64,000 nt of DNA from Arthrobacter zhangbolii (GTDB taxonomy: Bacteria; Actinomycetota; Actinomycetes; Actinomycetales; Micrococcaceae): the NCBI RefSeq assembly GCF_022869865.1, contig NZ_CP094984.1:2728001-2792000 (forward strand), read 5' to 3'. Shown one piece after another: positions 1 to 64,000 of the stretch (its first letter is position 1; every line of letters starts with the position of its first letter). A program made the position numbers and the translations under genes. The notes below the pieces were generated by a model that searched no databases, was not told where the DNA came from, and saw only the letters and a program-made list of their open reading frames with translations.

Positions 1-513
1 CAGCACGTCGTGGATACCGGCGCATTCGAGGATGGCGCGAACCGGACCGCCGGCGATAACGCCGGTACCGGGGGAAGCCGGACGCAGCAGGACAACGCCT
101 GCAGCTGCTTCACCCTGGACGAGGTGCGGAACGGTTCCACCGATGCGGGGGACGCGGAAGAAGGACTTCTTGGCTTCTTCAACGGCCTTCGCGATAGCGG
201 AGGGAACTTCCTTTGCCTTGCCGTAGCCAACGCCGACCATGCCGTTGCCGTCACCGACAACTACGAGGGCGGTGAAGCTGAAGCGACGGCCACCCTTGAC
301 CACCTTGGCAACACGGTTGATGGTAACGACGCGTTCAATGAACTTGTCCTTATCATCGTTGCGTCCGCCATCGCGGCCACCGCGGCCACCGCGTTCGCCG
401 CGGCCTCCACGGTCGGAGCGCTGCTCGCCGCGACGTCCGCCGCGGCGGTCGTCGGTACCGGTGGCTGCGGCTTCCTTGGTCTCAGTTGCCTCAGCAGCTG
501 TAGCTTCAGTCAC
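1..513 (-). CDS. rpsE: 30S ribosomal protein S5 (3' end outside window)
   Basis: S5 of the small subunit, involved in decoding accuracy and mRNA entry. Only the first 171 residues are present; the gene runs off the left edge. Start is a GTG at 513, eight bases after an AGGAAAAGGA Shine-Dalgarno and 29 bases beyond the rplR stop. Residues 1-50 are a low-complexity Ala/Glu then Arg/Gly-rich extension typical of actinobacterial S5, followed by the S5 dsRNA-binding domain ([20 protein letters not shown], then [12 protein letters not shown]) and the start of the C-terminal domain, which ends at HDVL. Last visible gene of the spc operon. Confidence 0.96.
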
Positions 514-542
514 CTGATTTTCCTTTTCCTTGTTTACCTCGG

Positions 543-926
543 TCACAGTGCCAGCCCACCTTCACGTGCGCCGTCTGCAACTGCAGCAATACGGCCGTGG
601 TAGCGGTTGCCGCCGCGGTCAAAGACAACGGCTTCGACGCCGGCGGCCTTGGACCGCTCAGCGACGAGTTCGCCGACGCGCTTGGCCTTGGCAGTCTTGT
701 CGCCGTCCAGTGCACGCAGATCCGCTTCCATGGTGGAGGCGGATGCCACGGTTACGCCGCGGGTGTCATCGACAACCTGGACGAATACGTGGCGGGAGGA
801 GCGGTTGACCACGAGGCGCGGACGAGCCGTGGTCCCGGAAATCCGCTTGCGGATACGCAGCTGGCGACGGCTGCGGAGGGCAGCCTTGCTCTTGCTGTTT
901 CGCTTCTTATTGATGCTGATGGCCAT
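543..926 (-). CDS. rplR: 50S ribosomal protein L18
   Basis: L18, 127 residues, binds 5S rRNA in the central protuberance. Begins [14 protein letters not shown]; the conserved [20 protein letters not shown] strand and the C-terminal [20 protein letters not shown] block are intact. Normal length. It lies two bases after rplF, so translational coupling is likely, and is followed by rpsE in the spc operon order. Confidence 0.98.
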
Positions 927-928
927 GG

Positions 929-1465
929 TTACTTACCAGCCTTTCCGACCTTGCGGCGGACAATCTCGCCGGCGTAACGAATACCCTTGCCCTTGTAGGG
1001 GTCGGGCTTACGCAGCTTGCGGATGTTGGCGGAAACCTCGCCCACCTGCTGCTTGTCGATACCGGACACGGTGACCTTCGTCGGGCCGACCACGGTAAGC
1101 GTGATGCCTTCCGGGGCGGTGACGGGGACCGGGTGGCTGTAGCCCAGGGCGAACTCGAGGTCCGCTCCCTTGGCGACAACGCGGTAACCGGTACCAACGA
1201 TTTCCAGATCCTTCTTGTAGCCTTCGGTCACACCGGTGATCATGTTGCTGATCAGGGTGCGGGTCAGGCCGTGGAGGGAGCGGGATTCACGCTCGTCGTT
1301 CGGGCGGGTAACGGTAATGATGCCGTCTTCCAGGGAAGCCGTGATCGGGCTGGGCACAGTGTGGCTCAGCTCGCCCTTGGCGCCCTTGACGGACACAACG
1401 TTTCCGTTGATGGCGATATCTACTCCGGCAGGAACCGGGATGGGCAGACGTCCAATACGTGACAT
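929..1465 (-). CDS. rplF: 50S ribosomal protein L6
   Basis: L6, 178 residues, near the sarcin-ricin loop of 23S rRNA. Starts [17 protein letters not shown] and carries the two tandem L6 alpha/beta domains; the second has the signature [14 protein letters not shown] near residues 152-165. Normal family length. The short gap to rpsH and the two-base gap to rplR fit one transcript. Confidence 0.98.
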
Positions 1466-1483
1466 TTTTCTTTCCCTTCCCTG

Positions 1484-1882
1484 CTACCAGACGTAGGCGA
1501 GGACTTCCCCACCTACACCCTTCTTGGCGGCCTGGCGGTCGGTCAGGAGACCTGACGACGTCGACAGGATTGCGATACCCAGACCACCGAGCACGCGCGG
1601 CAGGTTGGTGGACTTTGCGTAAACGCGCAGACCGGGCTTGGAGATGCGGCGAACGCCGGCGATGGAACGCTCGCGGTTCGGACCGAACTTGAGGTCCAGG
1701 GTCAGCTTCTTGCCGACCTCGGCTTCTTCTTCCTTCCAGCCGGCGATGTAGCCTTCGGCCTTCAGGATGTCAGCAACGCGCGCCTTGAGCTTGCTGTAGG
1801 GCATAGACACGGAGTCGTGGTATGCCGAGTTTGCATTGCGCAGACGCGTGAGCATATCTGCGACAGGATCTGTCATTGTCAT
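1484..1882 (-). CDS. rpsH: 30S ribosomal protein S8
   Basis: S8, 132 residues, a primary 16S rRNA binder and in enterobacteria the translational repressor of the spc operon. Starts [18 protein letters not shown]; the C-terminal RNA-binding signature [20 protein letters not shown] is present. In many bacteria rpsN (S14) lies between rplE and rpsH; here that 90-base gap has no gene. Confidence 0.98.
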
Positions 1883-1972
1883 TTGGGCTCTTGCCCTCCC
1901 TCGTAACGGTTTCCTGCAGGATTCCCGTGCGGCGTCGCCTCACGGATGTCCGTCGGACCTGTTACGTAGTAA

Positions 1973-2542
1973 TTAATCTTCGGATTTGAACGGGAAGCCG
2001 AGCGCCTTCAGCAGCGCGCGTCCCTCGTCATCGGTCTTTGCAGTGGTAACCACGGTGACGTCCATGCCGCGTACGCGGTCGATCTTGTCCTGATCGATTT
2101 CGTGGAACATCGACTGTTCGGTCAGACCGAACGTGTAGTTGCCGTTGCCGTCGAACTGCTTGCCGTTCAGGCCGCGGAAGTCACGGATACGGGGCAGAGC
2201 CAGGGTAACCAGGCGGTCCACGAACTCCCACATCCGGTCGCCGCGCAGGGTAACGTGCGCGCCGATCGGCATGCCTTCACGCAGCTTGAACTGCGCGATG
2301 GACTTGCGTGCCTTGGTGACCTGGGGCTTCTGGCCCGTGATCTGGGTGAGGTCCCGGACAGCACCGTCAATGAGCTTGGAGTCCTTGGCGGCATCTCCAA
2401 CACCCATGTTCACGACCACCTTGACGAGGCGGGGAACCTGGTTGACGTTTGCGTAGTTGAATTCGTCCTGCAGGGTCTGCTTGATCTCCGCTGCGTAGCG
2501 GGTCTTCAGACGGGGAACGATCTTGGTGACAGTCTCAGTCAT
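1973..2542 (-). CDS. rplE: 50S ribosomal protein L5
   Basis: L5, 189 residues, contacts 5S rRNA and P-site tRNA. It contains the conserved blocks [36 protein letters not shown] and [20 protein letters not shown]. The start ATG overlaps the rplX stop by one base (TAATG), so the two are translationally coupled. It is followed by a gene-free 90 bases before rpsH that can fold into short hairpins. Confidence 0.98.
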
Positions 2543-2901
2543 TAGAGGTCCTTCCCAGAGCCCTTGGCCACGCGGATACGCACTGTGCGCTCACGGCCAT
2601 CTTTTTCGACGGTTTCAGTGCGGAAGCCAACACGGGTCGGCTTCTTGGTTTCCGGGTCGACAACGGCGACGTTGGAAACGTGGATCGGGGCTTCAACAAC
2701 CTCGATGCCGCCGGTCTTGGAACCACGGGAGGACTGGCCAACCTTGGTGTGCTTGGTGACGCGGTTGATGCCTTCAACGAGAACGCGGTTGCTCTCGGGG
2801 AAAACCTTCAGAACCTTGCCCTGCTTGCCGCGGTCTCCGCCGCGCTCAGCCTTTGCACCGGTGATGACCTGAACGAGGTCACCCTTCTTGATCTTTGCCA
2901 T
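2542..2901 (-). CDS. rplX: 50S ribosomal protein L24
   Basis: L24, 119 residues, an assembly initiator of the 50S subunit. Starts [18 protein letters not shown] with the KOW motif ([20 protein letters not shown]) in the first 45 residues. Normal for the actinobacterial form. It lies three bases after rplN and overlaps rplE by one base. Confidence 0.98.
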
Positions 2902-2904
2902 GGA

Positions 2905-3273
2905 CTACAGCACCTCCGGAGCCAGCGAAATGATCTTCATGAACTTCTTGTCGCGAAGTTCGCGGCCGACCGGCCCGAAGATACGGGTACCACGGGGGTC
3001 GCCGTCGTTCTTCAAGATCACTGCAGCGTTCTCATCGAACTTGATGTAGGAACCGTCCTGGCGGCGGCGTTCCTTCTTGGTACGGACGATGACGGCCTTG
3101 ACCACGTCGCCCTTTTTGACGTTGCCGCCGGGAATTGCATCCTTGACGGTGGCAACGATGGTGTCGCCAATGCCTGCGTAGCGACGGCCGGATCCACCGA
3201 GAACGCGGATGGTCAAGATTTCCTTGGCACCCGTGTTGTCGGCGACCTTCAGTCGCGACTCCTGCTGAATCAC
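2905..3273 (-). CDS. rplN: 50S ribosomal protein L14
   Basis: L14, 122 residues, at the subunit interface. GTG start with an AGGAG Shine-Dalgarno seven bases upstream. Starts [20 protein letters not shown]; the signature [20 protein letters not shown] is intact. It is the first gene after a 392-base gap that separates the rpsJ-rpsQ half from this half of the ribosomal cluster, so it probably heads its own transcription unit. Confidence 0.98.
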
Positions 3274-3528
3274 TTATTACTCCTGTCGTCGCGCCGGTTC
3301 TCAAATATGAGCCTTGCGGAACGGATATGGGTGGACCCCGTAATACTGGTACTCAACGCCTGCCCGCCGGCCGCACGCCAGTGCGGGCCGCCTTCAAGGC
3401 GTCGAACAAGATTATCGGGCTTTTGTCTCATTCGGCGGTGAGGAAACCGGCTCGGAATTCCGGCTCGAACACGGCCGTTCTCCGGGCACACTTCCGCACC
3501 ACACAGACAAGATTTCAAGTTTATCGCG
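3274..3528 (-). promoter_or_regulatory. rplN upstream region, candidate promoter
   Basis: Gene-free stretch upstream of rplN. On the minus strand a GATAAT -10-like hexamer lies at 3411-3416, but no convincing -35 sits 16-18 bases upstream, so the exact promoter is uncertain. A hairpin with arms GCCCGC/GCGGGC lies nearer to the gene (about 3362-3388). A promoter is inferred mainly because of the terminator-like hairpin just upstream. Confidence 0.3.
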
Positions 3529-3574
3529 AAAAGGCCCCGGATGCGAAATCGTAGATGATAACGCGGCCGGGGCC
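3529..3574 (-). terminator. terminator-like hairpin after rpsQ
   Basis: On the minus strand GGCCCCGG and CCGGGGCC pair across a 26-base loop, followed directly by TTTTC. It lies about 90 bases beyond the rpsQ stop. The long loop makes it a weaker intrinsic terminator than others in this window; partial read-through into rplN is plausible. Confidence 0.45.
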
Positions 3575-3665
3575 CTTACGCTGTGGACGGGGCCGGCATG
3601 TTCTTCACGCTCCGGGGAGCCTGGCGAACACACCGGCGGTCCGGCCGGTATTGCTTACTACTAGG

Positions 3666-3971
3666 TTACTTGGCCTTTTCGAGGATCTCGACCAGGCGCC
3701 ACCGCTTGGTAGCGGACAGCGGCCGGGTCTCGGCGATCAGCACGAGGTCACCAATGCCGGCAGCGTTCTGCTCGTCATGGGCCTTGCGCTTCTCGGTCCG
3801 GCGAATAACCTTGCCGTAAAGGGCGTGCTTCACGCGGTCTTCAACCTGGACAACGATGGTCTTGTCCATCTTGTCCGAGACCACGTAGCCGCGTGCGGTC
3901 TTCCGGTACCCGCGGGCATCGGCGCCGTTTGCGTCAGTTGTCACTGCTGCCTCATTCTTGTTTTCGCTCAC
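3666..3971 (-). CDS. rpsQ: 30S ribosomal protein S17
   Basis: S17, 101 residues, a primary 16S rRNA binder with an OB fold. The core carries [20 protein letters not shown] and the signature [20 protein letters not shown]. The N-terminal 20 residues are an extension common in this group. Its ATG overlaps the rpmC stop by four bases. It is the last gene of the S10 half before a long non-coding gap. Confidence 0.98.
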
Positions 3972-4297
3972 TTGGCATCATCCTCAGCGACCTTGGCTTC
4001 AGCTTCAGACTCAGTAGCCTTCTTCTTGGACTTCTTCGGTGCCTCGGGTGCTGCTTCCTCAACGGGAGCAACTACCTCGGGACGAATGCCCAGCTCGCGC
4101 TCACGCAGCACCGTGTAGATGCGGGCGATATCGCGCTTGACTGCACGCAGACGACCGTGGTTTTCCAGCTGGCCGGTGGCCGACTGGAAGCGGAGGTTGA
4201 ACAGCTCCTCCTTGGACTTGCGCAGTTCCTCGACGAGACGGTCCTTATCGAAGCCGTCCAGCTGCTCAGTTGTCAGCTCTTTTGATCCAACTGCCAT
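3968..4297 (-). CDS. rpmC: 50S ribosomal protein L29 with charged C-terminal extension
   Basis: L29 at the polypeptide exit tunnel, docking site for trigger factor and SRP. The core helical hairpin (about residues 9-72, including [20 protein letters not shown] and the [14 protein letters not shown] signature) is normal. A further 35 residues rich in Ala, Glu and Lys ([15 protein letters not shown]) make it 109 residues against the usual 60-75. Such tails are seen in other Arthrobacter-like L29 proteins and are probably disordered. Confidence 0.97.
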
Positions 4298-4299
4298 TT

Positions 4300-4716
4300 C
4301 TATTCACCACCCTCGCGACGCACAATGCGTGCCTTCAACGGCAGCTTATGGATCGCCAGGCGCAGGGCCTCACGAGCTACCTCTTCGGAAACACCGGAGA
4401 GTTCGAAGAGAACCCGGCCCGGCTTGACGTTTGCAACCCACCACTCCGGAGAACCCTTACCGGAACCCATACGGGTTTCAGCAGGCTTCTTCGTCAGCGG
4501 ACGGTCCGGGTAGATGTTGATCCAGACCTTGCCGCCACGCTTGATGTGGCGTGTCATGGCAATACGTGCAGCTTCAATCTGGCGGTTGGTGACGTATGCA
4601 GGCGTCAGAGCCTGGATACCCCACTCGCCGAAGCTGACGGCAGTGCCGCCGGTTGCAGCGCCGGAGCGACCCGGGTGGTGCTGCTTACGGAACTTGACTC
4701 GACGTGGGATAAGCAT
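4300..4716 (-). CDS. rplP: 50S ribosomal protein L16
   Basis: L16, 138 residues, helps form the A site and peptidyl-transferase environment. Starts [17 protein letters not shown]; both signatures, [19 protein letters not shown] and [19 protein letters not shown], are intact. Two bases separate it from rpmC, and its ATG directly abuts the rpsC stop. Confidence 0.98.
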
Positions 4717-5556
4717 TTAAGCCTGTCCTCCTTCTGCTGCGGGGGCAGCTGCCTCAGCGGCCGGAGCCTCTGCAGCAGGCGCGGCGGCCTTGTCGCCGCG
4801 GTCGTTACGACGACGGCGGTCGCCGCCACGGTCGCCACGGTCGGCGGGGCCGCGGCCCGGACGGTCGTTGGAGCGTCCGCGGGACGGTGCAGCAGCCTGC
4901 TGTGCAGCCAGTTCCTTAGCGGTGACGTCGCCCTTGTAGATCCAGACCTTCACGCCGATGCGGCCGAAGGTGGTCTTGGCTTCGAAGAAACCGTAGTCGA
5001 TCTGCGCGCGGAGGGTGTGCAGGGGCACACGGCCTTCGCGGTAGAACTCCGAACGGCTCATTTCAGCGCCGCCCAGACGGCCGGAGCACTGGATACGGAT
5101 ACCCTTTGCACCTGCACGCTGTGCGGACTGGATGGCCTTCTTCATCGCACGGCGGAAAGCCACGCGGGAAGAGAGCTGCTCAGCAACACCCTGGGCAACA
5201 AGCTGTGCTTCCATCTCGGGGTTCTTGACCTCAAGGATGTTCAGCTGAACCTGCTTGCCGGTGAGCTTTTCGAGCTCGCCGCGGATGCGGTCAGCTTCGG
5301 CGCCGCGGCGACCGATCACGATGCCCGGACGTGCGGTGTGGATATCCACACGAACACGGTCACGGGTGCGCTCGATCTCAACCTTGGCGATGCCGGCGCG
5401 ATCCATGCCGGTGGACATCAGCTGACGGATCTTGATGTCCTCGCGGACAAAGTCCTTGTAACGCTGGCCCGGCTTGTTGCTGTCAGCAAACCAGTGCGAT
5501 ACGTGGTCAGTGGTGATGCCGAGTCGGAACCCGTGCGGGTTTACCTTCTGTCCCAC
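4717..5556 (-). CDS. rpsC: 30S ribosomal protein S3
   Basis: S3, 279 residues, lines the mRNA entry tunnel. GTG start ([13 protein letters not shown]) directly abutting the rplV stop. Domains in order: N-terminal KH type II domain with the loop [15 protein letters not shown] near residues 76-90, then the S3 C-terminal domain with [18 protein letters not shown]-type sequence. From about residue 218 there is a disordered Arg/Asp/Gly-rich then Ala/Glu-rich tail, usual in high-GC actinobacteria. Confidence 0.98.
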
Positions 5557-5922
5557 TTAGCGTTCCTCCTCGATCGTAGGGGTTGCGACTACCACGGTGA
5601 CGTGGCTGGTCCGCTTGTTGATGCGGTAGGCGCGGCCCTGGGCCCGCGGCTGGAACCGCTTCATGGTGGGTCCTTCGTCAACGAATGCTTCGCTGATGAA
5701 GAGGTCACCTTCGTCGAAGGCCACGCCGTCACGGTCCGCGAGGACACGTGCATTGGCCATAGCCGACTGAACTACCTTAAGTACCGGCTCCGAAGCTGCC
5801 TGGGGGGCAAACTTCAGAATTGCCAGAGCCTCATTCGCTTGCTTGCCACGAACAAGGTTGACGACGCGCCGGGCCTTCATAGGCGTTACGCGGATATGAC
5901 GCGCAATTGCCTTGGCTTCCAT
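5557..5922 (-). CDS. rplV: 50S ribosomal protein L22
   Basis: L22, 121 residues, whose beta-hairpin lines the nascent-peptide tunnel. Starts [20 protein letters not shown]. The hairpin region [20 protein letters not shown] shows no deletion of the kind that gives macrolide resistance. Its stop codon abuts the rpsC start without a gap. Confidence 0.98.
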
Positions 5923-5960
5923 TGCTTTCCTTCTCTCGTCTTCTGCCGAAAGAGCAGCGC

Positions 5961-6242
5961 CTAGCGGCGCTTGCCCTTGCGGTCGTCCTTCACATGGCCG
6001 CGGAATGTCCGCGTCAGAGCGAATTCGCCGAGCTTGTGCCCGACCATCGACTCGGTGACAAACACCGGAATGTGCTTACGTCCGTCGTGTACGGCGATCG
6101 TGTGCCCGAGCATGTCGGGGATGATCATCGAACGGCGGGACCACGTCTTGATGACGTTCTTGGTGCCCTTTTCGTTTTCGGCCGCTACCTTGAGAAACAG
6201 GTGCTGGTCGACGAAGGGGCCTTTCTTCAGGCTGCGTGGCAT
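5961..6242 (-). CDS. rpsS: 30S ribosomal protein S19
   Basis: S19, 93 residues, in the head of the small subunit with S13. Starts [16 protein letters not shown]; the signature [20 protein letters not shown] is intact. Twelve bases after rplB in standard S10 order. Confidence 0.98.
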
Positions 6243-6254
6243 GTTTCCAGGCTC

Positions 6255-7094
<840 letters not shown>

Positions 7095-7124
7095 TATTTA
7101 TTCCTCGTTAAAGTGGTCTCCGCC

Positions 7125-7430
7125 CTAGCTGAGCGGACCGCCGAAGATGTCGATTGTGCCGTCCTTGAGGGTGACAATGGCGCGCTTGGTGCTCTTGCGC
7201 TGTCCCCATCCGAACTTGGTGCGCTTACGCTTACCGGCACGGTTGATGGTGTTGATCGAGTCGACCTTGACGGAGAAAATCTTCTCCACGGCCAGCTTGA
7301 TCTCGGTCTTGTTCGAGCGGGGGTCGACCAGGAAGGTGTACTTACCTTCGTCGATCAGGCCGTAGCTCTTTTCCGAGACGACGGGTGCAAGCACTACGTC
7401 GCGCGGGTCCTTAGCGGTGGTCGCGCTCAC
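7125..7430 (-). CDS. rplW: 50S ribosomal protein L23
   Basis: L23, 101 residues, at the exit tunnel beside L29. It starts with a GTG that overlaps the rplD stop by four bases (GTGA), so the two are translationally coupled. It contains [20 protein letters not shown] and the [19 protein letters not shown] block of the extended loop. Confidence 0.98.
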
Positions 7431-8041
7431 TTGGCGTCCTCCTTGACAGTGTTCTTGCCAACGAACTCGTCGTAGGCAGCCTTGGTGAAGACCACGTCGT
7501 CGGATACCAGCACGTCGTAGGTGTTCAGCTGATCTACGTAGATCACGTGAACTTCCGGGACGTTGCGCACGGACAGTGCAGCAACATCGTTGGCGCGCTC
7601 GATAACAACGAGCAGGTTCTTGCGGTCGGAGACCGAACGCAGGGCGCTCAGTGCATCCTTGGTGGACGGCGTGGTGCCGGCAACCAGGGTCTCGAGGACG
7701 TGGATACGGCCGTTGCGTGCCCGGTCGGACAGGGCGCCGCGCAGTGCAGCAGCCTTCATCTTCTTGGGGGTGCGCTGGCTGTAATCGCGAGGCGTCGGTC
7801 CGTGGACCACGCCGCCGCCGGTCATGTGAGGCGCACGGATGGAGCCCTGACGAGCCCGGCCGGTGCCCTTCTGCTTGAACGGCTTGCGGCCTGCACCGCT
7901 CACCTCGGCGCGGGTCTTCGTCTTGTGCGTACCCTGGCGGGCGGCTGCAAGCTGAGCAACTACCACCTGGTGGAGCAGCGGTACGTTCGTCTGAACGTCG
8001 AAGATCTCTGCGGGGAATTCAACAGTGGTTTCGTTAGCCAT
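7427..8041 (-). CDS. rplD: 50S ribosomal protein L4
   Basis: L4, 204 residues. The tunnel-lining loop is visible as [20 protein letters not shown] followed by [20 protein letters not shown]. In enterobacteria L4 autoregulates the S10 operon through the leader; whether that happens here cannot be read from sequence. Four bases after rplC. Confidence 0.98.
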
Positions 8042-8045
8042 GAGA

Positions 8046-8702
8046 CTAAGCTCCCTTCACGGCGGTGCGTACGAGGACGACCTGGCCGCGGGCGCCGGGA
8101 ACGGCACCCTTGATCAGCAGGAGCGACTTCTCGGCGTCCACACCGTGAACCGTGAGGTTCATCGTGGTGTGACGGACGGCGCCCATACGGCCAGCCATCC
8201 GAACGCCCTTGAAGACGCGGCCCGGGGTGGATGCGCCACCGATGGAACCCGGCTTACGGTGGTTCTTGTGTGCACCGTGGGAGGCACCGACGCCGTGGAA
8301 GCCGTGACGCTTCATGACACCGGCAAAGCCCTTGCCCTTGGAGGTTCCGACGACGTCGACCTTCTGGCCGGCTTCGAAAATCTCAACAGAGAGTTCCTGG
8401 CCCAGCTCGTAGGTGTCGGCGTCTGCGGTACGCAGTTCAACTACGTGGCGGCGCGGCGTAACGCCGGCCTTTTCAAAGTGGCCGGCCAGCGGCTTGGTCA
8501 CCTTGCGCGGGTCGATCTGGCCGTAGCCGATCTGAACGGCGGTGTAGCCGTCCTTTTCCGCGTTGCGCAGCTGCGTGATGACGTTGGAGTCAGCCTGGAC
8601 GACGGTTACGGGGATGAGCTTGTTGTTCTCGTCCCAAACCTGGGTCATGCCGAGCTTGGTGCCCAGCAGTCCCTTTACCTGGCGTGTAAGTGAAGTAGAC
8701 AT
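8046..8702 (-). CDS. rplC: 50S ribosomal protein L3
   Basis: L3, 218 residues, close to the peptidyl-transferase centre. Starts [20 protein letters not shown]. The L3 signature region [20 protein letters not shown] and the tip loop around [16 protein letters not shown] are normal. Sixteen bases separate it from rpsJ. Confidence 0.98.
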
Positions 8703-8718
8703 ATTATCCGCTCCCCCC

Positions 8719-9027
8719 CTACAGCTTGATTTCGATGTTCACGTCTGCAGGCAGGTCAAGACGCATCAGCGAGTCAACGGCCTTAGGCGTGGGGTCAATG
8801 ATGTCGATCAGGCGCTTGTGCGTGCGCATTTCAAAGTGCTCGCGGCTGTCCTTGTACTTGTGCGGCGAACGGATAACAACGTAAACGTTCTTTTCCGTGG
8901 GCAGCGGCACGGGGCCTACTACCGTTGCGCCTGCACGCGTGACCGTCTCAACGATCTTCCGTGCTGATACGTCGATGACCTCGTGGTCGTACGACTTCAG
9001 CCGGATGCGGATTTTTTGTCCCGCCAT
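8719..9027 (-). CDS. rpsJ: 30S ribosomal protein S10
   Basis: S10, 102 residues, also the NusE antitermination factor that binds NusB. Start chosen at the ATG giving [20 protein letters not shown]. The open frame continues upstream, but that part has no family similarity and lies in the leader. The signature [20 protein letters not shown] is present. First gene of the S10 operon. Confidence 0.98.
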
Positions 9028-9533
9028 GGCGTCGTGCCTCTTTCTTCGAGTAATGCTCTCTGTACAGTTTTTGCGCCGAACTGCCTTACGGCCAGGCGCC
9101 CCTCCAACAGACTGAATCCGGATGAATCCGGGTTCCTCACCCTGTCGAGGCTCCGACCCCCGCGCTCGGGCGTGTCGTGGTGATGAAACCAACGACGCCC
9201 AGCAAGAATGGGGGCGGGTTATATATGGGCTCTTCCCCTGAAGGATCCGACCCTGCACCAGGCATTATCCTGGCCGGGACTGAATCTCAACACTTCCCTG
9301 TTCCTGCTGTACAGCCGGAACGTGGGCGTGTGTGGGCACAAAAGCGCTTGAACAACTTCTCTAGTCTGCCAGACCTCGGCGCAGATGGCCAATCCGGCTT
9401 TTCCCCTGCGGCGCAGCCGCATCGGAGAGCTTGACCTGATCAGTCTAACGCAGAGGGCGGCGGGCCGGAAAGTTCGTGCCGGCCGTCACGGTTTGCGGAA
9501 AATCCGTGCCGGCTGCCACGCCTGGCCGGAAAG
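9028..9533 (-). promoter_or_regulatory. S10 operon leader and candidate promoters
   Basis: No convincing gene here. Two minus-strand promoter candidates: TTCCGG (9465-9470), 17-base spacer, TAGACT (9442-9447), which implies a leader of about 400 nt; and TTGAGA (9285-9290), 15-base spacer, GATAAT (9264-9269), with the latter inside an inverted repeat CCAGG-N6-CCTGG. An AT-rich TATATA patch lies at 9219-9228. Long leaders are common for S10 operons. An imperfect direct repeat of about 26 bases lies at 9464-9490 and 9495-9520. Which candidate is used is unknown. Confidence 0.4.
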
Positions 9534-9665
9534 TCAGGGCCTGCCCTCCCGGTTGGCACGCCGGATCCGCCGTGCCCGGTCAATTTCCGGACGGAACCGG
9601 CGGCGGGCCCAGCCAATCCCTGCCGCCGCAGCTGCGGCAATGGCCAGGAAGATAAGAAATTCCAT
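9534..9665 (-). CDS. putative 43-residue membrane peptide
   Basis: Small frame just downstream of the giant membrane-protein gene, on the same strand, 32 bases after its stop. It begins MEFLIFLAIAAAAAAGIGWA, a single transmembrane helix, followed by a strongly basic tail (ARRRFRPEIDRARRIRRANR), giving an N-out/C-in topology by the positive-inside rule. A GGAGG directly touches the ATG, which is too close, but TTAGG lies about nine bases upstream. No family recognised. The helix-plus-basic-tail composition argues for a real gene; size and spacing leave doubt. Confidence 0.4.
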   Translation of the reverse strand: MEFLIFLAIAAAAAAGIGWARRRFRPEIDRARRIRRANREGRP

Positions 9666-9697
9666 CCTCCGAGCCTAACCGAGGGCCCAGGTGCACG

Positions 9698-12600
9698 TCA
9701 GTAGCCCCGCTCCTCCCCTGCCCCGGTCAGCGGAGCCCGGGATCCCTCCGCCGGGCCTGCCTGGGCGTTCTCCGGGCCGGGCTCCCCCTCGCCGCGACTG
9801 TCCTTCCGCTCCGGCTCATCGGAGCGCACCCGTGTGAGCCGCCAGACGGCCAGCGCGATCAGGCCGATACCCAGAAGTGCCAGCCACAGGAAGGTGTAGC
9901 CCCGCAGGTACCACAGCACCGCCAGCACAACGCCGGCTGCGCCCCAGAGCGTAAAGAGTCTCCTGCTGGCAAGCAGGCCGAAAGCCAGCAGCCCGGCGTG
10001 GGCCACCAGTGCCCACAACTGTTTGCCCGCACCGCCGCTGATGATGGTGGAGAGCCCGCTCAGCGAGAGGATTGCCGCCGCGGCCGCCAGGACAATGGTG
10101 CCCCGGTTTTCTCGTTTCCGGAGGTACTCGTAGGCGGCCAGGCCGGCCAGGACGCATGCCCAGTACTGCAGGGACCAGAAGCCGTTGACGTCTCCGAGGA
10201 GAAGCCATGCAATGCGCTGGACCGCCAGCGCCGTGAGGAGCGCCGCTGCCTGTACCGCCGGTTCCCGGAACCTTGCCGGCACCTCGATCAGCCCAACGCC
10301 CAGCGCCGCGGCCAGGGTCAGGGAACCGGCCGCCGCCGAAGCATCGGGTGCCATGGCCGGGACCGCTGCCAAGGTCAGGATGAGGGAGGCACCGGCGCCG
10401 ATGATGTGTCTCCGCAGGACACCGTCCCGGTGCTTCGCTCCCGCTTCCGCAGCGTGCCCCGGGATCAGCAACCGGATTGCCAGCAGCACCGCTGCGGCAG
10501 CCCACGCAGGGACCAGCGCGGCATACCCCGTCTCCAGCAGCCCGCCCAGCGCCGAGCCTGCCGTGGACCAGCTCAGGAAAAGCATGCCTGCCGCCACCAG
10601 GGGTGGCAGCCCGACCGCCAGCCAGGGACGCTGTCTGGAGAAGGACAATGCCAGAAAGAGGGCACCGGCAAAGCCGAAGACTGCCGCTGCCAGCAGGGCG
10701 CTGCCCGATGCTGCCGCCAGAAACAGGGCCGCCGCCGTATACGCTGCCGAGATTGAGAGCAGTGCCGTGCGCAGGGGTATCTCCAGGGTGTGCCGGAACT
10801 CGCCCCATAGCCCGGCAGCGGCCAGTGCCAGCAGGGTTGCTCCGGCTGCCACCGGGCTGAGGACCGGTTCCGGGAGCAGCCCTGCTTTGTCAAAGTCCGG
10901 CAGGCGGGTCAGCACTACGGGCAGTGTGCCGAGTGCCAGGCCGGCGATATAGATGACCCACTGCGAGCGCGGCTGACGGTCTGCATTCCACCGGATAAAG
11001 GCAACTGTGGCACTGAGCAGCAGCAGGATCAGTTGGACGGTCACGACGTCCCGTCTGACGCCGGGTCCTGCGTTAATTGCATATCCCAGAGGCGCCAGCA
11101 GCAGGAGGCACAGGCTGACCCACCCCGAGACTTCGGCGTATCCCAGATTGCCGAAATGCCGGTCCAGAAGCGTCCGGATGATGTGCTGGGCAGCGAGGAC
11201 GGCGGTTCCGGCAACGAATGTCCCATGCCGTCCCGCACCAAGGTCCACAGCCACGAGAACAGACAGGAGCACCACGAGTGCCTGGATACCCAGAAGATAC
11301 AGGCCACGCGTGGTGAGCTCCCGGTTCAGTGCCAGCGAGGCACAGTAGACGAGGGCTGCCAGCGCCAGCACCTCATAGCCGTGTATCCCGAAGACTCCAC
11401 CGCCGAGCATCGCTGCCGCGGTGAACCCCGCCGGTGCTGCCACCTCGTACGAGGCGAATCGCAGCAGTACCAGCGAAATGGCGATGTTCGCTGCCAGCCC
11501 TCCCCAGATCAATGCCAGGCTCCACACCACCGGCGCATCAATGCCTCGGGACGCAGCGGCGGCAATCACAACAATCAGTCCGGCCGACAGCATCAGTGCA
11601 GCCGCGAACGGCAGGGCTGTACCCCGCCGCACCCGCATCGCGGTGGACAACTGGATCAGGACAGCCACCGCAGCGGCGGTGGTCAGGAGGAACATAGGGG
11701 TTCCGTCCTGTCGCCCGGAACCCATCAGGACCACATAGGCCAGCGCTACGGTTCCGGCGGCACACAGGCTTCCCCACTGGGCAGGACCGGCCAGGCCCAG
11801 CGGTTCCAATTGGCGGGCGAAAAGTACCCGCAGCACTTCGCAGACGGCGATGCCCACCGCAGCCGCGGCAAAGACACTGTGAATTTCCCCGGTCAGGTCT
11901 GCCGTCACCAGGGCGGCAAGAACAATCAGGAGAACCTGCGCCGCCAGCAGATAGGCACCACGGAACGGGTTGGTGCGTCCGAGGACAAAATAGACGCAGT
12001 AGATCAGTGCGGCGGAAACCAGTACCTGATAGCCGCGCACCCCCAACAGCCCTGCCCCTGTGGCAGCGGTAGCCACAAAACCGGCAGGAGCCAGCAGAAC
12101 CGGCCAGGAATGCCGCAGCAGCAGTGCAGTGAGAATATTCAGGGCCAAGGCTCCTGCGAGGACAGCAAGGGCGACGGTCCCGTCAGTCGCGTCCACGGTG
12201 CGGACGCTTACGCTGAGCAGCAGCGCCAGCGCCGAAGCGGCGGTGGTGGCTGCGAGCGCGGCGTGGCCGGCTCCCCGGTCCGGACCGGCAGCCGCAGCGC
12301 GGGGGCGTACGGCGGGGGCAGGTGTGGTGAAGGGGCCGGCCGCGGGGACGACGGGACCGGAAACGGGGACGACGGGACCGGAAACGGGGACGACGGCTGC
12401 CGCCCCGGTGTCCGGGCTGACCCGGGACCGACCTGCCGCTGTGAAGGCGGCTACGCCCTGCGTGATCAGTGCAGAAGTGACGGCAATGACGAGCAGTGCC
12501 AGTCCGGTTCCGGGCCGGGCCGCCGTATCGGTCAGGATGTAATAGGCCGGTGCCGTCATTGACAGCGCCGTCAGCGTTGCCCACATAAAGGTCCGGGCCA

Positions 12601-15298
12601 GTCCCAAGGGCCGCAGGCGTCTATGCAGGACGATCCTGGCGAGATGCTGGACGGCGAGTGATGCCGCCAACGCCGTGAAGATGCCGTGCACATCCATGCC
12701 CAGGTCCGCTGCCGCCAGCCCCGTCAGGACGGTTATCAAAACCTGTCCCACGGCTATGTAGAAGGTACGGTGTCCGCGCGGCCCAAACTTCCGGACCATG
12801 AGCACGCAGTACACCAGTGCCGCCGCAACCAGAAGCTCGTAGCCGCGCACGCCCAACAGCCCGGCACCCATCAGGGCAGCGGCCATGAAGCCCAGCGGGC
12901 CGGCCGTCAGGAACCGGCTGCGGGCAAGACGAAGCGTGGTCAGGATATTGACGGCAACCAGTACCCAGAGCGCAGCCACGGCATGGGTTGGCTCCAACCG
13001 CGGTTCGAAGCACAGCACCAGGACACCAGCGGCGGTTCCCGTTGCCGAAGCGAGGATCACCCACCCCGGGACGTACTCCGGTTTCCCTGCGGATACCCGG
13101 ATAACTGACGCCGTCTGATTGGCGGCCATGGCCACTACGGCGGTTAACAGCGCCCAGGACCAGCCGTCCGCTCCCCCCGCGCCCGACACCGACGCCAGCA
13201 CGGTCAACGGGAGCAGCAGAACACCAGCGGCCCTGGCTCCAAGCACAAACTGCATGCGTGTTGCTTCTCCCCTGGCACGCACCATCAGGTACGCAGTAAG
13301 CGCCGCCGTGACCAGGACGGATGGCCACAATGGTTCCTTCGCCAGCAAAGCATGAGGGACAAAAGACAGGCCCAGCGGAACAATGGCGGCGAATTCCAGC
13401 AGCCCGCCCACTGTCCTTGCCGCTGCAAGATAGGTGCCCAGGACCACCAGGATGGTGGCCGAGAAGATCATTGTGCTTCCCGATGATTCCGATGTGCCAA
13501 GGGCCTGGAACAGCCCGGCGGCAAGACCCGTGGCAGCCTGCATCACCAGCAGGGCGGCCACGTCTGTGCGGAAGAACCTGCGCGCCCGGATTTCCGGCTC
13601 CACGGCCGGTTTCTTCGCAAGGCTGACCCCGCCCGCGGCGGGAGCCGGGTCCGGCGTTCCGCGGCGCGGCACTGCTCCGCCGGCAGCCTGCCCGCCCGAA
13701 GGTACGCCCGTTGTTCCTGCGCCGCGCCGACCAGCTGCTGCTTCTGCGTCCAATCCCTCGTCCAGGGGCAGTCCTGCAGTCCGTGAGGCGATCTGCAGCA
13801 GAGCCGCTGCTCCATACACCGGTTTCCGCAGCAGGATGCCGGACAGCTGCGCTGCGATCTGTATGGCGAACGCCAGCAGCGTCGCCTGCGTACTGCCGGT
13901 GAAGGAGTAGCAGAGGGCGGTGAGGCCCACGGTTCCAGCGGCGCGCAGGCCGTAGCTGTTGGCCAGCTGGTTCCTCGCCGGGCCCTGCCACATCATGACT
14001 GCGTAGTGGAGAGCGAAGGCCAGGAACAGGATGGACAGCTGCCCCGCCGTCAGGTCCCCGGATATCTGGACCGCGGCAATGGCCGCGGCAGGAACCAGGT
14101 ACCGGTGCGACCTCACGAAGGCGTCGAGATACAGATTGTTCAGCCACTTCGGCCGCCGGATCGCGGCAAGGCTGATCAGGGTTGCGAGCACTACGGTAAA
14201 CAGGAAATACCAGATGATCCCCGACCGGAGGACAGCGCCCGAGGCCAGTCCGGATGACAGCAGGAACGTCAGTGCCAGGTAGGTAACTACCCGGCTGTCA
14301 ATCCTCGCGGCGGCAAAGGCAAACGCCACGGTGCCCGCCAGCGACGTGATAAGCCATGCGGCCGGACCGTCCTGCAGGACCACTGTGTGCAATGCCAGCC
14401 CGACAACCGGTATCAGCGCCAGTCCCGTACCGGTGAAGGCCACGGCAGCCGGACGAAGGCGGCGGCTGCGGGCATGCACAACAAGCCCGGATACATAGAA
14501 CAGTGCGGTGACCCCCACAACGCCGAGGAAGCGTGCCCCGGCCGGGATGGCCAACCCAATAAACAGGGCCGCGGCCGCAACGAGCAGCAGACTCGCGGAG
14601 TACAGCGTGATGTTGATGTTCCGCAGGTCCCTCCGCCGTTTCTCGGCCTGCAGCTGTGCCTCGGTTTTGACCGGAGGAGCCGGCCTGGCGGGCCTGGGCG
14701 GCACGGGAGTTGAGGGAGTCGCGGGCGGGAGACCACGGCGTCCGCCTGTTCCTATTGAGTGTACCGGAGCACCCGTGCTGCCCGGGGCCGGAACATAAGG
14801 GGATTGTGGTGCTGAGGACACCGGGGTGGAGGCCGTACCGCTCTGCCCGGCCGGGGTAACGGGAGAGGCAGCCGGGACGGAGGGCGGGGGTACCGGCCGT
14901 GACGGCGCGGGTGCCGAGGGGGATGCCCATACCGGGGGAACCGGCTGTCCGGGCTGCCCTGCGCGGCGGTCGGCATGCCCCGGACCCGCGGGCGGGCCGG
15001 CAATCCCCTGCCCGGCCTGTACCGCGTCCCGGGGAGCGGCCGGCCCGGCTGCTGCAGGACCCGTCACTGGATTTCCTGTCGCCGGCTGTCCCTGCCCGGC
15101 CGCCACCCCGGCGCCTGCCTGCCCGTAACGCGCTGCGGCGGCGGCCAGCCCCGCACGGTAGCCCTCGTCATAGATCTGCGCCGGCGGCGGCACCCGGCGG
15201 CCCAGCAGGTCCGTGCCCCGGCCCGCCTTCACACCGACGACCCGTCCCACGAAGAAACTGGCTGTTATGGCAGCCAGGAATAGCAGGAAGACCCCCAT
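9698..15298 (-). CDS. giant polytopic membrane protein with three internal repeats (1866 residues)
   Basis: Not recognised by function. Residues 1-25 form one membrane helix (MGVFLLFLAAITASFFVGRV). Residues about 60-215 are a Pro/Ala/Gly/Ser-rich linker ending in a Lys/Arg-rich coil (QLQAEKRRRDLRNINI). From about 230 to 1810 there are several dozen hydrophobic segments broken by short loops and two disordered inserts (about 505-575 and 958-1012). A module of about 135 residues occurs three times, near 770-905, 1045-1180 and 1263-1397. Each copy contains a GLLGVRGYELLVAAALVYC-like core and ends with an LxPLGLA-like turn. The tail after about 1820 is acidic and Gly/Glu-rich. ATG start with GGAAGGA 12 bases upstream. 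The whole frame keeps the codon bias of its neighbours, so it is a real gene. It could be a scaffold or a lipid- or polymer-handling protein; no catalytic motif was seen. Confidence 0.85.
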   Translation of the reverse strand: MGVFLLFLAAITASFFVGRVVGVKAGRGTDLLGRRVPPPAQIYDEGYRAGLAAAAARYGQAGAGVAAGQGQPATGNPVTGPAAAGPAAPRDAVQAGQGIAGPPAGPGHADRRAGQPGQPVPPVWASPSAPAPSRPVPPPSVPAASPVTPAGQSGTASTPVSSAPQSPYVPAPGSTGAPVHSIGTGGRRGLPPATPSTPVPPRPARPAPPVKTEAQLQAEKRRRDLRNINITLYSASLLLVAAAALFIGLAIPAGARFLGVVGVTALFYVSGLVVHARSRRLRPAAVAFTGTGLALIPVVGLALHTVVLQDGPAAWLITSLAGTVAFAFAAARIDSRVVTYLALTFLLSSGLASGAVLRSGIIWYFLFTVVLATLISLAAIRRPKWLNNLYLDAFVRSHRYLVPAAAIAAVQISGDLTAGQLSILFLAFALHYAVMMWQGPARNQLANSYGLRAAGTVGLTALCYSFTGSTQATLLAFAIQIAAQLSGILLRKPVYGAAALLQIASRTAGLPLDEGLDAEAAAGRRGAGTTGVPSGGQAAGGAVPRRGTPDPAPAAGGVSLAKKPAVEPEIRARRFFRTDVAALLVMQAATGLAAGLFQALGTSESSGSTMIFSATILVVLGTYLAAARTVGGLLEFAAIVPLGLSFVPHALLAKEPLWPSVLVTAALTAYLMVRARGEATRMQFVLGARAAGVLLLPLTVLASVSGAGGADGWSWALLTAVVAMAANQTASVIRVSAGKPEYVPGWVILASATGTAAGVLVLCFEPRLEPTHAVAALWVLVAVNILTTLRLARSRFLTAGPLGFMAAALMGAGLLGVRGYELLVAAALVYCVLMVRKFGPRGHRTFYIAVGQVLITVLTGLAAADLGMDVHGIFTALAASLAVQHLARIVLHRRLRPLGLARTFMWATLTALSMTAPAYYILTDTAARPGTGLALLVIAVTSALITQGVAAFTAAGRSRVSPDTGAAAVVPVSGPVVPVSGPVVPAAGPFTTPAPAVRPRAAAAGPDRGAGHAALAATTAASALALLLSVSVRTVDATDGTVALAVLAGALALNILTALLLRHSWPVLLAPAGFVATAATGAGLLGVRGYQVLVSAALIYCVYFVLGRTNPFRGAYLLAAQVLLIVLAALVTADLTGEIHSVFAAAAVGIAVCEVLRVLFARQLEPLGLAGPAQWGSLCAAGTVALAYVVLMGSGRQDGTPMFLLTTAAAVAVLIQLSTAMRVRRGTALPFAAALMLSAGLIVVIAAAASRGIDAPVVWSLALIWGGLAANIAISLVLLRFASYEVAAPAGFTAAAMLGGGVFGIHGYEVLALAALVYCASLALNRELTTRGLYLLGIQALVVLLSVLVAVDLGAGRHGTFVAGTAVLAAQHIIRTLLDRHFGNLGYAEVSGWVSLCLLLLAPLGYAINAGPGVRRDVVTVQLILLLLSATVAFIRWNADRQPRSQWVIYIAGLALGTLPVVLTRLPDFDKAGLLPEPVLSPVAAGATLLALAAAGLWGEFRHTLEIPLRTALLSISAAYTAAALFLAAASGSALLAAAVFGFAGALFLALSFSRQRPWLAVGLPPLVAAGMLFLSWSTAGSALGGLLETGYAALVPAWAAAAVLLAIRLLIPGHAAEAGAKHRDGVLRRHIIGAGASLILTLAAVPAMAPDASAAAGSLTLAAALGVGLIEVPARFREPAVQAAALLTALAVQRIAWLLLGDVNGFWSLQYWACVLAGLAAYEYLRKRENRGTIVLAAAAAILSLSGLSTIISGGAGKQLWALVAHAGLLAFGLLASRRLFTLWGAAGVVLAVLWYLRGYTFLWLALLGIGLIALAVWRLTRVRSDEPERKDSRGEGEPGPENAQAGPAEGSRAPLTGAGEERGY
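12344..12400. repeat. 21-bp tandem repeat inside the giant membrane protein gene
   Basis: A 21-base unit is present in two exact copies (12344-12364, 12365-12385) plus a partial third. It encodes VVPVSGP repeated in the disordered insert near residues 969-990 of the membrane protein. In frame, so length variation between strains would be tolerated. Confidence 0.8.
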
Positions 15299-15493
15299 GT
15301 CACTGCTTCCTTCCGGTTGGCGTAATTGCTGCCCATCCTAAGGTGCGGCACGCCGCCCGCAGTGGCACCCGCGCCCGCGGTTGTGTATAACGCCGCCGCT
15401 ATGCGCCGCCGGGGACTCCTGTGGAGGAGAACAGGCAGCACCACCGTGCAACAACTGATTCGCACCGGCTGCGATGCGTCTCGGGCAGACCTG

Positions 15494-15522
15494 TTCCGGC
15501 CCGCAGACCCAACTGGTAGCGT
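15494..15522 (+). promoter_or_regulatory. candidate promoter of the cyclohexanecarboxyl-CoA-type operon
   Basis: TTCCGG at 15494-15499 and TAGCGT at 15517-15522, separated by 17 bases, about 57 bases before the chosen ATG. The TANNNT -10 is the usual actinobacterial form; the -35 is weak. The 280-base divergent region also has to hold the promoter for the giant membrane protein, which I could not place. Confidence 0.3.
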
Positions 15523-15578
15523 CATCGGCGCACGAGGGTAGCGGTAACCACGCAGACGACAGAAAGGCCCTCACGGCC

Positions 15579-18500
15579 ATGTACCTTTCGGTCCTCGGAA
15601 CCCACAGCGGCATGGACACCGGCAGCATCACCGGGACGGTGCAGGTTCCCAACTCCAAATACCACGCCCACCGAGCATTGATCCTGGCGTCCCTGGCACC
15701 GGGCACCAGCCGGATTTCCGGCCTCACCGACGCACGCCACGTGCAATACACCGTGGCCATGCTCCGCCGGCTGGGCACCGGGATCGATGTGCAGGACGAT
15801 ACCTTCGTCGTCCACGGCGGCCCCTACCAGCCGCGCAGTGCCGCCGTGTCCGCGGGCAGTTCCGGCACCACTCTTTACTTCATGGCCGGACTTGCGTCGC
15901 TGGCCTCCCGCGACGTCGTCGTGACCGGCCAGAAGTACTTCCAGCGCCGTCCCGTCGGCGCCCTGCTGGCCGCGCTGCGCCAAATGGGGGTGGACATCTG
16001 GGCACCCAATGACTGCCCGCCGCTGCACGTCACGGCCGGCCGGCCGCACGGCGGAGAAGTGCATATCCCCGGCACCCTGTCGCAGTGGATATCCGGGCTT
16101 CTGCTGCTGGCGCCTTTTGCCCGCAGCCACACCACGGTGGTAGTTGACGGCGAGCAGAATGAGAGCAGCTACATAGAACTGACGGTAGCCATGATGCAGC
16201 GTTTCGGCCTGCAGGTGGACGTCTCCGAAGACTTTCGCCGTTTCCGGATAGCCCCGGACCAGCAGGCTGTCCCCACAGATCTGCGGATGCCGCCGGATAT
16301 CGGATCCGCTGCCTTCGGTATCGCTGCGGCGGCCCTTCACCCGGCGGATGTGACGCTTGAGGGACTCCCCGCCGTCTCTTCTGCCGGATCGGACCACCCC
16401 GAAGCGGACTTCCTGGACCTGGCAGCGGAGATGGGGGTGCCCATGGTGGCCGACGCGACAGCCGGCTCCGTCAGCATCCGCCACAGCGGACTGCAGTTGG
16501 CGCCCATCGACGTCGACTGCCGGCGGGTGCCTGACATGCTCCCGGTCCTCTCCGTGATGGCATGCCTGGCCCGGGGCCGCAGCACGTTCCGGAACATTGA
16601 CCACGTGCGGATGAAGGAATCGGACCGGGTCGCTGCCATGCTGCAGTTGAATTCGATGGGGGCCAACCTTACCGTGGAGGGCTCCACGCTGATGATCCAC
16701 GGCGTCTCCGGGCTCAACGGGGCGGATCTCTCCTCGTTCAACGATCACCGGGTCCTGATGTCCCTGGCGCTGGCTGCCACCGCTGCCGAGGGCCGCAGCA
16801 CCCTGAGCTACCCCCACGCCTACCGCATCTCCTACCCCGAGTATCTTGCCGCCATGACCACGTTCGGGCTGCGGATGCAGGTGGAGGAGGGGGTTATCCG
16901 TCGGCCCCGCATCACCCGCCCCGTCCGCACTGCCAGGGGCAGCCGGCCGCGCACCATCACCGGTCAGGCCGGGGTGGAAGCCGCCGCGTCGGTCACTGGG
17001 CCCGAATGGGTCCGGCGGTGGTCCGCAGAACGGCCCAATGAAAGCGCAGTGATCGACGGCGGCGCCGGCACCGCCGGCCATCTGACCTGGGCGGAACTGG
17101 ACGCCCGGGCTGACAGGGTTGCAGCAGCCCTGCTGGACCTGGGGATCCGGCCGGGCGACCGCGTGGCCTTCCAGCTCCCCAACCGCAGCGAATTTGTCAT
17201 CCTCGCTGTCGCTGCCCTGCGCATCGGCGCCGTCGCTGCCCCCATTATGCCGATTTTCCGCGAACGCGAGGTGGCGCTGGCCCTGCACCGCGCCCGTGCC
17301 CGGCTGTTCGTGACGGTAGAGGAGTTCCGCGGCCGCCGCCCCGCCGAAGAACTCGCCGGGCTGCTGCAGCGCGCGGGCGGGACCGACCCGGGAACGGCAG
17401 CCAGCGTTGAACGGGTCCTGGTAGTGCGGGATACACCCTCCCGGCGGCCCCTTCCCCGGGTGCCCGGCGGCCCGGAGTTCGCTGACTGGACGGACACTCT
17501 GGAACGTGCACGGCCGGACCACCGGGTGCTGGCGCAATATGCACCGGCGGCCAGGGACGCCGCGCAGCTTCTGTTCACCTCCGGCACGTCCGGCGAGCCT
17601 AAGGGTGTTGTGCACCGCCATTCCACGCTCAGCCGGGCCGCCGCCATGGAAGTGACCCATCTGGGCCTGACCAGTGATGATGCCGTCTTCATCCCCTCCC
17701 CCCTAGCCCACCAGACCGGCTTCCTGTACGGCATGTGGCTTTCCTTTGTCCTGGGCTGCCCGCAGGTCCTGCAACCCGTCTGGGATGCAGAGCGCGCCCT
17801 GGCGCTGATGAGCGGCTGGCGGGCCACGTTTGTCCAGGCTGCCACCCCGTTCCTCTCGGATCTGGTCCGGGCGGTGGATACGGGTGCGCCGGCACCCTCC
17901 AGTCTGCGGATCTTCGTGAACACGGGCGCTGCCGTTCCCCGGCATCTGGCTGAGCGTGCCACCCGCGTCCTCGGTGCCCGGATTTGCGGCGCCTTCGGCA
18001 CCACGGAAACCTGCCTTGGCACCCTGGCTTCCCCGCGGGACGAACCGGTGAAGGTGTGGGGCACCGACGGACGCGCACTGGCGGGGGTGCAGACACGGAT
18101 TGTCGACGACGACGGGAGGCTCCTTCCTGACGGGGTCGAAGGCAACTTCGAGCTGGACAGCCCGACTGTCTTCGAGGGCTACCTTGACCGCCCCGACCTG
18201 ACCAAGGAAGTCTTTACCGAAGACGGCTGGTACCGCACCGGCGACACCGGCGTCATCGATGCGGACGGATTTCTGCGCATCACCGGCAGGGTCCGGGACA
18301 TCATCAACCGCGGAGGGGAGAAAATCCCGGTGGCTGAGATTGAGCAGTTGCTGTACCGGCATCCCGCCGTAGCTGACGTGGCACTCGCGGCCATGCCGGA
18401 TGACCGGCTGGGTGAGCGGGCCTGCGCCTTTGTGGTTCCCGCGCCGGGAAACCTGCCCCGGCTGACAGACCTCACCGCGTTCCTGGACGGACACCAGGTG

Positions 18501-18662
18501 TCCAAGCACTATTGGCCCGAGCACCTTCACCTGCTGGAAGATATTCCGCGCAACGCGGTGGGCAAGGTGCAGAAGTTTCTGCTGCGTGAAATGGCACGCA
18601 GTTTCACCGACGGTGACAGTGTTTCTTCCGCTTTACCCTCCCCGGATCGGAGCAGCTTGTGA
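15579..18662 (+). CDS. EPSP-synthase-like / acyl-CoA ligase fusion (AnsJK/PlmJK type)
   Basis: 1027-residue two-domain protein. Residues about 12-432 have the EPSP synthase fold: VPNSKYHAHRAL (24-34), GQKYFQRRP (117-125), SQWISGLLLL (168-177), VPDMLPVLSV (317-326), RMKESDR (344-350) and FNDHR (387-391). The usual GTAMRP loop is replaced by GSSGTTLYF (93-101) and the C-terminal catalytic lysine is not seen, so it is probably not a true AroA. Residues about 473-1005 are an AMP-forming CoA ligase: phosphate loop LLFTSGTSGEPKG (664-676), GAFGTTE (804-810), GDTG (888-891), GRVRDIINRGGEK (903-915) and lysine K996 in GKVQK. From memory this architecture belongs to shikimate-to-cyclohexanecarboxyl-CoA clusters of Streptomyces; shikimate or a derivative would be activated to a CoA ester. 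The ATG follows GAAAGG. The stop overlaps the next gene by four bases. Confidence 0.85.
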   Translation: MYLSVLGTHSGMDTGSITGTVQVPNSKYHAHRALILASLAPGTSRISGLTDARHVQYTVAMLRRLGTGIDVQDDTFVVHGGPYQPRSAAVSAGSSGTTLYFMAGLASLASRDVVVTGQKYFQRRPVGALLAALRQMGVDIWAPNDCPPLHVTAGRPHGGEVHIPGTLSQWISGLLLLAPFARSHTTVVVDGEQNESSYIELTVAMMQRFGLQVDVSEDFRRFRIAPDQQAVPTDLRMPPDIGSAAFGIAAAALHPADVTLEGLPAVSSAGSDHPEADFLDLAAEMGVPMVADATAGSVSIRHSGLQLAPIDVDCRRVPDMLPVLSVMACLARGRSTFRNIDHVRMKESDRVAAMLQLNSMGANLTVEGSTLMIHGVSGLNGADLSSFNDHRVLMSLALAATAAEGRSTLSYPHAYRISYPEYLAAMTTFGLRMQVEEGVIRRPRITRPVRTARGSRPRTITGQAGVEAAASVTGPEWVRRWSAERPNESAVIDGGAGTAGHLTWAELDARADRVAAALLDLGIRPGDRVAFQLPNRSEFVILAVAALRIGAVAAPIMPIFREREVALALHRARARLFVTVEEFRGRRPAEELAGLLQRAGGTDPGTAASVERVLVVRDTPSRRPLPRVPGGPEFADWTDTLERARPDHRVLAQYAPAARDAAQLLFTSGTSGEPKGVVHRHSTLSRAAAMEVTHLGLTSDDAVFIPSPLAHQTGFLYGMWLSFVLGCPQVLQPVWDAERALALMSGWRATFVQAATPFLSDLVRAVDTGAPAPSSLRIFVNTGAAVPRHLAERATRVLGARICGAFGTTETCLGTLASPRDEPVKVWGTDGRALAGVQTRIVDDDGRLLPDGVEGNFELDSPTVFEGYLDRPDLTKEVFTEDGWYRTGDTGVIDADGFLRITGRVRDIINRGGEKIPVAEIEQLLYRHPAVADVALAAMPDDRLGERACAFVVPAPGNLPRLTDLTAFLDGHQVSKHYWPEHLHLLEDIPRNAVGKVQKFLLREMARSFTDGDSVSSALPSPDRSSL

Positions 18663-19909
18663 GCGTCACCGGCATCACCGCAGACGGCAGGGGCAGCAGC
18701 GTTTCCGACACCCGGTACCGTGAGCTGCTTTCAGCCGTCACGTCCTGGGTGGAGGGGCCCGGCGAGGAGTGGGCCGGACGCATTGAGGCCACCGGGCAGG
18801 TTCCTGACTCGCTGTGGAAGGAGCTGCGCGAGGCAGGTTTCCTCTCCCTCGCAGCGCCCGTGGGACTGGGCGGACAAGGGCTGAGCTTTGTGCAGTGGAT
18901 GGGGCTGATGGAGGTTTTCTCCCGTTCCCACGCCTCCGTGCGCATGATCGTGCACGTGGTCAACGGCACCTGGCGTGCCATGAACCCGCACGCGGATGAA
19001 CAGCAGCGGGAAAAGTTTGTCCGGCCCTCTGTTGCGGGCGAGCTGATCGTTGCCTTCACACTGACGGAACCGGGCAACGGCACCGGCGCCGACATCACCT
19101 CCAGCGTCCGGCGGGACGGGGACACCTACTACCTGACCGGACGCAAACACCTGATTACCTTCGGCGTACGCTGCGACTACTGGCTGTTGTTCGCCCGGAT
19201 TGAGGGCAGCTCCGGCAGCGACGGCACGGTGGCGCTGCTGGTGGACAGGCATGCCCCCGGTGTGGTTGTTGAGAACACCTCCGAGACGCTCGGGGTGCAC
19301 GGAACGGACCATGCCTCATTGACCTTCACGGACACACCTGTTCCGGTGTCGCACCGGCTGGGCGCCGAAGGGGACGGGCTGGCGGTCGCGTTGGGCGGCT
19401 TCCTGACCCCGAGCCGGATTTCGGTGGCCATGAGCTGCGTTGGCCTGGCCGGGCGGGCGCAGCAACTGGCCGTGGCGTACGCCTTGGAGCGCACCACGTT
19501 CGGCAAGCCGCTGGCTTCGCGGCAGGCCATCGCCTTTTCGCTGGCCGAGAATGAAGCCGATATTGCTGCGGCCCGCGCTCTGACTCTGCAGGCAGCGGAA
19601 GACTGGCAGAAGGGCTCGGGCGCCGCCCCGGCGCTCTCTTCCATGGCCAAGCTGACCGCAGTGGACATGCTCACCCGTGTCACCGACAAGGCGTTGCAGG
19701 TCCACGGCGGCATTGGCTACTGGAAAAGCATGCCCATTGAACGGGTGTACCGGGACGCGCGTGCCCAGCGCTTCGAAGAGGGCACCAACGAGATCCAAAA
19801 GACGGTCATAGCCCGCGATCTTTTCCGCCGGGCGTCGGCTGGTGCAGCTGAAGCTGCCGCCGCAGCGGATGTCCCGGACCCGGCAGCGGCACCGGAATCA
19901 CTCGGCTGA
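18659..19909 (+). CDS. acyl-CoA dehydrogenase (AnsL/PlmL-like)
   Basis: 416 residues, flavin-dependent acyl-CoA dehydrogenase family. The N-terminal helical domain is followed by the flavin/substrate beta domain with AFTLTEPGNGTGAD (132-145) and TGRKHLITFG. The C-terminal four-helix domain contains QVHGGIGYWKSMPIERVYRD and the catalytic glutamate E374 in FEEGTNEIQ. GTG start overlapping the upstream stop by four bases (GTGA), so translation is coupled to the ligase fusion. The last 25 residues are a low-complexity Ala/Pro tail. In the proposed pathway it would remove or add hydrogens on the ring of a cyclohexene/diene-carboxyl-CoA intermediate; the precise step is inference. Confidence 0.85.
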   Translation: MSVTGITADGRGSSVSDTRYRELLSAVTSWVEGPGEEWAGRIEATGQVPDSLWKELREAGFLSLAAPVGLGGQGLSFVQWMGLMEVFSRSHASVRMIVHVVNGTWRAMNPHADEQQREKFVRPSVAGELIVAFTLTEPGNGTGADITSSVRRDGDTYYLTGRKHLITFGVRCDYWLLFARIEGSSGSDGTVALLVDRHAPGVVVENTSETLGVHGTDHASLTFTDTPVPVSHRLGAEGDGLAVALGGFLTPSRISVAMSCVGLAGRAQQLAVAYALERTTFGKPLASRQAIAFSLAENEADIAAARALTLQAAEDWQKGSGAAPALSSMAKLTAVDMLTRVTDKALQVHGGIGYWKSMPIERVYRDARAQRFEEGTNEIQKTVIARDLFRRASAGAAEAAAAADVPDPAAAPESLG

Positions 19910-19926
19910 CGGTCAGGCGCCCACCG

Positions 19927-21915
19927 ATGCCGGACAGGGTCTTCACACCCGTTTCCCTGGGCCCGCTGCGGCTGGCCCACCGGATCATGATGGGCTCCAT
20001 GCACCTGAACCGGGAGGACGATCCGCAGGCGCTGGCCGCCTTCTACCGGGAACGGGCTGCCGGAGGCGCAGCGCTGATAGTCACCGGCGGGGCGGCGGTC
20101 AGCCGTACCGGGGCAGGCGGCCCTAACTACCTGCTGATAAACGAACCGGAAGCCGCTGCCGTCCTCTCCCCCACTTTGGAGGCCGTGCACGGTGCCGGCG
20201 GGAAGATCGCCCTCCAGCTCTTCCACGCAGGCCGGTACGCCTTCGAGTCCAGCTACGGACTCCGCCCTGCCGCCCCGTCGGAGGTCTACTCAGGCTTCTC
20301 CCGCGCCGTGCCGGCCGCCATGACCCAGCAGCAGATTGAGGCCGTTCTCGCCGACTTCGCTGCGGGAGCTGCCCAAGCGCAGTCGCTGGGCTTCGACGCC
20401 GTGGAAATCATGGGCTCGGAGGGTTACCTGATCAATCAGTTCGCCTCACCGCTCACCAACCTTCGCACGGACGGGTGGGGCGGTGACCCGCAGCGTCGGC
20501 AGTCGTTCCCGTTGGCGGTTCTTGCAGCGGTACGCGGCGCCGTCGGTCCCGCATATCCGGTCATTTACCGCACGTCCGGAGCTGATTTCGTGGCCGGGTC
20601 CAGCACTCTGGAGGAATCCCGTGCCCTCGCGGTTGCCCTGGCAGCGGCCGGCGCGGACGCCCTGAACATCGGGATCGGCTGGCACGAGTCACGCGTGCCC
20701 TCCGTCCAGGCGCTTGTCCCGCACGGGCACTGGATGGGTATTGCCGGCAGCATCCGTGCCGCCCTTGCCGGGGCCGGCGTGCAGGTACCGGTGATCGGCA
20801 GCAACCGGATCAACTCGCTGCATCTGGCCGAACAGGCCCTGTCCGCCGGCCAGGCCGATGTGGTCTCCATGGCCCGTCCCTTCCTCGCGGATCCGGAGAT
20901 TGTGGCCAAGACCCGGCGTGGGCAGGCGGAGCTGGTGAACACCTGCATCGCTTGTAACGAGGCCTGCATAGACCGCTCGCTCGGCACGGAAGCGGTCTCC
21001 TGCCTGGTAAATCCGCGGGCCGGCCGTGAGCTCGCGTTCCCGCTGGTCCGTTCCGTTTCCGCACCCGACCTGCGCGTCGCCGTCGTAGGCGCAGGACCGG
21101 CGGGCCTGCAGGCGGCAGCCACGCTGGCGCAGGCCGGGGTGCCCGTGGACCTTTATGAGGAGAGCGACGGAATCGGCGGCCAGTTCCGTCTGGCCGGAAC
21201 CGTGCCGGGAAAGGAAGATTTCCTGCAAACCATCAGGTACTTCCGCAACGAGCTTCCGCGGTTGGGCGTCCGGATCCGGCCCTGCGAATCCCCCGGGGCG
21301 GAGGCGTTATCCGGTTATGCCCACGTAATCCTTGCTACGGGTGTCCGTCCCCGGCCGGTGCCGTTGCCCCGCACCGGCCGGCTGCCCGTCCGGGACTACC
21401 GCGAGGCATTTGCCGCGCCCGCAGACCTGGGCCGCCGAGTGGTGGTCATCGGAGCCGGAGGAATAGCCGTGGACCTGGCCCGCCTGCTCACGGGGACCCC
21501 TGGAGGGCCGGCCGACGTGACCCTCCTCCGGCGCGGACACCGGATCGGAGAGGGAATCGGACCGTCCACGCGCTGGGCCGTACTGCAGGAGCTCGCCGCT
21601 GCCGGGGTGCGCACCCTTCCCGGAACAACGCCCCTGGAAGTCACTCCTGAGGGACTGCTCGTGGCCACCGCGCAAGAAACCGTGCTGCTGCCGGCGGACA
21701 CCGTGCTGCTGGCAGCCGGGCAGGTGCCGCACAATCCCCTCCACTCCGCCCTGCTGCACCAACGGATTCCCTGCACCGTCATTGGCGGAGCACTGGACGC
21801 CTCCGGCCTGAACGCCGTGCGCGCCTTTGATCAGGGACTGGAAACGGGCTCACTGCTGGCCAGGGAGCTGCAGCAGCCTTCCGGGGTTAAACGCAGCAGG
21901 ACCCCGCTGCCGTAG
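19927..21915 (+). CDS. 2,4-dienoyl-CoA reductase-like FMN/FAD/4Fe-4S oxidoreductase (AnsM/PlmM-like)
   Basis: 662 residues, same build as FadH 2,4-dienoyl-CoA reductase. The N-terminal FMN TIM barrel (about 1-330) has GSEGY, with Tyr167 at the place of the catalytic FadH tyrosine, and GIGWHESR, with His253 at the place of its catalytic histidine. A 4Fe-4S site C340-x2-C343-x3-C347-x11-C359 follows. Next come an FAD motif VVGAGPAGLQAAATL (about 386-400) and an NAD(P)H motif VVVIGAGGIAVDLA (about 503-516). It starts 17 bases after the dehydrogenase stop. All key residues are kept, so an active NADPH-dependent enoyl/dienoyl-CoA reductase is likely. Its place here suggests ring double-bond reduction during cyclohexanecarboxyl-CoA formation. 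Confidence 0.85.
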   Translation: MPDRVFTPVSLGPLRLAHRIMMGSMHLNREDDPQALAAFYRERAAGGAALIVTGGAAVSRTGAGGPNYLLINEPEAAAVLSPTLEAVHGAGGKIALQLFHAGRYAFESSYGLRPAAPSEVYSGFSRAVPAAMTQQQIEAVLADFAAGAAQAQSLGFDAVEIMGSEGYLINQFASPLTNLRTDGWGGDPQRRQSFPLAVLAAVRGAVGPAYPVIYRTSGADFVAGSSTLEESRALAVALAAAGADALNIGIGWHESRVPSVQALVPHGHWMGIAGSIRAALAGAGVQVPVIGSNRINSLHLAEQALSAGQADVVSMARPFLADPEIVAKTRRGQAELVNTCIACNEACIDRSLGTEAVSCLVNPRAGRELAFPLVRSVSAPDLRVAVVGAGPAGLQAAATLAQAGVPVDLYEESDGIGGQFRLAGTVPGKEDFLQTIRYFRNELPRLGVRIRPCESPGAEALSGYAHVILATGVRPRPVPLPRTGRLPVRDYREAFAAPADLGRRVVVIGAGGIAVDLARLLTGTPGGPADVTLLRRGHRIGEGIGPSTRWAVLQELAAAGVRTLPGTTPLEVTPEGLLVATAQETVLLPADTVLLAAGQVPHNPLHSALLHQRIPCTVIGGALDASGLNAVRAFDQGLETGSLLARELQQPSGVKRSRTPLP

Positions 21916-21947
21916 CAACGGGGTCCTGCTAAGAACCGAAGAGGTTC
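21895..21947. terminator. inverted repeats between the convergent operon and tuf
   Basis: A perfect 12-bp stem (AGCAGGACCCCG / CGGGGTCCTGCT, 12-base loop) spans the 3' end of the dienoyl-reductase gene and the space after it. A second hairpin GAACC-GAAGA-GGTTC lies at 21933-21947, nearer to tuf. Read on the minus strand the large stem is followed by GCGTTTAACC, the same tail as after the rpoC terminator. Most likely terminates tuf; may also act on the plus-strand operon. Confidence 0.65.
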
Positions 21948-21963
21948 AGGCTAGAACATCAAA

Positions 21964-23154
21964 TTACTTGATGATCTTGGTGACGCGGCCTGATCCAACG
22001 GTGCGGCCGCCTTCGCGGATAGCGAAGCCGAGGCCCTCTTCCATAGCGATGGGCTGGATGAGCTCAACGGTCATCTCAGTGTTATCGCCGGGCATAACCA
22101 TTTCAGTGCCCTCGGGGAGGGTGATGACGCCGGTTACGTCCGTGGTACGGAAGTAGAACTGCGGGCGGTAGTTCGAGTAGAACGGGTTGTGGCGTCCGCC
22201 TTCATCCTTGGACAGGATGTAGACGTTGGCTTCGAAGTCGGTGTGCGGGGTGATGGAACCCGGCTTCACGACAACCTGGCCACGCTCTACGTCTTCGCGC
22301 TTGATGCCGCGGAGCAGCAGGCCACAGTTCTCGCCGGCCCATGCTTCGTCAAGCTGCTTGTGGAACATCTCGATACCGGTAACCGTGGTCTTCTGGACCG
22401 GACGGATGCCGACGATCTCGACCTCGGAGTTGATGGCGAGGGTACCGCGCTCGGCGCGGCCCGTGACAACGGTTCCACGACCGGTGATCGTGAAGACGTC
22501 CTCGATCGGCATCAGGAACGGCTTGTCCTTGTCGCGAACGGGGTCCGGCACGTTTTCGTCAACGGCTTCCATCAGCTCTTCGACGGAAGCAACCCACTTG
22601 GGATCGCCTTCCAGAGCCTTCAGGCCGGAAACGCGGACGACGGGAGCGTTGTCGCCGTCGAAGTCCTGGGAGCTCAGCAGTTCGCGAACTTCCATTTCCA
22701 CGAGGTCGAGCAGTTCTTCGTCGTCAACCATGTCGGACTTGTTCAGTGCGACCAGCAGGTAGGGAACGCCAACCTGGCGGGCGAGCAGAACGTGCTCGCG
22801 GGTCTGGGCCATCGGACCATCGGTAGCGGCAACCACGAGGATTGCGCCGTCCATCTGAGCTGCACCAGTGATCATGTTCTTGATGTAGTCAGCGTGGCCG
22901 GGGGCGTCAACGTGTGCGTAGTGACGCTTCTCGGTCTGGTACTCGATGTGCGAGATGTTGATGGTGATACCGCGCTGGCGCTCTTCAGGTGCAGAGTCGA
23001 TAGCAGCGAAATCGCGCTTTTCGTTCAGATCAGGGTACTTGTCAGCAAGCACCTTCGAAATGGCAGCGGTCAACGTGGTCTTGCCATGGTCAACGTGACC
23101 AATGGTGCCGATGTTGACGTGCGGCTTAGTCCGCTCGAACTTTGCCTTCGCCAC
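21964..23154 (-). CDS. tuf: elongation factor Tu
   Basis: EF-Tu, 396 residues, delivers aminoacyl-tRNA to the ribosome. GTP-binding motifs [10 protein letters not shown] (P-loop), [12 protein letters not shown] (G3) and NKSD (G4) are present, followed by the two beta-barrel domains. GTG start behind a strong TAGGAGGA Shine-Dalgarno. It lies 221 bases after fusA with its own promoter candidate, and is the last gene of the str cluster. Confidence 0.98.
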
Positions 23155-23220
23155 GGGTTCCTCCTAGAGAGTTAGAAGACTCAATCTTCAGCCGCGCTTT
23201 TCGCAACTGAAACTGATGTA

Positions 23221-23249
23221 AGTCTACTGGGGGCTGTTTATTTGATGAA
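23221..23249 (-). promoter_or_regulatory. candidate tuf promoter
   Basis: Minus strand: TTCATC (23244-23249), 17-base spacer, TAGACT (23221-23226), about 67 bases before the tuf start codon. The same TAGACT hexamer is found upstream of rpsJ, rpsL and rpoB. Fits the common finding that tuf has a promoter of its own besides read-through from fusA. Confidence 0.4.
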
Positions 23250-23296
23250 ATTGCCGATTTCCGCAGCAGCCTGGCGAGGCCGCTCAGTCTGGCTAT

Positions 23297-23369
23297 GCAG
23301 CGGGCTTCCGGCCGAAGCCCTGGCCCGCTGCACACGGTCGGTGTTCCGAGGTTCCCCGGAACACCGACC
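23297..23369 (-). terminator. two hairpins just after fusA
   Basis: A perfect 13-bp stem (GGTCGGTGTTCCG with its complement, 8-base loop, 23336-23369) lies seven bases beyond the fusA stop. Next to it is a stem GCAGCGGGC/GCCCGCTGC (23297-23331) with an inner GGGCTTC/GAAGCCC. Neither is followed by a T run, so they may slow or partly stop transcription, or protect the fusA mRNA 3' end. Confidence 0.5.
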
Positions 23370-23375
23370 AGGGTT

Positions 23376-25490
<2,115 letters not shown>

Positions 25491-25542
25491 GGTTTCTCCC
25501 TATATTTGGTGTTTGCCGTTTCGACTGCGTTTATCTGCTTCG

Positions 25543-25576
25543 GGCCCTGCACCCCGCCGTAGCGGAATGCAGGGCC
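25543..25576 (-). other. hairpin between rpsG and fusA
   Basis: Arms GGCCCTGCA and TGCAGGGCC enclose a second small stem CCGC-CGTA-GCGG in the 117-base rpsG-fusA gap. No T run follows. It could modulate read-through or be an RNA processing site. Confidence 0.4.
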
Positions 25577-25607
25577 TTGAAGGAGGGGCCGCCGTCGGCC
25601 GGGCTTA

Positions 25608-26078
25608 TTACCAGCGGTAGTGGGCGAAGGCCTTGTTGGACTCGGCCATCTTGTGGGTGTCCTCGCGGCGCTTCACAGCTGCACCGAGACCGTTGGAAGC
25701 GTCCAGGATTTCGTTGCGCAGGCGCTCGGTCATGGTCTTCTCGCGGCGGGCCTTGGAGTAGCCAACCAGCCAGCGCAGTGCCAGTGCAGTTGCACGGCCC
25801 GGCTTGACCTCAACGGGGACCTGGTAGGTGGCGCCGCCAACGCGGCGGGACTTGACCTCAAGGCTGGGCTTGATGTTGTCCATGGCCTTCTTCAGGGCTG
25901 CAACCGGATCCTGTCCGGTCTTCTCCTGGGCGCCTGCAAGTGCACCGTAAACGATGCGCTCTGCGGTGGACTTCTTGCCGTCGATCAGGACCTTGTTGAT
26001 CAGCTGCGTGACCAGCGGGGAACCGTAGACGGGATCCAGTACTAGCGGCCGCTTGGGGGCCGGACCCTTGCGGGGCAT
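25608..26078 (-). CDS. rpsG: 30S ribosomal protein S7
   Basis: S7, 156 residues, nucleates assembly of the 30S head. Start set at the ATG giving [20 protein letters not shown], one base after the rpsL stop; the longer open frame upstream overlaps rpsL and has no S7 similarity. The C-terminal [13 protein letters not shown] ending is typical. Confidence 0.98.
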
Positions 26079-26079
26079 A

Positions 26080-26454
26080 TTACTTCTTCTCCATCTTCGC
26101 GCCGTAGCGGCTGCGAGCCTGCTTGCGGTTCTTGACACCCTGGGTATCGAGGGCACCGCGGACGATCTTGTAGCGAACACCGGGAAGGTCCTTCACACGA
26201 CCGCCGCGCACCAGCACGATGGAGTGTTCCTGAAGGTTGTGACCCACACCGGGGATGTAGGCGGTTACTTCGATGCCGCCGTTGAGGCGGACACGTGCAA
26301 CCTTACGCAGAGCCGAGTTCGGCTTCTTCGGGGTGGTCGTGTAAACGCGGGTGCAGACACCACGGCGCATCGGGCTGCCCTGAAGGGCAGGAGCCTTGGT
26401 CTTGGAGACCTTGGGTGAGCGGCCCTTGCGGACCAGCTGCTGAATCGTAGGCAC
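26080..26454 (-). CDS. rpsL: 30S ribosomal protein S12
   Basis: S12, 124 residues, in the decoding centre. Starts [15 protein letters not shown]. The two sites where streptomycin-resistance changes arise are wild type: lysine in [12 protein letters not shown] and lysine in [15 protein letters not shown]. First gene of the rpsL-rpsG-fusA-(tuf) unit. Confidence 0.98.
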
Positions 26455-26793
26455 TTTCGTGTTCTCCGTTTTTTCTCGAGATAATTCTCTGGTTGCCCCG
26501 CCCCGCTGACGGCTGGAAGCCGGCTCAGGGCGGTGCGCTTAAAGTCGTTGCCGCAATGCCCCGAGAAGTTCCGTGTTCTCGCCGAAAGCGACCGTAGGCG
26601 TGCAAAAGTGTGGCATTCGTTGCGCAAGAAGCCCGCAACCCGGAAACAGGCCCGCCCATTCCTTTCGGAATGCATTCCCCCGAGTATCTCACCACGGAGG
26701 GCACGCGAGCGGCCTTCATCCACTGCCACACAAACAATTGGTTTTCAGTCTAGCAGACTTAACGCCTTCCGCGGTGACGTGAGGCCAGGATCA
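26455..26793 (-). promoter_or_regulatory. str operon upstream region
   Basis: Gene-free space between pcaR and rpsL. A TAGACT -10-like hexamer (26747-26752) lies in an AT-rich patch, giving a leader of about 290 nt, but there is no good -35 at normal spacing. A small hairpin CATTCC-TTTC-GGAATG lies near 26660-26675. No terminator with a T run was seen after pcaR, so some read-through from the pca operon into rpsL is possible. Confidence 0.35.
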
Positions 26794-27585
26794 CTAACTG
26801 CGGGCCGCCAGGGCATCAGTGATGGTGGCCGATGCCTGCTGCAGATGCGGCAGCACGCGGGCCGCGGCATCTTCCAGTGTAGGCCCGCCCAGCCCCATCG
26901 TTGCCTGCATGGAGGTATTCAGGGCTGCGCAGACCCTGCCCTGGGGGTCGTACACGGGGACGGCGACAGAGCGCAGGCCCTGTTCGAGTTCCTGGTCCAC
27001 CACTGCCCAGCCCTGTTCCCGGACGCCGGCAACCAGTTCGCGGAGCCGGGCAGGGTCGGTGACGGTGCGGTCGGTGAGCGGTTGCAGGTCCACTGTGGTG
27101 AGGTAATCCTCGAACCGGTCTTCGGGCAGCCCGGCGAGCAGGACCCGCCCCATGGACGTTGCGTAGGCCGGGAAGCGCGTGCCCACGGCAATGCCCACGG
27201 TCATCAGCCGGCGGGTATGGATGCGGGCTATATAGACAATCTCGCTGCCGTCGAGCACGGATGCGGACGTGGACTCGGAGATCTGCCGGGACAGGTCCTC
27301 CAGTACGGGCTGGGCCAGCTGGGGCAGCGACTGGCCCGACAGATAGGAATATCCCAGCTGCAGCACCAAAGCGGTGAGCTCGAAGGTCCGTCCGTCCGTG
27401 CGGATGTAGCCCAGTTCCACCAGGGTGAGCAGGAAGCGCCGGGCCGTGGCCCGGGTCAGGCCGGTGCGCCGGGAGACCTCGCTGAGCGTCATCTGCACGT
27501 GGTCGGCGTCGAACGCGCGAATCACTAGCAGGCCCCGGGCCAGCGACTGTACATACTGGTCGCTGGCCGGCACGGTCTCGCTCAT
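26794..27585 (-). CDS. pcaR: IclR-family regulator of the pca operon
   Basis: 263 residues, IclR family in the PcaR/PcaU/PobR subgroup. N-terminal winged helix about residues 10-70 (LSEVSRRTGLTRATARRFLL is the recognition region), then the IclR effector domain (about 85-255). It lies 24 bases after pcaJ on the same strand, so it is the last gene of the pca operon and would be co-expressed with it. Its likely target is the GTTCG-type palindrome in front of pcaH. Effector (protocatechuate or beta-ketoadipate) cannot be told from sequence. Confidence 0.8.
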   Translation of the reverse strand: MSETVPASDQYVQSLARGLLVIRAFDADHVQMTLSEVSRRTGLTRATARRFLLTLVELGYIRTDGRTFELTALVLQLGYSYLSGQSLPQLAQPVLEDLSRQISESTSASVLDGSEIVYIARIHTRRLMTVGIAVGTRFPAYATSMGRVLLAGLPEDRFEDYLTTVDLQPLTDRTVTDPARLRELVAGVREQGWAVVDQELEQGLRSVAVPVYDPQGRVCAALNTSMQATMGLGGPTLEDAAARVLPHLQQASATITDALAARS

Positions 27586-27609
27586 CTGTCCCCCATGATT
27601 GGTGTCCTG

Positions 27610-28266
27610 CTAGCTTCCGTCCGCGGCGCGGATCAGCGGGATATCCATCTTCGCCGCCAGCTCTTCGAAGGTGGTGCCAAAGGTCTCGCGTACGTGTACG
27701 CCGTCCTCCTTCAGCAAAAAGACTGCTTCATTAGTGTAGACGCGGGTCACGCAACCCACCCCGGTCAGCGGATAGCTGCACTCCTTGACCAGCTTGCTCA
27801 CGCCGTCGCGCGTGAACAGGGACATCATGACGTAGACGTCCTTGGCTCCGGTGGCCAGGTCCATGGCACCGCCGACTGCAGGGATGGCATCCGGTGCCCC
27901 GGTATGCCAATTGGCGAGGTCACCGGCAGCCGAGACCTGGAAGGCGCCCAGTACGCAGACGTCCAGGTGTCCGCCCCGCATGATGGCGAAGGAGTCGGCA
28001 TGGTGGAAGTAGGCTGCGCCCGGCAGCTCCGTTACCGGAATTTTTCCGGCGTTGATCAGGTCCGGATCCACCTCGTCGCCGTGTGCTTCCGGCCCCATGC
28101 CCAGCATGCCGTTCTCGGTGTGCAGGGTGACTTTCTGCTCGGGCACCAGATAGTTCGAGACCAGGGTGGGCTGCCCGATGCCCAGGTTCACGAAGGACCC
28201 GGGGGCAATGTCGGAGGCGACCAGGGCCGCGAGTTCGTTCTTGTCCAGCTTCTTGTCGGTGCTCAT
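27610..28266 (-). CDS. pcaJ: 3-oxoadipate CoA-transferase subunit B
   Basis: 218 residues, beta subunit of the succinyl-CoA:3-oxoadipate CoA-transferase. Contains GSFVNLGIGQPTLVSNYL and the catalytic glutamate in HTENGMLGMGP (about residues 51-61), plus the DVYVMMSLFTRDG region. Its ATG overlaps the pcaI stop by four bases, so the two subunits are made in step. Converts beta-ketoadipate to its CoA ester. Confidence 0.93.
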   Translation of the reverse strand: MSTDKKLDKNELAALVASDIAPGSFVNLGIGQPTLVSNYLVPEQKVTLHTENGMLGMGPEAHGDEVDPDLINAGKIPVTELPGAAYFHHADSFAIMRGGHLDVCVLGAFQVSAAGDLANWHTGAPDAIPAVGGAMDLATGAKDVYVMMSLFTRDGVSKLVKECSYPLTGVGCVTRVYTNEAVFLLKEDGVHVRETFGTTFEELAAKMDIPLIRAADGS

Positions 28267-28946
28267 GCTGCGGCCGGTGCTTTCTCCCGGTCCACGCGGA
28301 CCAGGCTGTTGACGTAGATCCCGGGAGTAACAACGTTTTCGGGGTCCAGTTCCCCAACGTCCACAATTTCGCGTACCTGCACGATGGCATGCCCGGCGGC
28401 GGCAGCCATGATGGGTCCGAAGTTCCGGGCCGTCTTGCGGTAGACCAGGTTGCCGGCTGTGTCAGCCCGCAGCGCCTTCACCAGGGCAAAGTCCGCGTGC
28501 AGTGGTGTTTCGAAGACGTAGCCGCGGCCATCTATGACCCGGGTTTCCTTGCCTTCGGCCAGCGGGGTTCCGTACGCGGTGGGAGTGAAGAAGCCGCCAA
28601 TGCCGGCGCCGGCTGCCCGGATGCGTTCGGCCAGGTTGCCCTGGGGCACCAGTTCCAGTTCGATCTCCCCCGCACGGTACTTCGCGTCGAAGATCTGCGA
28701 GTCGGACTGCCGCGGGAAGGAGCAGATGATTTTCTTCACGCGGCCGGCACCGATCAGGGCTGCCAGGCCCTGTTCCCCGTTGCCTGCGTTGTTGTTGACC
28801 ACGGTCAGGTCCGTGGCGCCCTGCCGCAGCAGCGCCTCGATCAGTTCCACGGGCTGGCCGGCGCGGCCGAATCCGCCAATCATTACGGTGGCCCCGTCAT
28901 GGATGGGCGCTACGGCCTCATCTGCGTCCTGCACTATGTTGAGCAC
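28263..28946 (-). CDS. pcaI: 3-oxoadipate CoA-transferase subunit A
   Basis: 227 residues, alpha subunit, partner of PcaJ. GTG start chosen (MLNIVQDADEAVAPIHDG) behind TTAGGAAAAA; the open frame extends upstream into sequence without similarity. The CoA-transferase motif GATVMIGGFGRAGQPVELIE is near residues 19-38 and GIGGFFTPTAYGTPLAEGKE is in the middle. It lies 31 bases after pcaF. Confidence 0.93.
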   Translation of the reverse strand: MLNIVQDADEAVAPIHDGATVMIGGFGRAGQPVELIEALLRQGATDLTVVNNNAGNGEQGLAALIGAGRVKKIICSFPRQSDSQIFDAKYRAGEIELELVPQGNLAERIRAAGAGIGGFFTPTAYGTPLAEGKETRVIDGRGYVFETPLHADFALVKALRADTAGNLVYRKTARNFGPIMAAAAGHAIVQVREIVDVGELDPENVVTPGIYVNSLVRVDREKAPAAA

Positions 28947-28977
28947 GGTTTTTCCTAACGTGTGCGGTGTCTGGGTA

Positions 28978-30177
28978 TCAGTTGGCGTTTTCGAGGACGA
29001 CGGCGAGGCCCTGCCCGACGCCGATGCAGATGGCTGCCACGCCCCAGCGCTCTCCGGAGTCCTGCAGGCGGCGGGCCAGCGTGCCCAGGATACGGGTACC
29101 GGAGGCACCCAGCGGGTGGCCGATTGCCACGGCCCCGCCCCACGCGTTGACGATGGCCGGGTCCACGTCCCAGGCGTCCAGGCAGGCCAGCGACTGGGCG
29201 GCGAAGGCTTCGTTCAGTTCCACTGCTCCAACCTCGCTCCAGCTGATGCCGGCACGCTTCAGGGCAAGGTTGGCCGCTTCCACGGGGGCATAGCCGAAGA
29301 ACTGCGGCTCATTGGCGGCGGCGCCGCGTCCGGCAATCCGTGCCAGCGGAGCCATGCCCAGGATGCCGGCGGCGTTCTCGCTGCCGAGCCAGGCTGCCGA
29401 AGCGCCGTCGTTCAGCGGTGAGGCGTTGCCTGCGGTCACGGTGCCGCCGGAGGCATCGTCGGAGGCGGGCCGGAAGACGGTGCGAAGGGTGGCCAGCTTT
29501 TCCACGGTGGAGCCTGCGCGGATGCTTTCGTCACGGTCCAGCTCCACGCCGTCCACGGCAACGGTGAGATCCGCATATTTACCCTCGTCCCAGGCCTTGG
29601 CAGCCAGGGCGTGGGAGGCAGCGGCGAACTCGTCCTGGCGCTCACGGCTGATACCGTGCTTCTCGCGCAGCTGCTCGGTGGCTTCACCGAGGGAGACGGT
29701 CCATTCCTTCGGCATGGCCGGATTGACCAGGCGCCAGCCCAGGGTGGTGGAGGCCAGGGTCTGGTCCCCTGCCGGGTAGGGCTTCTCATTTTTCGGCAGT
29801 ACCCAGGGGGCGCGGCTCATTGACTCGGCGCCGCCGATCAGCATCAGGTCGGCTTCGCCGGTGTTGATCTGGCGGGAGGCGATGAGTGCCGCGTCCAGGG
29901 AGGACCCGCAGAGCCGGTTCACCGTGGTGCCCGGAATCGAGGTGGGCAGACCGGCCAGCAGGGTGGCCATCCTGGCCACGTTGCGGTTTTCCTCGCCGGC
30001 TCCGTTGGCGTTGCCGAAAATCACCTCGTCGATGCGTGCCGGGTCCAGGCCGGGCGCGCGTGAGACGGACGCCTTGATGACCTGGGCGGCGAGGTCATCC
30101 GGGCGGACCCCGGCGAGGGCTCCGCCGAACTTCCCGAAGGGCGTACGGACTGCGTCGTAGATATAGGCCTGGTTCAC
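28978..30177 (-). CDS. pcaF: beta-ketoadipyl-CoA thiolase
   Basis: 399 residues, thiolase that splits beta-ketoadipyl-CoA into succinyl-CoA and acetyl-CoA. GTG start behind AAGGAG. Nucleophilic cysteine in TVNRLCGSSLDAAL (about residue 90), catalytic histidine in GGAVAIGHPLGASGTR, and second cysteine in AAICIGVGQG near the C-terminus. Operon position between pcaC and pcaI supports PcaF over a general acetyl-CoA acetyltransferase. Confidence 0.93.
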   Translation of the reverse strand: MNQAYIYDAVRTPFGKFGGALAGVRPDDLAAQVIKASVSRAPGLDPARIDEVIFGNANGAGEENRNVARMATLLAGLPTSIPGTTVNRLCGSSLDAALIASRQINTGEADLMLIGGAESMSRAPWVLPKNEKPYPAGDQTLASTTLGWRLVNPAMPKEWTVSLGEATEQLREKHGISRERQDEFAAASHALAAKAWDEGKYADLTVAVDGVELDRDESIRAGSTVEKLATLRTVFRPASDDASGGTVTAGNASPLNDGASAAWLGSENAAGILGMAPLARIAGRGAAANEPQFFGYAPVEAANLALKRAGISWSEVGAVELNEAFAAQSLACLDAWDVDPAIVNAWGGAVAIGHPLGASGTRILGTLARRLQDSGERWGVAAICIGVGQGLAVVLENAN

Positions 30178-30234
30178 CGGTGCTCCTTGAAACTCAAAAA
30201 GAAAAGTCGAATGGCTGGGAAGGTTCGGGGGCCG

Positions 30235-30639
30235 CTAGGCCGCGGAGTCAATCTCGCGGAAGACGCCCTGCGCCACCTTGAAGGCGGAGTTCGCGGCGGG
30301 AACCCCGCAGTAGATGGCAGACTGCAGGACAATTTCCTTGATCTCGTCCCGGCTCAGGCCGTTGCGCAGCGCCGCCCGCACATGCATGGCGAATTCCTCC
30401 ATGTGCCCGTGCGCAATCAGCGCCGTGAGCGTCACGGCGCTCCGCATGGTGCGGGGCAGGCCGGGGCGGGTCCAGATGGTTCCCCAGGCGTACTGGGTGA
30501 TCATGTCCTGGAAGTCGGTGGTGAACTCGTCCTTGCCGGCGTTGGCACGGTCCACATGCTCGGAGCCCAGGACCTCCCGGCGTACGGCCATACCCTCGTT
30601 GTACACGTCCTGCCGGCTCTTGTGTCCGTCTGCAATCAC
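30235..30639 (-). CDS. pcaC: 4-carboxymuconolactone decarboxylase
   Basis: 134 residues, CMD family. It decarboxylates gamma-carboxymuconolactone to beta-ketoadipate enol-lactone. GTG start four bases after the pcaD stop, preceded by GGAAGGGAAA. Conserved parts: YNEGMAVRREVLGSEHVDRA, WTRPGLPRTMRSAVTLTALI and EIKEIVLQSAIYCGVPAANS. Separate here, whereas it is fused to PcaD as PcaL in some Rhodococcus and Streptomyces. Confidence 0.93.
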   Translation of the reverse strand: MIADGHKSRQDVYNEGMAVRREVLGSEHVDRANAGKDEFTTDFQDMITQYAWGTIWTRPGLPRTMRSAVTLTALIAHGHMEEFAMHVRAALRNGLSRDEIKEIVLQSAIYCGVPAANSAFKVAQGVFREIDSAA

Positions 30640-30643
30640 GGTG

Positions 30644-31456
30644 TTATTTCCCTTCCGGATACTGGGTGCCAAAGAAATCCTTCAGCAGGTCGGCGGTCCG
30701 TCCCGGCTGCTCGACCGGGACCAGGTGGGCGGCGTCCTCAACGACGGCGGCCGTTCCGTTGGTAACCCGGTCCGCGATGAGCTCCGCGAACGACGGCGGG
30801 GTGACAACGTCCTGCGCACCGGCCACGGCAAGCACGGGGACGGTGATATCAGCGAGACGGCCGCGGACGTCGAAGCCGGCCAGCGCGGAACAGCAGAAGG
30901 CGTAGGAGAAGCGGTCCGCGTTCTGCAGGGAGTGCAGCAGTGCGGACGCCGCAGCGGGTTCGCGTTCCATAAATCCGGGGGCGAACCAGCGCTGGCCGGA
31001 GCCGACCACCTGGGTGGGGGTGCCCTGGACCCTGACGGTTTCGCCGCGCTCTGCCCAGCCGTCGGCGTCGCCGATTTTGGCTCCGGAGCACAGCACTGCC
31101 ACGGCCTGGAAGAGTTCGCCGTGGTCCAGCGCCAGCTGCAGCCCAACGGCACCGCCCAGCGAGACACCGGCGTAATAGACCGGTGCTTCAGGGGCAATAT
31201 CGCCTGCGTTCCGGGCCCCGTTGACCAGATTGGCGACGCCGGCGGCCAGGTCTTCCACGCTGAAGGCACCGGCGGCGGCGGGGCTGGCACCGTGGCCGGG
31301 CAGGTCCCAGCCGATGACGGTGAAGGTGTCCAGGGCAGCTGCCGTCCGGCTCCACAGCGGTGTCACTGCTGTTCCGAGCGACGGGCCGGCAACCAGGACG
31401 GGCGCTGCGGGACCGGCGTCGGAGAGGCGGGAGGCTTTGATGGCGGGAACACTCAT
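30644..31456 (-). CDS. pcaD: 3-oxoadipate enol-lactonase
   Basis: 270 residues, alpha/beta hydrolase. Nucleophile elbow GVSLGG (about residues 97-102), oxyanion region GPSLGTAVTPLW, acid in AGAQDVVTPPSF and histidine in EDAAHLVPVEQP. It hydrolyses the enol-lactone to beta-ketoadipate. Its ATG overlaps the pcaB stop by four bases. Confidence 0.93.
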   Translation of the reverse strand: MSVPAIKASRLSDAGPAAPVLVAGPSLGTAVTPLWSRTAAALDTFTVIGWDLPGHGASPAAAGAFSVEDLAAGVANLVNGARNAGDIAPEAPVYYAGVSLGGAVGLQLALDHGELFQAVAVLCSGAKIGDADGWAERGETVRVQGTPTQVVGSGQRWFAPGFMEREPAAASALLHSLQNADRFSYAFCCSALAGFDVRGRLADITVPVLAVAGAQDVVTPPSFAELIADRVTNGTAAVVEDAAHLVPVEQPGRTADLLKDFFGTQYPEGK

Positions 31457-32859
31457 GCTGAGGGCTTTCCGGGGTAGGCAGCCGTGATGCGCTCTATAAG
31501 TGCGGCGGCCTCCCCTACGTAGTTGACGGGGTCAAGGATGTCCGCGAGCCGGTCGTCGGAGAGGATGTCCTCCGGAACGGTGCTGCGCAGCACGGTTGCG
31601 AACGGCTCGCCGGTGGAGAGCGAGTGGGCGACGGCCTCGGATACCAGCTTCTTTCCGCGGCCGGCCACACCGTCGTCGAGCAGCGGGGCGACGACGGCCA
31701 TGATCTTCTCGCTGACCACCAGCGGGCCGGCTGCTGCCAGATTCCGTTCCAGTGCCCGGGTGTGAACCTGCAGGCCCGCGGCCAGCTCGGCGAGTTTGGC
31801 GGCTGCTCCCCCGGCCAGGCGGAGCAGGGAGCGCAGGGCCTGCCATTCAACGTGCCAGGATCCGCTGGGACGCTCGTCGTCCGCCGCTGCGGCGGCAGCC
31901 TGCAGCTGCACGCCGTGGCCGGGTGCGGCAAGGGCTGCGCTGCGGATCAGTACGGACAGCACCGGATTCTGCTTCTGCGGCATGGCGGAGGAACCGCCGC
32001 GGCCGGCGGCCCGCGGTTCGGACACCTCGCCGATCTCCGGCCGGCTCAGCAGCAGCACGTCGTTGGCCATTTTGCCTGCCGCTGCGGTGAAATCCTGCAG
32101 GGCAGCTCCGAGGCCGGTGACGGGCAGCCGGTTGGTCTGCCACGGTGCTACCGGCTCCGCCAGTCCCAGGGCAACGGCAAGGCGTGAGGTCAGGTCAAAG
32201 GGTCCGTCAGTGCCGCTGTGCGCCGCGGTCGCGGTGGTCAGCGCGGCCATGGTTCCGGATGCCCCGCCCCACTGCAGGGGCAGCCCGAGGGCGGCGGTGC
32301 GCAGCCCTTCGGCAGCCTGACCGACACCGTGCAGCCACTGCGCTGCGCGCAGCCCGAAGGTGGAGGGCAGGGAGTGCTGGGTCAGGGTCCGGGCAACACA
32401 CAGGGTCCGGGCATGGCGCCGGGCAAGGTCTCCCAGTGCCGTGACGGCCCGGTCTGCGTCCGAGAGGATGGCCTCCAGCGCCCGGCGGGCCAGGAGCATC
32501 AGGGCGGTGTCCATGATGTCCTGGCTGGTGGCGCCACGGTGGATCGCGCCCGCAGCCGCCGGGGATTGGGCCTGTGCCAGCTTCCGCAGGTCCGCGAGCA
32601 GGGGGATGACCGGGTTACCGCCGCCCTGTGCCCGTTCCGCCAGGGACGCGGCGTCATACAGGGAGGCGTCGCTGACGGCCGCCACGGCAGCGGGCGCTTC
32701 AGGGTCGGCCAGCCCGGCGTCCGCCAGCACCCGCACCCAGGCCAGCTCCACGTCCAGCAGGGCCTGGAGCAGCGCCGTGTCCCCCGTCAGCGCGGCCACC
32801 CGGGTACCGGCCCATGCCGGTGCGAGCAGGCCGTAGTCGGCGCTCTCCGCTGCACCCAT
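31453..32859 (-). CDS. pcaB: 3-carboxy-cis,cis-muconate cycloisomerase
   Basis: 468 residues, fumarase/aspartase superfamily. The signature GRGGSSAMPQKQNPVLS carries the catalytic serine loop, and GATSQDIMDTAL and TLTQHSLPSTFGL are also conserved. It converts 3-carboxymuconate to gamma-carboxymuconolactone. ATG two bases after the pcaG stop. Confidence 0.94.
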   Translation of the reverse strand: MGAAESADYGLLAPAWAGTRVAALTGDTALLQALLDVELAWVRVLADAGLADPEAPAAVAAVSDASLYDAASLAERAQGGGNPVIPLLADLRKLAQAQSPAAAGAIHRGATSQDIMDTALMLLARRALEAILSDADRAVTALGDLARRHARTLCVARTLTQHSLPSTFGLRAAQWLHGVGQAAEGLRTAALGLPLQWGGASGTMAALTTATAAHSGTDGPFDLTSRLAVALGLAEPVAPWQTNRLPVTGLGAALQDFTAAAGKMANDVLLLSRPEIGEVSEPRAAGRGGSSAMPQKQNPVLSVLIRSAALAAPGHGVQLQAAAAAADDERPSGSWHVEWQALRSLLRLAGGAAAKLAELAAGLQVHTRALERNLAAAGPLVVSEKIMAVVAPLLDDGVAGRGKKLVSEAVAHSLSTGEPFATVLRSTVPEDILSDDRLADILDPVNYVGEAAALIERITAAYPGKPSA

Positions 32860-32861
32860 GC

Positions 32862-33428
32862 CTAGGCTCCCGGGTAGGTGAGGAAAACTGTTTCGTTCTC
32901 CCCCTGCAGCGAGATGTTCCAGCGCAGTCCGCCGTCGGCCTCGCGCGTGGCAATGAGGGTGCGCCTCCGCTCCTCGGGGAGCGAGGAGAGCAGGGCGTCG
33001 CGTGCCAGCGCTTCCTCGTCATCGGGCAGGTACATGCGGGTATGCAGCTTATTCAGCAGGCCGCGGGCGAAGATCACGAAGGAGATGAAGGGCGCTGAAC
33101 CTGCTTCGGTGGGGCCGGGGTTTACCGTGGTGAACGTGTAGTTTCCCGTGTTGTCCACGGCTGTGCGGCCCCAGCCGGTGAAGGTGTAGCCGTCCCGGAC
33201 CAGCGAGCCGGTCTGCTGCGGGATGTTGCCCTCAGCGTCGGCCTGCCAGATTTCGAGCAGGGCATCGGGGATGGTTTCCCCGGCGCCGTCCGTGACCGTT
33301 CCCTGCAGCCGGATGCTGCCGGGCAGTCCCGGCGCAAGGAGCTGGTTGTCCTTCTCGAAGGGAAGCGCGTATCCGTAGAACGGGCCGATGGTCTGCCCGG
33401 GTGTGGCGGTAAGTTTCTGCTCGCTCAT
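32862..33428 (-). CDS. pcaG: protocatechuate 3,4-dioxygenase alpha subunit
   Basis: 188 residues, intradiol dioxygenase fold. Starts with TPGQTIGPFYGYALPFEKDN and includes GTVTDGAGETIPDALLEIWQ. The alpha subunit does not carry the full iron-ligand set but shapes the active site. Its ATG directly follows the pcaH stop. It forms the (alpha-beta)n enzyme with PcaH. Confidence 0.94.
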   Translation of the reverse strand: MSEQKLTATPGQTIGPFYGYALPFEKDNQLLAPGLPGSIRLQGTVTDGAGETIPDALLEIWQADAEGNIPQQTGSLVRDGYTFTGWGRTAVDNTGNYTFTTVNPGPTEAGSAPFISFVIFARGLLNKLHTRMYLPDDEEALARDALLSSLPEERRRTLIATREADGGLRWNISLQGENETVFLTYPGA

Positions 33429-34253
33429 TTACTCTGCGTCCTCGTCTTCCATCCAGGTGCGGTTGCTGCCGGTGAGCACAATGTCCCAGTTGTAGCCGGT
33501 GGCCCACTCATGCGATGTCAGGTTGTGGTCATACGTGGCCACGAGGCGGTCGCGTGCCTTCTGATCGGTAATCGACTGGTAGATCGGGTCCAGCGCGAAC
33601 AGCGGATCGCCGGGGAAATACATCTGGGTGATCATGCGCTGGGTGAAGTCGGTGCCGAACAGGGAGAAATGGATGTGGGCCGGGCGCCAGGCGTTGAAGT
33701 GGTTCTTCCAAGGGTAGGGCCCGGGCTTGATGGTGGTGAACTCGTAGTAGCCGTCGTCGGTGGTGATGCAGCGGCCGACGCCGGTGAAGTTCGGGTCCAG
33801 CGGAGCCGGATGCTGGTCCCGCTTGTGGATGTAGCGGCCGGCCGAGTTGGCCTGCCAGATTTCCACCAGCTGGTTGCGCACGGGCCGTCCGTCGCCGTCG
33901 AGGATCCGGCCGCGGACAATGATGCGCTCCCCCAGGGGCTCACCGTTGTGCTGGATGGTCAGATCGCTCTCCAGGGCGTGCACGTCCTGGTGTCCGAACG
34001 CCGGTGACCACAGTTCGATTGTCTCGGGGTCAACGTGGTGCGGATCCTTGGTGGGGTGGCGCAGGATGGAGCTGCGGTAGGGAGGGAAGTCGATGCGGGG
34101 CTGGCTTTCCGGGGCGGCGCCGTCATGTACGGACTTGTCATACGCCGCGTGGACCGAGGCAATCTCCGCCGAAATCTGGTCCTGCGACGCCTGCGCCGCA
34201 TCCAGTTTCTCGACGACATGGCTGTTCTGGAAAAGATCCTTTTCCATTTCCAT
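33429..34253 (-). CDS. pcaH: protocatechuate 3,4-dioxygenase beta subunit
   Basis: 274 residues, the Fe(III)-binding subunit that cleaves protocatechuate between its hydroxyls. The 2-Tyr/2-His set is visible: tyrosine in SAGRYIHKRDQ, tyrosine in KPGPYPWKNHF, and two histidines in WRPAHIHFSLFG. Also present is GRILDGDGRPVRNQLVEIWQ. Start set at the ATG behind AAAGGA (MEMEKDLFQNSHV). An in-frame ATG six bases on is an alternative. First gene of the pca operon. Confidence 0.95.
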   Translation of the reverse strand: MEMEKDLFQNSHVVEKLDAAQASQDQISAEIASVHAAYDKSVHDGAAPESQPRIDFPPYRSSILRHPTKDPHHVDPETIELWSPAFGHQDVHALESDLTIQHNGEPLGERIIVRGRILDGDGRPVRNQLVEIWQANSAGRYIHKRDQHPAPLDPNFTGVGRCITTDDGYYEFTTIKPGPYPWKNHFNAWRPAHIHFSLFGTDFTQRMITQMYFPGDPLFALDPIYQSITDQKARDRLVATYDHNLTSHEWATGYNWDIVLTGSNRTWMEDEDAE

Positions 34254-34299
34254 GGTTTTTCCTTTCGACTTCGAGCGCATCCTTGCACTCCGGCTATCC

Positions 34300-34341
34300 A
34301 ACAAGCGTCCGCGTGGTCGAGACCACACTACACCGCTTGTT
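34300..34341. promoter_or_regulatory. nested inverted repeats over the pca promoter
   Basis: Outer arms AACAAGCG (34300-34307) and CGCTTGTT (34334-34341) are a perfect match. They enclose GTGGTC-GA-GACCAC (34313-34326), also perfect. The inner palindrome overlaps the predicted -10 and start of transcription, the position of a repressor site or a 5' UTR stem. Confidence 0.55.
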
Positions 34342-34354
34342 CATCTTGTGTACA
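34325..34354 (-). promoter_or_regulatory. candidate pcaH promoter
   Basis: Minus strand: TGTACA (34349-34354), 18-base spacer, TAGTGT (34325-34330). Transcription would start near 34318, about 65 bases before the pcaH ATG. The placement next to the GTTCG palindrome supports it. Confidence 0.45.
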
Positions 34355-34357
34355 GGT

Positions 34358-34372
34358 GTTCGTCATACGAAC
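34358..34372. promoter_or_regulatory. PcaR/PobR-type operator
   Basis: Perfect palindrome GTTCGTCATACGAAC: six-base arms, three-base centre. It resembles the published PcaR/PcaU site GTTCGATAATCGCAC (quoted from memory). It ends four bases upstream of the predicted -35 of the pca promoter, the typical place for an IclR-family activator of pca genes. Confidence 0.65.
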
Positions 34373-34376
34373 GAAA

Positions 34377-35573
34377 TTAGGCGTTGGGCCACCCGGTGTA
34401 GGCCTCGGCCAGGTATGCGCTGCCATGCCGGGAGGCGACGACGCCGCTGAGCTCGCCCAGCGCACGCTTGCGTTCAAAGGGGCTGGCGTCTTCGCGGGTG
34501 TGCAGCATGGAAGTCATCCAGTAGGAGAAGTTCTGCGCCCGCCAGACCCGCTTTAGTGCCTTGTCGCTGTAGCCTTCCAGCAGTTCGGGCGACTTGGTGG
34601 CGTAGAAGGAGTCAATGGCTTCGAACAGTACCTGCACATCGGCCAGGGCCAGGTTCAGCCCCTTGGCTCCGGTGGGCGGAACCGTATGTCCGGCGTCGCC
34701 GGCAAGGAAGAGGTTGCCGTAGCGCAGCGGCTCGCACACGTAGCTGCGGAACTTCAGGACGGTTTTTTCGAAGATGGGTCCGCGCTTCAGTTCCAGGCCG
34801 TCGGGCCCGTCCACCCGGGCCTGCAGCTCATCCCAGATCCGGTCTTCGCTCCAGGCGTCCGGGTCTTCATTCGGATCGGACTGGAAATACATCCGCTGGA
34901 CCGTTTCGCTGCGCTGGCTGATCAGGGCAAACCCGCGGTCGGAATTGGCATAGATGAGTTCCGGCGCGCTGGGGGCGGCCTCGGTGAGGATGCCGAACCA
35001 GGCAAAGGGGTATTCGATGAAGTTATCCGTGCGGGCGTCCTTGGGGATGGAGCGCTTGCAGATGCCGGCGGAGCCGTCGGAGCCTACCAGCAGCTCGCAG
35101 TGGATCTCGAACTCCGTACCCTCAGCGTCCGTGAAGAGAATCTTCGGGGTGTCAGTGGTGAGGTCGGTGACGGAGGTGTCGCTGACGCCGTAGCGTACGT
35201 CACCGCCGTCGCGCTCCCGGGCCGCGGCCAGGTCGGTGAACACTTCATTCTGCGGGTACAGCCAGACCGATTCCCCGACCAGGTCCTGGAAGTCGATCCG
35301 GTGGCTTACGCCGCCAAAGCGAAGATCGATTCCGTCATGCCGGTATCCGTCCGTAAGCACCCGGTCGCTGACTCCGGTCTCGGTGAGCATACGCACGCTG
35401 CCGTGCTCCAGGATGCCTGCGCGATGGGTGGTGCGGATGGTTTCGTGGTCCCGCTTTTCCACCACGATGTTCTCGATCCCGGATTTCGAGAGCAGATGGG
35501 AGAGCATCAGGCCTGCCGGGCCGCCTCCTACAATGCCGACCTGCGTCTTGATAACCGTGCGCTGTGCGCCCAT
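34377..35573 (-). CDS. pobA: 4-hydroxybenzoate 3-monooxygenase
   Basis: 398 residues, FAD aromatic hydroxylase making protocatechuate from 4-hydroxybenzoate. FAD motif GIVGGGPAGLMLSHLL at the N-terminus, second FAD motif LFLAGDAGHTVPPTGAKGLN, and the PobA-like TTHRAGILEHGSVRMLTETG. Start set at the ATG behind AGGGAG; the upstream extension of the frame has no similarity. It lies directly upstream of the pca operon on the same strand and supplies its substrate. Confidence 0.94.
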   Translation of the reverse strand: MGAQRTVIKTQVGIVGGGPAGLMLSHLLSKSGIENIVVEKRDHETIRTTHRAGILEHGSVRMLTETGVSDRVLTDGYRHDGIDLRFGGVSHRIDFQDLVGESVWLYPQNEVFTDLAAARERDGGDVRYGVSDTSVTDLTTDTPKILFTDAEGTEFEIHCELLVGSDGSAGICKRSIPKDARTDNFIEYPFAWFGILTEAAPSAPELIYANSDRGFALISQRSETVQRMYFQSDPNEDPDAWSEDRIWDELQARVDGPDGLELKRGPIFEKTVLKFRSYVCEPLRYGNLFLAGDAGHTVPPTGAKGLNLALADVQVLFEAIDSFYATKSPELLEGYSDKALKRVWRAQNFSYWMTSMLHTREDASPFERKRALGELSGVVASRHGSAYLAEAYTGWPNA

Positions 35574-35650
35574 CTGGTACTCCCTTTGGAAAATCTGTTG
35601 CGGTTCCTGGTCTCCAGTGTGACTGCGCGCACAACGTGTTACCCAGAGGG

Positions 35651-35667
35651 TTCCCATTCAATGGGAA
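35651..35667. promoter_or_regulatory. palindromic operator upstream of pobA
   Basis: TTCCCATTCAATGGGAA, eight-base arms around one base, is perfect. It lies 78 bases before the pobA ATG and 42 bases after the stop of the second IclR gene. A GGTTCCCA half-site repeats close by at about 35677-35684. Likely the binding site of the adjacent IclR regulator. Confidence 0.6.
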
Positions 35668-35708
35668 TCCCGGTCCGGTTCCCACCTTCATCAACCGGCT
35701 GCCGCGGG

Positions 35709-36476
35709 TTATCGGCCGTAATGCGGCCCGGCGGCGTCCGCCCGCACCCCCAGCCCGCGCGAGATACCCCGCGCCGCGGTCATCAGTGCGGGCACGGTGG
35801 CTGAGATGTTCTCCTCCCCCGTCGGCACCACCACGCCGATTGCAGCCACCGCCGTTCCTCCGGCTCCGAACACGGGCACGGCTATCCCGGTGGTCTCGGG
35901 CACGACGGCGCCGGGCAGGCTGGCGCTGCCCTGCAGCCGCATCTGGGCCCACGTCGCCCGCAGGCCCCGCACCTCGTCCGGTTCCAGGTTTCGCTTCGAC
36001 AGATATGCCTCCTGCTGGTGCCTGGGAGCGTGGGCCATCATGACCATCCCGGAGGAGGAGACATGCACCGGCAGGCGTCCCGCTACCTGCGCGTGGTTGA
36101 GCACGGAACCGTGGCTGGACAGCCGCTCGATGAACAGCACCTCGTCCTGGCTGAGGATGGACAGCTGGGTGTGCTGCCGGACCACGGCCTGAATGTCCTC
36201 CATAAAGGGCATGGCTATCTGTTTGAGGCCAAGGGCGGCGGAACTGCGGTTGGCCAGTTCCCACAGCCGCAGGCCCAGGCGGACACTGCCGCCGGATTCC
36301 TTCTGCAGGAAACCGTGACCCATCAGGTCATTGACAATCCGGTGAGTGGTGGACAGCGGCAGCCCGGTGCGGCGTGCCAGCGTGGCCACGGACATGCTCG
36401 GGCGGGTTCCGTCGAAGGCACCGATAATCCGCACAATCCGGTCCGTCATGGACTCGCCCGTTGGAGAATTCGCCAT
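35709..36476 (-). CDS. IclR-family regulator, probably of pobA
   Basis: 255 residues. Winged-helix DNA-binding domain about residues 10-65 (VATLARRTGLPLSTTHRIVN), then an IclR effector domain (QLSILSQDEVLFIERLSSHG, GIAVPVFGAGGTAVAAIGVV). Same strand and 135 bases upstream of pobA, with a strong palindrome between. It differs clearly from the other IclR gene at the end of the pca operon, so the two probably control pob and pca separately. Specific effector unknown. Confidence 0.8.
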   Translation of the reverse strand: MANSPTGESMTDRIVRIIGAFDGTRPSMSVATLARRTGLPLSTTHRIVNDLMGHGFLQKESGGSVRLGLRLWELANRSSAALGLKQIAMPFMEDIQAVVRQHTQLSILSQDEVLFIERLSSHGSVLNHAQVAGRLPVHVSSSGMVMMAHAPRHQQEAYLSKRNLEPDEVRGLRATWAQMRLQGSASLPGAVVPETTGIAVPVFGAGGTAVAAIGVVVPTGEENISATVPALMTAARGISRGLGVRADAAGPHYGR

Positions 36477-36526
36477 GACATTCAGTCTGGCACAGCGCTG
36501 CCGGCCGCCGGGGAGCGGTTAAACGC

Positions 36527-36562
36527 GGAAGGTCCCGCACCCTGGTGGGTACGGGACCTTCC
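36527..36562 (-). terminator. rpoC terminator
   Basis: Perfect 11-bp stem GGAAGGTCCCG / CGGGACCTTCC with a 14-base loop, 17 bases after the rpoC stop. It is followed on the minus strand by GCGTTTAACC, a short T-rich tail identical to the one after the tuf terminator. Confidence 0.75.
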
Positions 36563-36578
36563 TCTGCTTGCGCTTTCC

Positions 36579-40469
<3,891 letters not shown>

Positions 40470-40663
40470 GGGTCCCTGTTCTCTCTTGTTCTCTAAATCT
40501 GAATGTCTCGGGGTACGGAAAGAGCTCTAGGTGACCATCCCACTGGCGCCAGGCGGTCCGGGTTAGGCGGCTTTAATATTCCGTTGCGAGCTCTGCGAGC
40601 CGCGGAATTTCATTGCCGCCGTTCCGGACCGTCCCGGCGCCAGCCGGGACGGTGCAACTGCTG
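40470..40663 (-). other. rpoB-rpoC intergenic region with hairpin
   Basis: No gene. A perfect 10-bp stem CCGTCCCGGC-GCCA-GCCGGGACGG at 40629-40652 lies 11 bases after the rpoB stop, without a T run. A second AT-richer stretch (TTTAATATT near 40571) could hold a weak promoter. The hairpin may adjust rpoB:rpoC stoichiometry or be an RNA processing site. Confidence 0.45.
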
Positions 40664-44164
<3,501 letters not shown>

Positions 44165-44708
44165 GAGGGATCCTTCCACAGACCTTCAGGCGTGTTTCGC
44201 GCTTCCTCCCCTGCACTGCACGGACCGAGTCCGTGTGCGTCCCGACGTCCGGCAACAGGTGCACCCGCATACTACGGATACCGCCCGGCACGGAACATAG
44301 CCCACCGCTATATGAAGGCTGAAGGTTAACAGGAGGAAGCAAATATCCACTATAGGGCATTATGGGCACACAAGTCTACCCGATTTTATAACCCTGCGTC
44401 GCTCAACCCCTCAGAATCCCACAAGAATCCGGCTTACGAGGGAGCAGCAGGCAACATGTAACGGCTGATAAACAGCCGGTAAGCGGCTGGTGCAACACCG
44501 GATAGTAACCCGGTACTGGACCTGGTACTAACCCGGTAGTAACCCTTACCCGAGACCCCTTCCGGAGCATCGGATACAGATACCTTACCGCAAGATCGGC
44601 GGAATGTGGGTGTGGAGGGTGTCGGAGACAGCGCAGGCATGTGACTGCGATCTCCCTGCCGGCTGTGAGGTGGCGTAGCCTTATCCCAGCGTTGGATCCA
44701 TCCCTGCC
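44165..44708 (-). promoter_or_regulatory. rpoB leader and promoter region
   Basis: Long gene-free divergent region. The rpoB side has an AT-rich island (44341-44390) with several minus-strand -10-like hexamers: TATAGT (44349-44354), CATAAT, TAGACT (44373-44378) and TAAAAT. None has a good -35, so the start site is uncertain; the leader would be about 180-200 nt. Farther out are a hairpin CAGCCG-GTAAG-CGGCTG (44472-44488) and imperfect direct repeats of AACCCGGTA (about 44505-44540). The promoter of the divergent thiolase must also lie here. Confidence 0.45.
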
Positions 44709-44712
44709 ATGT

Positions 44713-44766
44713 CTTTAAGGACGAAACAGCCTTTAAGGACGAAACAGTCTTCAATGACGAACACAG
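44713..44766. repeat. 18-bp tandem repeat at the thiolase 5' end
   Basis: Three consecutive 18-base units: CTTTAAGGACGAAACAGC, then a copy differing by one base, then a diverged copy CTTCAATGACGAACACAG. If translated from the first ATG (44709) they encode (L-R-T-K-Q-P/S)-like repeats. They contain the only AAGGA sequences near the start. Confidence 0.75.
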
Positions 44767-46010
44767 CAACGAAAGTGAACTCATCCGCTATGAGCAACTC
44801 CGCAGCCCCCGCGGCAGCAGTCCCTACCGAAGTGGTAATTGTCGGCGGCGCACGCACTCCCCAGGGCCGGCTCAACGGGCAGCTGGCCCCCTTTACCGCC
44901 GTTGACCTCGGAGCGTTCGCCATCAGCGGCGCCTTGGAGAAGTCCGGGGTTCCGGCGGCCGATGTCGACACCGTCATCATGGGCCATGTGGTCCAGGCCG
45001 GGTGCGGGCAGAACCCGGCCCGCCAGTCCTCCATTAAGGCGGGCATCGGCTGGGATGTCCCCACGGTCACCATCAACAAGGTCTGCCTCTCCGGCCTGGC
45101 CGCTGTTATTGATGCAGCCCGCCTGATCCGCGGCGGCGAGGCCACCGTGGTGGTGGCCGGCGGCCAGGAATCCATGACCCGCGGGCCGCACCTGCTGCCC
45201 GGCTCCCGCCAGGGCTGGAACTACGGGAACATTTCCGCAGTGGACTCAGTGGCACATGACGGCCTCACGGACGCCTTCGACAACGATTCGATGGGAATCT
45301 CCACCGAGCGCGGCAACACCAAGCTGGCCATCAAGCGGCTGGAACAGGACGAAGTGGCTGCGGCCTCCCACCAGCGGGCAGCGGCCGCCATGGCTGCCGG
45401 CATCTTCGACGCCGAGATCGTTCCGGTGACCGTGCCGCAGCGCAAGGGCGAGCCGCTGGTACTCACCAGCGACGAAGGCGTGCGGCCCGCGACCACCACG
45501 GAGTCCCTGGCCGGGCTGCGGCCGGCCTTCGATCCGGAGGGCACCATCACGGCCGGCAACTCCTCCCCGCTGTCGGACGGAGCTGCGGCCCTGGTACTCA
45601 CCACGCGTGCCTACGCCACCGAGCACGGCTTGGAAGTCCTCGCGTCCGTCGGTATGCCGGGCCAGGTGGCCGGGCCGGACAACACCTTGCATTCCCAGCC
45701 TTCCAACGCCCTGTTCGCGGCACTGGAACGCGCCGGCTGGAATGTCCCGGATCTGGACTTCATCGAGATCAACGAGGCCTTCGGAGCCGTTGCCGTCCAG
45801 TCCCTGAACGAACTGGGCATGGACCTGGAGCAGTGCAACCTGCATGGCGGGGCCATTGCCCTGGGCCACCCGATCGGCGCTTCCGGTGCCCGGCTCGCCC
45901 TGACCGCTGCGCACGAGCTGCTCCGGCGGGGCTCGGGGCGTGCCGGGGTTGCCCTCTGCGGCGGCGGCGGGCAGGGTGAAGCCCTGCTGCTCTTCCGCGA
46001 AGAGTCCTAG
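44754..46010 (+). CDS. acetyl-CoA acetyltransferase (thiolase)
   Basis: Thiolase family, about 400 residues of conserved core. Nucleophilic cysteine in INKVCLSGLAAV, catalytic histidine in GGAIALGHPIGASGAR, and second cysteine in GVALCGGGGQGEAL. Likely condenses or cleaves acetoacetyl-CoA. The start is uncertain: in-frame ATGs at 44709, 44754 and 44790; the last fits usual family length best (VPTEVVIVGGARTPQGRLNG follows). It is on the opposite strand from the surrounding ribosomal/RNA polymerase genes and separates rplL from rpoB. It is distinct from PcaF elsewhere in the window. Confidence 0.88.
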   Translation: MTNTATKVNSSAMSNSAAPAAAVPTEVVIVGGARTPQGRLNGQLAPFTAVDLGAFAISGALEKSGVPAADVDTVIMGHVVQAGCGQNPARQSSIKAGIGWDVPTVTINKVCLSGLAAVIDAARLIRGGEATVVVAGGQESMTRGPHLLPGSRQGWNYGNISAVDSVAHDGLTDAFDNDSMGISTERGNTKLAIKRLEQDEVAAASHQRAAAAMAAGIFDAEIVPVTVPQRKGEPLVLTSDEGVRPATTTESLAGLRPAFDPEGTITAGNSSPLSDGAAALVLTTRAYATEHGLEVLASVGMPGQVAGPDNTLHSQPSNALFAALERAGWNVPDLDFIEINEAFGAVAVQSLNELGMDLEQCNLHGGAIALGHPIGASGARLALTAAHELLRRGSGRAGVALCGGGGQGEALLLFREES

Positions 46011-46020
46011 CGCCGGGCCC

Positions 46021-46049
46021 GGCCGCCGTCGTTCCCGACGACGGCGGCC
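46021..46049. other. hairpin after the thiolase
   Basis: GGCCGCCGTCGT and ACGACGGCGGCC form a perfect 12-bp stem with a five-base loop, ten bases after the thiolase stop. No T run. It probably adds to mRNA 3'-end stability ahead of the true terminator farther on. Confidence 0.5.
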
Positions 46050-46064
46050 GTCACCGCAACTGCA

Positions 46065-46114
46065 CTGCGCCCCTGACCGGGAACACAAACTGCGCGCCTG
46101 ACCGGGAACACAAA
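46065..46114. repeat. 25-bp tandem duplication
   Basis: Two adjacent 25-base units differing at one position (46065-46089 and 46090-46114). The second unit supplies part of the left arm of the adjacent terminator, so the duplication probably arose from that arm. Confidence 0.75.
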
Positions 46115-46150
46115 AAGACCCCGCCCAAAGGACGGGGTCTTTTTGTGTTC
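46106..46150. terminator. bidirectional terminator between thiolase and rplL
   Basis: Perfect 18-bp stem, right arm CGGGGTCTTTTTGTGTTC, loop of nine bases. T runs occur on both strands. Convergent genes on either side (thiolase plus, rplL minus) make it a shared terminator. The strongest intrinsic terminator in the window. Confidence 0.93.
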
Positions 46151-46175
46151 TACAGCCGGAGCTGCAAAAGGAAAA

Positions 46176-46553
46176 CTACTTGACGGTGACGGTGGCGCCG
46201 GCAGCTTCGAGAGCTTCCTTGGCCTTGTCAGCGGCTTCCTTGTTGGCGCCTTCGAGGACGGCCTTCGGAGCGCTGTCAACCAGGTCCTTGGCTTCCTTCA
46301 GACCCAGGGAAGTCAGGGCACGGACTTCCTTGATCACTGCGATCTTCTTGTCGCCGGCAGCTTCGAGGATGACGTCGAATTCGGTCTTCTCTTCAGCAGC
46401 GTCAGCAGCGCCGCCGGCGGCGGGGCCTGCAACTGCAACAGCAGCAGCGGTGACGTCGAAGGTCTCTTCGAAGAGCTTCACGAAGTCGGAGAGCTCGATG
46501 ATGGACAGTTCCTTGAAAGCTTCAATGAGCTCTTCGTTGGTGAGCTTCGCCAT
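46176..46553 (-). CDS. rplL: 50S ribosomal protein L7/L12
   Basis: L7/L12, 125 residues, the stalk protein that recruits translation GTPases. N-terminal dimerisation helices ([20 protein letters not shown]), Ala/Gly-rich hinge, and C-terminal domain with [20 protein letters not shown] and [16 protein letters not shown]. It follows rplJ after 61 bases and ends at the strong terminator. Confidence 0.98.
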
Positions 46554-46614
46554 GGTGTGGCGTCCTTCCTATAGTTGGTGCACGCAGGCACCGGAGATTG
46601 GATGAGAAGAGGTT

Positions 46615-47184
46615 CTACTCTTCGGTGGCTGCTTCTGCGGCCGGAGCTTCTTCTGCGGCGGCCGGAGCCTCTTCCGCAGCGGGGGCAGCGGGAGCGCCGC
46701 TTTCCTCTTCGAGCTTCATGCGCAGTGCATCTGCCGTGCGGGCCAGCATGGACATCGGTGCCTTGAGGACACCGGCGACGCGTGCAAGCTGGAACTCACG
46801 GGATTCAAGAGCAGCCAGGGCTGCAACACCGGATGCATCCAGGGCGTTGCCCTCGAAAACACCGGTCTTGATGACGAGCTGCGGGTTGGTCTTGGCAAAA
46901 TCCGTCAGGCTCTTTGCAGCTGCAACTGCGTCACCCTTGATGAAGGCAATTGCAGTAGGTCCGGAAAGCTGGCCATCGAACGCGTCGATGCCGGCTTCCT
47001 TGGCTGCAATGCCAGTCAGGGTGTTCTTGACGACCGAGTACTTGGTGTCCTGGCCGAGCGAACGACGCAGCTCCTTGAGCTGTGCAACGGTGAGCCCGCG
47101 GTATTCGGTTAGGACAGCAGCGGTCGACTCCTTGAAATCACTGGTGATTTCCTCGACTGCTGACACCTTTGTTGGCGTTGCCAT
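46615..47184 (-). CDS. rplJ: 50S ribosomal protein L10
   Basis: L10, 189 residues, the stalk base carrying L7/L12 dimers. Start set at the ATG giving MATPTKVSAVEEITSDFKES behind GGAAGGAGG; the longer open frame runs into the leader. Contains VLTEYRGLTVAQLKELRRSL and an Ala/Glu-rich C-terminal tail. L10 (with L12) is the known autoregulator of this operon through the leader in other bacteria. Confidence 0.97.
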   Translation of the reverse strand: MATPTKVSAVEEITSDFKESTAAVLTEYRGLTVAQLKELRRSLGQDTKYSVVKNTLTGIAAKEAGIDAFDGQLSGPTAIAFIKGDAVAAAKSLTDFAKTNPQLVIKTGVFEGNALDASGVAALAALESREFQLARVAGVLKAPMSMLARTADALRMKLEEESGAPAAPAAEEAPAAAEEAPAAEAATEE

Positions 47185-47423
47185 AACCCTCCTTCCGGGG
47201 AAATAGTGCCGGTGGATCGGGTCCCGAACATAAAAAACGCCCCGGGCAGATGCACGGGGCTTCACTCAACGGACGCTAGTCCGGAGTGCAGTTCGTTCAC
47301 CTGCGCAGGCCGCCCTTTAGGCAAGGGACTTTCGGATGTTTCTCCAACCGGGTTCCACGCGCGGAGAGCTGAAGGTTCAGCCTTACGGTGGGATTGAATG
47401 CACATCGACCGACGGTCTTTGGT
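47185..47423 (-). ncRNA. rplJ leader RNA with attenuator (L10 leader-like)
   Basis: About 235-nt untranslated leader between a good promoter and rplJ. It contains a CCTGCGCAGG helix followed by GTGAACGAAC, a second stem CGGAC-TAGC-GTCCG, and, about 50 bases before the rplJ ATG, an intrinsic terminator. This layout matches L10-controlled attenuation of rplJL as known from Firmicutes; family membership was judged by eye and needs a covariance-model search. Confidence 0.6.
47232..47260 (-). terminator. attenuator in the rplJL leader
   Basis: On the minus strand GCCCCG and CGGGGC pair across ten bases, followed directly by GTTTTTT. It lies inside the leader, before rplJ, so it must be conditionally read through. 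Confidence 0.75.
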
Positions 47424-47429
47424 AGTTCC

Positions 47430-47458
47430 AGAGTACGGGAGAAACAGGTGAAGGCCAA
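47430..47458 (-). promoter_or_regulatory. rplJL promoter
   Basis: Minus strand: TTGGCC (47453-47458), exactly 17 bases, TACTCT (47430-47435). Matches the actinobacterial TTGNNN/TANNNT pattern and lies immediately upstream of the structured leader. Confidence 0.55.
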
Positions 47459-47479
47459 ATCGCCCGCACAGGCCGCCGC

Positions 47480-48566
47480 CTATCCGGCGGAAAGATCCGC
47501 CTGCCACTCCCCCGAGTACCCCACAGCGGCAAAGCCCAGCTGCTCATTGATGGCGAGCATGTAGCGGTTTTCCTCGGCGTTCCAGGTGTAGACCCGGCGG
47601 GCTTCGGGAATGATGCTCCGCAGCTTCGCCAGATTGGCTGCCTTGAGCAGCATGCCCAGCCGGTTGCCCCGGTGGGCATCCAGTACCAGGGTGTCATCCT
47701 GGAAAACCACGGCCGGGTTGTTGCGGAAGACCTCAAGGACCGTATGGCCAACAAGTTCGCCGGTGGCCCGGTGCCGTACTGCCGTGACCAGCACCTCGGC
47801 ATCCATCCCCCGGGCCTTAGCCTCCGCCTCCCGGACACGCGCCGCATCCCAGGCCTCCTCCGCAAGCTCCAAGCCGCCCAGCGGAGCGTCCGTACTCATC
47901 TTCTGCCGTAGAAGCGCATAGGCATCCACCAGGTCATCCGGGCAGGCGCCGCGCCAGAACACCAGTTCGTAGCCGGGCCCCGAGCCCGCCGCCGCCTCTT
48001 CCAGCAGCGCCGTCCCGCCGTCGTCGTTCCCTGTCAGGTCCAGGACGCTGACGCGGTCCACCAGTTCGAGCCGGAAGCCGAGCCCCTCAGCGAAGGCCGC
48101 TGCGGCGTCATGCGGGATGAAGGACGCCGTGTTTTCAGAACCGGCGGGTCCGCTGCCCAGATGGTCGGTTTCGGCCATCAGCTTGCTCCGGCCCGCTGAC
48201 GGCAGCCAGATTCGCCGCTGCACGGAACAACTCGGTTCCCACGCCCTGCCGGCGGGCTCCGGGGGCCACCACAACATTGACGGTTCCCGTATGAAGATTA
48301 TCTGTCAGTGGAAGGTTCAACTGGGCAACGCCCACAATAGCCGCGTCCGGGTCCGCGCCCATCCGGGCTGCCAGCAGCTCACGCCGCCGGGTAGCCGTGC
48401 TGCCCCTGCCCGCCAACTGCGCCCGGGCGGGGGCATGGAAGTCATCATTTCCCCAAAACTCCTGCTGCTGGGCATTGAGCAGTTCCGCTACGGCCAGGAA
48501 GTCCGCGGCGTCGGGTCCGGCAAGGGCGGCCGGAACCCGGACGGGCGTGATGGAAACATGCGTCAT
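47480..48566 (-). pseudogene. tandem GNAT acetyltransferase gene with a one-base frameshift
   Basis: Two overlapping reading frames together make one two-domain GNAT protein. The first (48566 to about 48190) starts MTHVSITPVRVPAALAG and has a GNAT acetyl-CoA loop, VVAPGARRQGVGTELFRAAA. It then loses homology at AAVSGPEQADGR and stops at 48135. The second frame takes up without a break as GRSKLMAETDHLGSGPAGSE and runs through a second GNAT domain (LVLDAHRGNRLGMLLKAANL) to the stop at 47480. Removing one base from the CCC run at 48192-48194 joins them into a protein of about 360 residues. Causes could be a true inactivating mutation, a sequencing error, or rarely frameshifted translation. Substrate unknown. 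It lies between rplA and rplJ. Confidence 0.75.
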
Positions 48567-48675
48567 GGATCACATCCTGCCGGACACCGCCCCGGACGCC
48601 AAACGGTGCAGCGTCCGTGCCCGGCCCAGCCGGCCACGGCGGGACGGCGGCGCCCGGCATCCGTCCCCGCCGGGA

Positions 48676-48713
48676 ATGCAAAAAAGCGGCCACAGCGTAA
48701 GCTGCGGCCGCTT
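48676..48713 (-). terminator. rplKA terminator
   Basis: Minus strand: AAGCGGCC-G-CAGC, loop TTAC, GCTG-T-GGCCGCTT followed by TTTT. A 13-position stem with one G-T wobble, 33 bases after the rplA stop. A strong intrinsic terminator. Confidence 0.9.
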
Positions 48714-48746
48714 CCTGCCCAGGGAATCCCCGGAAGTGCTCAGAGA

Positions 48747-49454
48747 CTATGCGTCTGCGAGAACCTTGGTGACGTTGGGGTCAACGCTGATGCTCGGTCC
48801 GAAGGTGGTGGACACGGTGGCCTTGGAGATGTAGCGGCCCTTGGCTGCCGACGGCTTCAGGCGAAGAACCTCTTCCAGGGCGGCTGCGTAGTTCTCAGCC
48901 AGCTTCTGGGCGTCGAAGGACACCTTGCCAATGATGAAGTGCAGGTTGGAGTGCTTGTCGACGCGGAAGTCGATCTTGCCGCCCTTGATGTCCGAAACAG
49001 CCTTGGCGACGTTCGGGGTAACCGTACCGGTCTTCGGGTTCGGCATCAGGTTACGCGGGCCAAGCACGCGGCCCAGGCGGCCGACCTTGCCCATCATGTC
49101 CGGGGTAGCCACTGCGGCGTCGAAGTCGGTCCAGCCTGCTGCAACCTTTTCGATCATGTCGTCGGAACCAACGAAGTCGGCGCCGGCAGCGATTGCTGCT
49201 TCTGCCTTCTCGCCGGTTGCGAAAACGAGGACGCGGGCCGTCTTGCCGGTGCCGTTGGGCAGGTTGACCGTGCCGCGGACCATCTGGTCAGCCTTGCGGG
49301 GGTCAACGCCCAGGCGGAAAGCCACCTCAACGGTTGCGTCGAACTTGGAAGGATTGGTTTCCTTCGCCAGCTCTACAGCCTCGACCGGTGCGTACAGCTT
49401 GTCCGCATCGATCTTGGCTGCAGCTGCTTCATATGCTTTGCTGCGCTTTGCCAT
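48747..49454 (-). CDS. rplA: 50S ribosomal protein L1
   Basis: L1, 235 residues, on the L1 stalk that moves E-site tRNA. Start at the ATG giving [20 protein letters not shown]. The signature [20 protein letters not shown] is intact. Follows rplK after 111 bases; ends at a strong terminator, so rplKA and rplJL are separate units. Confidence 0.98.
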
Positions 49455-49565
49455 CTGCTTTTTCTCCTTGTGCAGTTGTGGTCTGTCGGACCGCGCCCGG
49501 CCCTGCCACGCGCCGTTCCCCCTCAGGGGTTCCGGCATTTATGTGAAATTGAAGTGCAGGGGGCT

Positions 49566-49997
49566 TTAGCCCTCTACGGTGATACCCATCGAACGGGCGG
49601 TGCCGGCGATGATCTTGGCAGCTGCCTGGACATCGTTGGCGTTGAGGTCTTCCATCTTCATGGTGGCGATCTCTTCGACCTGTGCCTGGGTCAGGTTGGC
49701 AACCTTGGCGGTGTGCGGGGTTGCGGAACCCTTGGCAACACCGGCAGCCTTCTTGATCAGCTGTGCGGCCGGAGGAGTCTTCGTGATGAAGGTGAAGGAA
49801 CGGTCTTCGTAAACGGTGATTTCAACCGGGATAACGTTGCCGCGCTGGGATTCCGTTGCAGCGTTGTACGCCTTGCAGAATTCCATGATGTTGACACCGT
49901 GCTGGCCAAGTGCCGGACCGATCGGAGGAGCCGGGTTGGCGGCACCTGCGTTGATCTGCAGCTTGATGAGGCCGGTGACCTTTTTCTTGGGGGCCAT
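49566..49997 (-). CDS. rplK: 50S ribosomal protein L11
   Basis: L11, 143 residues, GTPase-associated centre and stringent-response (RelA) activation. Start at the ATG giving [20 protein letters not shown]. The proline-rich [19 protein letters not shown] loop, target of thiopeptide antibiotics, is intact. The C-terminal RNA-binding signature [16 protein letters not shown] is normal. Confidence 0.98.
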
Positions 49998-50126
49998 GAA
50001 AGGGTCCTTCTCTAAATTATGTTTCCGAAGAACAGGAGCGTCCATCCGGGTTGGTGGCCGCCATGGCTTGGTGGCCGGACGCTGCCTGCAGGTTAAAGCG
50101 GACCTGCGGACAGCGAAGTCTAAAAG

Positions 50127-50927
50127 CTACTGGAGCTTGGTGACCTGGCCGAAGCCGAGGGTCACCGGAGTCTCGCGCTCGAAGATGGTCACGAGGACCA
50201 CCAGCTGCTGGGACTCGGGCTTGATCTCGGAGATCGTGGCCTGCAGGGTCTCGAAGGGGCCTTCGTTGACCGTGACGGGCTCGCCGATTTCGAAATCCAC
50301 CGCGATGTTCGAGGACTGCTGCGCTGCAGGCTTACCGGCCTCGGCCTTCGGGGAGACGACGGTGTGCTCGAGCATCGAGAACACTTCGTTCAGGCTCAGC
50401 GGCGTCGGGTTGTGGGCGTTGCCCACGAAGCCGGTGACACCGGGGGTGTGGCGAACGACGCCCCACGATTCGTCGGTCAGGTTCATCCGGACCAGGACGT
50501 AACCGGGGATGCGTACCCGGTTGACGATCTTCCGGGTGGTGTTCTTGATCTCGACGACTTCTTCCATCGGGACCTGGATCTCGAAGATGTCCTCTTCCAT
50601 ATCCAGCGTCTGGATACGGGTCTCAAGGTTGGACTTCACCCGGTTTTCGTAGCCGGCGTAGGAGTGGATGACGTACCAGTCACCCTCCTGGCGGCGCAGC
50701 TTGGCCTTGAAGGCAACAACCGGGTCTTCCTCGGGTTCTTCTTCGGCCTCGGGAGTACCGGAAACGTCGGAATCAGCGTCGGCAGCCTCAACGGCGGCGT
50801 CTGCTTCGTCTGCCGATGCATCAACAGCAGCGGGCGCCTCGTCGACGTCGGCTGCGGTCATTTCATCCTCGGTATCCAGATCAGCGGCATTGTCATTGAC
50901 CTGTGATTCGAGTTCTTGCTCGGACAC
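50127..50927 (-). CDS. nusG: transcription termination/antitermination factor NusG
   Basis: 266 residues. An acidic Asp/Glu/Ala-rich extension of about 75 residues is followed by the NGN domain ([46 protein letters not shown]) and a C-terminal KOW domain ([20 protein letters not shown]). GTG start. The acidic extension is usual for high-GC actinobacteria. It links RNA polymerase to Rho or the ribosome. Confidence 0.97.
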
Positions 50928-51021
50928 GTAGATTCCTGCTTTCTTCTTCAGAGCACTATCGGTTGTGGCACTAGCTCATGGTCTCCGGTCCCGGGACCCG
51001 GGGCGGAACAGCGGCCCTGGG

Positions 51022-51303
51022 CTAGCTTTCGCCGCCGCCCTCACCGAAGATCCACAGTGCGCCGGCGCCGAAGACGAAATCGAGGGTAATCACGATCAGC
51101 ATCATCACGACCACAAAGGCGAGGACCACGAGCGTGTACCTGAGCAGTTCCTTGCGGGTGGGGGTAACCACCTTTTTCAGTTCGGCAATCACCTGGCGCA
51201 GGAAGAGCGCGATCGCCGCGAAGAAGCCGCGCTTCTTGGGCCCGCTGGAGGGGTGTCCCTTGGAGCTGCTGGCAGCTGTCTCGGTCACCTTCGCCTCACT
51301 CAT
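51022..51303 (-). CDS. secE: preprotein translocase subunit SecE
   Basis: 93 residues with one transmembrane helix (LLRYTLVVLAFVVVMMLIVI) preceded by the conserved amphipathic segment FLRQVIAELKKVVTPTRKEL. It clamps SecY. Start at the ATG giving MSEAKVTETAASSSKG, since the upstream frame runs into the tRNA gene. Standard neighbour of nusG. Confidence 0.96.
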   Translation of the reverse strand: MSEAKVTETAASSSKGHPSSGPKKRGFFAAIALFLRQVIAELKKVVTPTRKELLRYTLVVLAFVVVMMLIVITLDFVFGAGALWIFGEGGGES

Positions 51304-51386
51304 CTGTGTCGGTTCACAGTCGCAGCACACGCTGGGACTGCTGCTTCCATGAAAAGACTGCTGAGCTGCCGGATGACAGTTCTGCG

Positions 51387-51459
51387 CAGGGCAGACAGGA
51401 CTCGAACCTGCAACCTGCGGTTTTGGAGACCGCTGCGCTACCAATTGCGCCACTACCCT
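51387..51459 (-). tRNA. trpT: tRNA-Trp (anticodon CCA)
   Basis: 73-nt cloverleaf on the minus strand. Acceptor arms AGGGTAG and CTGCCCT (one G-T pair) with discriminator G, anticodon loop CTCCAAA, T loop TTCGAGT. No CCA is encoded. It lies just before secE-nusG, the usual actinobacterial order. Confidence 0.96.
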
Positions 51460-51766
51460 ATGGAGGAAATACACCCTACCGCGACTATTGTATCCGCACC
51501 TAACCGGAGAATTATTCCGGTCAAAGGGCACAAGTCAGCGTGGTGACTTCAACACGAAGAACCAGTCTACGCAAACTTTCCGCTTCCGTCGAACCGGGGC
51601 CGGTTCCCGCGCCGCAATGAGAATTGCCGGGACGGGATTCCGGGACAAATGACATACGACTGCGCCGGCGGCAGGGAACCGCATAAACTGGGGAACGCCG
51701 CCGTCGGCCGCGAGCATGCGGGCGCGGGGCAACGTTAGCTGCCGCCACACATCAGACGGGAATCCC
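51460..51766. other. divergent region between tRNA-Trp and the aminotransferase
   Basis: No gene. On the minus strand a TACAAT -10-like hexamer at 51487-51492 lies 28 bases from the tRNA 5' end, and a TTGACC at 51519-51524 is too far off to be its partner. The promoter for the plus-strand aminotransferase was not located. Confidence 0.3.
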
Positions 51767-52990
51767 ATGTCTTCCACCGGCCGTATTTCACAGCGCATCG
51801 CATCCATCGCAGAGTCCGCGACTCTCGCCGTTGATGCCAAGGCCAAAGCGCTCAAGGCTGCCGGCCGCCCGGTGATCGGTTTCGGAGCCGGAGAACCCGA
51901 TTTCCCCACCCCGGACTACATTGTCGACGCCGCCGTGGAGGCTGCCCGCCAGCCGCGCTTCCACCGCTACTCCCCTGCCGGCGGGCTGCCGGAGCTGAAG
52001 AAGGCCATAGCGGAGAAAACCCTGCGGGACTCCGGCTACGCCGTGGATCCGGCCCAGGTCCTGGTGACCAATGGCGGCAAGCAGGCGGTGTACGAGGCTT
52101 TTGCCACGCTGCTGAACCCCGGCGACGAAGTCCTTGTACCCACGCCCTACTGGACCACGTACCCGGAAGCCATCCGGCTGGCCGGGGGTGTGCCGGTGGA
52201 GGTCTTCGCCGGTCCCGAGCAGGGCTACCTGGTCACCGCGGAGCAGCTCGAAGCGTCCCGGACCGACTCCACCAAGGTCCTGCTGTTTGTCTCCCCCTCC
52301 AACCCCACGGGCGCCGTATACCAGCCGGAGCAGGTGGCTGAGATCGGCCGCTGGGCCGCCGCCAACGGCCTGTGGGTCATCACCGACGAAATCTACGAAC
52401 ACCTCACGTACGACGGCGTGCCCTTCACCTCCATCGCCACGGCCGCCCCTGAGCTGGGCGACAAGGTAGTGGTGCTCAACGGCGTGGCCAAAACCTATGC
52501 CATGACCGGCTGGCGGGTGGGCTGGATGATCGCGGCTCCGGACGTGATCAAGGCTGCGACCAATCTCCAGTCCCACCTCTCCTCGAACGTCTCCAACGTG
52601 TCCCAGATGGCCGCCCTGGCCGCCGTCTCCGGCCCGCTGACGGCCGTGGATGAAATGAAGCAGGCCTTCGACCGCCGCCGCCGGGCGATGGTTGAGGCGC
52701 TGAACTCCATTGACGGCGTCGAGTGCCCCATGCCGGAAGGCGCGTTTTACGCCTACGCGGACGTCCGCGGCCTGCTCGGCCGTGAGTTCCCGGGCAAGGA
52801 AGGCCCGGTCCGGCCGCAGACCTCCGCCCAGCTGGCAGCCCTGATCCTGGACACCGTTGAGGTGGCAGTGGTCCCGGGTGAAGCCTTCGGCCCGTCAGGC
52901 TATCTGCGCCTGTCCTACGCCCTGGGCGACGAGGATCTGGCCACGGGTATGCAGCGCCTGAAGGACTTCCTCGGCCAGGCTGTCCGCTAG
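51767..52990 (+). CDS. pyridoxal-phosphate aminotransferase, aspartate type
   Basis: 407 residues, class I/II fold type I, close to the prokaryotic aspartate (and prephenate) aminotransferases of subgroup Ib. Features: [54 protein letters not shown], the PLP lysine in [16 protein letters not shown], and the C-terminal arginine region [12 protein letters not shown]. Start at the ATG giving [17 protein letters not shown]; the 17 residues upstream have no similarity. Likely interconverts aspartate and oxaloacetate with glutamate/2-oxoglutarate. Confidence 0.88.
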
Positions 52991-53006
52991 GCAGGCCACG
53001 CCTGCT

Positions 53007-53048
53007 CCGGTTCTGCCCGCCGTCTGCTCCGGCGGCGGGCAGAACCGG
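53007..53048. terminator. long inverted repeat between convergent genes
   Basis: Perfect 16-bp stem CCGGTTCTGCCCGCCG / CGGCGGGCAGAACCGG with a ten-base loop. It lies between the stops of the aminotransferase (plus) and the response regulator (minus). No T run on either side, so it may be a weak bidirectional terminator or an mRNA-stabilising hairpin. Confidence 0.55.
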
Positions 53049-53072
53049 GGTCACATGTCCGGACGGCCGGGG

Positions 53073-53102
53073 GCTTAGAGCAGGCCGGCGCTTAGAGCAG
53101 GC
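53073..53102. repeat. 17-bp direct repeat at the response-regulator stop
   Basis: GCTTAGAGCAGGC occurs at 53073-53085 and again at 53090-53102. The second copy is the last coding residues (RRLL) and stop of the response regulator, so the 3' end of the gene has been duplicated into the flank. Confidence 0.6.
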
Positions 53103-53754
53103 GGCGGTCTGCAGCCCAGCGCGTGAGTTCGTGCCGTGAGGAAAGCTGCAGTTTGCGCAGCACCGAGGACACGTGGGTTTCCACCGTCTTGACCGAGATA
53201 AAGAGCTCCCTGGCCACTTCCTTGTAGCTGTAGCCGCGGGCAATCAGCCGCATGACCTCCAGCTCACGGGCGGAGAGCCGGTCCAGTTCGTCGTCCACCG
53301 ATGCCACGCTGGCCGTGCCGAAGGCATCGAGCACAAACCCCGCGAGCCGGGGCGAAAAGACGGCATCACCGCCGGCCACCCGGACCACGGCGTCGGAAAT
53401 CTCGGCGCCGGAGATGGTTTTCGTGACATAGCCCCGGGCGCCGGCCCGGATCACCGTCACCACGTCTTCGGCTGCGTCGGACACGCTCAGGGCCAGGAAC
53501 CTGGTTTTCCCCAGCAGTGCTGCGCAGCCGGCCAGTACCTCGGCGCCGCCTCCGCCGTTGCCTCCCGGCAGGTGAACGTCCAGCAGGACGACGGCGGGCT
53601 GCTCGCGGGTAATCGCCTCGATGGCGGTTTCCACGCTGTCCGCCTCAGCCACCACGTGGAGCCGGGTATCAAGATCCGCCCGCAGCCCCGAACGGAATAT
53701 CGCATGGTCGTCCACCACGACGACGCTGATCGGCTGGTGGGAAAGGTCGGTCAT
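53092..53754 (-). CDS. NarL/LuxR-type response regulator
   Basis: 220 residues. Receiver domain with acidic pair DD near residue 15, phosphorylated Asp59 in VVLLDVHLPGG and lysine in GYVTKT. C-terminal LuxR-type HTH (LSARELEVMRLIARGYSYKE, then VSSVLRKLQLSSRHEL). Its ATG overlaps the histidine-kinase stop by four bases. Partner of that kinase; probably controls the PspC locus through the palindrome in the divergent promoter region. Confidence 0.92.
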   Translation of the reverse strand: MTDLSHQPISVVVVDDHAIFRSGLRADLDTRLHVVAEADSVETAIEAITREQPAVVLLDVHLPGGNGGGGAEVLAGCAALLGKTRFLALSVSDAAEDVVTVIRAGARGYVTKTISGAEISDAVVRVAGGDAVFSPRLAGFVLDAFGTASVASVDDELDRLSARELEVMRLIARGYSYKEVARELFISVKTVETHVSSVLRKLQLSSRHELTRWAADRRLL

Positions 53755-55187
53755 GTGTGGCTTGCTCCGTCACTGGATACGCGGATGGTCGAAGGGGCTG
53801 CCCCGTCCGGCGGGGCGTTGCGGGATGCGGAGGAACCGTTGGCGGCCGGGGCGGTTTTCCTAGCTGCATGTCCCGCCGAAGCCGGTCTCGCCGCGCTCCG
53901 GGCGGCAGGACCGGATGCGGCCGGCGCCTGGTTCTCGGCACCGCCGTGCAACGGAAGCACCAACCGGACCTCGGTGCCATCTGCGGTACTGCGGATTCCG
54001 GCGCTGCCGCCGGCGCGTTCCATCCTGCCGATGATGGACCCGCGGACACCAATCCGGTCTTCGGGGACATCGGCCAGGTCAAAACCGGGACCGCGGTCAC
54101 GGATAAAGACCTCGAGCTGGTCCGGCCGGCACTCAACATACACCGAAACGGTCCCCCCGGCGTGCTGGGCAGCGTTCAGCATGGCCGCCCTCGCGGCAGA
54201 GGACAGCGCCTCACTGCGCTCGTCGAGTTCCGCGTCGGAGACCGCTACCAGTTCGATGGGATGGCCGTACGCGTCCTCGATTTCCGCGGCAATCCGGCGC
54301 AGGCACTCCACCAGATGGTCTTCCGCCCGTGCCCGGTCCGTGTAGAGCCATTGGCGCAGTTCCCTCTCCTGCGCACGTGCCAGGCGGATGACATCCTGTT
54401 CGGAGCCGGCACGCTTCTGGATCAGGGCGAGGGTCTGCAGGACCGAGTCATGCAGGTGGGCAGCAATTTCGGCCCGCTCCGTTTGCCGGATGCGTCCGGC
54501 CCGCTCCGCTTCCAGGTCCCGCCAGTGCTTTACGGCCCACGGTGTGAACACCAGGGCTACACCGGCCAGGACCGCCGCGGAGGCAAGCAGCCCGGCTACC
54601 AGCACGTCCCAGCTCACGGAACCGGAAACCACCACCAGCACACCGGCTACCACCAGCAGCAGTCCCGCGGACAGCCGGATGATCCCGGAAGCACGGTCCG
54701 CCCCGGCACTGTTAACCAGACCTGCCCGTCGGCTCTCATCCAGCTGCGTCCAGGCCAGCACGGCCCCGCCGGCAATGGCTGCCACCGGGACAAAGAGGCC
54801 CCAGTTCAGGTCTGCGCCCAGGCGCTGGGCAATAAACACGGCGGCAACCAGCAGGAGCACAATTCCGGCGGCCACCTCGCGCTGGCCCGCCTTGCCCAGT
54901 CCGCGGAAAGCACTGGAGGCCGGCGCGGCAGCCTCACGGGCCTGCCGTTCATAGTTATCCGCAATGCTGAGCGGACCGGCCTGGACCTGCTCCTTCTTTT
55001 CCTGCTCTTCCTGGGTGGGAACCATGATCCAGAGCCAGCCGTAGAGCAGGAGCCCGGTCCCGCCGGCAAGGATCATGGCGCCCATGGCGGCACGCGTCAG
55101 CTTGACCGGCCAGCCCAGGTGCGCAGCCAACCCGCTGCACACACCGGCCACAATCCGGTCCCGGGGACGCACCAACGGTTCTCTCAT
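53751..55187 (-). CDS. PspC-domain sensor histidine kinase
   Basis: About 478 residues. An N-terminal PspC domain (RPRDRIVAGVCSGLAAHLG, membrane helix to about residue 60) is followed by about five further membrane helices to about 235. Then come a HisKA_3 dimerisation domain with the phosphorylated His in AEIAAHLHDSVLQTLAL and an HATPase domain (AARAAMLNAAQHAG, RDRGPGFDLADVPEDRIGVR). The C-terminal 65 residues are low complexity. An ATG start is preferred over a TTG four codons upstream. Envelope-stress sensor by analogy with other PspC kinases; the signal is unknown. Confidence 0.88.
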   Translation of the reverse strand: MREPLVRPRDRIVAGVCSGLAAHLGWPVKLTRAAMGAMILAGGTGLLLYGWLWIMVPTQEEQEKKEQVQAGPLSIADNYERQAREAAAPASSAFRGLGKAGQREVAAGIVLLLVAAVFIAQRLGADLNWGLFVPVAAIAGGAVLAWTQLDESRRAGLVNSAGADRASGIIRLSAGLLLVVAGVLVVVSGSVSWDVLVAGLLASAAVLAGVALVFTPWAVKHWRDLEAERAGRIRQTERAEIAAHLHDSVLQTLALIQKRAGSEQDVIRLARAQERELRQWLYTDRARAEDHLVECLRRIAAEIEDAYGHPIELVAVSDAELDERSEALSSAARAAMLNAAQHAGGTVSVYVECRPDQLEVFIRDRGPGFDLADVPEDRIGVRGSIIGRMERAGGSAGIRSTADGTEVRLVLPLHGGAENQAPAASGPAARSAARPASAGHAARKTAPAANGSSASRNAPPDGAAPSTIRVSSDGASHT

Positions 55188-55260
55188 GATGCTATCCAAG
55201 CACGATCGGAGCGGTGTTCACCGGCTCCTGAGCCAAGATCCGGGTTCCTGGCCGCACTCT

Positions 55261-55287
55261 TCAGGGGTATCTCAGGGTAGTCCCTGA
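55261..55287. promoter_or_regulatory. candidate response-regulator operator
   Basis: Palindrome TCAGGGTAGTCCCTGA (arms TCAGGG/CCCTGA, four-base centre, 55272-55287) preceded by another TCAGGG at 55261-55266, exactly 11 bases away, one helical turn. It lies in the 134-base divergent space between the kinase and the PspC/toastrack gene, so one site could control both directions. Confidence 0.55.
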
Positions 55288-55321
55288 TGCGGCGGGGCTC
55301 CGACGGCGGAAGACTGGATAC

Positions 55322-56797
55322 ATGAATCCTTCACCATCATCCGATCCCGGGGCCGAGCGCCCGGACCCTGCCCCGCAGGCACATCCTGCGGCCGGGAGCA
55401 CCGCTTCCGGCACTCCGGTGTCCCGCGGAGGACACAACGGGTTCTTCGACTGGATCCGTTCACTTGGAATCATCCGCGGCCACGAGCGCTGGTTTGGCGG
55501 CGTGGCCTCGGGAATTGCTGCCCGGACCGGACTGGACCCGGTGCTGATCCGCGGATTATTTATTGTCCTGGGGATTTTCGGTGTCGGGTTCCTCATCTAC
55601 GGGGTGGGCTGGGCGCTGCTGCCCGAACCGGACGGCCGTATCCATGCCGAGGATGCAATCCGCGGCAACTGGTCCGCCGGCATGACCGGGGCCGTGGTTT
55701 TTGCCGTTCTTGGCACAGGCGGTCCCAGCATTTCCTTCCTCGGCATGGACAGCTGGTTCGGAGCCACAGTGTGGACACTGTTCTGGATCGCCGCCGGAAT
55801 TGGCGCCCTGTACTGGGCGTCCACCCCGAAGGGCAAAGCACAGCTGCAGCACTTTATGTCCGGCGCTGCCGGCCGCGGCGGGTCAGGGACCGGGTCAGGG
55901 ACCGGGACCGGGTCCGCCGATGCACCCGCTGCATCCCCGGCCGGTACTCCCGTGACGCTGGCCAAGACCGGCATGCCTCCCGCCGGGACCAATGCGGGGG
56001 CGGCCACGCCGTCCGGTGAAACAGTCCCGCCTTCGGCTGCAGCAACCGGTCCGGCCGCGACGCCGGGGACCTCCGCGGCGCCGTCGCCGTCGGCGTCGGC
56101 GACATCCAGGCCATCCGTGCCGTCCAAGCAAAAGGACGGCTCCGGTCCCGCCAAGGTTCCCGGTGCACCCGGCGCCTATCTGGCCGCCCTGTTCGGTGCG
56201 GCACTGCTGACCGGCGGGAGCGTGCTGGCGCTGGACTACGTCAATGTCCTGGATCTGGCGGCCCCGCTGTCCGTGGCGTTGGCAGCCACGGCGGCAGTTC
56301 TCGGTATCGGCGTCGTGATCCTTGGCTTGGTGGGCCGGCACTCGGGCGGGGTTGGATCTGCCGCCGCGGCTGCCCTCGTTATCGCCTTCCTGGCCCAGCC
56401 CGGCATGACCCACTCCAACCTGGCCGTTATGAGCAACGGCGATTGGTCGCCCCGGGATGCAGCCCAGGCATCCGGCGGCTATACCGCCATTGCCGGCAAC
56501 GGCACGGTGGATCTGCGCGACACGCAGGTGTCGGGAGACTACGAGGTTCCGGTAAGCCTTGCGGCAGGGAACATCAGTGTCCTGGTGCCTGAGGATTCAC
56601 CGGTCACCGTTCGGTTTTCCACGGTCGCCGGAAACGTGAAAACACATGACGGCACGGACAGCCGGGATTACAGCGGACTGTGGCAGGCCTCCACCGAACA
56701 CACCCTCAACAACGATGCCGCCGGCGAACGGATCACCATCGATATCCGCAGCGTTGCCGGCAACGTACTTGTCACCACTGAAGAAAGCGATCTGTAG
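55322..56797 (+). CDS. PspC and toastrack domain membrane protein
   Basis: 491 residues. A disordered Pro/Ala N-terminus is followed by a PspC domain about 48-105 (HERWFGGVASGIAARTGLDP, GVGFLIYGVGWALLPEPDGR), two further membrane helices, and a Gly/Ala/Pro/Ser linker (about 178-275). Three more helices follow (about 280-365). The C-terminal beta-rich domain of LiaF/DUF4097 toastrack type (SLAAGNISVLVPEDSPVTVR, FSTVAGNVKTHDG) is probably extracytoplasmic. PspC-toastrack partners of two-component systems are known in envelope-stress circuits of actinobacteria. Divergent from the kinase; two bases before the next gene. Confidence 0.8.
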   Translation: MNPSPSSDPGAERPDPAPQAHPAAGSTASGTPVSRGGHNGFFDWIRSLGIIRGHERWFGGVASGIAARTGLDPVLIRGLFIVLGIFGVGFLIYGVGWALLPEPDGRIHAEDAIRGNWSAGMTGAVVFAVLGTGGPSISFLGMDSWFGATVWTLFWIAAGIGALYWASTPKGKAQLQHFMSGAAGRGGSGTGSGTGTGSADAPAASPAGTPVTLAKTGMPPAGTNAGAATPSGETVPPSAAATGPAATPGTSAAPSPSASATSRPSVPSKQKDGSGPAKVPGAPGAYLAALFGAALLTGGSVLALDYVNVLDLAAPLSVALAATAAVLGIGVVILGLVGRHSGGVGSAAAAALVIAFLAQPGMTHSNLAVMSNGDWSPRDAAQASGGYTAIAGNGTVDLRDTQVSGDYEVPVSLAAGNISVLVPEDSPVTVRFSTVAGNVKTHDGTDSRDYSGLWQASTEHTLNNDAAGERITIDIRSVAGNVLVTTEESDL

Positions 56798-56799
56798 CC

Positions 56800-57204
56800 A
56801 TGGAGCAGGACAGTGAAAGGGACTACCTCGGCCGGCAGTACGCCACCGGCGGTTCGGATGCGTCGGCGAACCAGTATCAGTCCCCCACCCTTCCCGACGA
56901 CGGCGGTACTGCCGGGGACCCGGCCCCAACCCCTCCGGGCGCGGATACCCGGGCTCCGGCACCCGAAACGGACACCGCAGCGGAAACGGACACAGCAGCG
57001 GGGACTGCACCCCGCCAGCTGCAGGTCGGTACCGTGGTCTGGGGCCTGGTACTGGTGACCCTCGCGGTTCTTCTGCTGCTGGCCACCACCGTGAACCTTT
57101 CGGTGGATCCGGTGCTGGTTATCCTCGGGGTTGCCCTCGGAGCAGGCTTCGCCCTGTTGGCGGGCGGTTTCCTGGCAGCAATGGCGAAAAACCGCGGCCG
57201 CTAG
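56800..57204 (+). CDS. small two-helix membrane protein of the PspC operon
   Basis: 134 residues, not assigned to a family. Residues 1-75 are hydrophilic, Pro/Thr/Ala/Asp-rich. Then two membrane helices, VVWGLVLVTLAVLLLLATTV and VLVILGVALGAGFALLAGGF, and a short basic end (MAKNRGR). ATG two bases after the PspC-toastrack stop, so in the same operon. Probably an accessory subunit of the envelope-stress sensor. Confidence 0.75.
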   Translation: MEQDSERDYLGRQYATGGSDASANQYQSPTLPDDGGTAGDPAPTPPGADTRAPAPETDTAAETDTAAGTAPRQLQVGTVVWGLVLVTLAVLLLLATTVNLSVDPVLVILGVALGAGFALLAGGFLAAMAKNRGR

Positions 57205-57210
57205 TTACCC

Positions 57211-57298
57211 CTCCCCCCCCCGCCGCCCCCACCCCGCAGCATGGAACCCGCCCGGTTCCGTTTCCCTATTCCGGCACTGGTTTCCCTATTCCGCCACT
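57211..57298. repeat. C-tract and 20-bp tandem repeat
   Basis: A run of nine C (57213-57221) in a C-rich stretch is followed by two copies of a 20-base unit (GTTTCCCTATTCCGNCACT plus one base, 57260-57279 and 57280-57298). The homopolymer is a likely site of strain variation or sequencing error. It lies between two genes of the PspC group. Confidence 0.6.
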
Positions 57299-57317
57299 AT
57301 CAGATAAGGCTTGATCC

Positions 57318-57554
57318 ATGGAAAAGTTCTTCTCGGTCCTCCGTTCCTCCCCCGTCAAACGGAGCAAAGGCTGGCTCGGCGGCGTCTGCGCCGGCATCGC
57401 AGCGACCTACGGCTGGGATGTCTCGCTGGTCCGGATTGCTGTTCTCCTGAGCTTCCTGCTGCCTTTTGTGGGCATCGGCACCTACGTGGTGGCCTGGCTG
57501 CTGCTGCCGAAACAGGACGGAAGCATCCTCCTGCAGCGTCTGGTGAGCCCCTGA
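57318..57554 (+). CDS. small PspC-domain protein
   Basis: 78 residues, essentially one PspC domain: basic N-terminus, KGWLGGVCAGIAATYGWDVS, membrane helix VRIAVLLSFLLPFVGIGTYV and ending AWLLLPKQDGSILLQ. AAGG nine bases upstream of the ATG. Third PspC protein of this locus. It lies 113 bases after the previous gene, so may have a separate promoter. Confidence 0.85.
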   Translation: MEKFFSVLRSSPVKRSKGWLGGVCAGIAATYGWDVSLVRIAVLLSFLLPFVGIGTYVVAWLLLPKQDGSILLQRLVSP

Positions 57555-57556
57555 AC

Positions 57557-57585
57557 TTAGCGCAGCTCACATCGCTGGCTAGAAT
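57557..57585 (+). promoter_or_regulatory. candidate pfkA promoter
   Basis: TTAGCG (57557-57562), 17-base spacer, TAGAAT (57580-57585). About 45 bases before the pfkA ATG, which has AGGGG as Shine-Dalgarno. Confidence 0.4.
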
Positions 57586-57630
57586 CATAGACAGCACCCA
57601 ACAGCCGCAACCAGATCCAGGGGTATTCAC

Positions 57631-58662
57631 ATGAAGATCGGTATTCTCACCAGCGGAGGCGACTGCCCCGGCCTTAATGCGGTGATCCGCGGTGCTGTCC
57701 TCAAAGGCATCAAGGAATACGAGGACATTGAGTTTGTCGGATTCCGTGACGGCTGGCGTGGAGTGGTTGATGGCGACATCATGGATCTGCCCCGCTCCAG
57801 GGTCCGCGGAATCTCCAAGCAGGGCGGCACCATTCTCGGGACCTCCCGGACCAACCCGTTCGAAGGCCCCAACGGCGGTCCGGAGAATATCAAGGCAACG
57901 CTGAAGCGGCTGGGCATCGACGCCGTGATAGCGATCGGCGGCGAGGGCACCCTGGCTGCGGCACAGCGGCTGACCGACGCCGGGCTGCAGATTGTTGGCG
58001 TGCCGAAGACGGTGGACAACGATCTCGATGCCACCGACTACACCTTCGGTTTCGATACCGCAGTCGAAATTGCCACCGAGGCCTGCGACCGTCTGCGCAC
58101 CACCGGCGAATCCCACCACCGCTGCATGGTGGCTGAGGTGATGGGCCGGCACGTGGGCTGGATTGCCCTGCACTCCGGCATGGCTGCCGGGGCCCACGCC
58201 ATCCTGATTCCCGAACACCCGGTCAGCCTGGACCAGATTGCCCAGTGGGTGAACGAGGCCCATGAGCGCGGACGTGCGCCGTTGGTAGTGGTGGCGGAAG
58301 GCTTTGTCACCACCGATATGGAATCCCCCCACTCCGAGCGCGGGCTGGACAGTTTCGGCCGGCCCCGTCTGGGCGGTATCGGTGAACTCCTTGCTCCCGA
58401 GATTGAGGCGCGGACAGGCATTGAAACCCGGGCCACTGTTCTGGGCCATATCCAGCGCGGCGGTGTTCCCACCGCCTATGACCGGGTTCTTGCCACGCGG
58501 CTGGGCATGGCTGCCGTTGACTCGGTGGTGGACGGACTCTGGGGAACCATGGTGTCGCTGCACGGTACGGATATTGTGCATGTCGGTTTTGAAAAGGCAC
58601 TGGGCAATTTGAAGACCGTTCCTGAAAGCCGTTACGACGAAGCAGCTATTCTTTTCGGCTAG
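57631..58662 (+). CDS. pfkA: 6-phosphofructokinase
   Basis: 343 residues, converts fructose-6-phosphate to fructose-1,6-bisphosphate. Starts MKIGILTSGGDCPGLNAVIR. The nucleotide-site motif GGEGT has Gly104 as in ATP-dependent enzymes. Lysine occurs in VPKTVDNDLDATD (K126), where E. coli has Gly and PPi-dependent enzymes have Lys. This mixed signature is, from memory, that of actinomycete ATP-dependent PfkA. Catalytic TVDND and the EVMGRHVGWIALHSG sugar-phosphate motif are present. Own promoter likely. Confidence 0.94.
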   Translation: MKIGILTSGGDCPGLNAVIRGAVLKGIKEYEDIEFVGFRDGWRGVVDGDIMDLPRSRVRGISKQGGTILGTSRTNPFEGPNGGPENIKATLKRLGIDAVIAIGGEGTLAAAQRLTDAGLQIVGVPKTVDNDLDATDYTFGFDTAVEIATEACDRLRTTGESHHRCMVAEVMGRHVGWIALHSGMAAGAHAILIPEHPVSLDQIAQWVNEAHERGRAPLVVVAEGFVTTDMESPHSERGLDSFGRPRLGGIGELLAPEIEARTGIETRATVLGHIQRGGVPTAYDRVLATRLGMAAVDSVVDGLWGTMVSLHGTDIVHVGFEKALGNLKTVPESRYDEAAILFG

Positions 58663-58761
58663 CCATACGGCCGTTTCGCACCGCAACCAGGCCTTCACAG
58701 GCTCTTTCCGGTGCGGACCGGCGTTTGCCTTGGGCTCCCTACCCGGGTGTAGGTTGAAAAA

Positions 58762-59478
58762 ATGAATCTGGACCCGGGAACCATCGCGATCATCCAGCTG
58801 GCCTTCTCACGGCACCTGGGCCTTGCCGATGACGCCCTCGCGGCGACCGACGCCGACGAGCGTATCTACAGCGTGCGCGAGCAGTCGGAAACCGTCTGTT
58901 TCCTGCGGCTTTTCGGCACGGAGGTTTTCAGCGGCCCCGAATGGGCAGCCGCACGGGCACGGACCAAATCAGCCGTGGAACTGACCCGCCATTCCGGCCT
59001 GATGCAGATGTCCATGGAATTCGGCGGCCGGGCACTTGGCGCCGAACAGCTCTTTTTTGCCGATGCCTTCCCTGCACTTGCCCCGCTCGAGGACCTCGCG
59101 GTGGCCAATGACCCGGACCTTGCCGTGGCACTGGAGCGGCTGTGCCCGCCGGACGACGTCGCGGAGGCCGGACTCGCCGGCAAGGAAGACGTATTTGTCC
59201 TTGTTGACGATTCCGAGGACGATCCCCGGCCCGTCGCCGGGGCCGGCTACAGCATCACCGACGGCATTCTGGCCGACATGAGCGTGCTGACCGCACCCGG
59301 CCACCGGCTGCGCGGCCTGGGCAGCTACATCAGCTCCGTAGCCCTTGAGGATGCCATGGCCGGCGGACTCATTCCCCAGTGGCGTGCGCCTCTGGACAAT
59401 GTCGGCGCGGCCAGGACCGCCATGGGCTCCGGTTTCATCCCTGCCGGCGTCCGTACCTCGGTGTCCCTCTCCGCCTGA
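58762..59478 (+). CDS. GNAT-family acetyltransferase-like protein
   Basis: 238 residues. The C-terminal third looks like a GNAT domain: ILADMSVLTAPGHRLRGLGS is the beta4/acetyl-CoA loop, followed by QWRAPLDNVGAARTAMGSGF. The N-terminal part (about 1-150) lacks a recognised motif. ATG start with a weak AGG ten bases upstream. Substrate unknown. Confidence 0.75.
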   Translation: MNLDPGTIAIIQLAFSRHLGLADDALAATDADERIYSVREQSETVCFLRLFGTEVFSGPEWAAARARTKSAVELTRHSGLMQMSMEFGGRALGAEQLFFADAFPALAPLEDLAVANDPDLAVALERLCPPDDVAEAGLAGKEDVFVLVDDSEDDPRPVAGAGYSITDGILADMSVLTAPGHRLRGLGSYISSVALEDAMAGGLIPQWRAPLDNVGAARTAMGSGFIPAGVRTSVSLSA

Positions 59479-59524
59479 CGCCGGGCCGGGAACGGGTTCT
59501 GCGGCCCGCTTTTTCGGCGGCGGA

Positions 59525-59926
59525 TCAGCCCAGCAGGTCCAGCATTTCCTGGCGTTTGAAGAAGCCCGCAGTTTCGCGGGCCGTGGGGGAACCCGAGTCC
59601 GGATCTGCTCCGGCATCGAGCAGGATGCGGAAAATCTCCTGATAGCCCTTGAACACTGCTCCGGCCAGCGGGGTCTGGCCGCGGTCATTGCGGGTATTCA
59701 CATCTGCACCGCGCTCCACCAACAGTCCGGTAAGTTCCGCATGCCCGTGGTAGGACGCGAGCATAATCAGGGTGTCACCGGAGCCGTTGGTCAGGTTGAC
59801 CGGCACACCGGCATCCAGATAGCCGCGGATCCCGGCGGTATCTCCGGCCCGCGCGGCATCGAACACCAGCCCGGCGAGCTCAATGATGTCGTTGTCGATC
59901 TCTGGGCGGGATTCCGGGGTGCTCAT
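59525..59926 (-). CDS. ankyrin-repeat protein
   Basis: 133 residues with about three ankyrin repeats: DAARAGDTAGIRGYLDAGVP, GDTLIMLASYHGHAELTGLL and GQTPLAGAVFKGYQEIFRIL, each with the typical A-x-x-G-x-x-x-x-x-x-L-L spacing. No signal peptide or membrane segment, so cytoplasmic. Small single-domain ankyrin proteins like this are often found next to catalase or metabolic genes in actinobacteria; function here is not clear. Confidence 0.85.
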   Translation of the reverse strand: MSTPESRPEIDNDIIELAGLVFDAARAGDTAGIRGYLDAGVPVNLTNGSGDTLIMLASYHGHAELTGLLVERGADVNTRNDRGQTPLAGAVFKGYQEIFRILLDAGADPDSGSPTARETAGFFKRQEMLDLLG

Positions 59927-59989
59927 TACATCTCCTCTAAAAGGCAGGTTTGTCTATACGTCGTGCCGCTGTGCCGGACACGGCAGCGG

Positions 59990-61081
59990 CTAGGGGCGGG
60001 GCGCCTTCAGGAAACCGGTGGCGCGTCCAACCACGGCTCCGGCGTCGGGGGCCACGATGGGTTCCTGCGCGGCGGCGTACAGTTCGCCGTCGTCGTTCAC
60101 CACCAGCGTGGCCGCCGGATCAACGGAACGCTTGATCACAGCCAGGCCCACCGGACCCATTTCATAGTGTCCGCCCACCGAGGTGAGTGTTCCCACCGTC
60201 CGCTCCCCCAGCATCACAGGGCTGCCGGCCGCCGGCAGCGTGTGCTGGGAGCCGTCCAGCTGCAGGAATACCAGCCTCCGCGGCGGGTGGCCCAGGTTAT
60301 GCACCCGGGCCACGGTTTCCTGGCCCTTGTAGCAGCCCTTGGCCAGGTGCACAGCAGTGCGGATCAGATCCAGCTCGTGCGGAATGGTCTTCTCATCGGT
60401 TTCCGCGCCGAGCCGGGGCCGCCAGGCAGCGATGCGCAGCGCCTCGGCCGCCATGGAGCCCGCCAGCGTCCGTCCGGAAGCGGCAATGGCTGCTTCGAAT
60501 TCACCGCGCGGGATGAGGTATTCGAACCACGGACGCTCAAGGCCCGGGTGGGTTTCCTCCGGCACTGCCGTATAGGCGAATCCGCCGGGGGCGATGTGCG
60601 GCCACGGGTCGGTCCAGCGCAGGTACTGCTCCCACTGGGGAACCTCGGCGGTGGTGCCGGCCACTGCCCACTGGTCGGAGACATCGGTGACCTCGACCCG
60701 GAGCATGAATTTCATCCGCTGCAGCCACTCCGTCAGGCCCGGCGCTTCGGCAGCCTCAACCAGCAGCCAGGCGGTGGTGCCGTCATCGATGATCCGGGCA
60801 TCGTAGTCAATCCGGCCCTGCACAGTGAGCAGCAGAAGCTCGGAGCTGACGCCGGGCTGCAGGTTGCCCACCTGCTGGGAGGAGAGGGTGTTCAGCCAGC
60901 TGAGCCGGTCCTCGCCGCTGACCGTCACCACGCCGCGGTAGGAAAGATCAACGACGGCGGTGCCGCGGGCCAGGGCGCGCTGTTCGCGCAGCGGGTCGCC
61001 GTAGTGGGCCGCTGTTCCGGCGTCGAGTCCGGCGGCTTCAACGGCACCGTGGCGGGAAAGCAGGGGGCTGGAGTACGTCAT
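59990..61081 (-). CDS. ygfZ: YgfZ/GcvT-like folate-binding protein
   Basis: 363 residues, aminomethyltransferase-like fold used in iron-sulfur cluster maintenance. The diagnostic YgfZ motif KGCYKGQETVAR (about residues 243-254) has the functional cysteine. Also DLSYRGVVTVSGEDRLSWLN and the C-terminal beta domain. It needs tetrahydrofolate by family knowledge. It lies 45 bases after the nitrobindin-like gene and reads with it. Confidence 0.9.
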   Translation of the reverse strand: MTYSSPLLSRHGAVEAAGLDAGTAAHYGDPLREQRALARGTAVVDLSYRGVVTVSGEDRLSWLNTLSSQQVGNLQPGVSSELLLLTVQGRIDYDARIIDDGTTAWLLVEAAEAPGLTEWLQRMKFMLRVEVTDVSDQWAVAGTTAEVPQWEQYLRWTDPWPHIAPGGFAYTAVPEETHPGLERPWFEYLIPRGEFEAAIAASGRTLAGSMAAEALRIAAWRPRLGAETDEKTIPHELDLIRTAVHLAKGCYKGQETVARVHNLGHPPRRLVFLQLDGSQHTLPAAGSPVMLGERTVGTLTSVGGHYEMGPVGLAVIKRSVDPAATLVVNDDGELYAAAQEPIVAPDAGAVVGRATGFLKAPRP

Positions 61082-61126
61082 AAAGGGTGCAACGTCCTTT
61101 CCATGCCGGCCTATTCCGGGAAGGGT

Positions 61127-61726
61127 CTAGGCCGTCTTCTTCAGGATGGCCGAAGCGTGGGCCTTGAGTGTTTCACCGGAGGAGGCCACGTCCCAGCGCC
61201 AGTAGAGATCGCCGTTGACCAGCCCGTAGATCCGGGTGGCGGCGGTGTATTCCTTGGAGTTGACGCCGCGCATCACCAGATCAGTGGCCAGCTGGATCTG
61301 CGGGCCCTTGATGGAGCCGTAATAGAGTTCGGAGATACCGCCGGGGTGCACGATGGTGGCGGTGATGTCGAAGCCGCCGGCATCGTTGCGCAGCTCTTCG
61401 ACCTCGTCAGCACTGCGCAGGGCCGGCACAATGTCCGCGGGAACCAGCCCGGGCCCGCCGTCGGCGTCGTTCAGGGGCCGGTCCAGGGCCCAGAATCCGG
61501 TCTCCACGGCGAGCGGGCGCAGCACTGTGCCCTGTTCATCGGTGAGCCAGCTTTCGGCCGTGTACTGCAGGTACGGCAGGCCGTTCTGGGTGAAGGTGAC
61601 CTTCTGGGTGAAGTGCTCCGAGTCGGCTTCGCCTTCACCCAGCCGGCCGGAACCTTCCCAGGTGCCGATCAGCCAGGACAGGGGAACCAGTTCGGGGGTC
61701 AGATCTGTGGGGATCTCCATGGGCAT
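61127..61726 (-). CDS. nitrobindin-like heme-binding beta-barrel (FABP family) protein
   Basis: 199 residues, THAP4_heme-bind/DUF1794 family. The GTWxGxG motif appears as LIGTWEGSGRLGEGE (about 19-33), and the axial histidine is in TLKAHASAILKK near the C-terminus. Beta strands fill the rest (FWALDRPLND, YTAATRIYGLVNGDLYWRWD). By family knowledge it binds ferric heme and reacts with NO or peroxynitrite. Probably co-transcribed with ygfZ. Confidence 0.88.
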   Translation of the reverse strand: MPMEIPTDLTPELVPLSWLIGTWEGSGRLGEGEADSEHFTQKVTFTQNGLPYLQYTAESWLTDEQGTVLRPLAVETGFWALDRPLNDADGGPGLVPADIVPALRSADEVEELRNDAGGFDITATIVHPGGISELYYGSIKGPQIQLATDLVMRGVNSKEYTAATRIYGLVNGDLYWRWDVASSGETLKAHASAILKKTA

Positions 61727-61794
61727 GGCGCAACCTGTCCTTCGGTATTGCGGGCGGGGGCCGGTACTACGCAGTTCCTACGCGTGACAGGGAG

Positions 61795-61902
61795 TTACTT
61801 CTGGCCCTTGTACAGGCGGGAGACAACCAGTGCAGCGAAGGCAGCCATACCAAGGCCGGTGACACCCAGCAGGGCGATGAAGAAGATTTCGAGTGCAAGC
61901 AT
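61795..61902 (-). CDS. 35-residue membrane peptide
   Basis: Short frame MLALEIFFIALLGVTGLGMA followed by AFAALVVSRLYKGQK: one membrane helix of about 24 residues with a basic C-terminus. ATG with TTAGGA nine bases upstream and a TAA stop. Codons are the GC-ending set of the neighbours (ATC, TTC, CTG, GCC, GTC). It lies 68 bases upstream of the nitrobindin-like gene on the same strand, so may be the first gene of that operon. No known function. Confidence 0.65.
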   Translation of the reverse strand: MLALEIFFIALLGVTGLGMAAFAALVVSRLYKGQK

Positions 61903-62000
61903 GGCTACATCCTAACGCGCGGGAGGAACAGTTTCCTTCCTGCCATTCGATCACGGCAGGCGTCCCCGGGCAAAAACCGGACCCGGGTTGACGGGGTATG

Positions 62001-62744
62001 TCAGGAGAGCAGGAGGCTGCCCAGGAAATACACTACTGATCCCAGCACGAGCACCGGCGCCAGGCCCAGGGCCAGCTGCCCGGCCGCGTTGGTCTGCCCG
62101 TCGCGTGACAGGACCAGGCGGCGGAAGGCCATCACCACGGCGGCGACCACCAGGCCGGAGAACGCAGCTACCGGCCACGCCACGCCGGAAACCACCAGTG
62201 CTGCCAGCGCCGCAGTCAGCGCTCCGGCCACCACGCCCAGGGGTGCAGCCATCCGGTCCGGGACGGGTATCAGGGACACGGCCACTGCGGCCAGTGCGGC
62301 GCTGCCGGTGACGGTGAGCAGGGCAGGATTACCTGCGGTTCCGGCCAGCCGGTCCGCTGCGACCCAGCCGGAGGCCAGGGCGGTTACCAGGACACCGGAC
62401 ATGATGCCGACGATTGATTCCAGACGGTGCGCCTGTCCGGTGCCGCGGAGGAGCTGGATAAGGAAAACAGCCCCCACCCCCACGGCCACGGCTGCCGGCA
62501 GCCAGGTCAGCATGGCGGCGGCGGGCGCGAAGTATGCCCCGGCCACGGCGCCGGCACCGACCAGCGCCAGCACAGCGCCCTGGGTCTTGCGCGCCGGTAC
62601 GCCGATCAGATGCGGCCAGCAGATTCCCGTGAGGGCCGCGGCCAGCCCGCAGAAGACCGCCACCACCGGCACGGACAGGTAGGAAGCACCCACGATACCG
62701 ATAATGGCGAGCGCCGCCGGCACCGCTAAGCTCCATAGTTTCAC
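62001..62744 (-). CDS. putative integral membrane protein
   Basis: 247 residues, not recognised. About eight membrane helices, for example VPAALAIIGIVGASYLSVPV, AAAMLTWLPAAVAVGVGAVF and AAPLGVVAGALTAALAALVV, with short basic loops (GVPARKTQG, AFRRLVLSRDG). GTG start (MKLWSLA). Divergent from glnR. Confidence 0.8.
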   Translation of the reverse strand: MKLWSLAVPAALAIIGIVGASYLSVPVVAVFCGLAAALTGICWPHLIGVPARKTQGAVLALVGAGAVAGAYFAPAAAMLTWLPAAVAVGVGAVFLIQLLRGTGQAHRLESIVGIMSGVLVTALASGWVAADRLAGTAGNPALLTVTGSAALAAVAVSLIPVPDRMAAPLGVVAGALTAALAALVVSGVAWPVAAFSGLVVAAVVMAFRRLVLSRDGQTNAAGQLALGLAPVLVLGSVVYFLGSLLLS

Positions 62745-62809
62745 CCTAGTTATCCTGCCTTATTACGGAGCACAGGTGAAAAGCGACAGGCCCGCGAACA
62801 CCCGATGGG

Positions 62810-62815
62810 TATACT
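62810..62815 (+). promoter_or_regulatory. candidate glnR -10 element
   Basis: TATACT, a good -10 match, about 72 bases before the glnR ATG. No recognisable -35 at 16-18 bases, which is common for regulated actinobacterial promoters. Confidence 0.35.
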
Positions 62816-62887
62816 TTCGATCACTTCCTGCCACGCGGATCGGCGAAGATTGTGCCCAATGATGTGCGCCCAACATTCGGAGGACCT

Positions 62888-63592
62888 ATGTCGCACATTT
62901 TGCTCCTGACCAACAGTTCCGGTTCGTCAGTGAACGTCCTGCCTGCCCTGGAACTCCTGAACCATAAGGTGCACGTTGTTCCCGCCGAGCCTACGGCCCT
63001 GCTGGACACCGACCCCTGCGACGTCATCCTGGTGGATGCCCGCCGGGACCTGGTGGGGGCCCGTTCGCTGACCCAGCTGCTCAAGGCTACCGGTCTGGGC
63101 ACACCGCTCATCCTGATCCTGACCGAGGGCGGGATGGCCGCCGTCGCGCCGAACTGGCTCTCCGACGACGTCATCCTGGACACCGCCGGCCCGGCCGAGC
63201 TTGAAGCCCGGCTCCGCCTCGCCTCGGCCCGCACCCCTTCGGAGGCAGAGGAAGCCTCCTCCGAAATCCACGCCTCCGGCGTCGTTATTGACGAGGCGAG
63301 CTACACCGCCCGGGTCAGCGGGACCGCCCTGAACCTGACGTACAAGGAATTTGAACTCCTTAAGTACCTGGCACAGCATCCCGGCCGCGTGTTTACCCGC
63401 GACCAGCTGCTCCACGAGGTGTGGGGGTACGACTACTACGGGGGTACCCGGACGGTGGATGTCCACGTGCGGAGGCTGCGGGCCAAGCTCGGCCCGGACC
63501 ACGAAACCCTCATCGGCACGGTCCGCAACGTCGGGTACCGATTCACCCGCTCCCGTGCGGAAACCGCTGCCTCCGCCAGCCAGGATGCGTGA
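62888..63592 (+). CDS. glnR: GlnR, OmpR-type global nitrogen regulator
   Basis: 234 residues. The N-terminal receiver begins [20 protein letters not shown] and lacks the usual acidic pair but keeps Asp50 in [11 protein letters not shown], the mark of orphan GlnR proteins whose receiver works without phosphorylation. Also [14 protein letters not shown] and [17 protein letters not shown]-terminal winged helix: [54 protein letters not shown] behind GGAGG; the longer frame to 62852 lacks family similarity. Regulates glutamine synthetase, ammonium and carbon uptake genes in other actinobacteria. Confidence 0.92.
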
Positions 63593-63645
63593 TCCTGCGG
63601 GCTCCGGCCCGCGCCCGCAGGCTGCTCCCGCGCTAGGCTTTCGAC

Positions 63646-64000
63646 ATGAGTGAAGAACAGCAGACAGCCTGGCCGGTACTTGAAACCCGCGGCACCCCCG
63701 AACCCGGGGCGCTGGCAGACATCCTGGAGCTGGCGTCCGCAGCACAGGACTCGGATGGCAATCCGCCCCTGTCCGAGCAGACTCTCGTTGACCTGCGCTC
63801 CGCGGATGCCGATCCCGGCGCACTGGCCGTATTCACCACCTACGCCGACGACGGCGGTTCGGACACCGGCAGCGGCCGCTGGCTGGCCGGCGTCGCCGTC
63901 CTTGTTTCCGATACACCGGGCGGCCCGGGCGTGCTGGAAATGGTGGTGCACCCGAACTACCGCAACCAGGGGGTGGGCACGGCACTGGCAACAGCCGTGC
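63646..64000 (+). CDS. mshD: mycothiol synthase (3' end outside window)
   Basis: First 118 residues of a two-domain GNAT enzyme: acetylation of Cys-GlcN-inositol to mycothiol. MSEEQQTAWPVLETRGTPEP, then DSDGNPPLSEQTLVDLRSAD is the typical MshD N-terminal segment, and LEMVVHPNYRNQGVGTALAT is the acetyl-CoA loop of the first GNAT domain. The frame runs off the right edge. Usual neighbour of glnR-type regulators in Micrococcaceae by memory. Confidence 0.85.
   Translation, partial: MSEEQQTAWPVLETRGTPEPGALADILELASAAQDSDGNPPLSEQTLVDLRSADADPGALAVFTTYADDGGSDTGSGRWLAGVAVLVSDTPGGPGVLEMVVHPNYRNQGVGTALATAV

Follow-up and report, generated by a model that had tools for sequence, protein, structure and literature searches.

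An apparently complete gene set from shikimate to a six-carbon-ring starter unit, split over two chromosomal places in Arthrobacter zhangbolii

The soil bacterium Arthrobacter zhangbolii appears to carry a complete set of genes that would convert shikimate to a starter unit with a six-carbon ring, and this set is split over two places on its chromosome. We consider it fairly likely (probability of about 0.68) that these genes make cyclohexanecarboxyl-CoA (CHC-CoA) from shikimate in order to prime omega-cyclohexyl fatty acids, with both the product and its fate deduced from sequence. The first place is a three-gene operon, JK-L-M, within the window that was analyzed, a stretch of 64,000 nt (GCF_022869865.1, contig NZ_CP094984.1, 2,728,001-2,792,000 of the forward strand). 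The second contains an SDR gene, a CoA ligase gene (CoAL2), and a FabF-type ketosynthase gene (KAS).

The operon lies on the forward strand and consists of JK (15579..18662), encoding a 1027-aa protein in which an EPSP-synthase-like domain is fused to an AMP-forming acyl-CoA ligase, L (18659..19909, GTG start), encoding a 416-aa acyl-CoA dehydrogenase, and M (19927..21915), encoding a 662-aa dienoyl-CoA reductase of the FadH/old-yellow-enzyme family. JK and L overlap by 4 bp, and L and M are separated by 17 bp. In an alignment of eight homologues, the JK start at 15579 fitted the N-termini of relatives; an in-frame ATG also occurs at 15474. A 16-bp inverted repeat (21895..21930; arms 21895-21910 and 21915-21930, 94% complementary, 4-nt loop) overlaps the stop codon of M, between the convergent M and tuf genes, and is a candidate terminator. 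It was not picked up by a T-tail scan, in which terminator-like sites were no commoner than in shuffled sequence, and a promoter scan found none. The right neighbor of the operon is tuf, whereas on the left a gene for a 1866-aa membrane protein intervenes before the S10 operon with its ribosomal protein genes (read from translations). The original prediction of three such genes between tuf and the S10 operon, with no polyketide synthase (PKS) present, was thus borne out by the ORFs, their spacing, and their Pfam domains. The window showed no modular PKS: its sole ketosynthase (KS) match covered 99 residues at 37 bits within the ORF at 44709-46010, and AT matches were absent. Protocatechuate-type genes also appear to be present in the same window, as read from translations.

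Pfam assigned residues 15-424 of JK to EPSP_synthase (1.3e-81) and residues 479-869 to AMP-binding (7.8e-73), together with AMP-binding_C, and the ligase part spans residues 479-996. Among NCBIfam models, JK scored 312.3 bits against TIGR01356 (aroA), which is over the cut-off of 287.25, and 445 bits against TIGR03208 (cyclohexanecarboxylate-CoA ligase), which is under the cut-off of 792.3. L contains acyl-CoA dehydrogenase domains; its best NCBIfam model was acryloyl-CoA reductase (235.1 bits, below the cut-off of 640) and its third was cyclohexane-1-carbonyl-CoA dehydrogenase (184.6 bits, below the cut-off of 650), and it was 65-66% identical to the equivalently placed gene in Streptomyces piniterrae and in an Acidothermus MAG. 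M combines Oxidored_FMN and Pyr_redox_2 domains, its best PDB match was 2,4-dienoyl-CoA reductase (1ps9, 1.5e-134), and its translation shows a CIACNEAC...C cysteine motif as well as GWHE and EGYLIN motifs.

The EPSPS-like domain of JK was aligned in 114 rows, of which 97 were distinct. The residues that we take to lie on the PEP side were retained in 114/114 rows, and four changes relative to AroA (S23Y, a gap at S169, S197E, and N336H) were equally common to all. S170 and K340 were retained, and the AroA phosphate-contact set S169/S170/S197/K340 is thus incomplete; the position of K411 was occupied by I in 112 rows and by T in two, with an R one place earlier. S23, S169, S170, S197, K340, and N336 are presumably the shikimate-3-phosphate contacts of EPSPS. 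Because the PEP-side residues are kept but several shikimate-3-phosphate contacts are altered in every copy aligned, the pattern suggests that this domain acts on an unphosphorylated substrate.

JK was present in 20 of the 29 genomes of the genus, this genome included, and L, M, and tuf adjoined it in all 20. Values of dN/dS against four congeners were low, ranging from 0.10 to 0.26 for JK, L, and M and from 0.08 to 0.26 across all six genes of the two loci. JK-L-M is therefore not a chance occurrence, and all six genes are under purifying selection. Elsewhere in the family, M was not seen within the fetched stretch in 7 of 13 loci outside the genus. A search of plasmid records with JK at E 1e-100 returned no match.

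The original prediction also held that the last enzyme, ChcA, was encoded outside the window, and a genome search located an SDR orthologue on the same chromosome at C1:224862-225698, along with CoAL2 (C1:225722-227410) and KAS (C1:227370-228665). The SDR gene lay outside the JK operon in 20/20 loci of the genus, and its orthologue was found in 20/20 JK-bearing but only 1/9 JK-lacking genomes. SDRs from this second locus were 62-67% identical to the operonic SDR of S. piniterrae, whereas the other SDRs listed reached 28-38%. In a tree that carried a long-branch warning among the outgroup SDRs and weak support at 37 of 94 forks, the 21 second-locus SDRs formed one clade (SH-aLRT 97) that branched from within the operonic SDRs and was separate from nine other SDRs. 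On the tree, the identity gap, and the co-occurrence, the idea that a chance SDR was taken for ChcA was rejected. Operonic SDRs are assumed here to be ChcA on the basis of their position, and the second-locus SDR is presumably a ChcA-type reductase.

The companions of the SDR follow JK across the family. CoAL2 occurred in 33/33 JK-bearing vs. 2/23 JK-lacking genomes, and KAS in 28/33 vs. 2/23, with the absence of JK checked in all 23; a close KAS relative was missing from five of the 33 JK-bearing genomes. The second operon may serve another use, because two genomes that lack JK, G407 and G424, still have SDR, CoAL2, and KAS; the SDR of G407, a congener, sits on a long branch in the tree. The best PDB matches of CoAL2 were 4-chlorobenzoate-CoA ligases. 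The genome also contains an ordinary fabD-fabH-acpP-fabF set at a separate site, whose FabF shares 42% identity with KAS. Around the second locus (C1:205001-255000), the only KS match was KAS itself, at less than 100 bits, and no AT match was detected.

The operon was further surveyed in 80 named loci that were listed, with 140 further relatives outside the listing. The gene order JK-L-SDR-M, with the SDR where ChcA would be expected, was found in 55 of the 80 loci, in Streptomyces, Curtobacterium, Sinomonas, and others, and JK-L-M without SDR in 10 (eight Arthrobacter and two Cellulomonas). Both Cellulomonas loci had the SDR outside the operon, yet both genomes kept an orthologue. A genome-wide search at E 1e-40 gave no SDR match in two JK-L-bearing MAGs (L187 and L191; completeness not given). 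Six of the 80 loci, all from Streptomyces (L141, L142, L145-L147, and L149), contained the six-gene run JK-L-SDR-M-KAS-CoAL2, in which KAS was 60-62% and CoAL2 61-63% identical, and no KS or AT match above 200 bits occurred within the fetched stretch. KAS followed M in seven more loci (L156, L157, L174, L179, L183, L203, and L206). Of the 10 Eremiobacterota loci, 6 have a different, more divergent FabF next to the operon, as does L200. In the FabF tree, those from Eremiobacterota attach to the KAS clade by a long branch, so that independent recruitment of two FabFs would be a tentative reading at most. Within the fetched stretch, modular PKS genes adjoined the operon in 3 of the 80 loci (L139, L155, and L159), and L183 had a lone KS match.

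Gene sets for CHC-CoA are known from the producers of ansatrienin (ansJKLM, chcA) and phoslactomycin (plmJK-L-M), and such sets were reportedly the subject of work by Cropp et al. in 2000, which is cited in PMC4581413, PMC10295569, and PMC6693128. The link of the present genes to the ans, plm, and chc genes is presumed, as are the roles attached to ansJK, plmJK, and ChcA. By class of enzyme, the Arthrobacter genes would match the ans and plm sets, and JK-L-SDR-M adjoins a modular PKS in S. piniterrae, S. kronopolitis, and Actinoplanes sp. TFC3; in contrast, the Arthrobacter window lacks a PKS, and its SDR is encoded in a second operon, next to genes for a CoA ligase and for a ketosynthase of the FabF type. 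All six genes of the Streptomyces run are common to Arthrobacter, although they form one locus in Streptomyces and two in Arthrobacter and Cellulomonas. It is reported that a cassette of CHC-CoA genes enabled doramectin production without CHC feeding (PMC4581413), that the asukamycin producer channels CHC-CoA into omega-cyclohexyl fatty acids (PMC4147253), and that such acids have a membrane role in Alicyclobacillus (PMC10562698) and a shikimate origin in Sulfobacillus (PMC4378227). The likeness drawn to the last two genera concerns the proposed end product, and none of the 80 listed loci came from either.

Curtobacterium provides a further comparison, as omega-cyclohexyl fatty acids are reported for Curtobacterium pusillum (PMC5023266, PMC3426160). 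The likeness drawn with this genus in the original prediction extends to the operon, although the listing included no locus from C. pusillum: JK-L-SDR-M was present in six of the seven Curtobacterium loci listed, the seventh (L210) being on a 7.2-kb contig. As in Arthrobacter, the operon is free-standing, with no KS or AT match nearby, and in the two loci read (L208 and L209) it lies between ffh-like and rpsP-like genes (from translations). Curtobacterium differs in that its SDR is inside the operon and that a close KAS relative is absent from 6/6 genomes examined (best 42-44%); KAS is therefore not required in this genus. In result listings of a literature search, no report of omega-cyclohexyl acids in Arthrobacter was found, and no gene-level account for Arthrobacter or Curtobacterium was recognized, mostly from such listings.

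CHC-CoA might instead be the starter for a secondary metabolite of PKS, NRPS, or amide type whose genes lie elsewhere, which we regard as unlikely but as the most credible alternative to fatty acids. The few PKS-flanked loci, the lone KS match in L183, and the role of CHC-CoA as the phoslactomycin polyketide starter (PMC9730843) would fit such a fate. However, a PKS cluster was rejected for the stretches searched, namely the window and C1:205001-255000, the linked ketosynthases are of the FabF type, and the position of the operon beside tuf in 20/20 loci and beside housekeeping genes in two Curtobacterium loci is unlike that of an accessory cluster. Next in order, and rather improbable, is that the genes yield a different alicyclic acyl-CoA, with a cyclohexenyl or hydroxylated ring, the SDR having left the operon; a new alicyclic acyl-CoA was also the alternative raised in the original prediction. 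The displaced SDR of Arthrobacter and Cellulomonas, the long branch of the SDR in JK-lacking G407, and the two MAGs without an SDR match are points in its favor, but the orthologue is retained in all JK-bearing genomes of the genus and both Cellulomonas genomes, and comparison with four congeners shows it to be under purifying selection.

It is very improbable that the genes serve to break down alicyclic or aromatic acids instead of taking part in synthesis. L and the ligase domain do match models of cyclohexanecarboxylate degradation (TIGR03208, NF043006, and TIGR03207), the second locus pairs an SDR with a ligase resembling 4-chlorobenzoate-CoA ligases, and protocatechuate-type genes seemingly share the window. 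Nevertheless, the scores were far under the curated cut-offs (445 vs. 792.3, 184.6 vs. 650, and 141.5 vs. 575.35 bits), and a catabolic operon was rejected on this ground; moreover, we know of no degradation route with a role for a fused EPSPS domain or linked FabF genes. It is scarcely credible that JK serves as an additional EPSP synthase of the chorismate pathway, fused to a ligase by happenstance. Its domain passes the aroA cut-off, but a separate AroA-like gene (28% identical) lies at C1:2461749, and a plain second AroA was rejected on this gene together with the presumed active-site changes found in all 114 rows.

Synthesis of CHC-CoA from shikimate for omega-cyclohexyl fatty acids, one of the options in the original prediction, is thus the preferred reading, as supported by the JK-L-SDR-M backbone, the SDR orthologue, and the Curtobacterium operon. 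In the proposed pathway, the ligase of JK would convert the acid to its CoA thioester, and the EPSPS-like domain would drive removal of a hydroxyl group from the ring of unphosphorylated shikimate. L, M, and the SDR would then perform alternating reductions and dehydrations, with the SDR catalyzing the final reduction to CHC-CoA. A role in activating or salvaging the free acid is possible for CoAL2, and KAS would be suited to elongating the cyclohexyl primer into omega-cyclohexyl membrane fatty acids. The step order is likewise deduced. A bolder proposal, put forward tentatively, is that JK runs a phosphate-free parallel of the chorismate branch. Its EPSPS domain, still binding PEP but without some shikimate-3-phosphate contacts, would enolpyruvylate or otherwise activate unphosphorylated shikimate or its CoA ester for 1,4-elimination. 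Mesophilic Actinobacteria and Eremiobacterota would then share a widespread route to omega-cyclohexyl membrane lipids that mostly involves no PKS, to which SDR, ligase, and FabF would contribute a separable module for salvage and elongation.

CHC-CoA is a useful starter unit, as in doramectin and phoslactomycin, and Alicyclobacillus is marked by its omega-cyclohexyl lipids. The puzzling EPSPS-like step becomes testable, the altered substrate site being identical in every aligned copy, and a CoAL2-type CoA ligase and a FabF are named as likely parts of the pathway. If the preferred reading is true, the gene set is mostly found outside PKS clusters in the loci seen and is kept in many genomes of Arthrobacter, Sinomonas, Cellulomonas, and Curtobacterium. 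Ring-tipped lipids, whose chemistry is more familiar from producers of antibiotics and from thermophiles that favor acid, would then be predicted in mesophiles and in uncultured Eremiobacterota.

Open reading frames and domain matches confirmed three genes at 15579-21915 of the window, as the original prediction had described: JK (15579-18662, 1027 aa), in which an EPSP-synthase domain is fused with a CoA ligase of the AMP-forming type, L (18659-19909), an acyl-CoA dehydrogenase, and M (19927-21915), a FadH-like flavoenzyme. An in-frame ATG at 15474 would give a longer JK, but 15579 is the start in relatives. A 16-bp inverted repeat lies where the convergent genes M and tuf meet. Divergent from the operon lies a gene for an 1866-aa multi-spanning membrane protein (9698-15298) with a proline/alanine-rich N-terminal part; of 19 congener loci, just two matched its first 240 residues at more than 80 bits. 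Judged from translations, 26794-36476, between rpsG-fusA-tuf and rpoC/rpoB, resembles a protocatechuate/4-hydroxybenzoate degradation cluster with regulators, a thiolase, and dioxygenase- and hydroxylase-like ORFs.

The EPSPS domain of JK was aligned with the chain u34929, which we take to be E. coli EPSPS, in 114 rows (our own plus 113 loci from two overlapping collections; 97 distinct). K22, R27, R124, S170, Q171, Y200, D313, K340, E341, R344, H385, and R386 were kept in all 114 rows, and all 114 shared S23Y, R100Y, a gap at S169, S197E, and N336H; K411 was replaced by I in 112 rows and by T in two. Under the roles that we presume for these residues, phosphate contacts are lost and a new acidic residue is gained, which suggests that the substrate of the domain is unphosphorylated. 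Shikimate is the origin of the cyclohexanecarboxyl (CHC) unit, which agrees with this reading. JK exceeds the NCBI aroA cut-off, so automatic annotation may label it AroA.

Of 29 genomes of the genus (the present one counted), 20 encode full-length JK, as do 33 of 395 family genomes (genus included). With the two best candidates per genome scored, it appeared in 2 of 393 other genomes of the class sample, namely Streptomyces piniterrae and an Acidothermus MAG. A scan of named genomes gave 220 stretches with a relative. Among the best 80 of these, plus-strand matches over set bit scores gave the orders JK-L-SDR-M (36), JK-L-M (10), JK-L-SDR-M-KAS (8, one of them, L192, with a KAS of another type), JK-L-SDR (7), JK-L-SDR-M-KAS-CoAL2 (6), KAS-JK-L-SDR-M (5) and KAS-JK (1), both with the other type of KAS, JK alone (5), and JK-L (2), where SDR is a short-chain reductase, KAS a FabF-type ketosynthase, and CoAL2 a CoA ligase; 18 loci among the 80 span less than 18.5 kb, and contig ends therefore truncate some patterns. 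All six genes formed a single run in six Streptomyces loci. A modular polyketide synthase (KS and AT, both above 200 bits) lay in the fetched stretch of 3 of these best 80 loci and a KS without AT in one more; a PKS-free state is thus usual within about 8 kb. Both Streptomyces albus NRRL B-1811 and S. xiaopingdaonensis have a pair of JK genes, one of which is accompanied by none of L, SDR, and M within the fetched stretch.

In each of the 13 loci from the rest of the family, L was followed by an SDR gene; M came next in six, and the fetched stretch showed no M in seven. The operon lacked SDR in all 20 loci of the genus, each adjoining tuf. A candidate for the ChcA-like reductase expected elsewhere in the genome lies at C1:224862-225698 of the single 3.46-Mb contig, on which the window spans C1:2728001-2792000. 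With the S. piniterrae SDR as query, 21 of 29 genomes of the genus gave a 62-67% match, comprising all 20 with JK and one of nine without it (G407); the remaining SDRs listed were 28-38% identical. In a quick-search tree, with 37 of 94 forks weak and a program warning of long outgroup branches, the 21 second-locus SDRs formed one clade (support, 97) inside the operonic SDRs, and nine other SDRs fell outside. This tree held 97 of 106 rows found; seven whose genome was already represented, L159 (S. piniterrae), and L174 (Acidothermus) were left out beforehand. The SDRs of two family members (L093 and L094, genomes G529 and G681) fell within Curtobacterium rows on a long branch and may have been transferred from that genus. 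Two Actinomycetes MAGs with JK-L and no adjacent SDR (L187 and L191) gave no SDR match at E 1e-40 elsewhere in the genome, which may reflect incomplete assembly or a different route.

The SDR gene is the first of three consecutive genes, followed by CoAL2 (C1:225722-227410) and KAS (C1:227370-228665). Measured along the contig, this trio and the window operon are 2.5 Mb apart; on a circular chromosome the distance would be about 0.95 Mb. The trio occurred in all 10 congeners for which the region was retrieved, G407 among them. Across 56 chosen genomes, CoAL2 (E 1e-130) was found in 33 of 33 with JK vs. 2 of 23 without, and KAS (E 1e-100) in 28 of 33 vs. 2 of 23; the absence of JK from the 23 was confirmed, just AroA-like matches near 30% appearing in them. 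The two exceptions, G407 (C1:261468-265309) and G424 (C6:117295-121356), also retain SDR, so the trio can exist in genomes where no JK was found. This is compatible with a salvage module or with a decaying pathway, of which the trio may be a relic. Two Cellulomonas genomes had the split layout of Arthrobacter, with JK-L-M apart from SDR (78%) and KAS (79%), themselves about 1.7 kb apart, on a different contig in C. cellasea and apparently about 0.2 Mb away on the same contig in C. timonensis. Their KAS (L178 and L180) nests within Arthrobacter, which, together with the common layout, suggests that both loci were transferred. Nei-Gojobori dN/dS of the present genome against four congeners was 0.13-0.21 for JK, 0.10-0.15 for L, and 0.16-0.26 for M, three genes whose high synonymous differences amount to 0.51-0.62 per site, and 0.10-0.14 for SDR, 0.11-0.24 for CoAL2, and 0.08-0.16 for KAS.

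KAS is a paralogue of the ordinary FabF (42% identity), whose fabD-fabH-acpP-fabF set was identified from translations at C1:2201711-2205413; it scored 487.7 bits against TIGR03150 (FabF; cut-off, 493.75) and exceeded the cut-off of subfamily NF005589. One clade (support, 96), separate from seven other FabFs, contained all 34 KAS rows, among them four repeats as well as L242 and L243, which were included by sequence alone. Among the best 80 of 220 loci, six of the 10 from Eremiobacterota and that of the unclassified bacterium L200 also had a FabF adjoining the operon, 5' of JK in L161, L162, L164, L168, L197, and L200 and after M in L192. These FabFs were just 33-37% identical to KAS and grouped in a clade of their own; with the tree rooted on ordinary FabFs, its long branch joined the KAS clade. 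Independently recruited or not, FabF-type genes beside the operon in two phyla point to chain elongation. Against this, no close KAS relative was found in the six Curtobacterium genomes searched (best 42-44%), although omega-cyclohexyl fatty acids are reported for C. pusillum (PMC5023266, PMC3426160), or in 5 of 33 JK-bearing family genomes, and by this distribution KAS appears to be an accessory rather than a requirement.

Together, these results support the reading of JK-L-M as a shikimate-to-CHC-CoA operon without a PKS. CHC-CoA is the likely product of the gene set, and omega-cyclohexyl fatty acids are its probable, still putative, fate. The pathway type is known: a CHC-CoA cassette was introduced into S. 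avermitilis (PMC4581413, citing Cropp et al., 2000), the asukamycin producer draws on CHC-CoA for omega-cyclohexyl fatty acids (PMC4147253), and a paper on Sulfobacillus states that omega-alicyclic acid genes have been identified (PMC4378227). Relative to the literature searched, the free-standing gene set in Arthrobacter and relatives, its division over two loci, the association of a ligase and a FabF with it, and the EPSPS-site changes common to JK rows appear to be new. The presence of the operon or its start, together with their own FabF, in Candidatus Eremiobacterota MAGs and L200 predicts omega-cyclohexyl lipids in an uncultured phylum.
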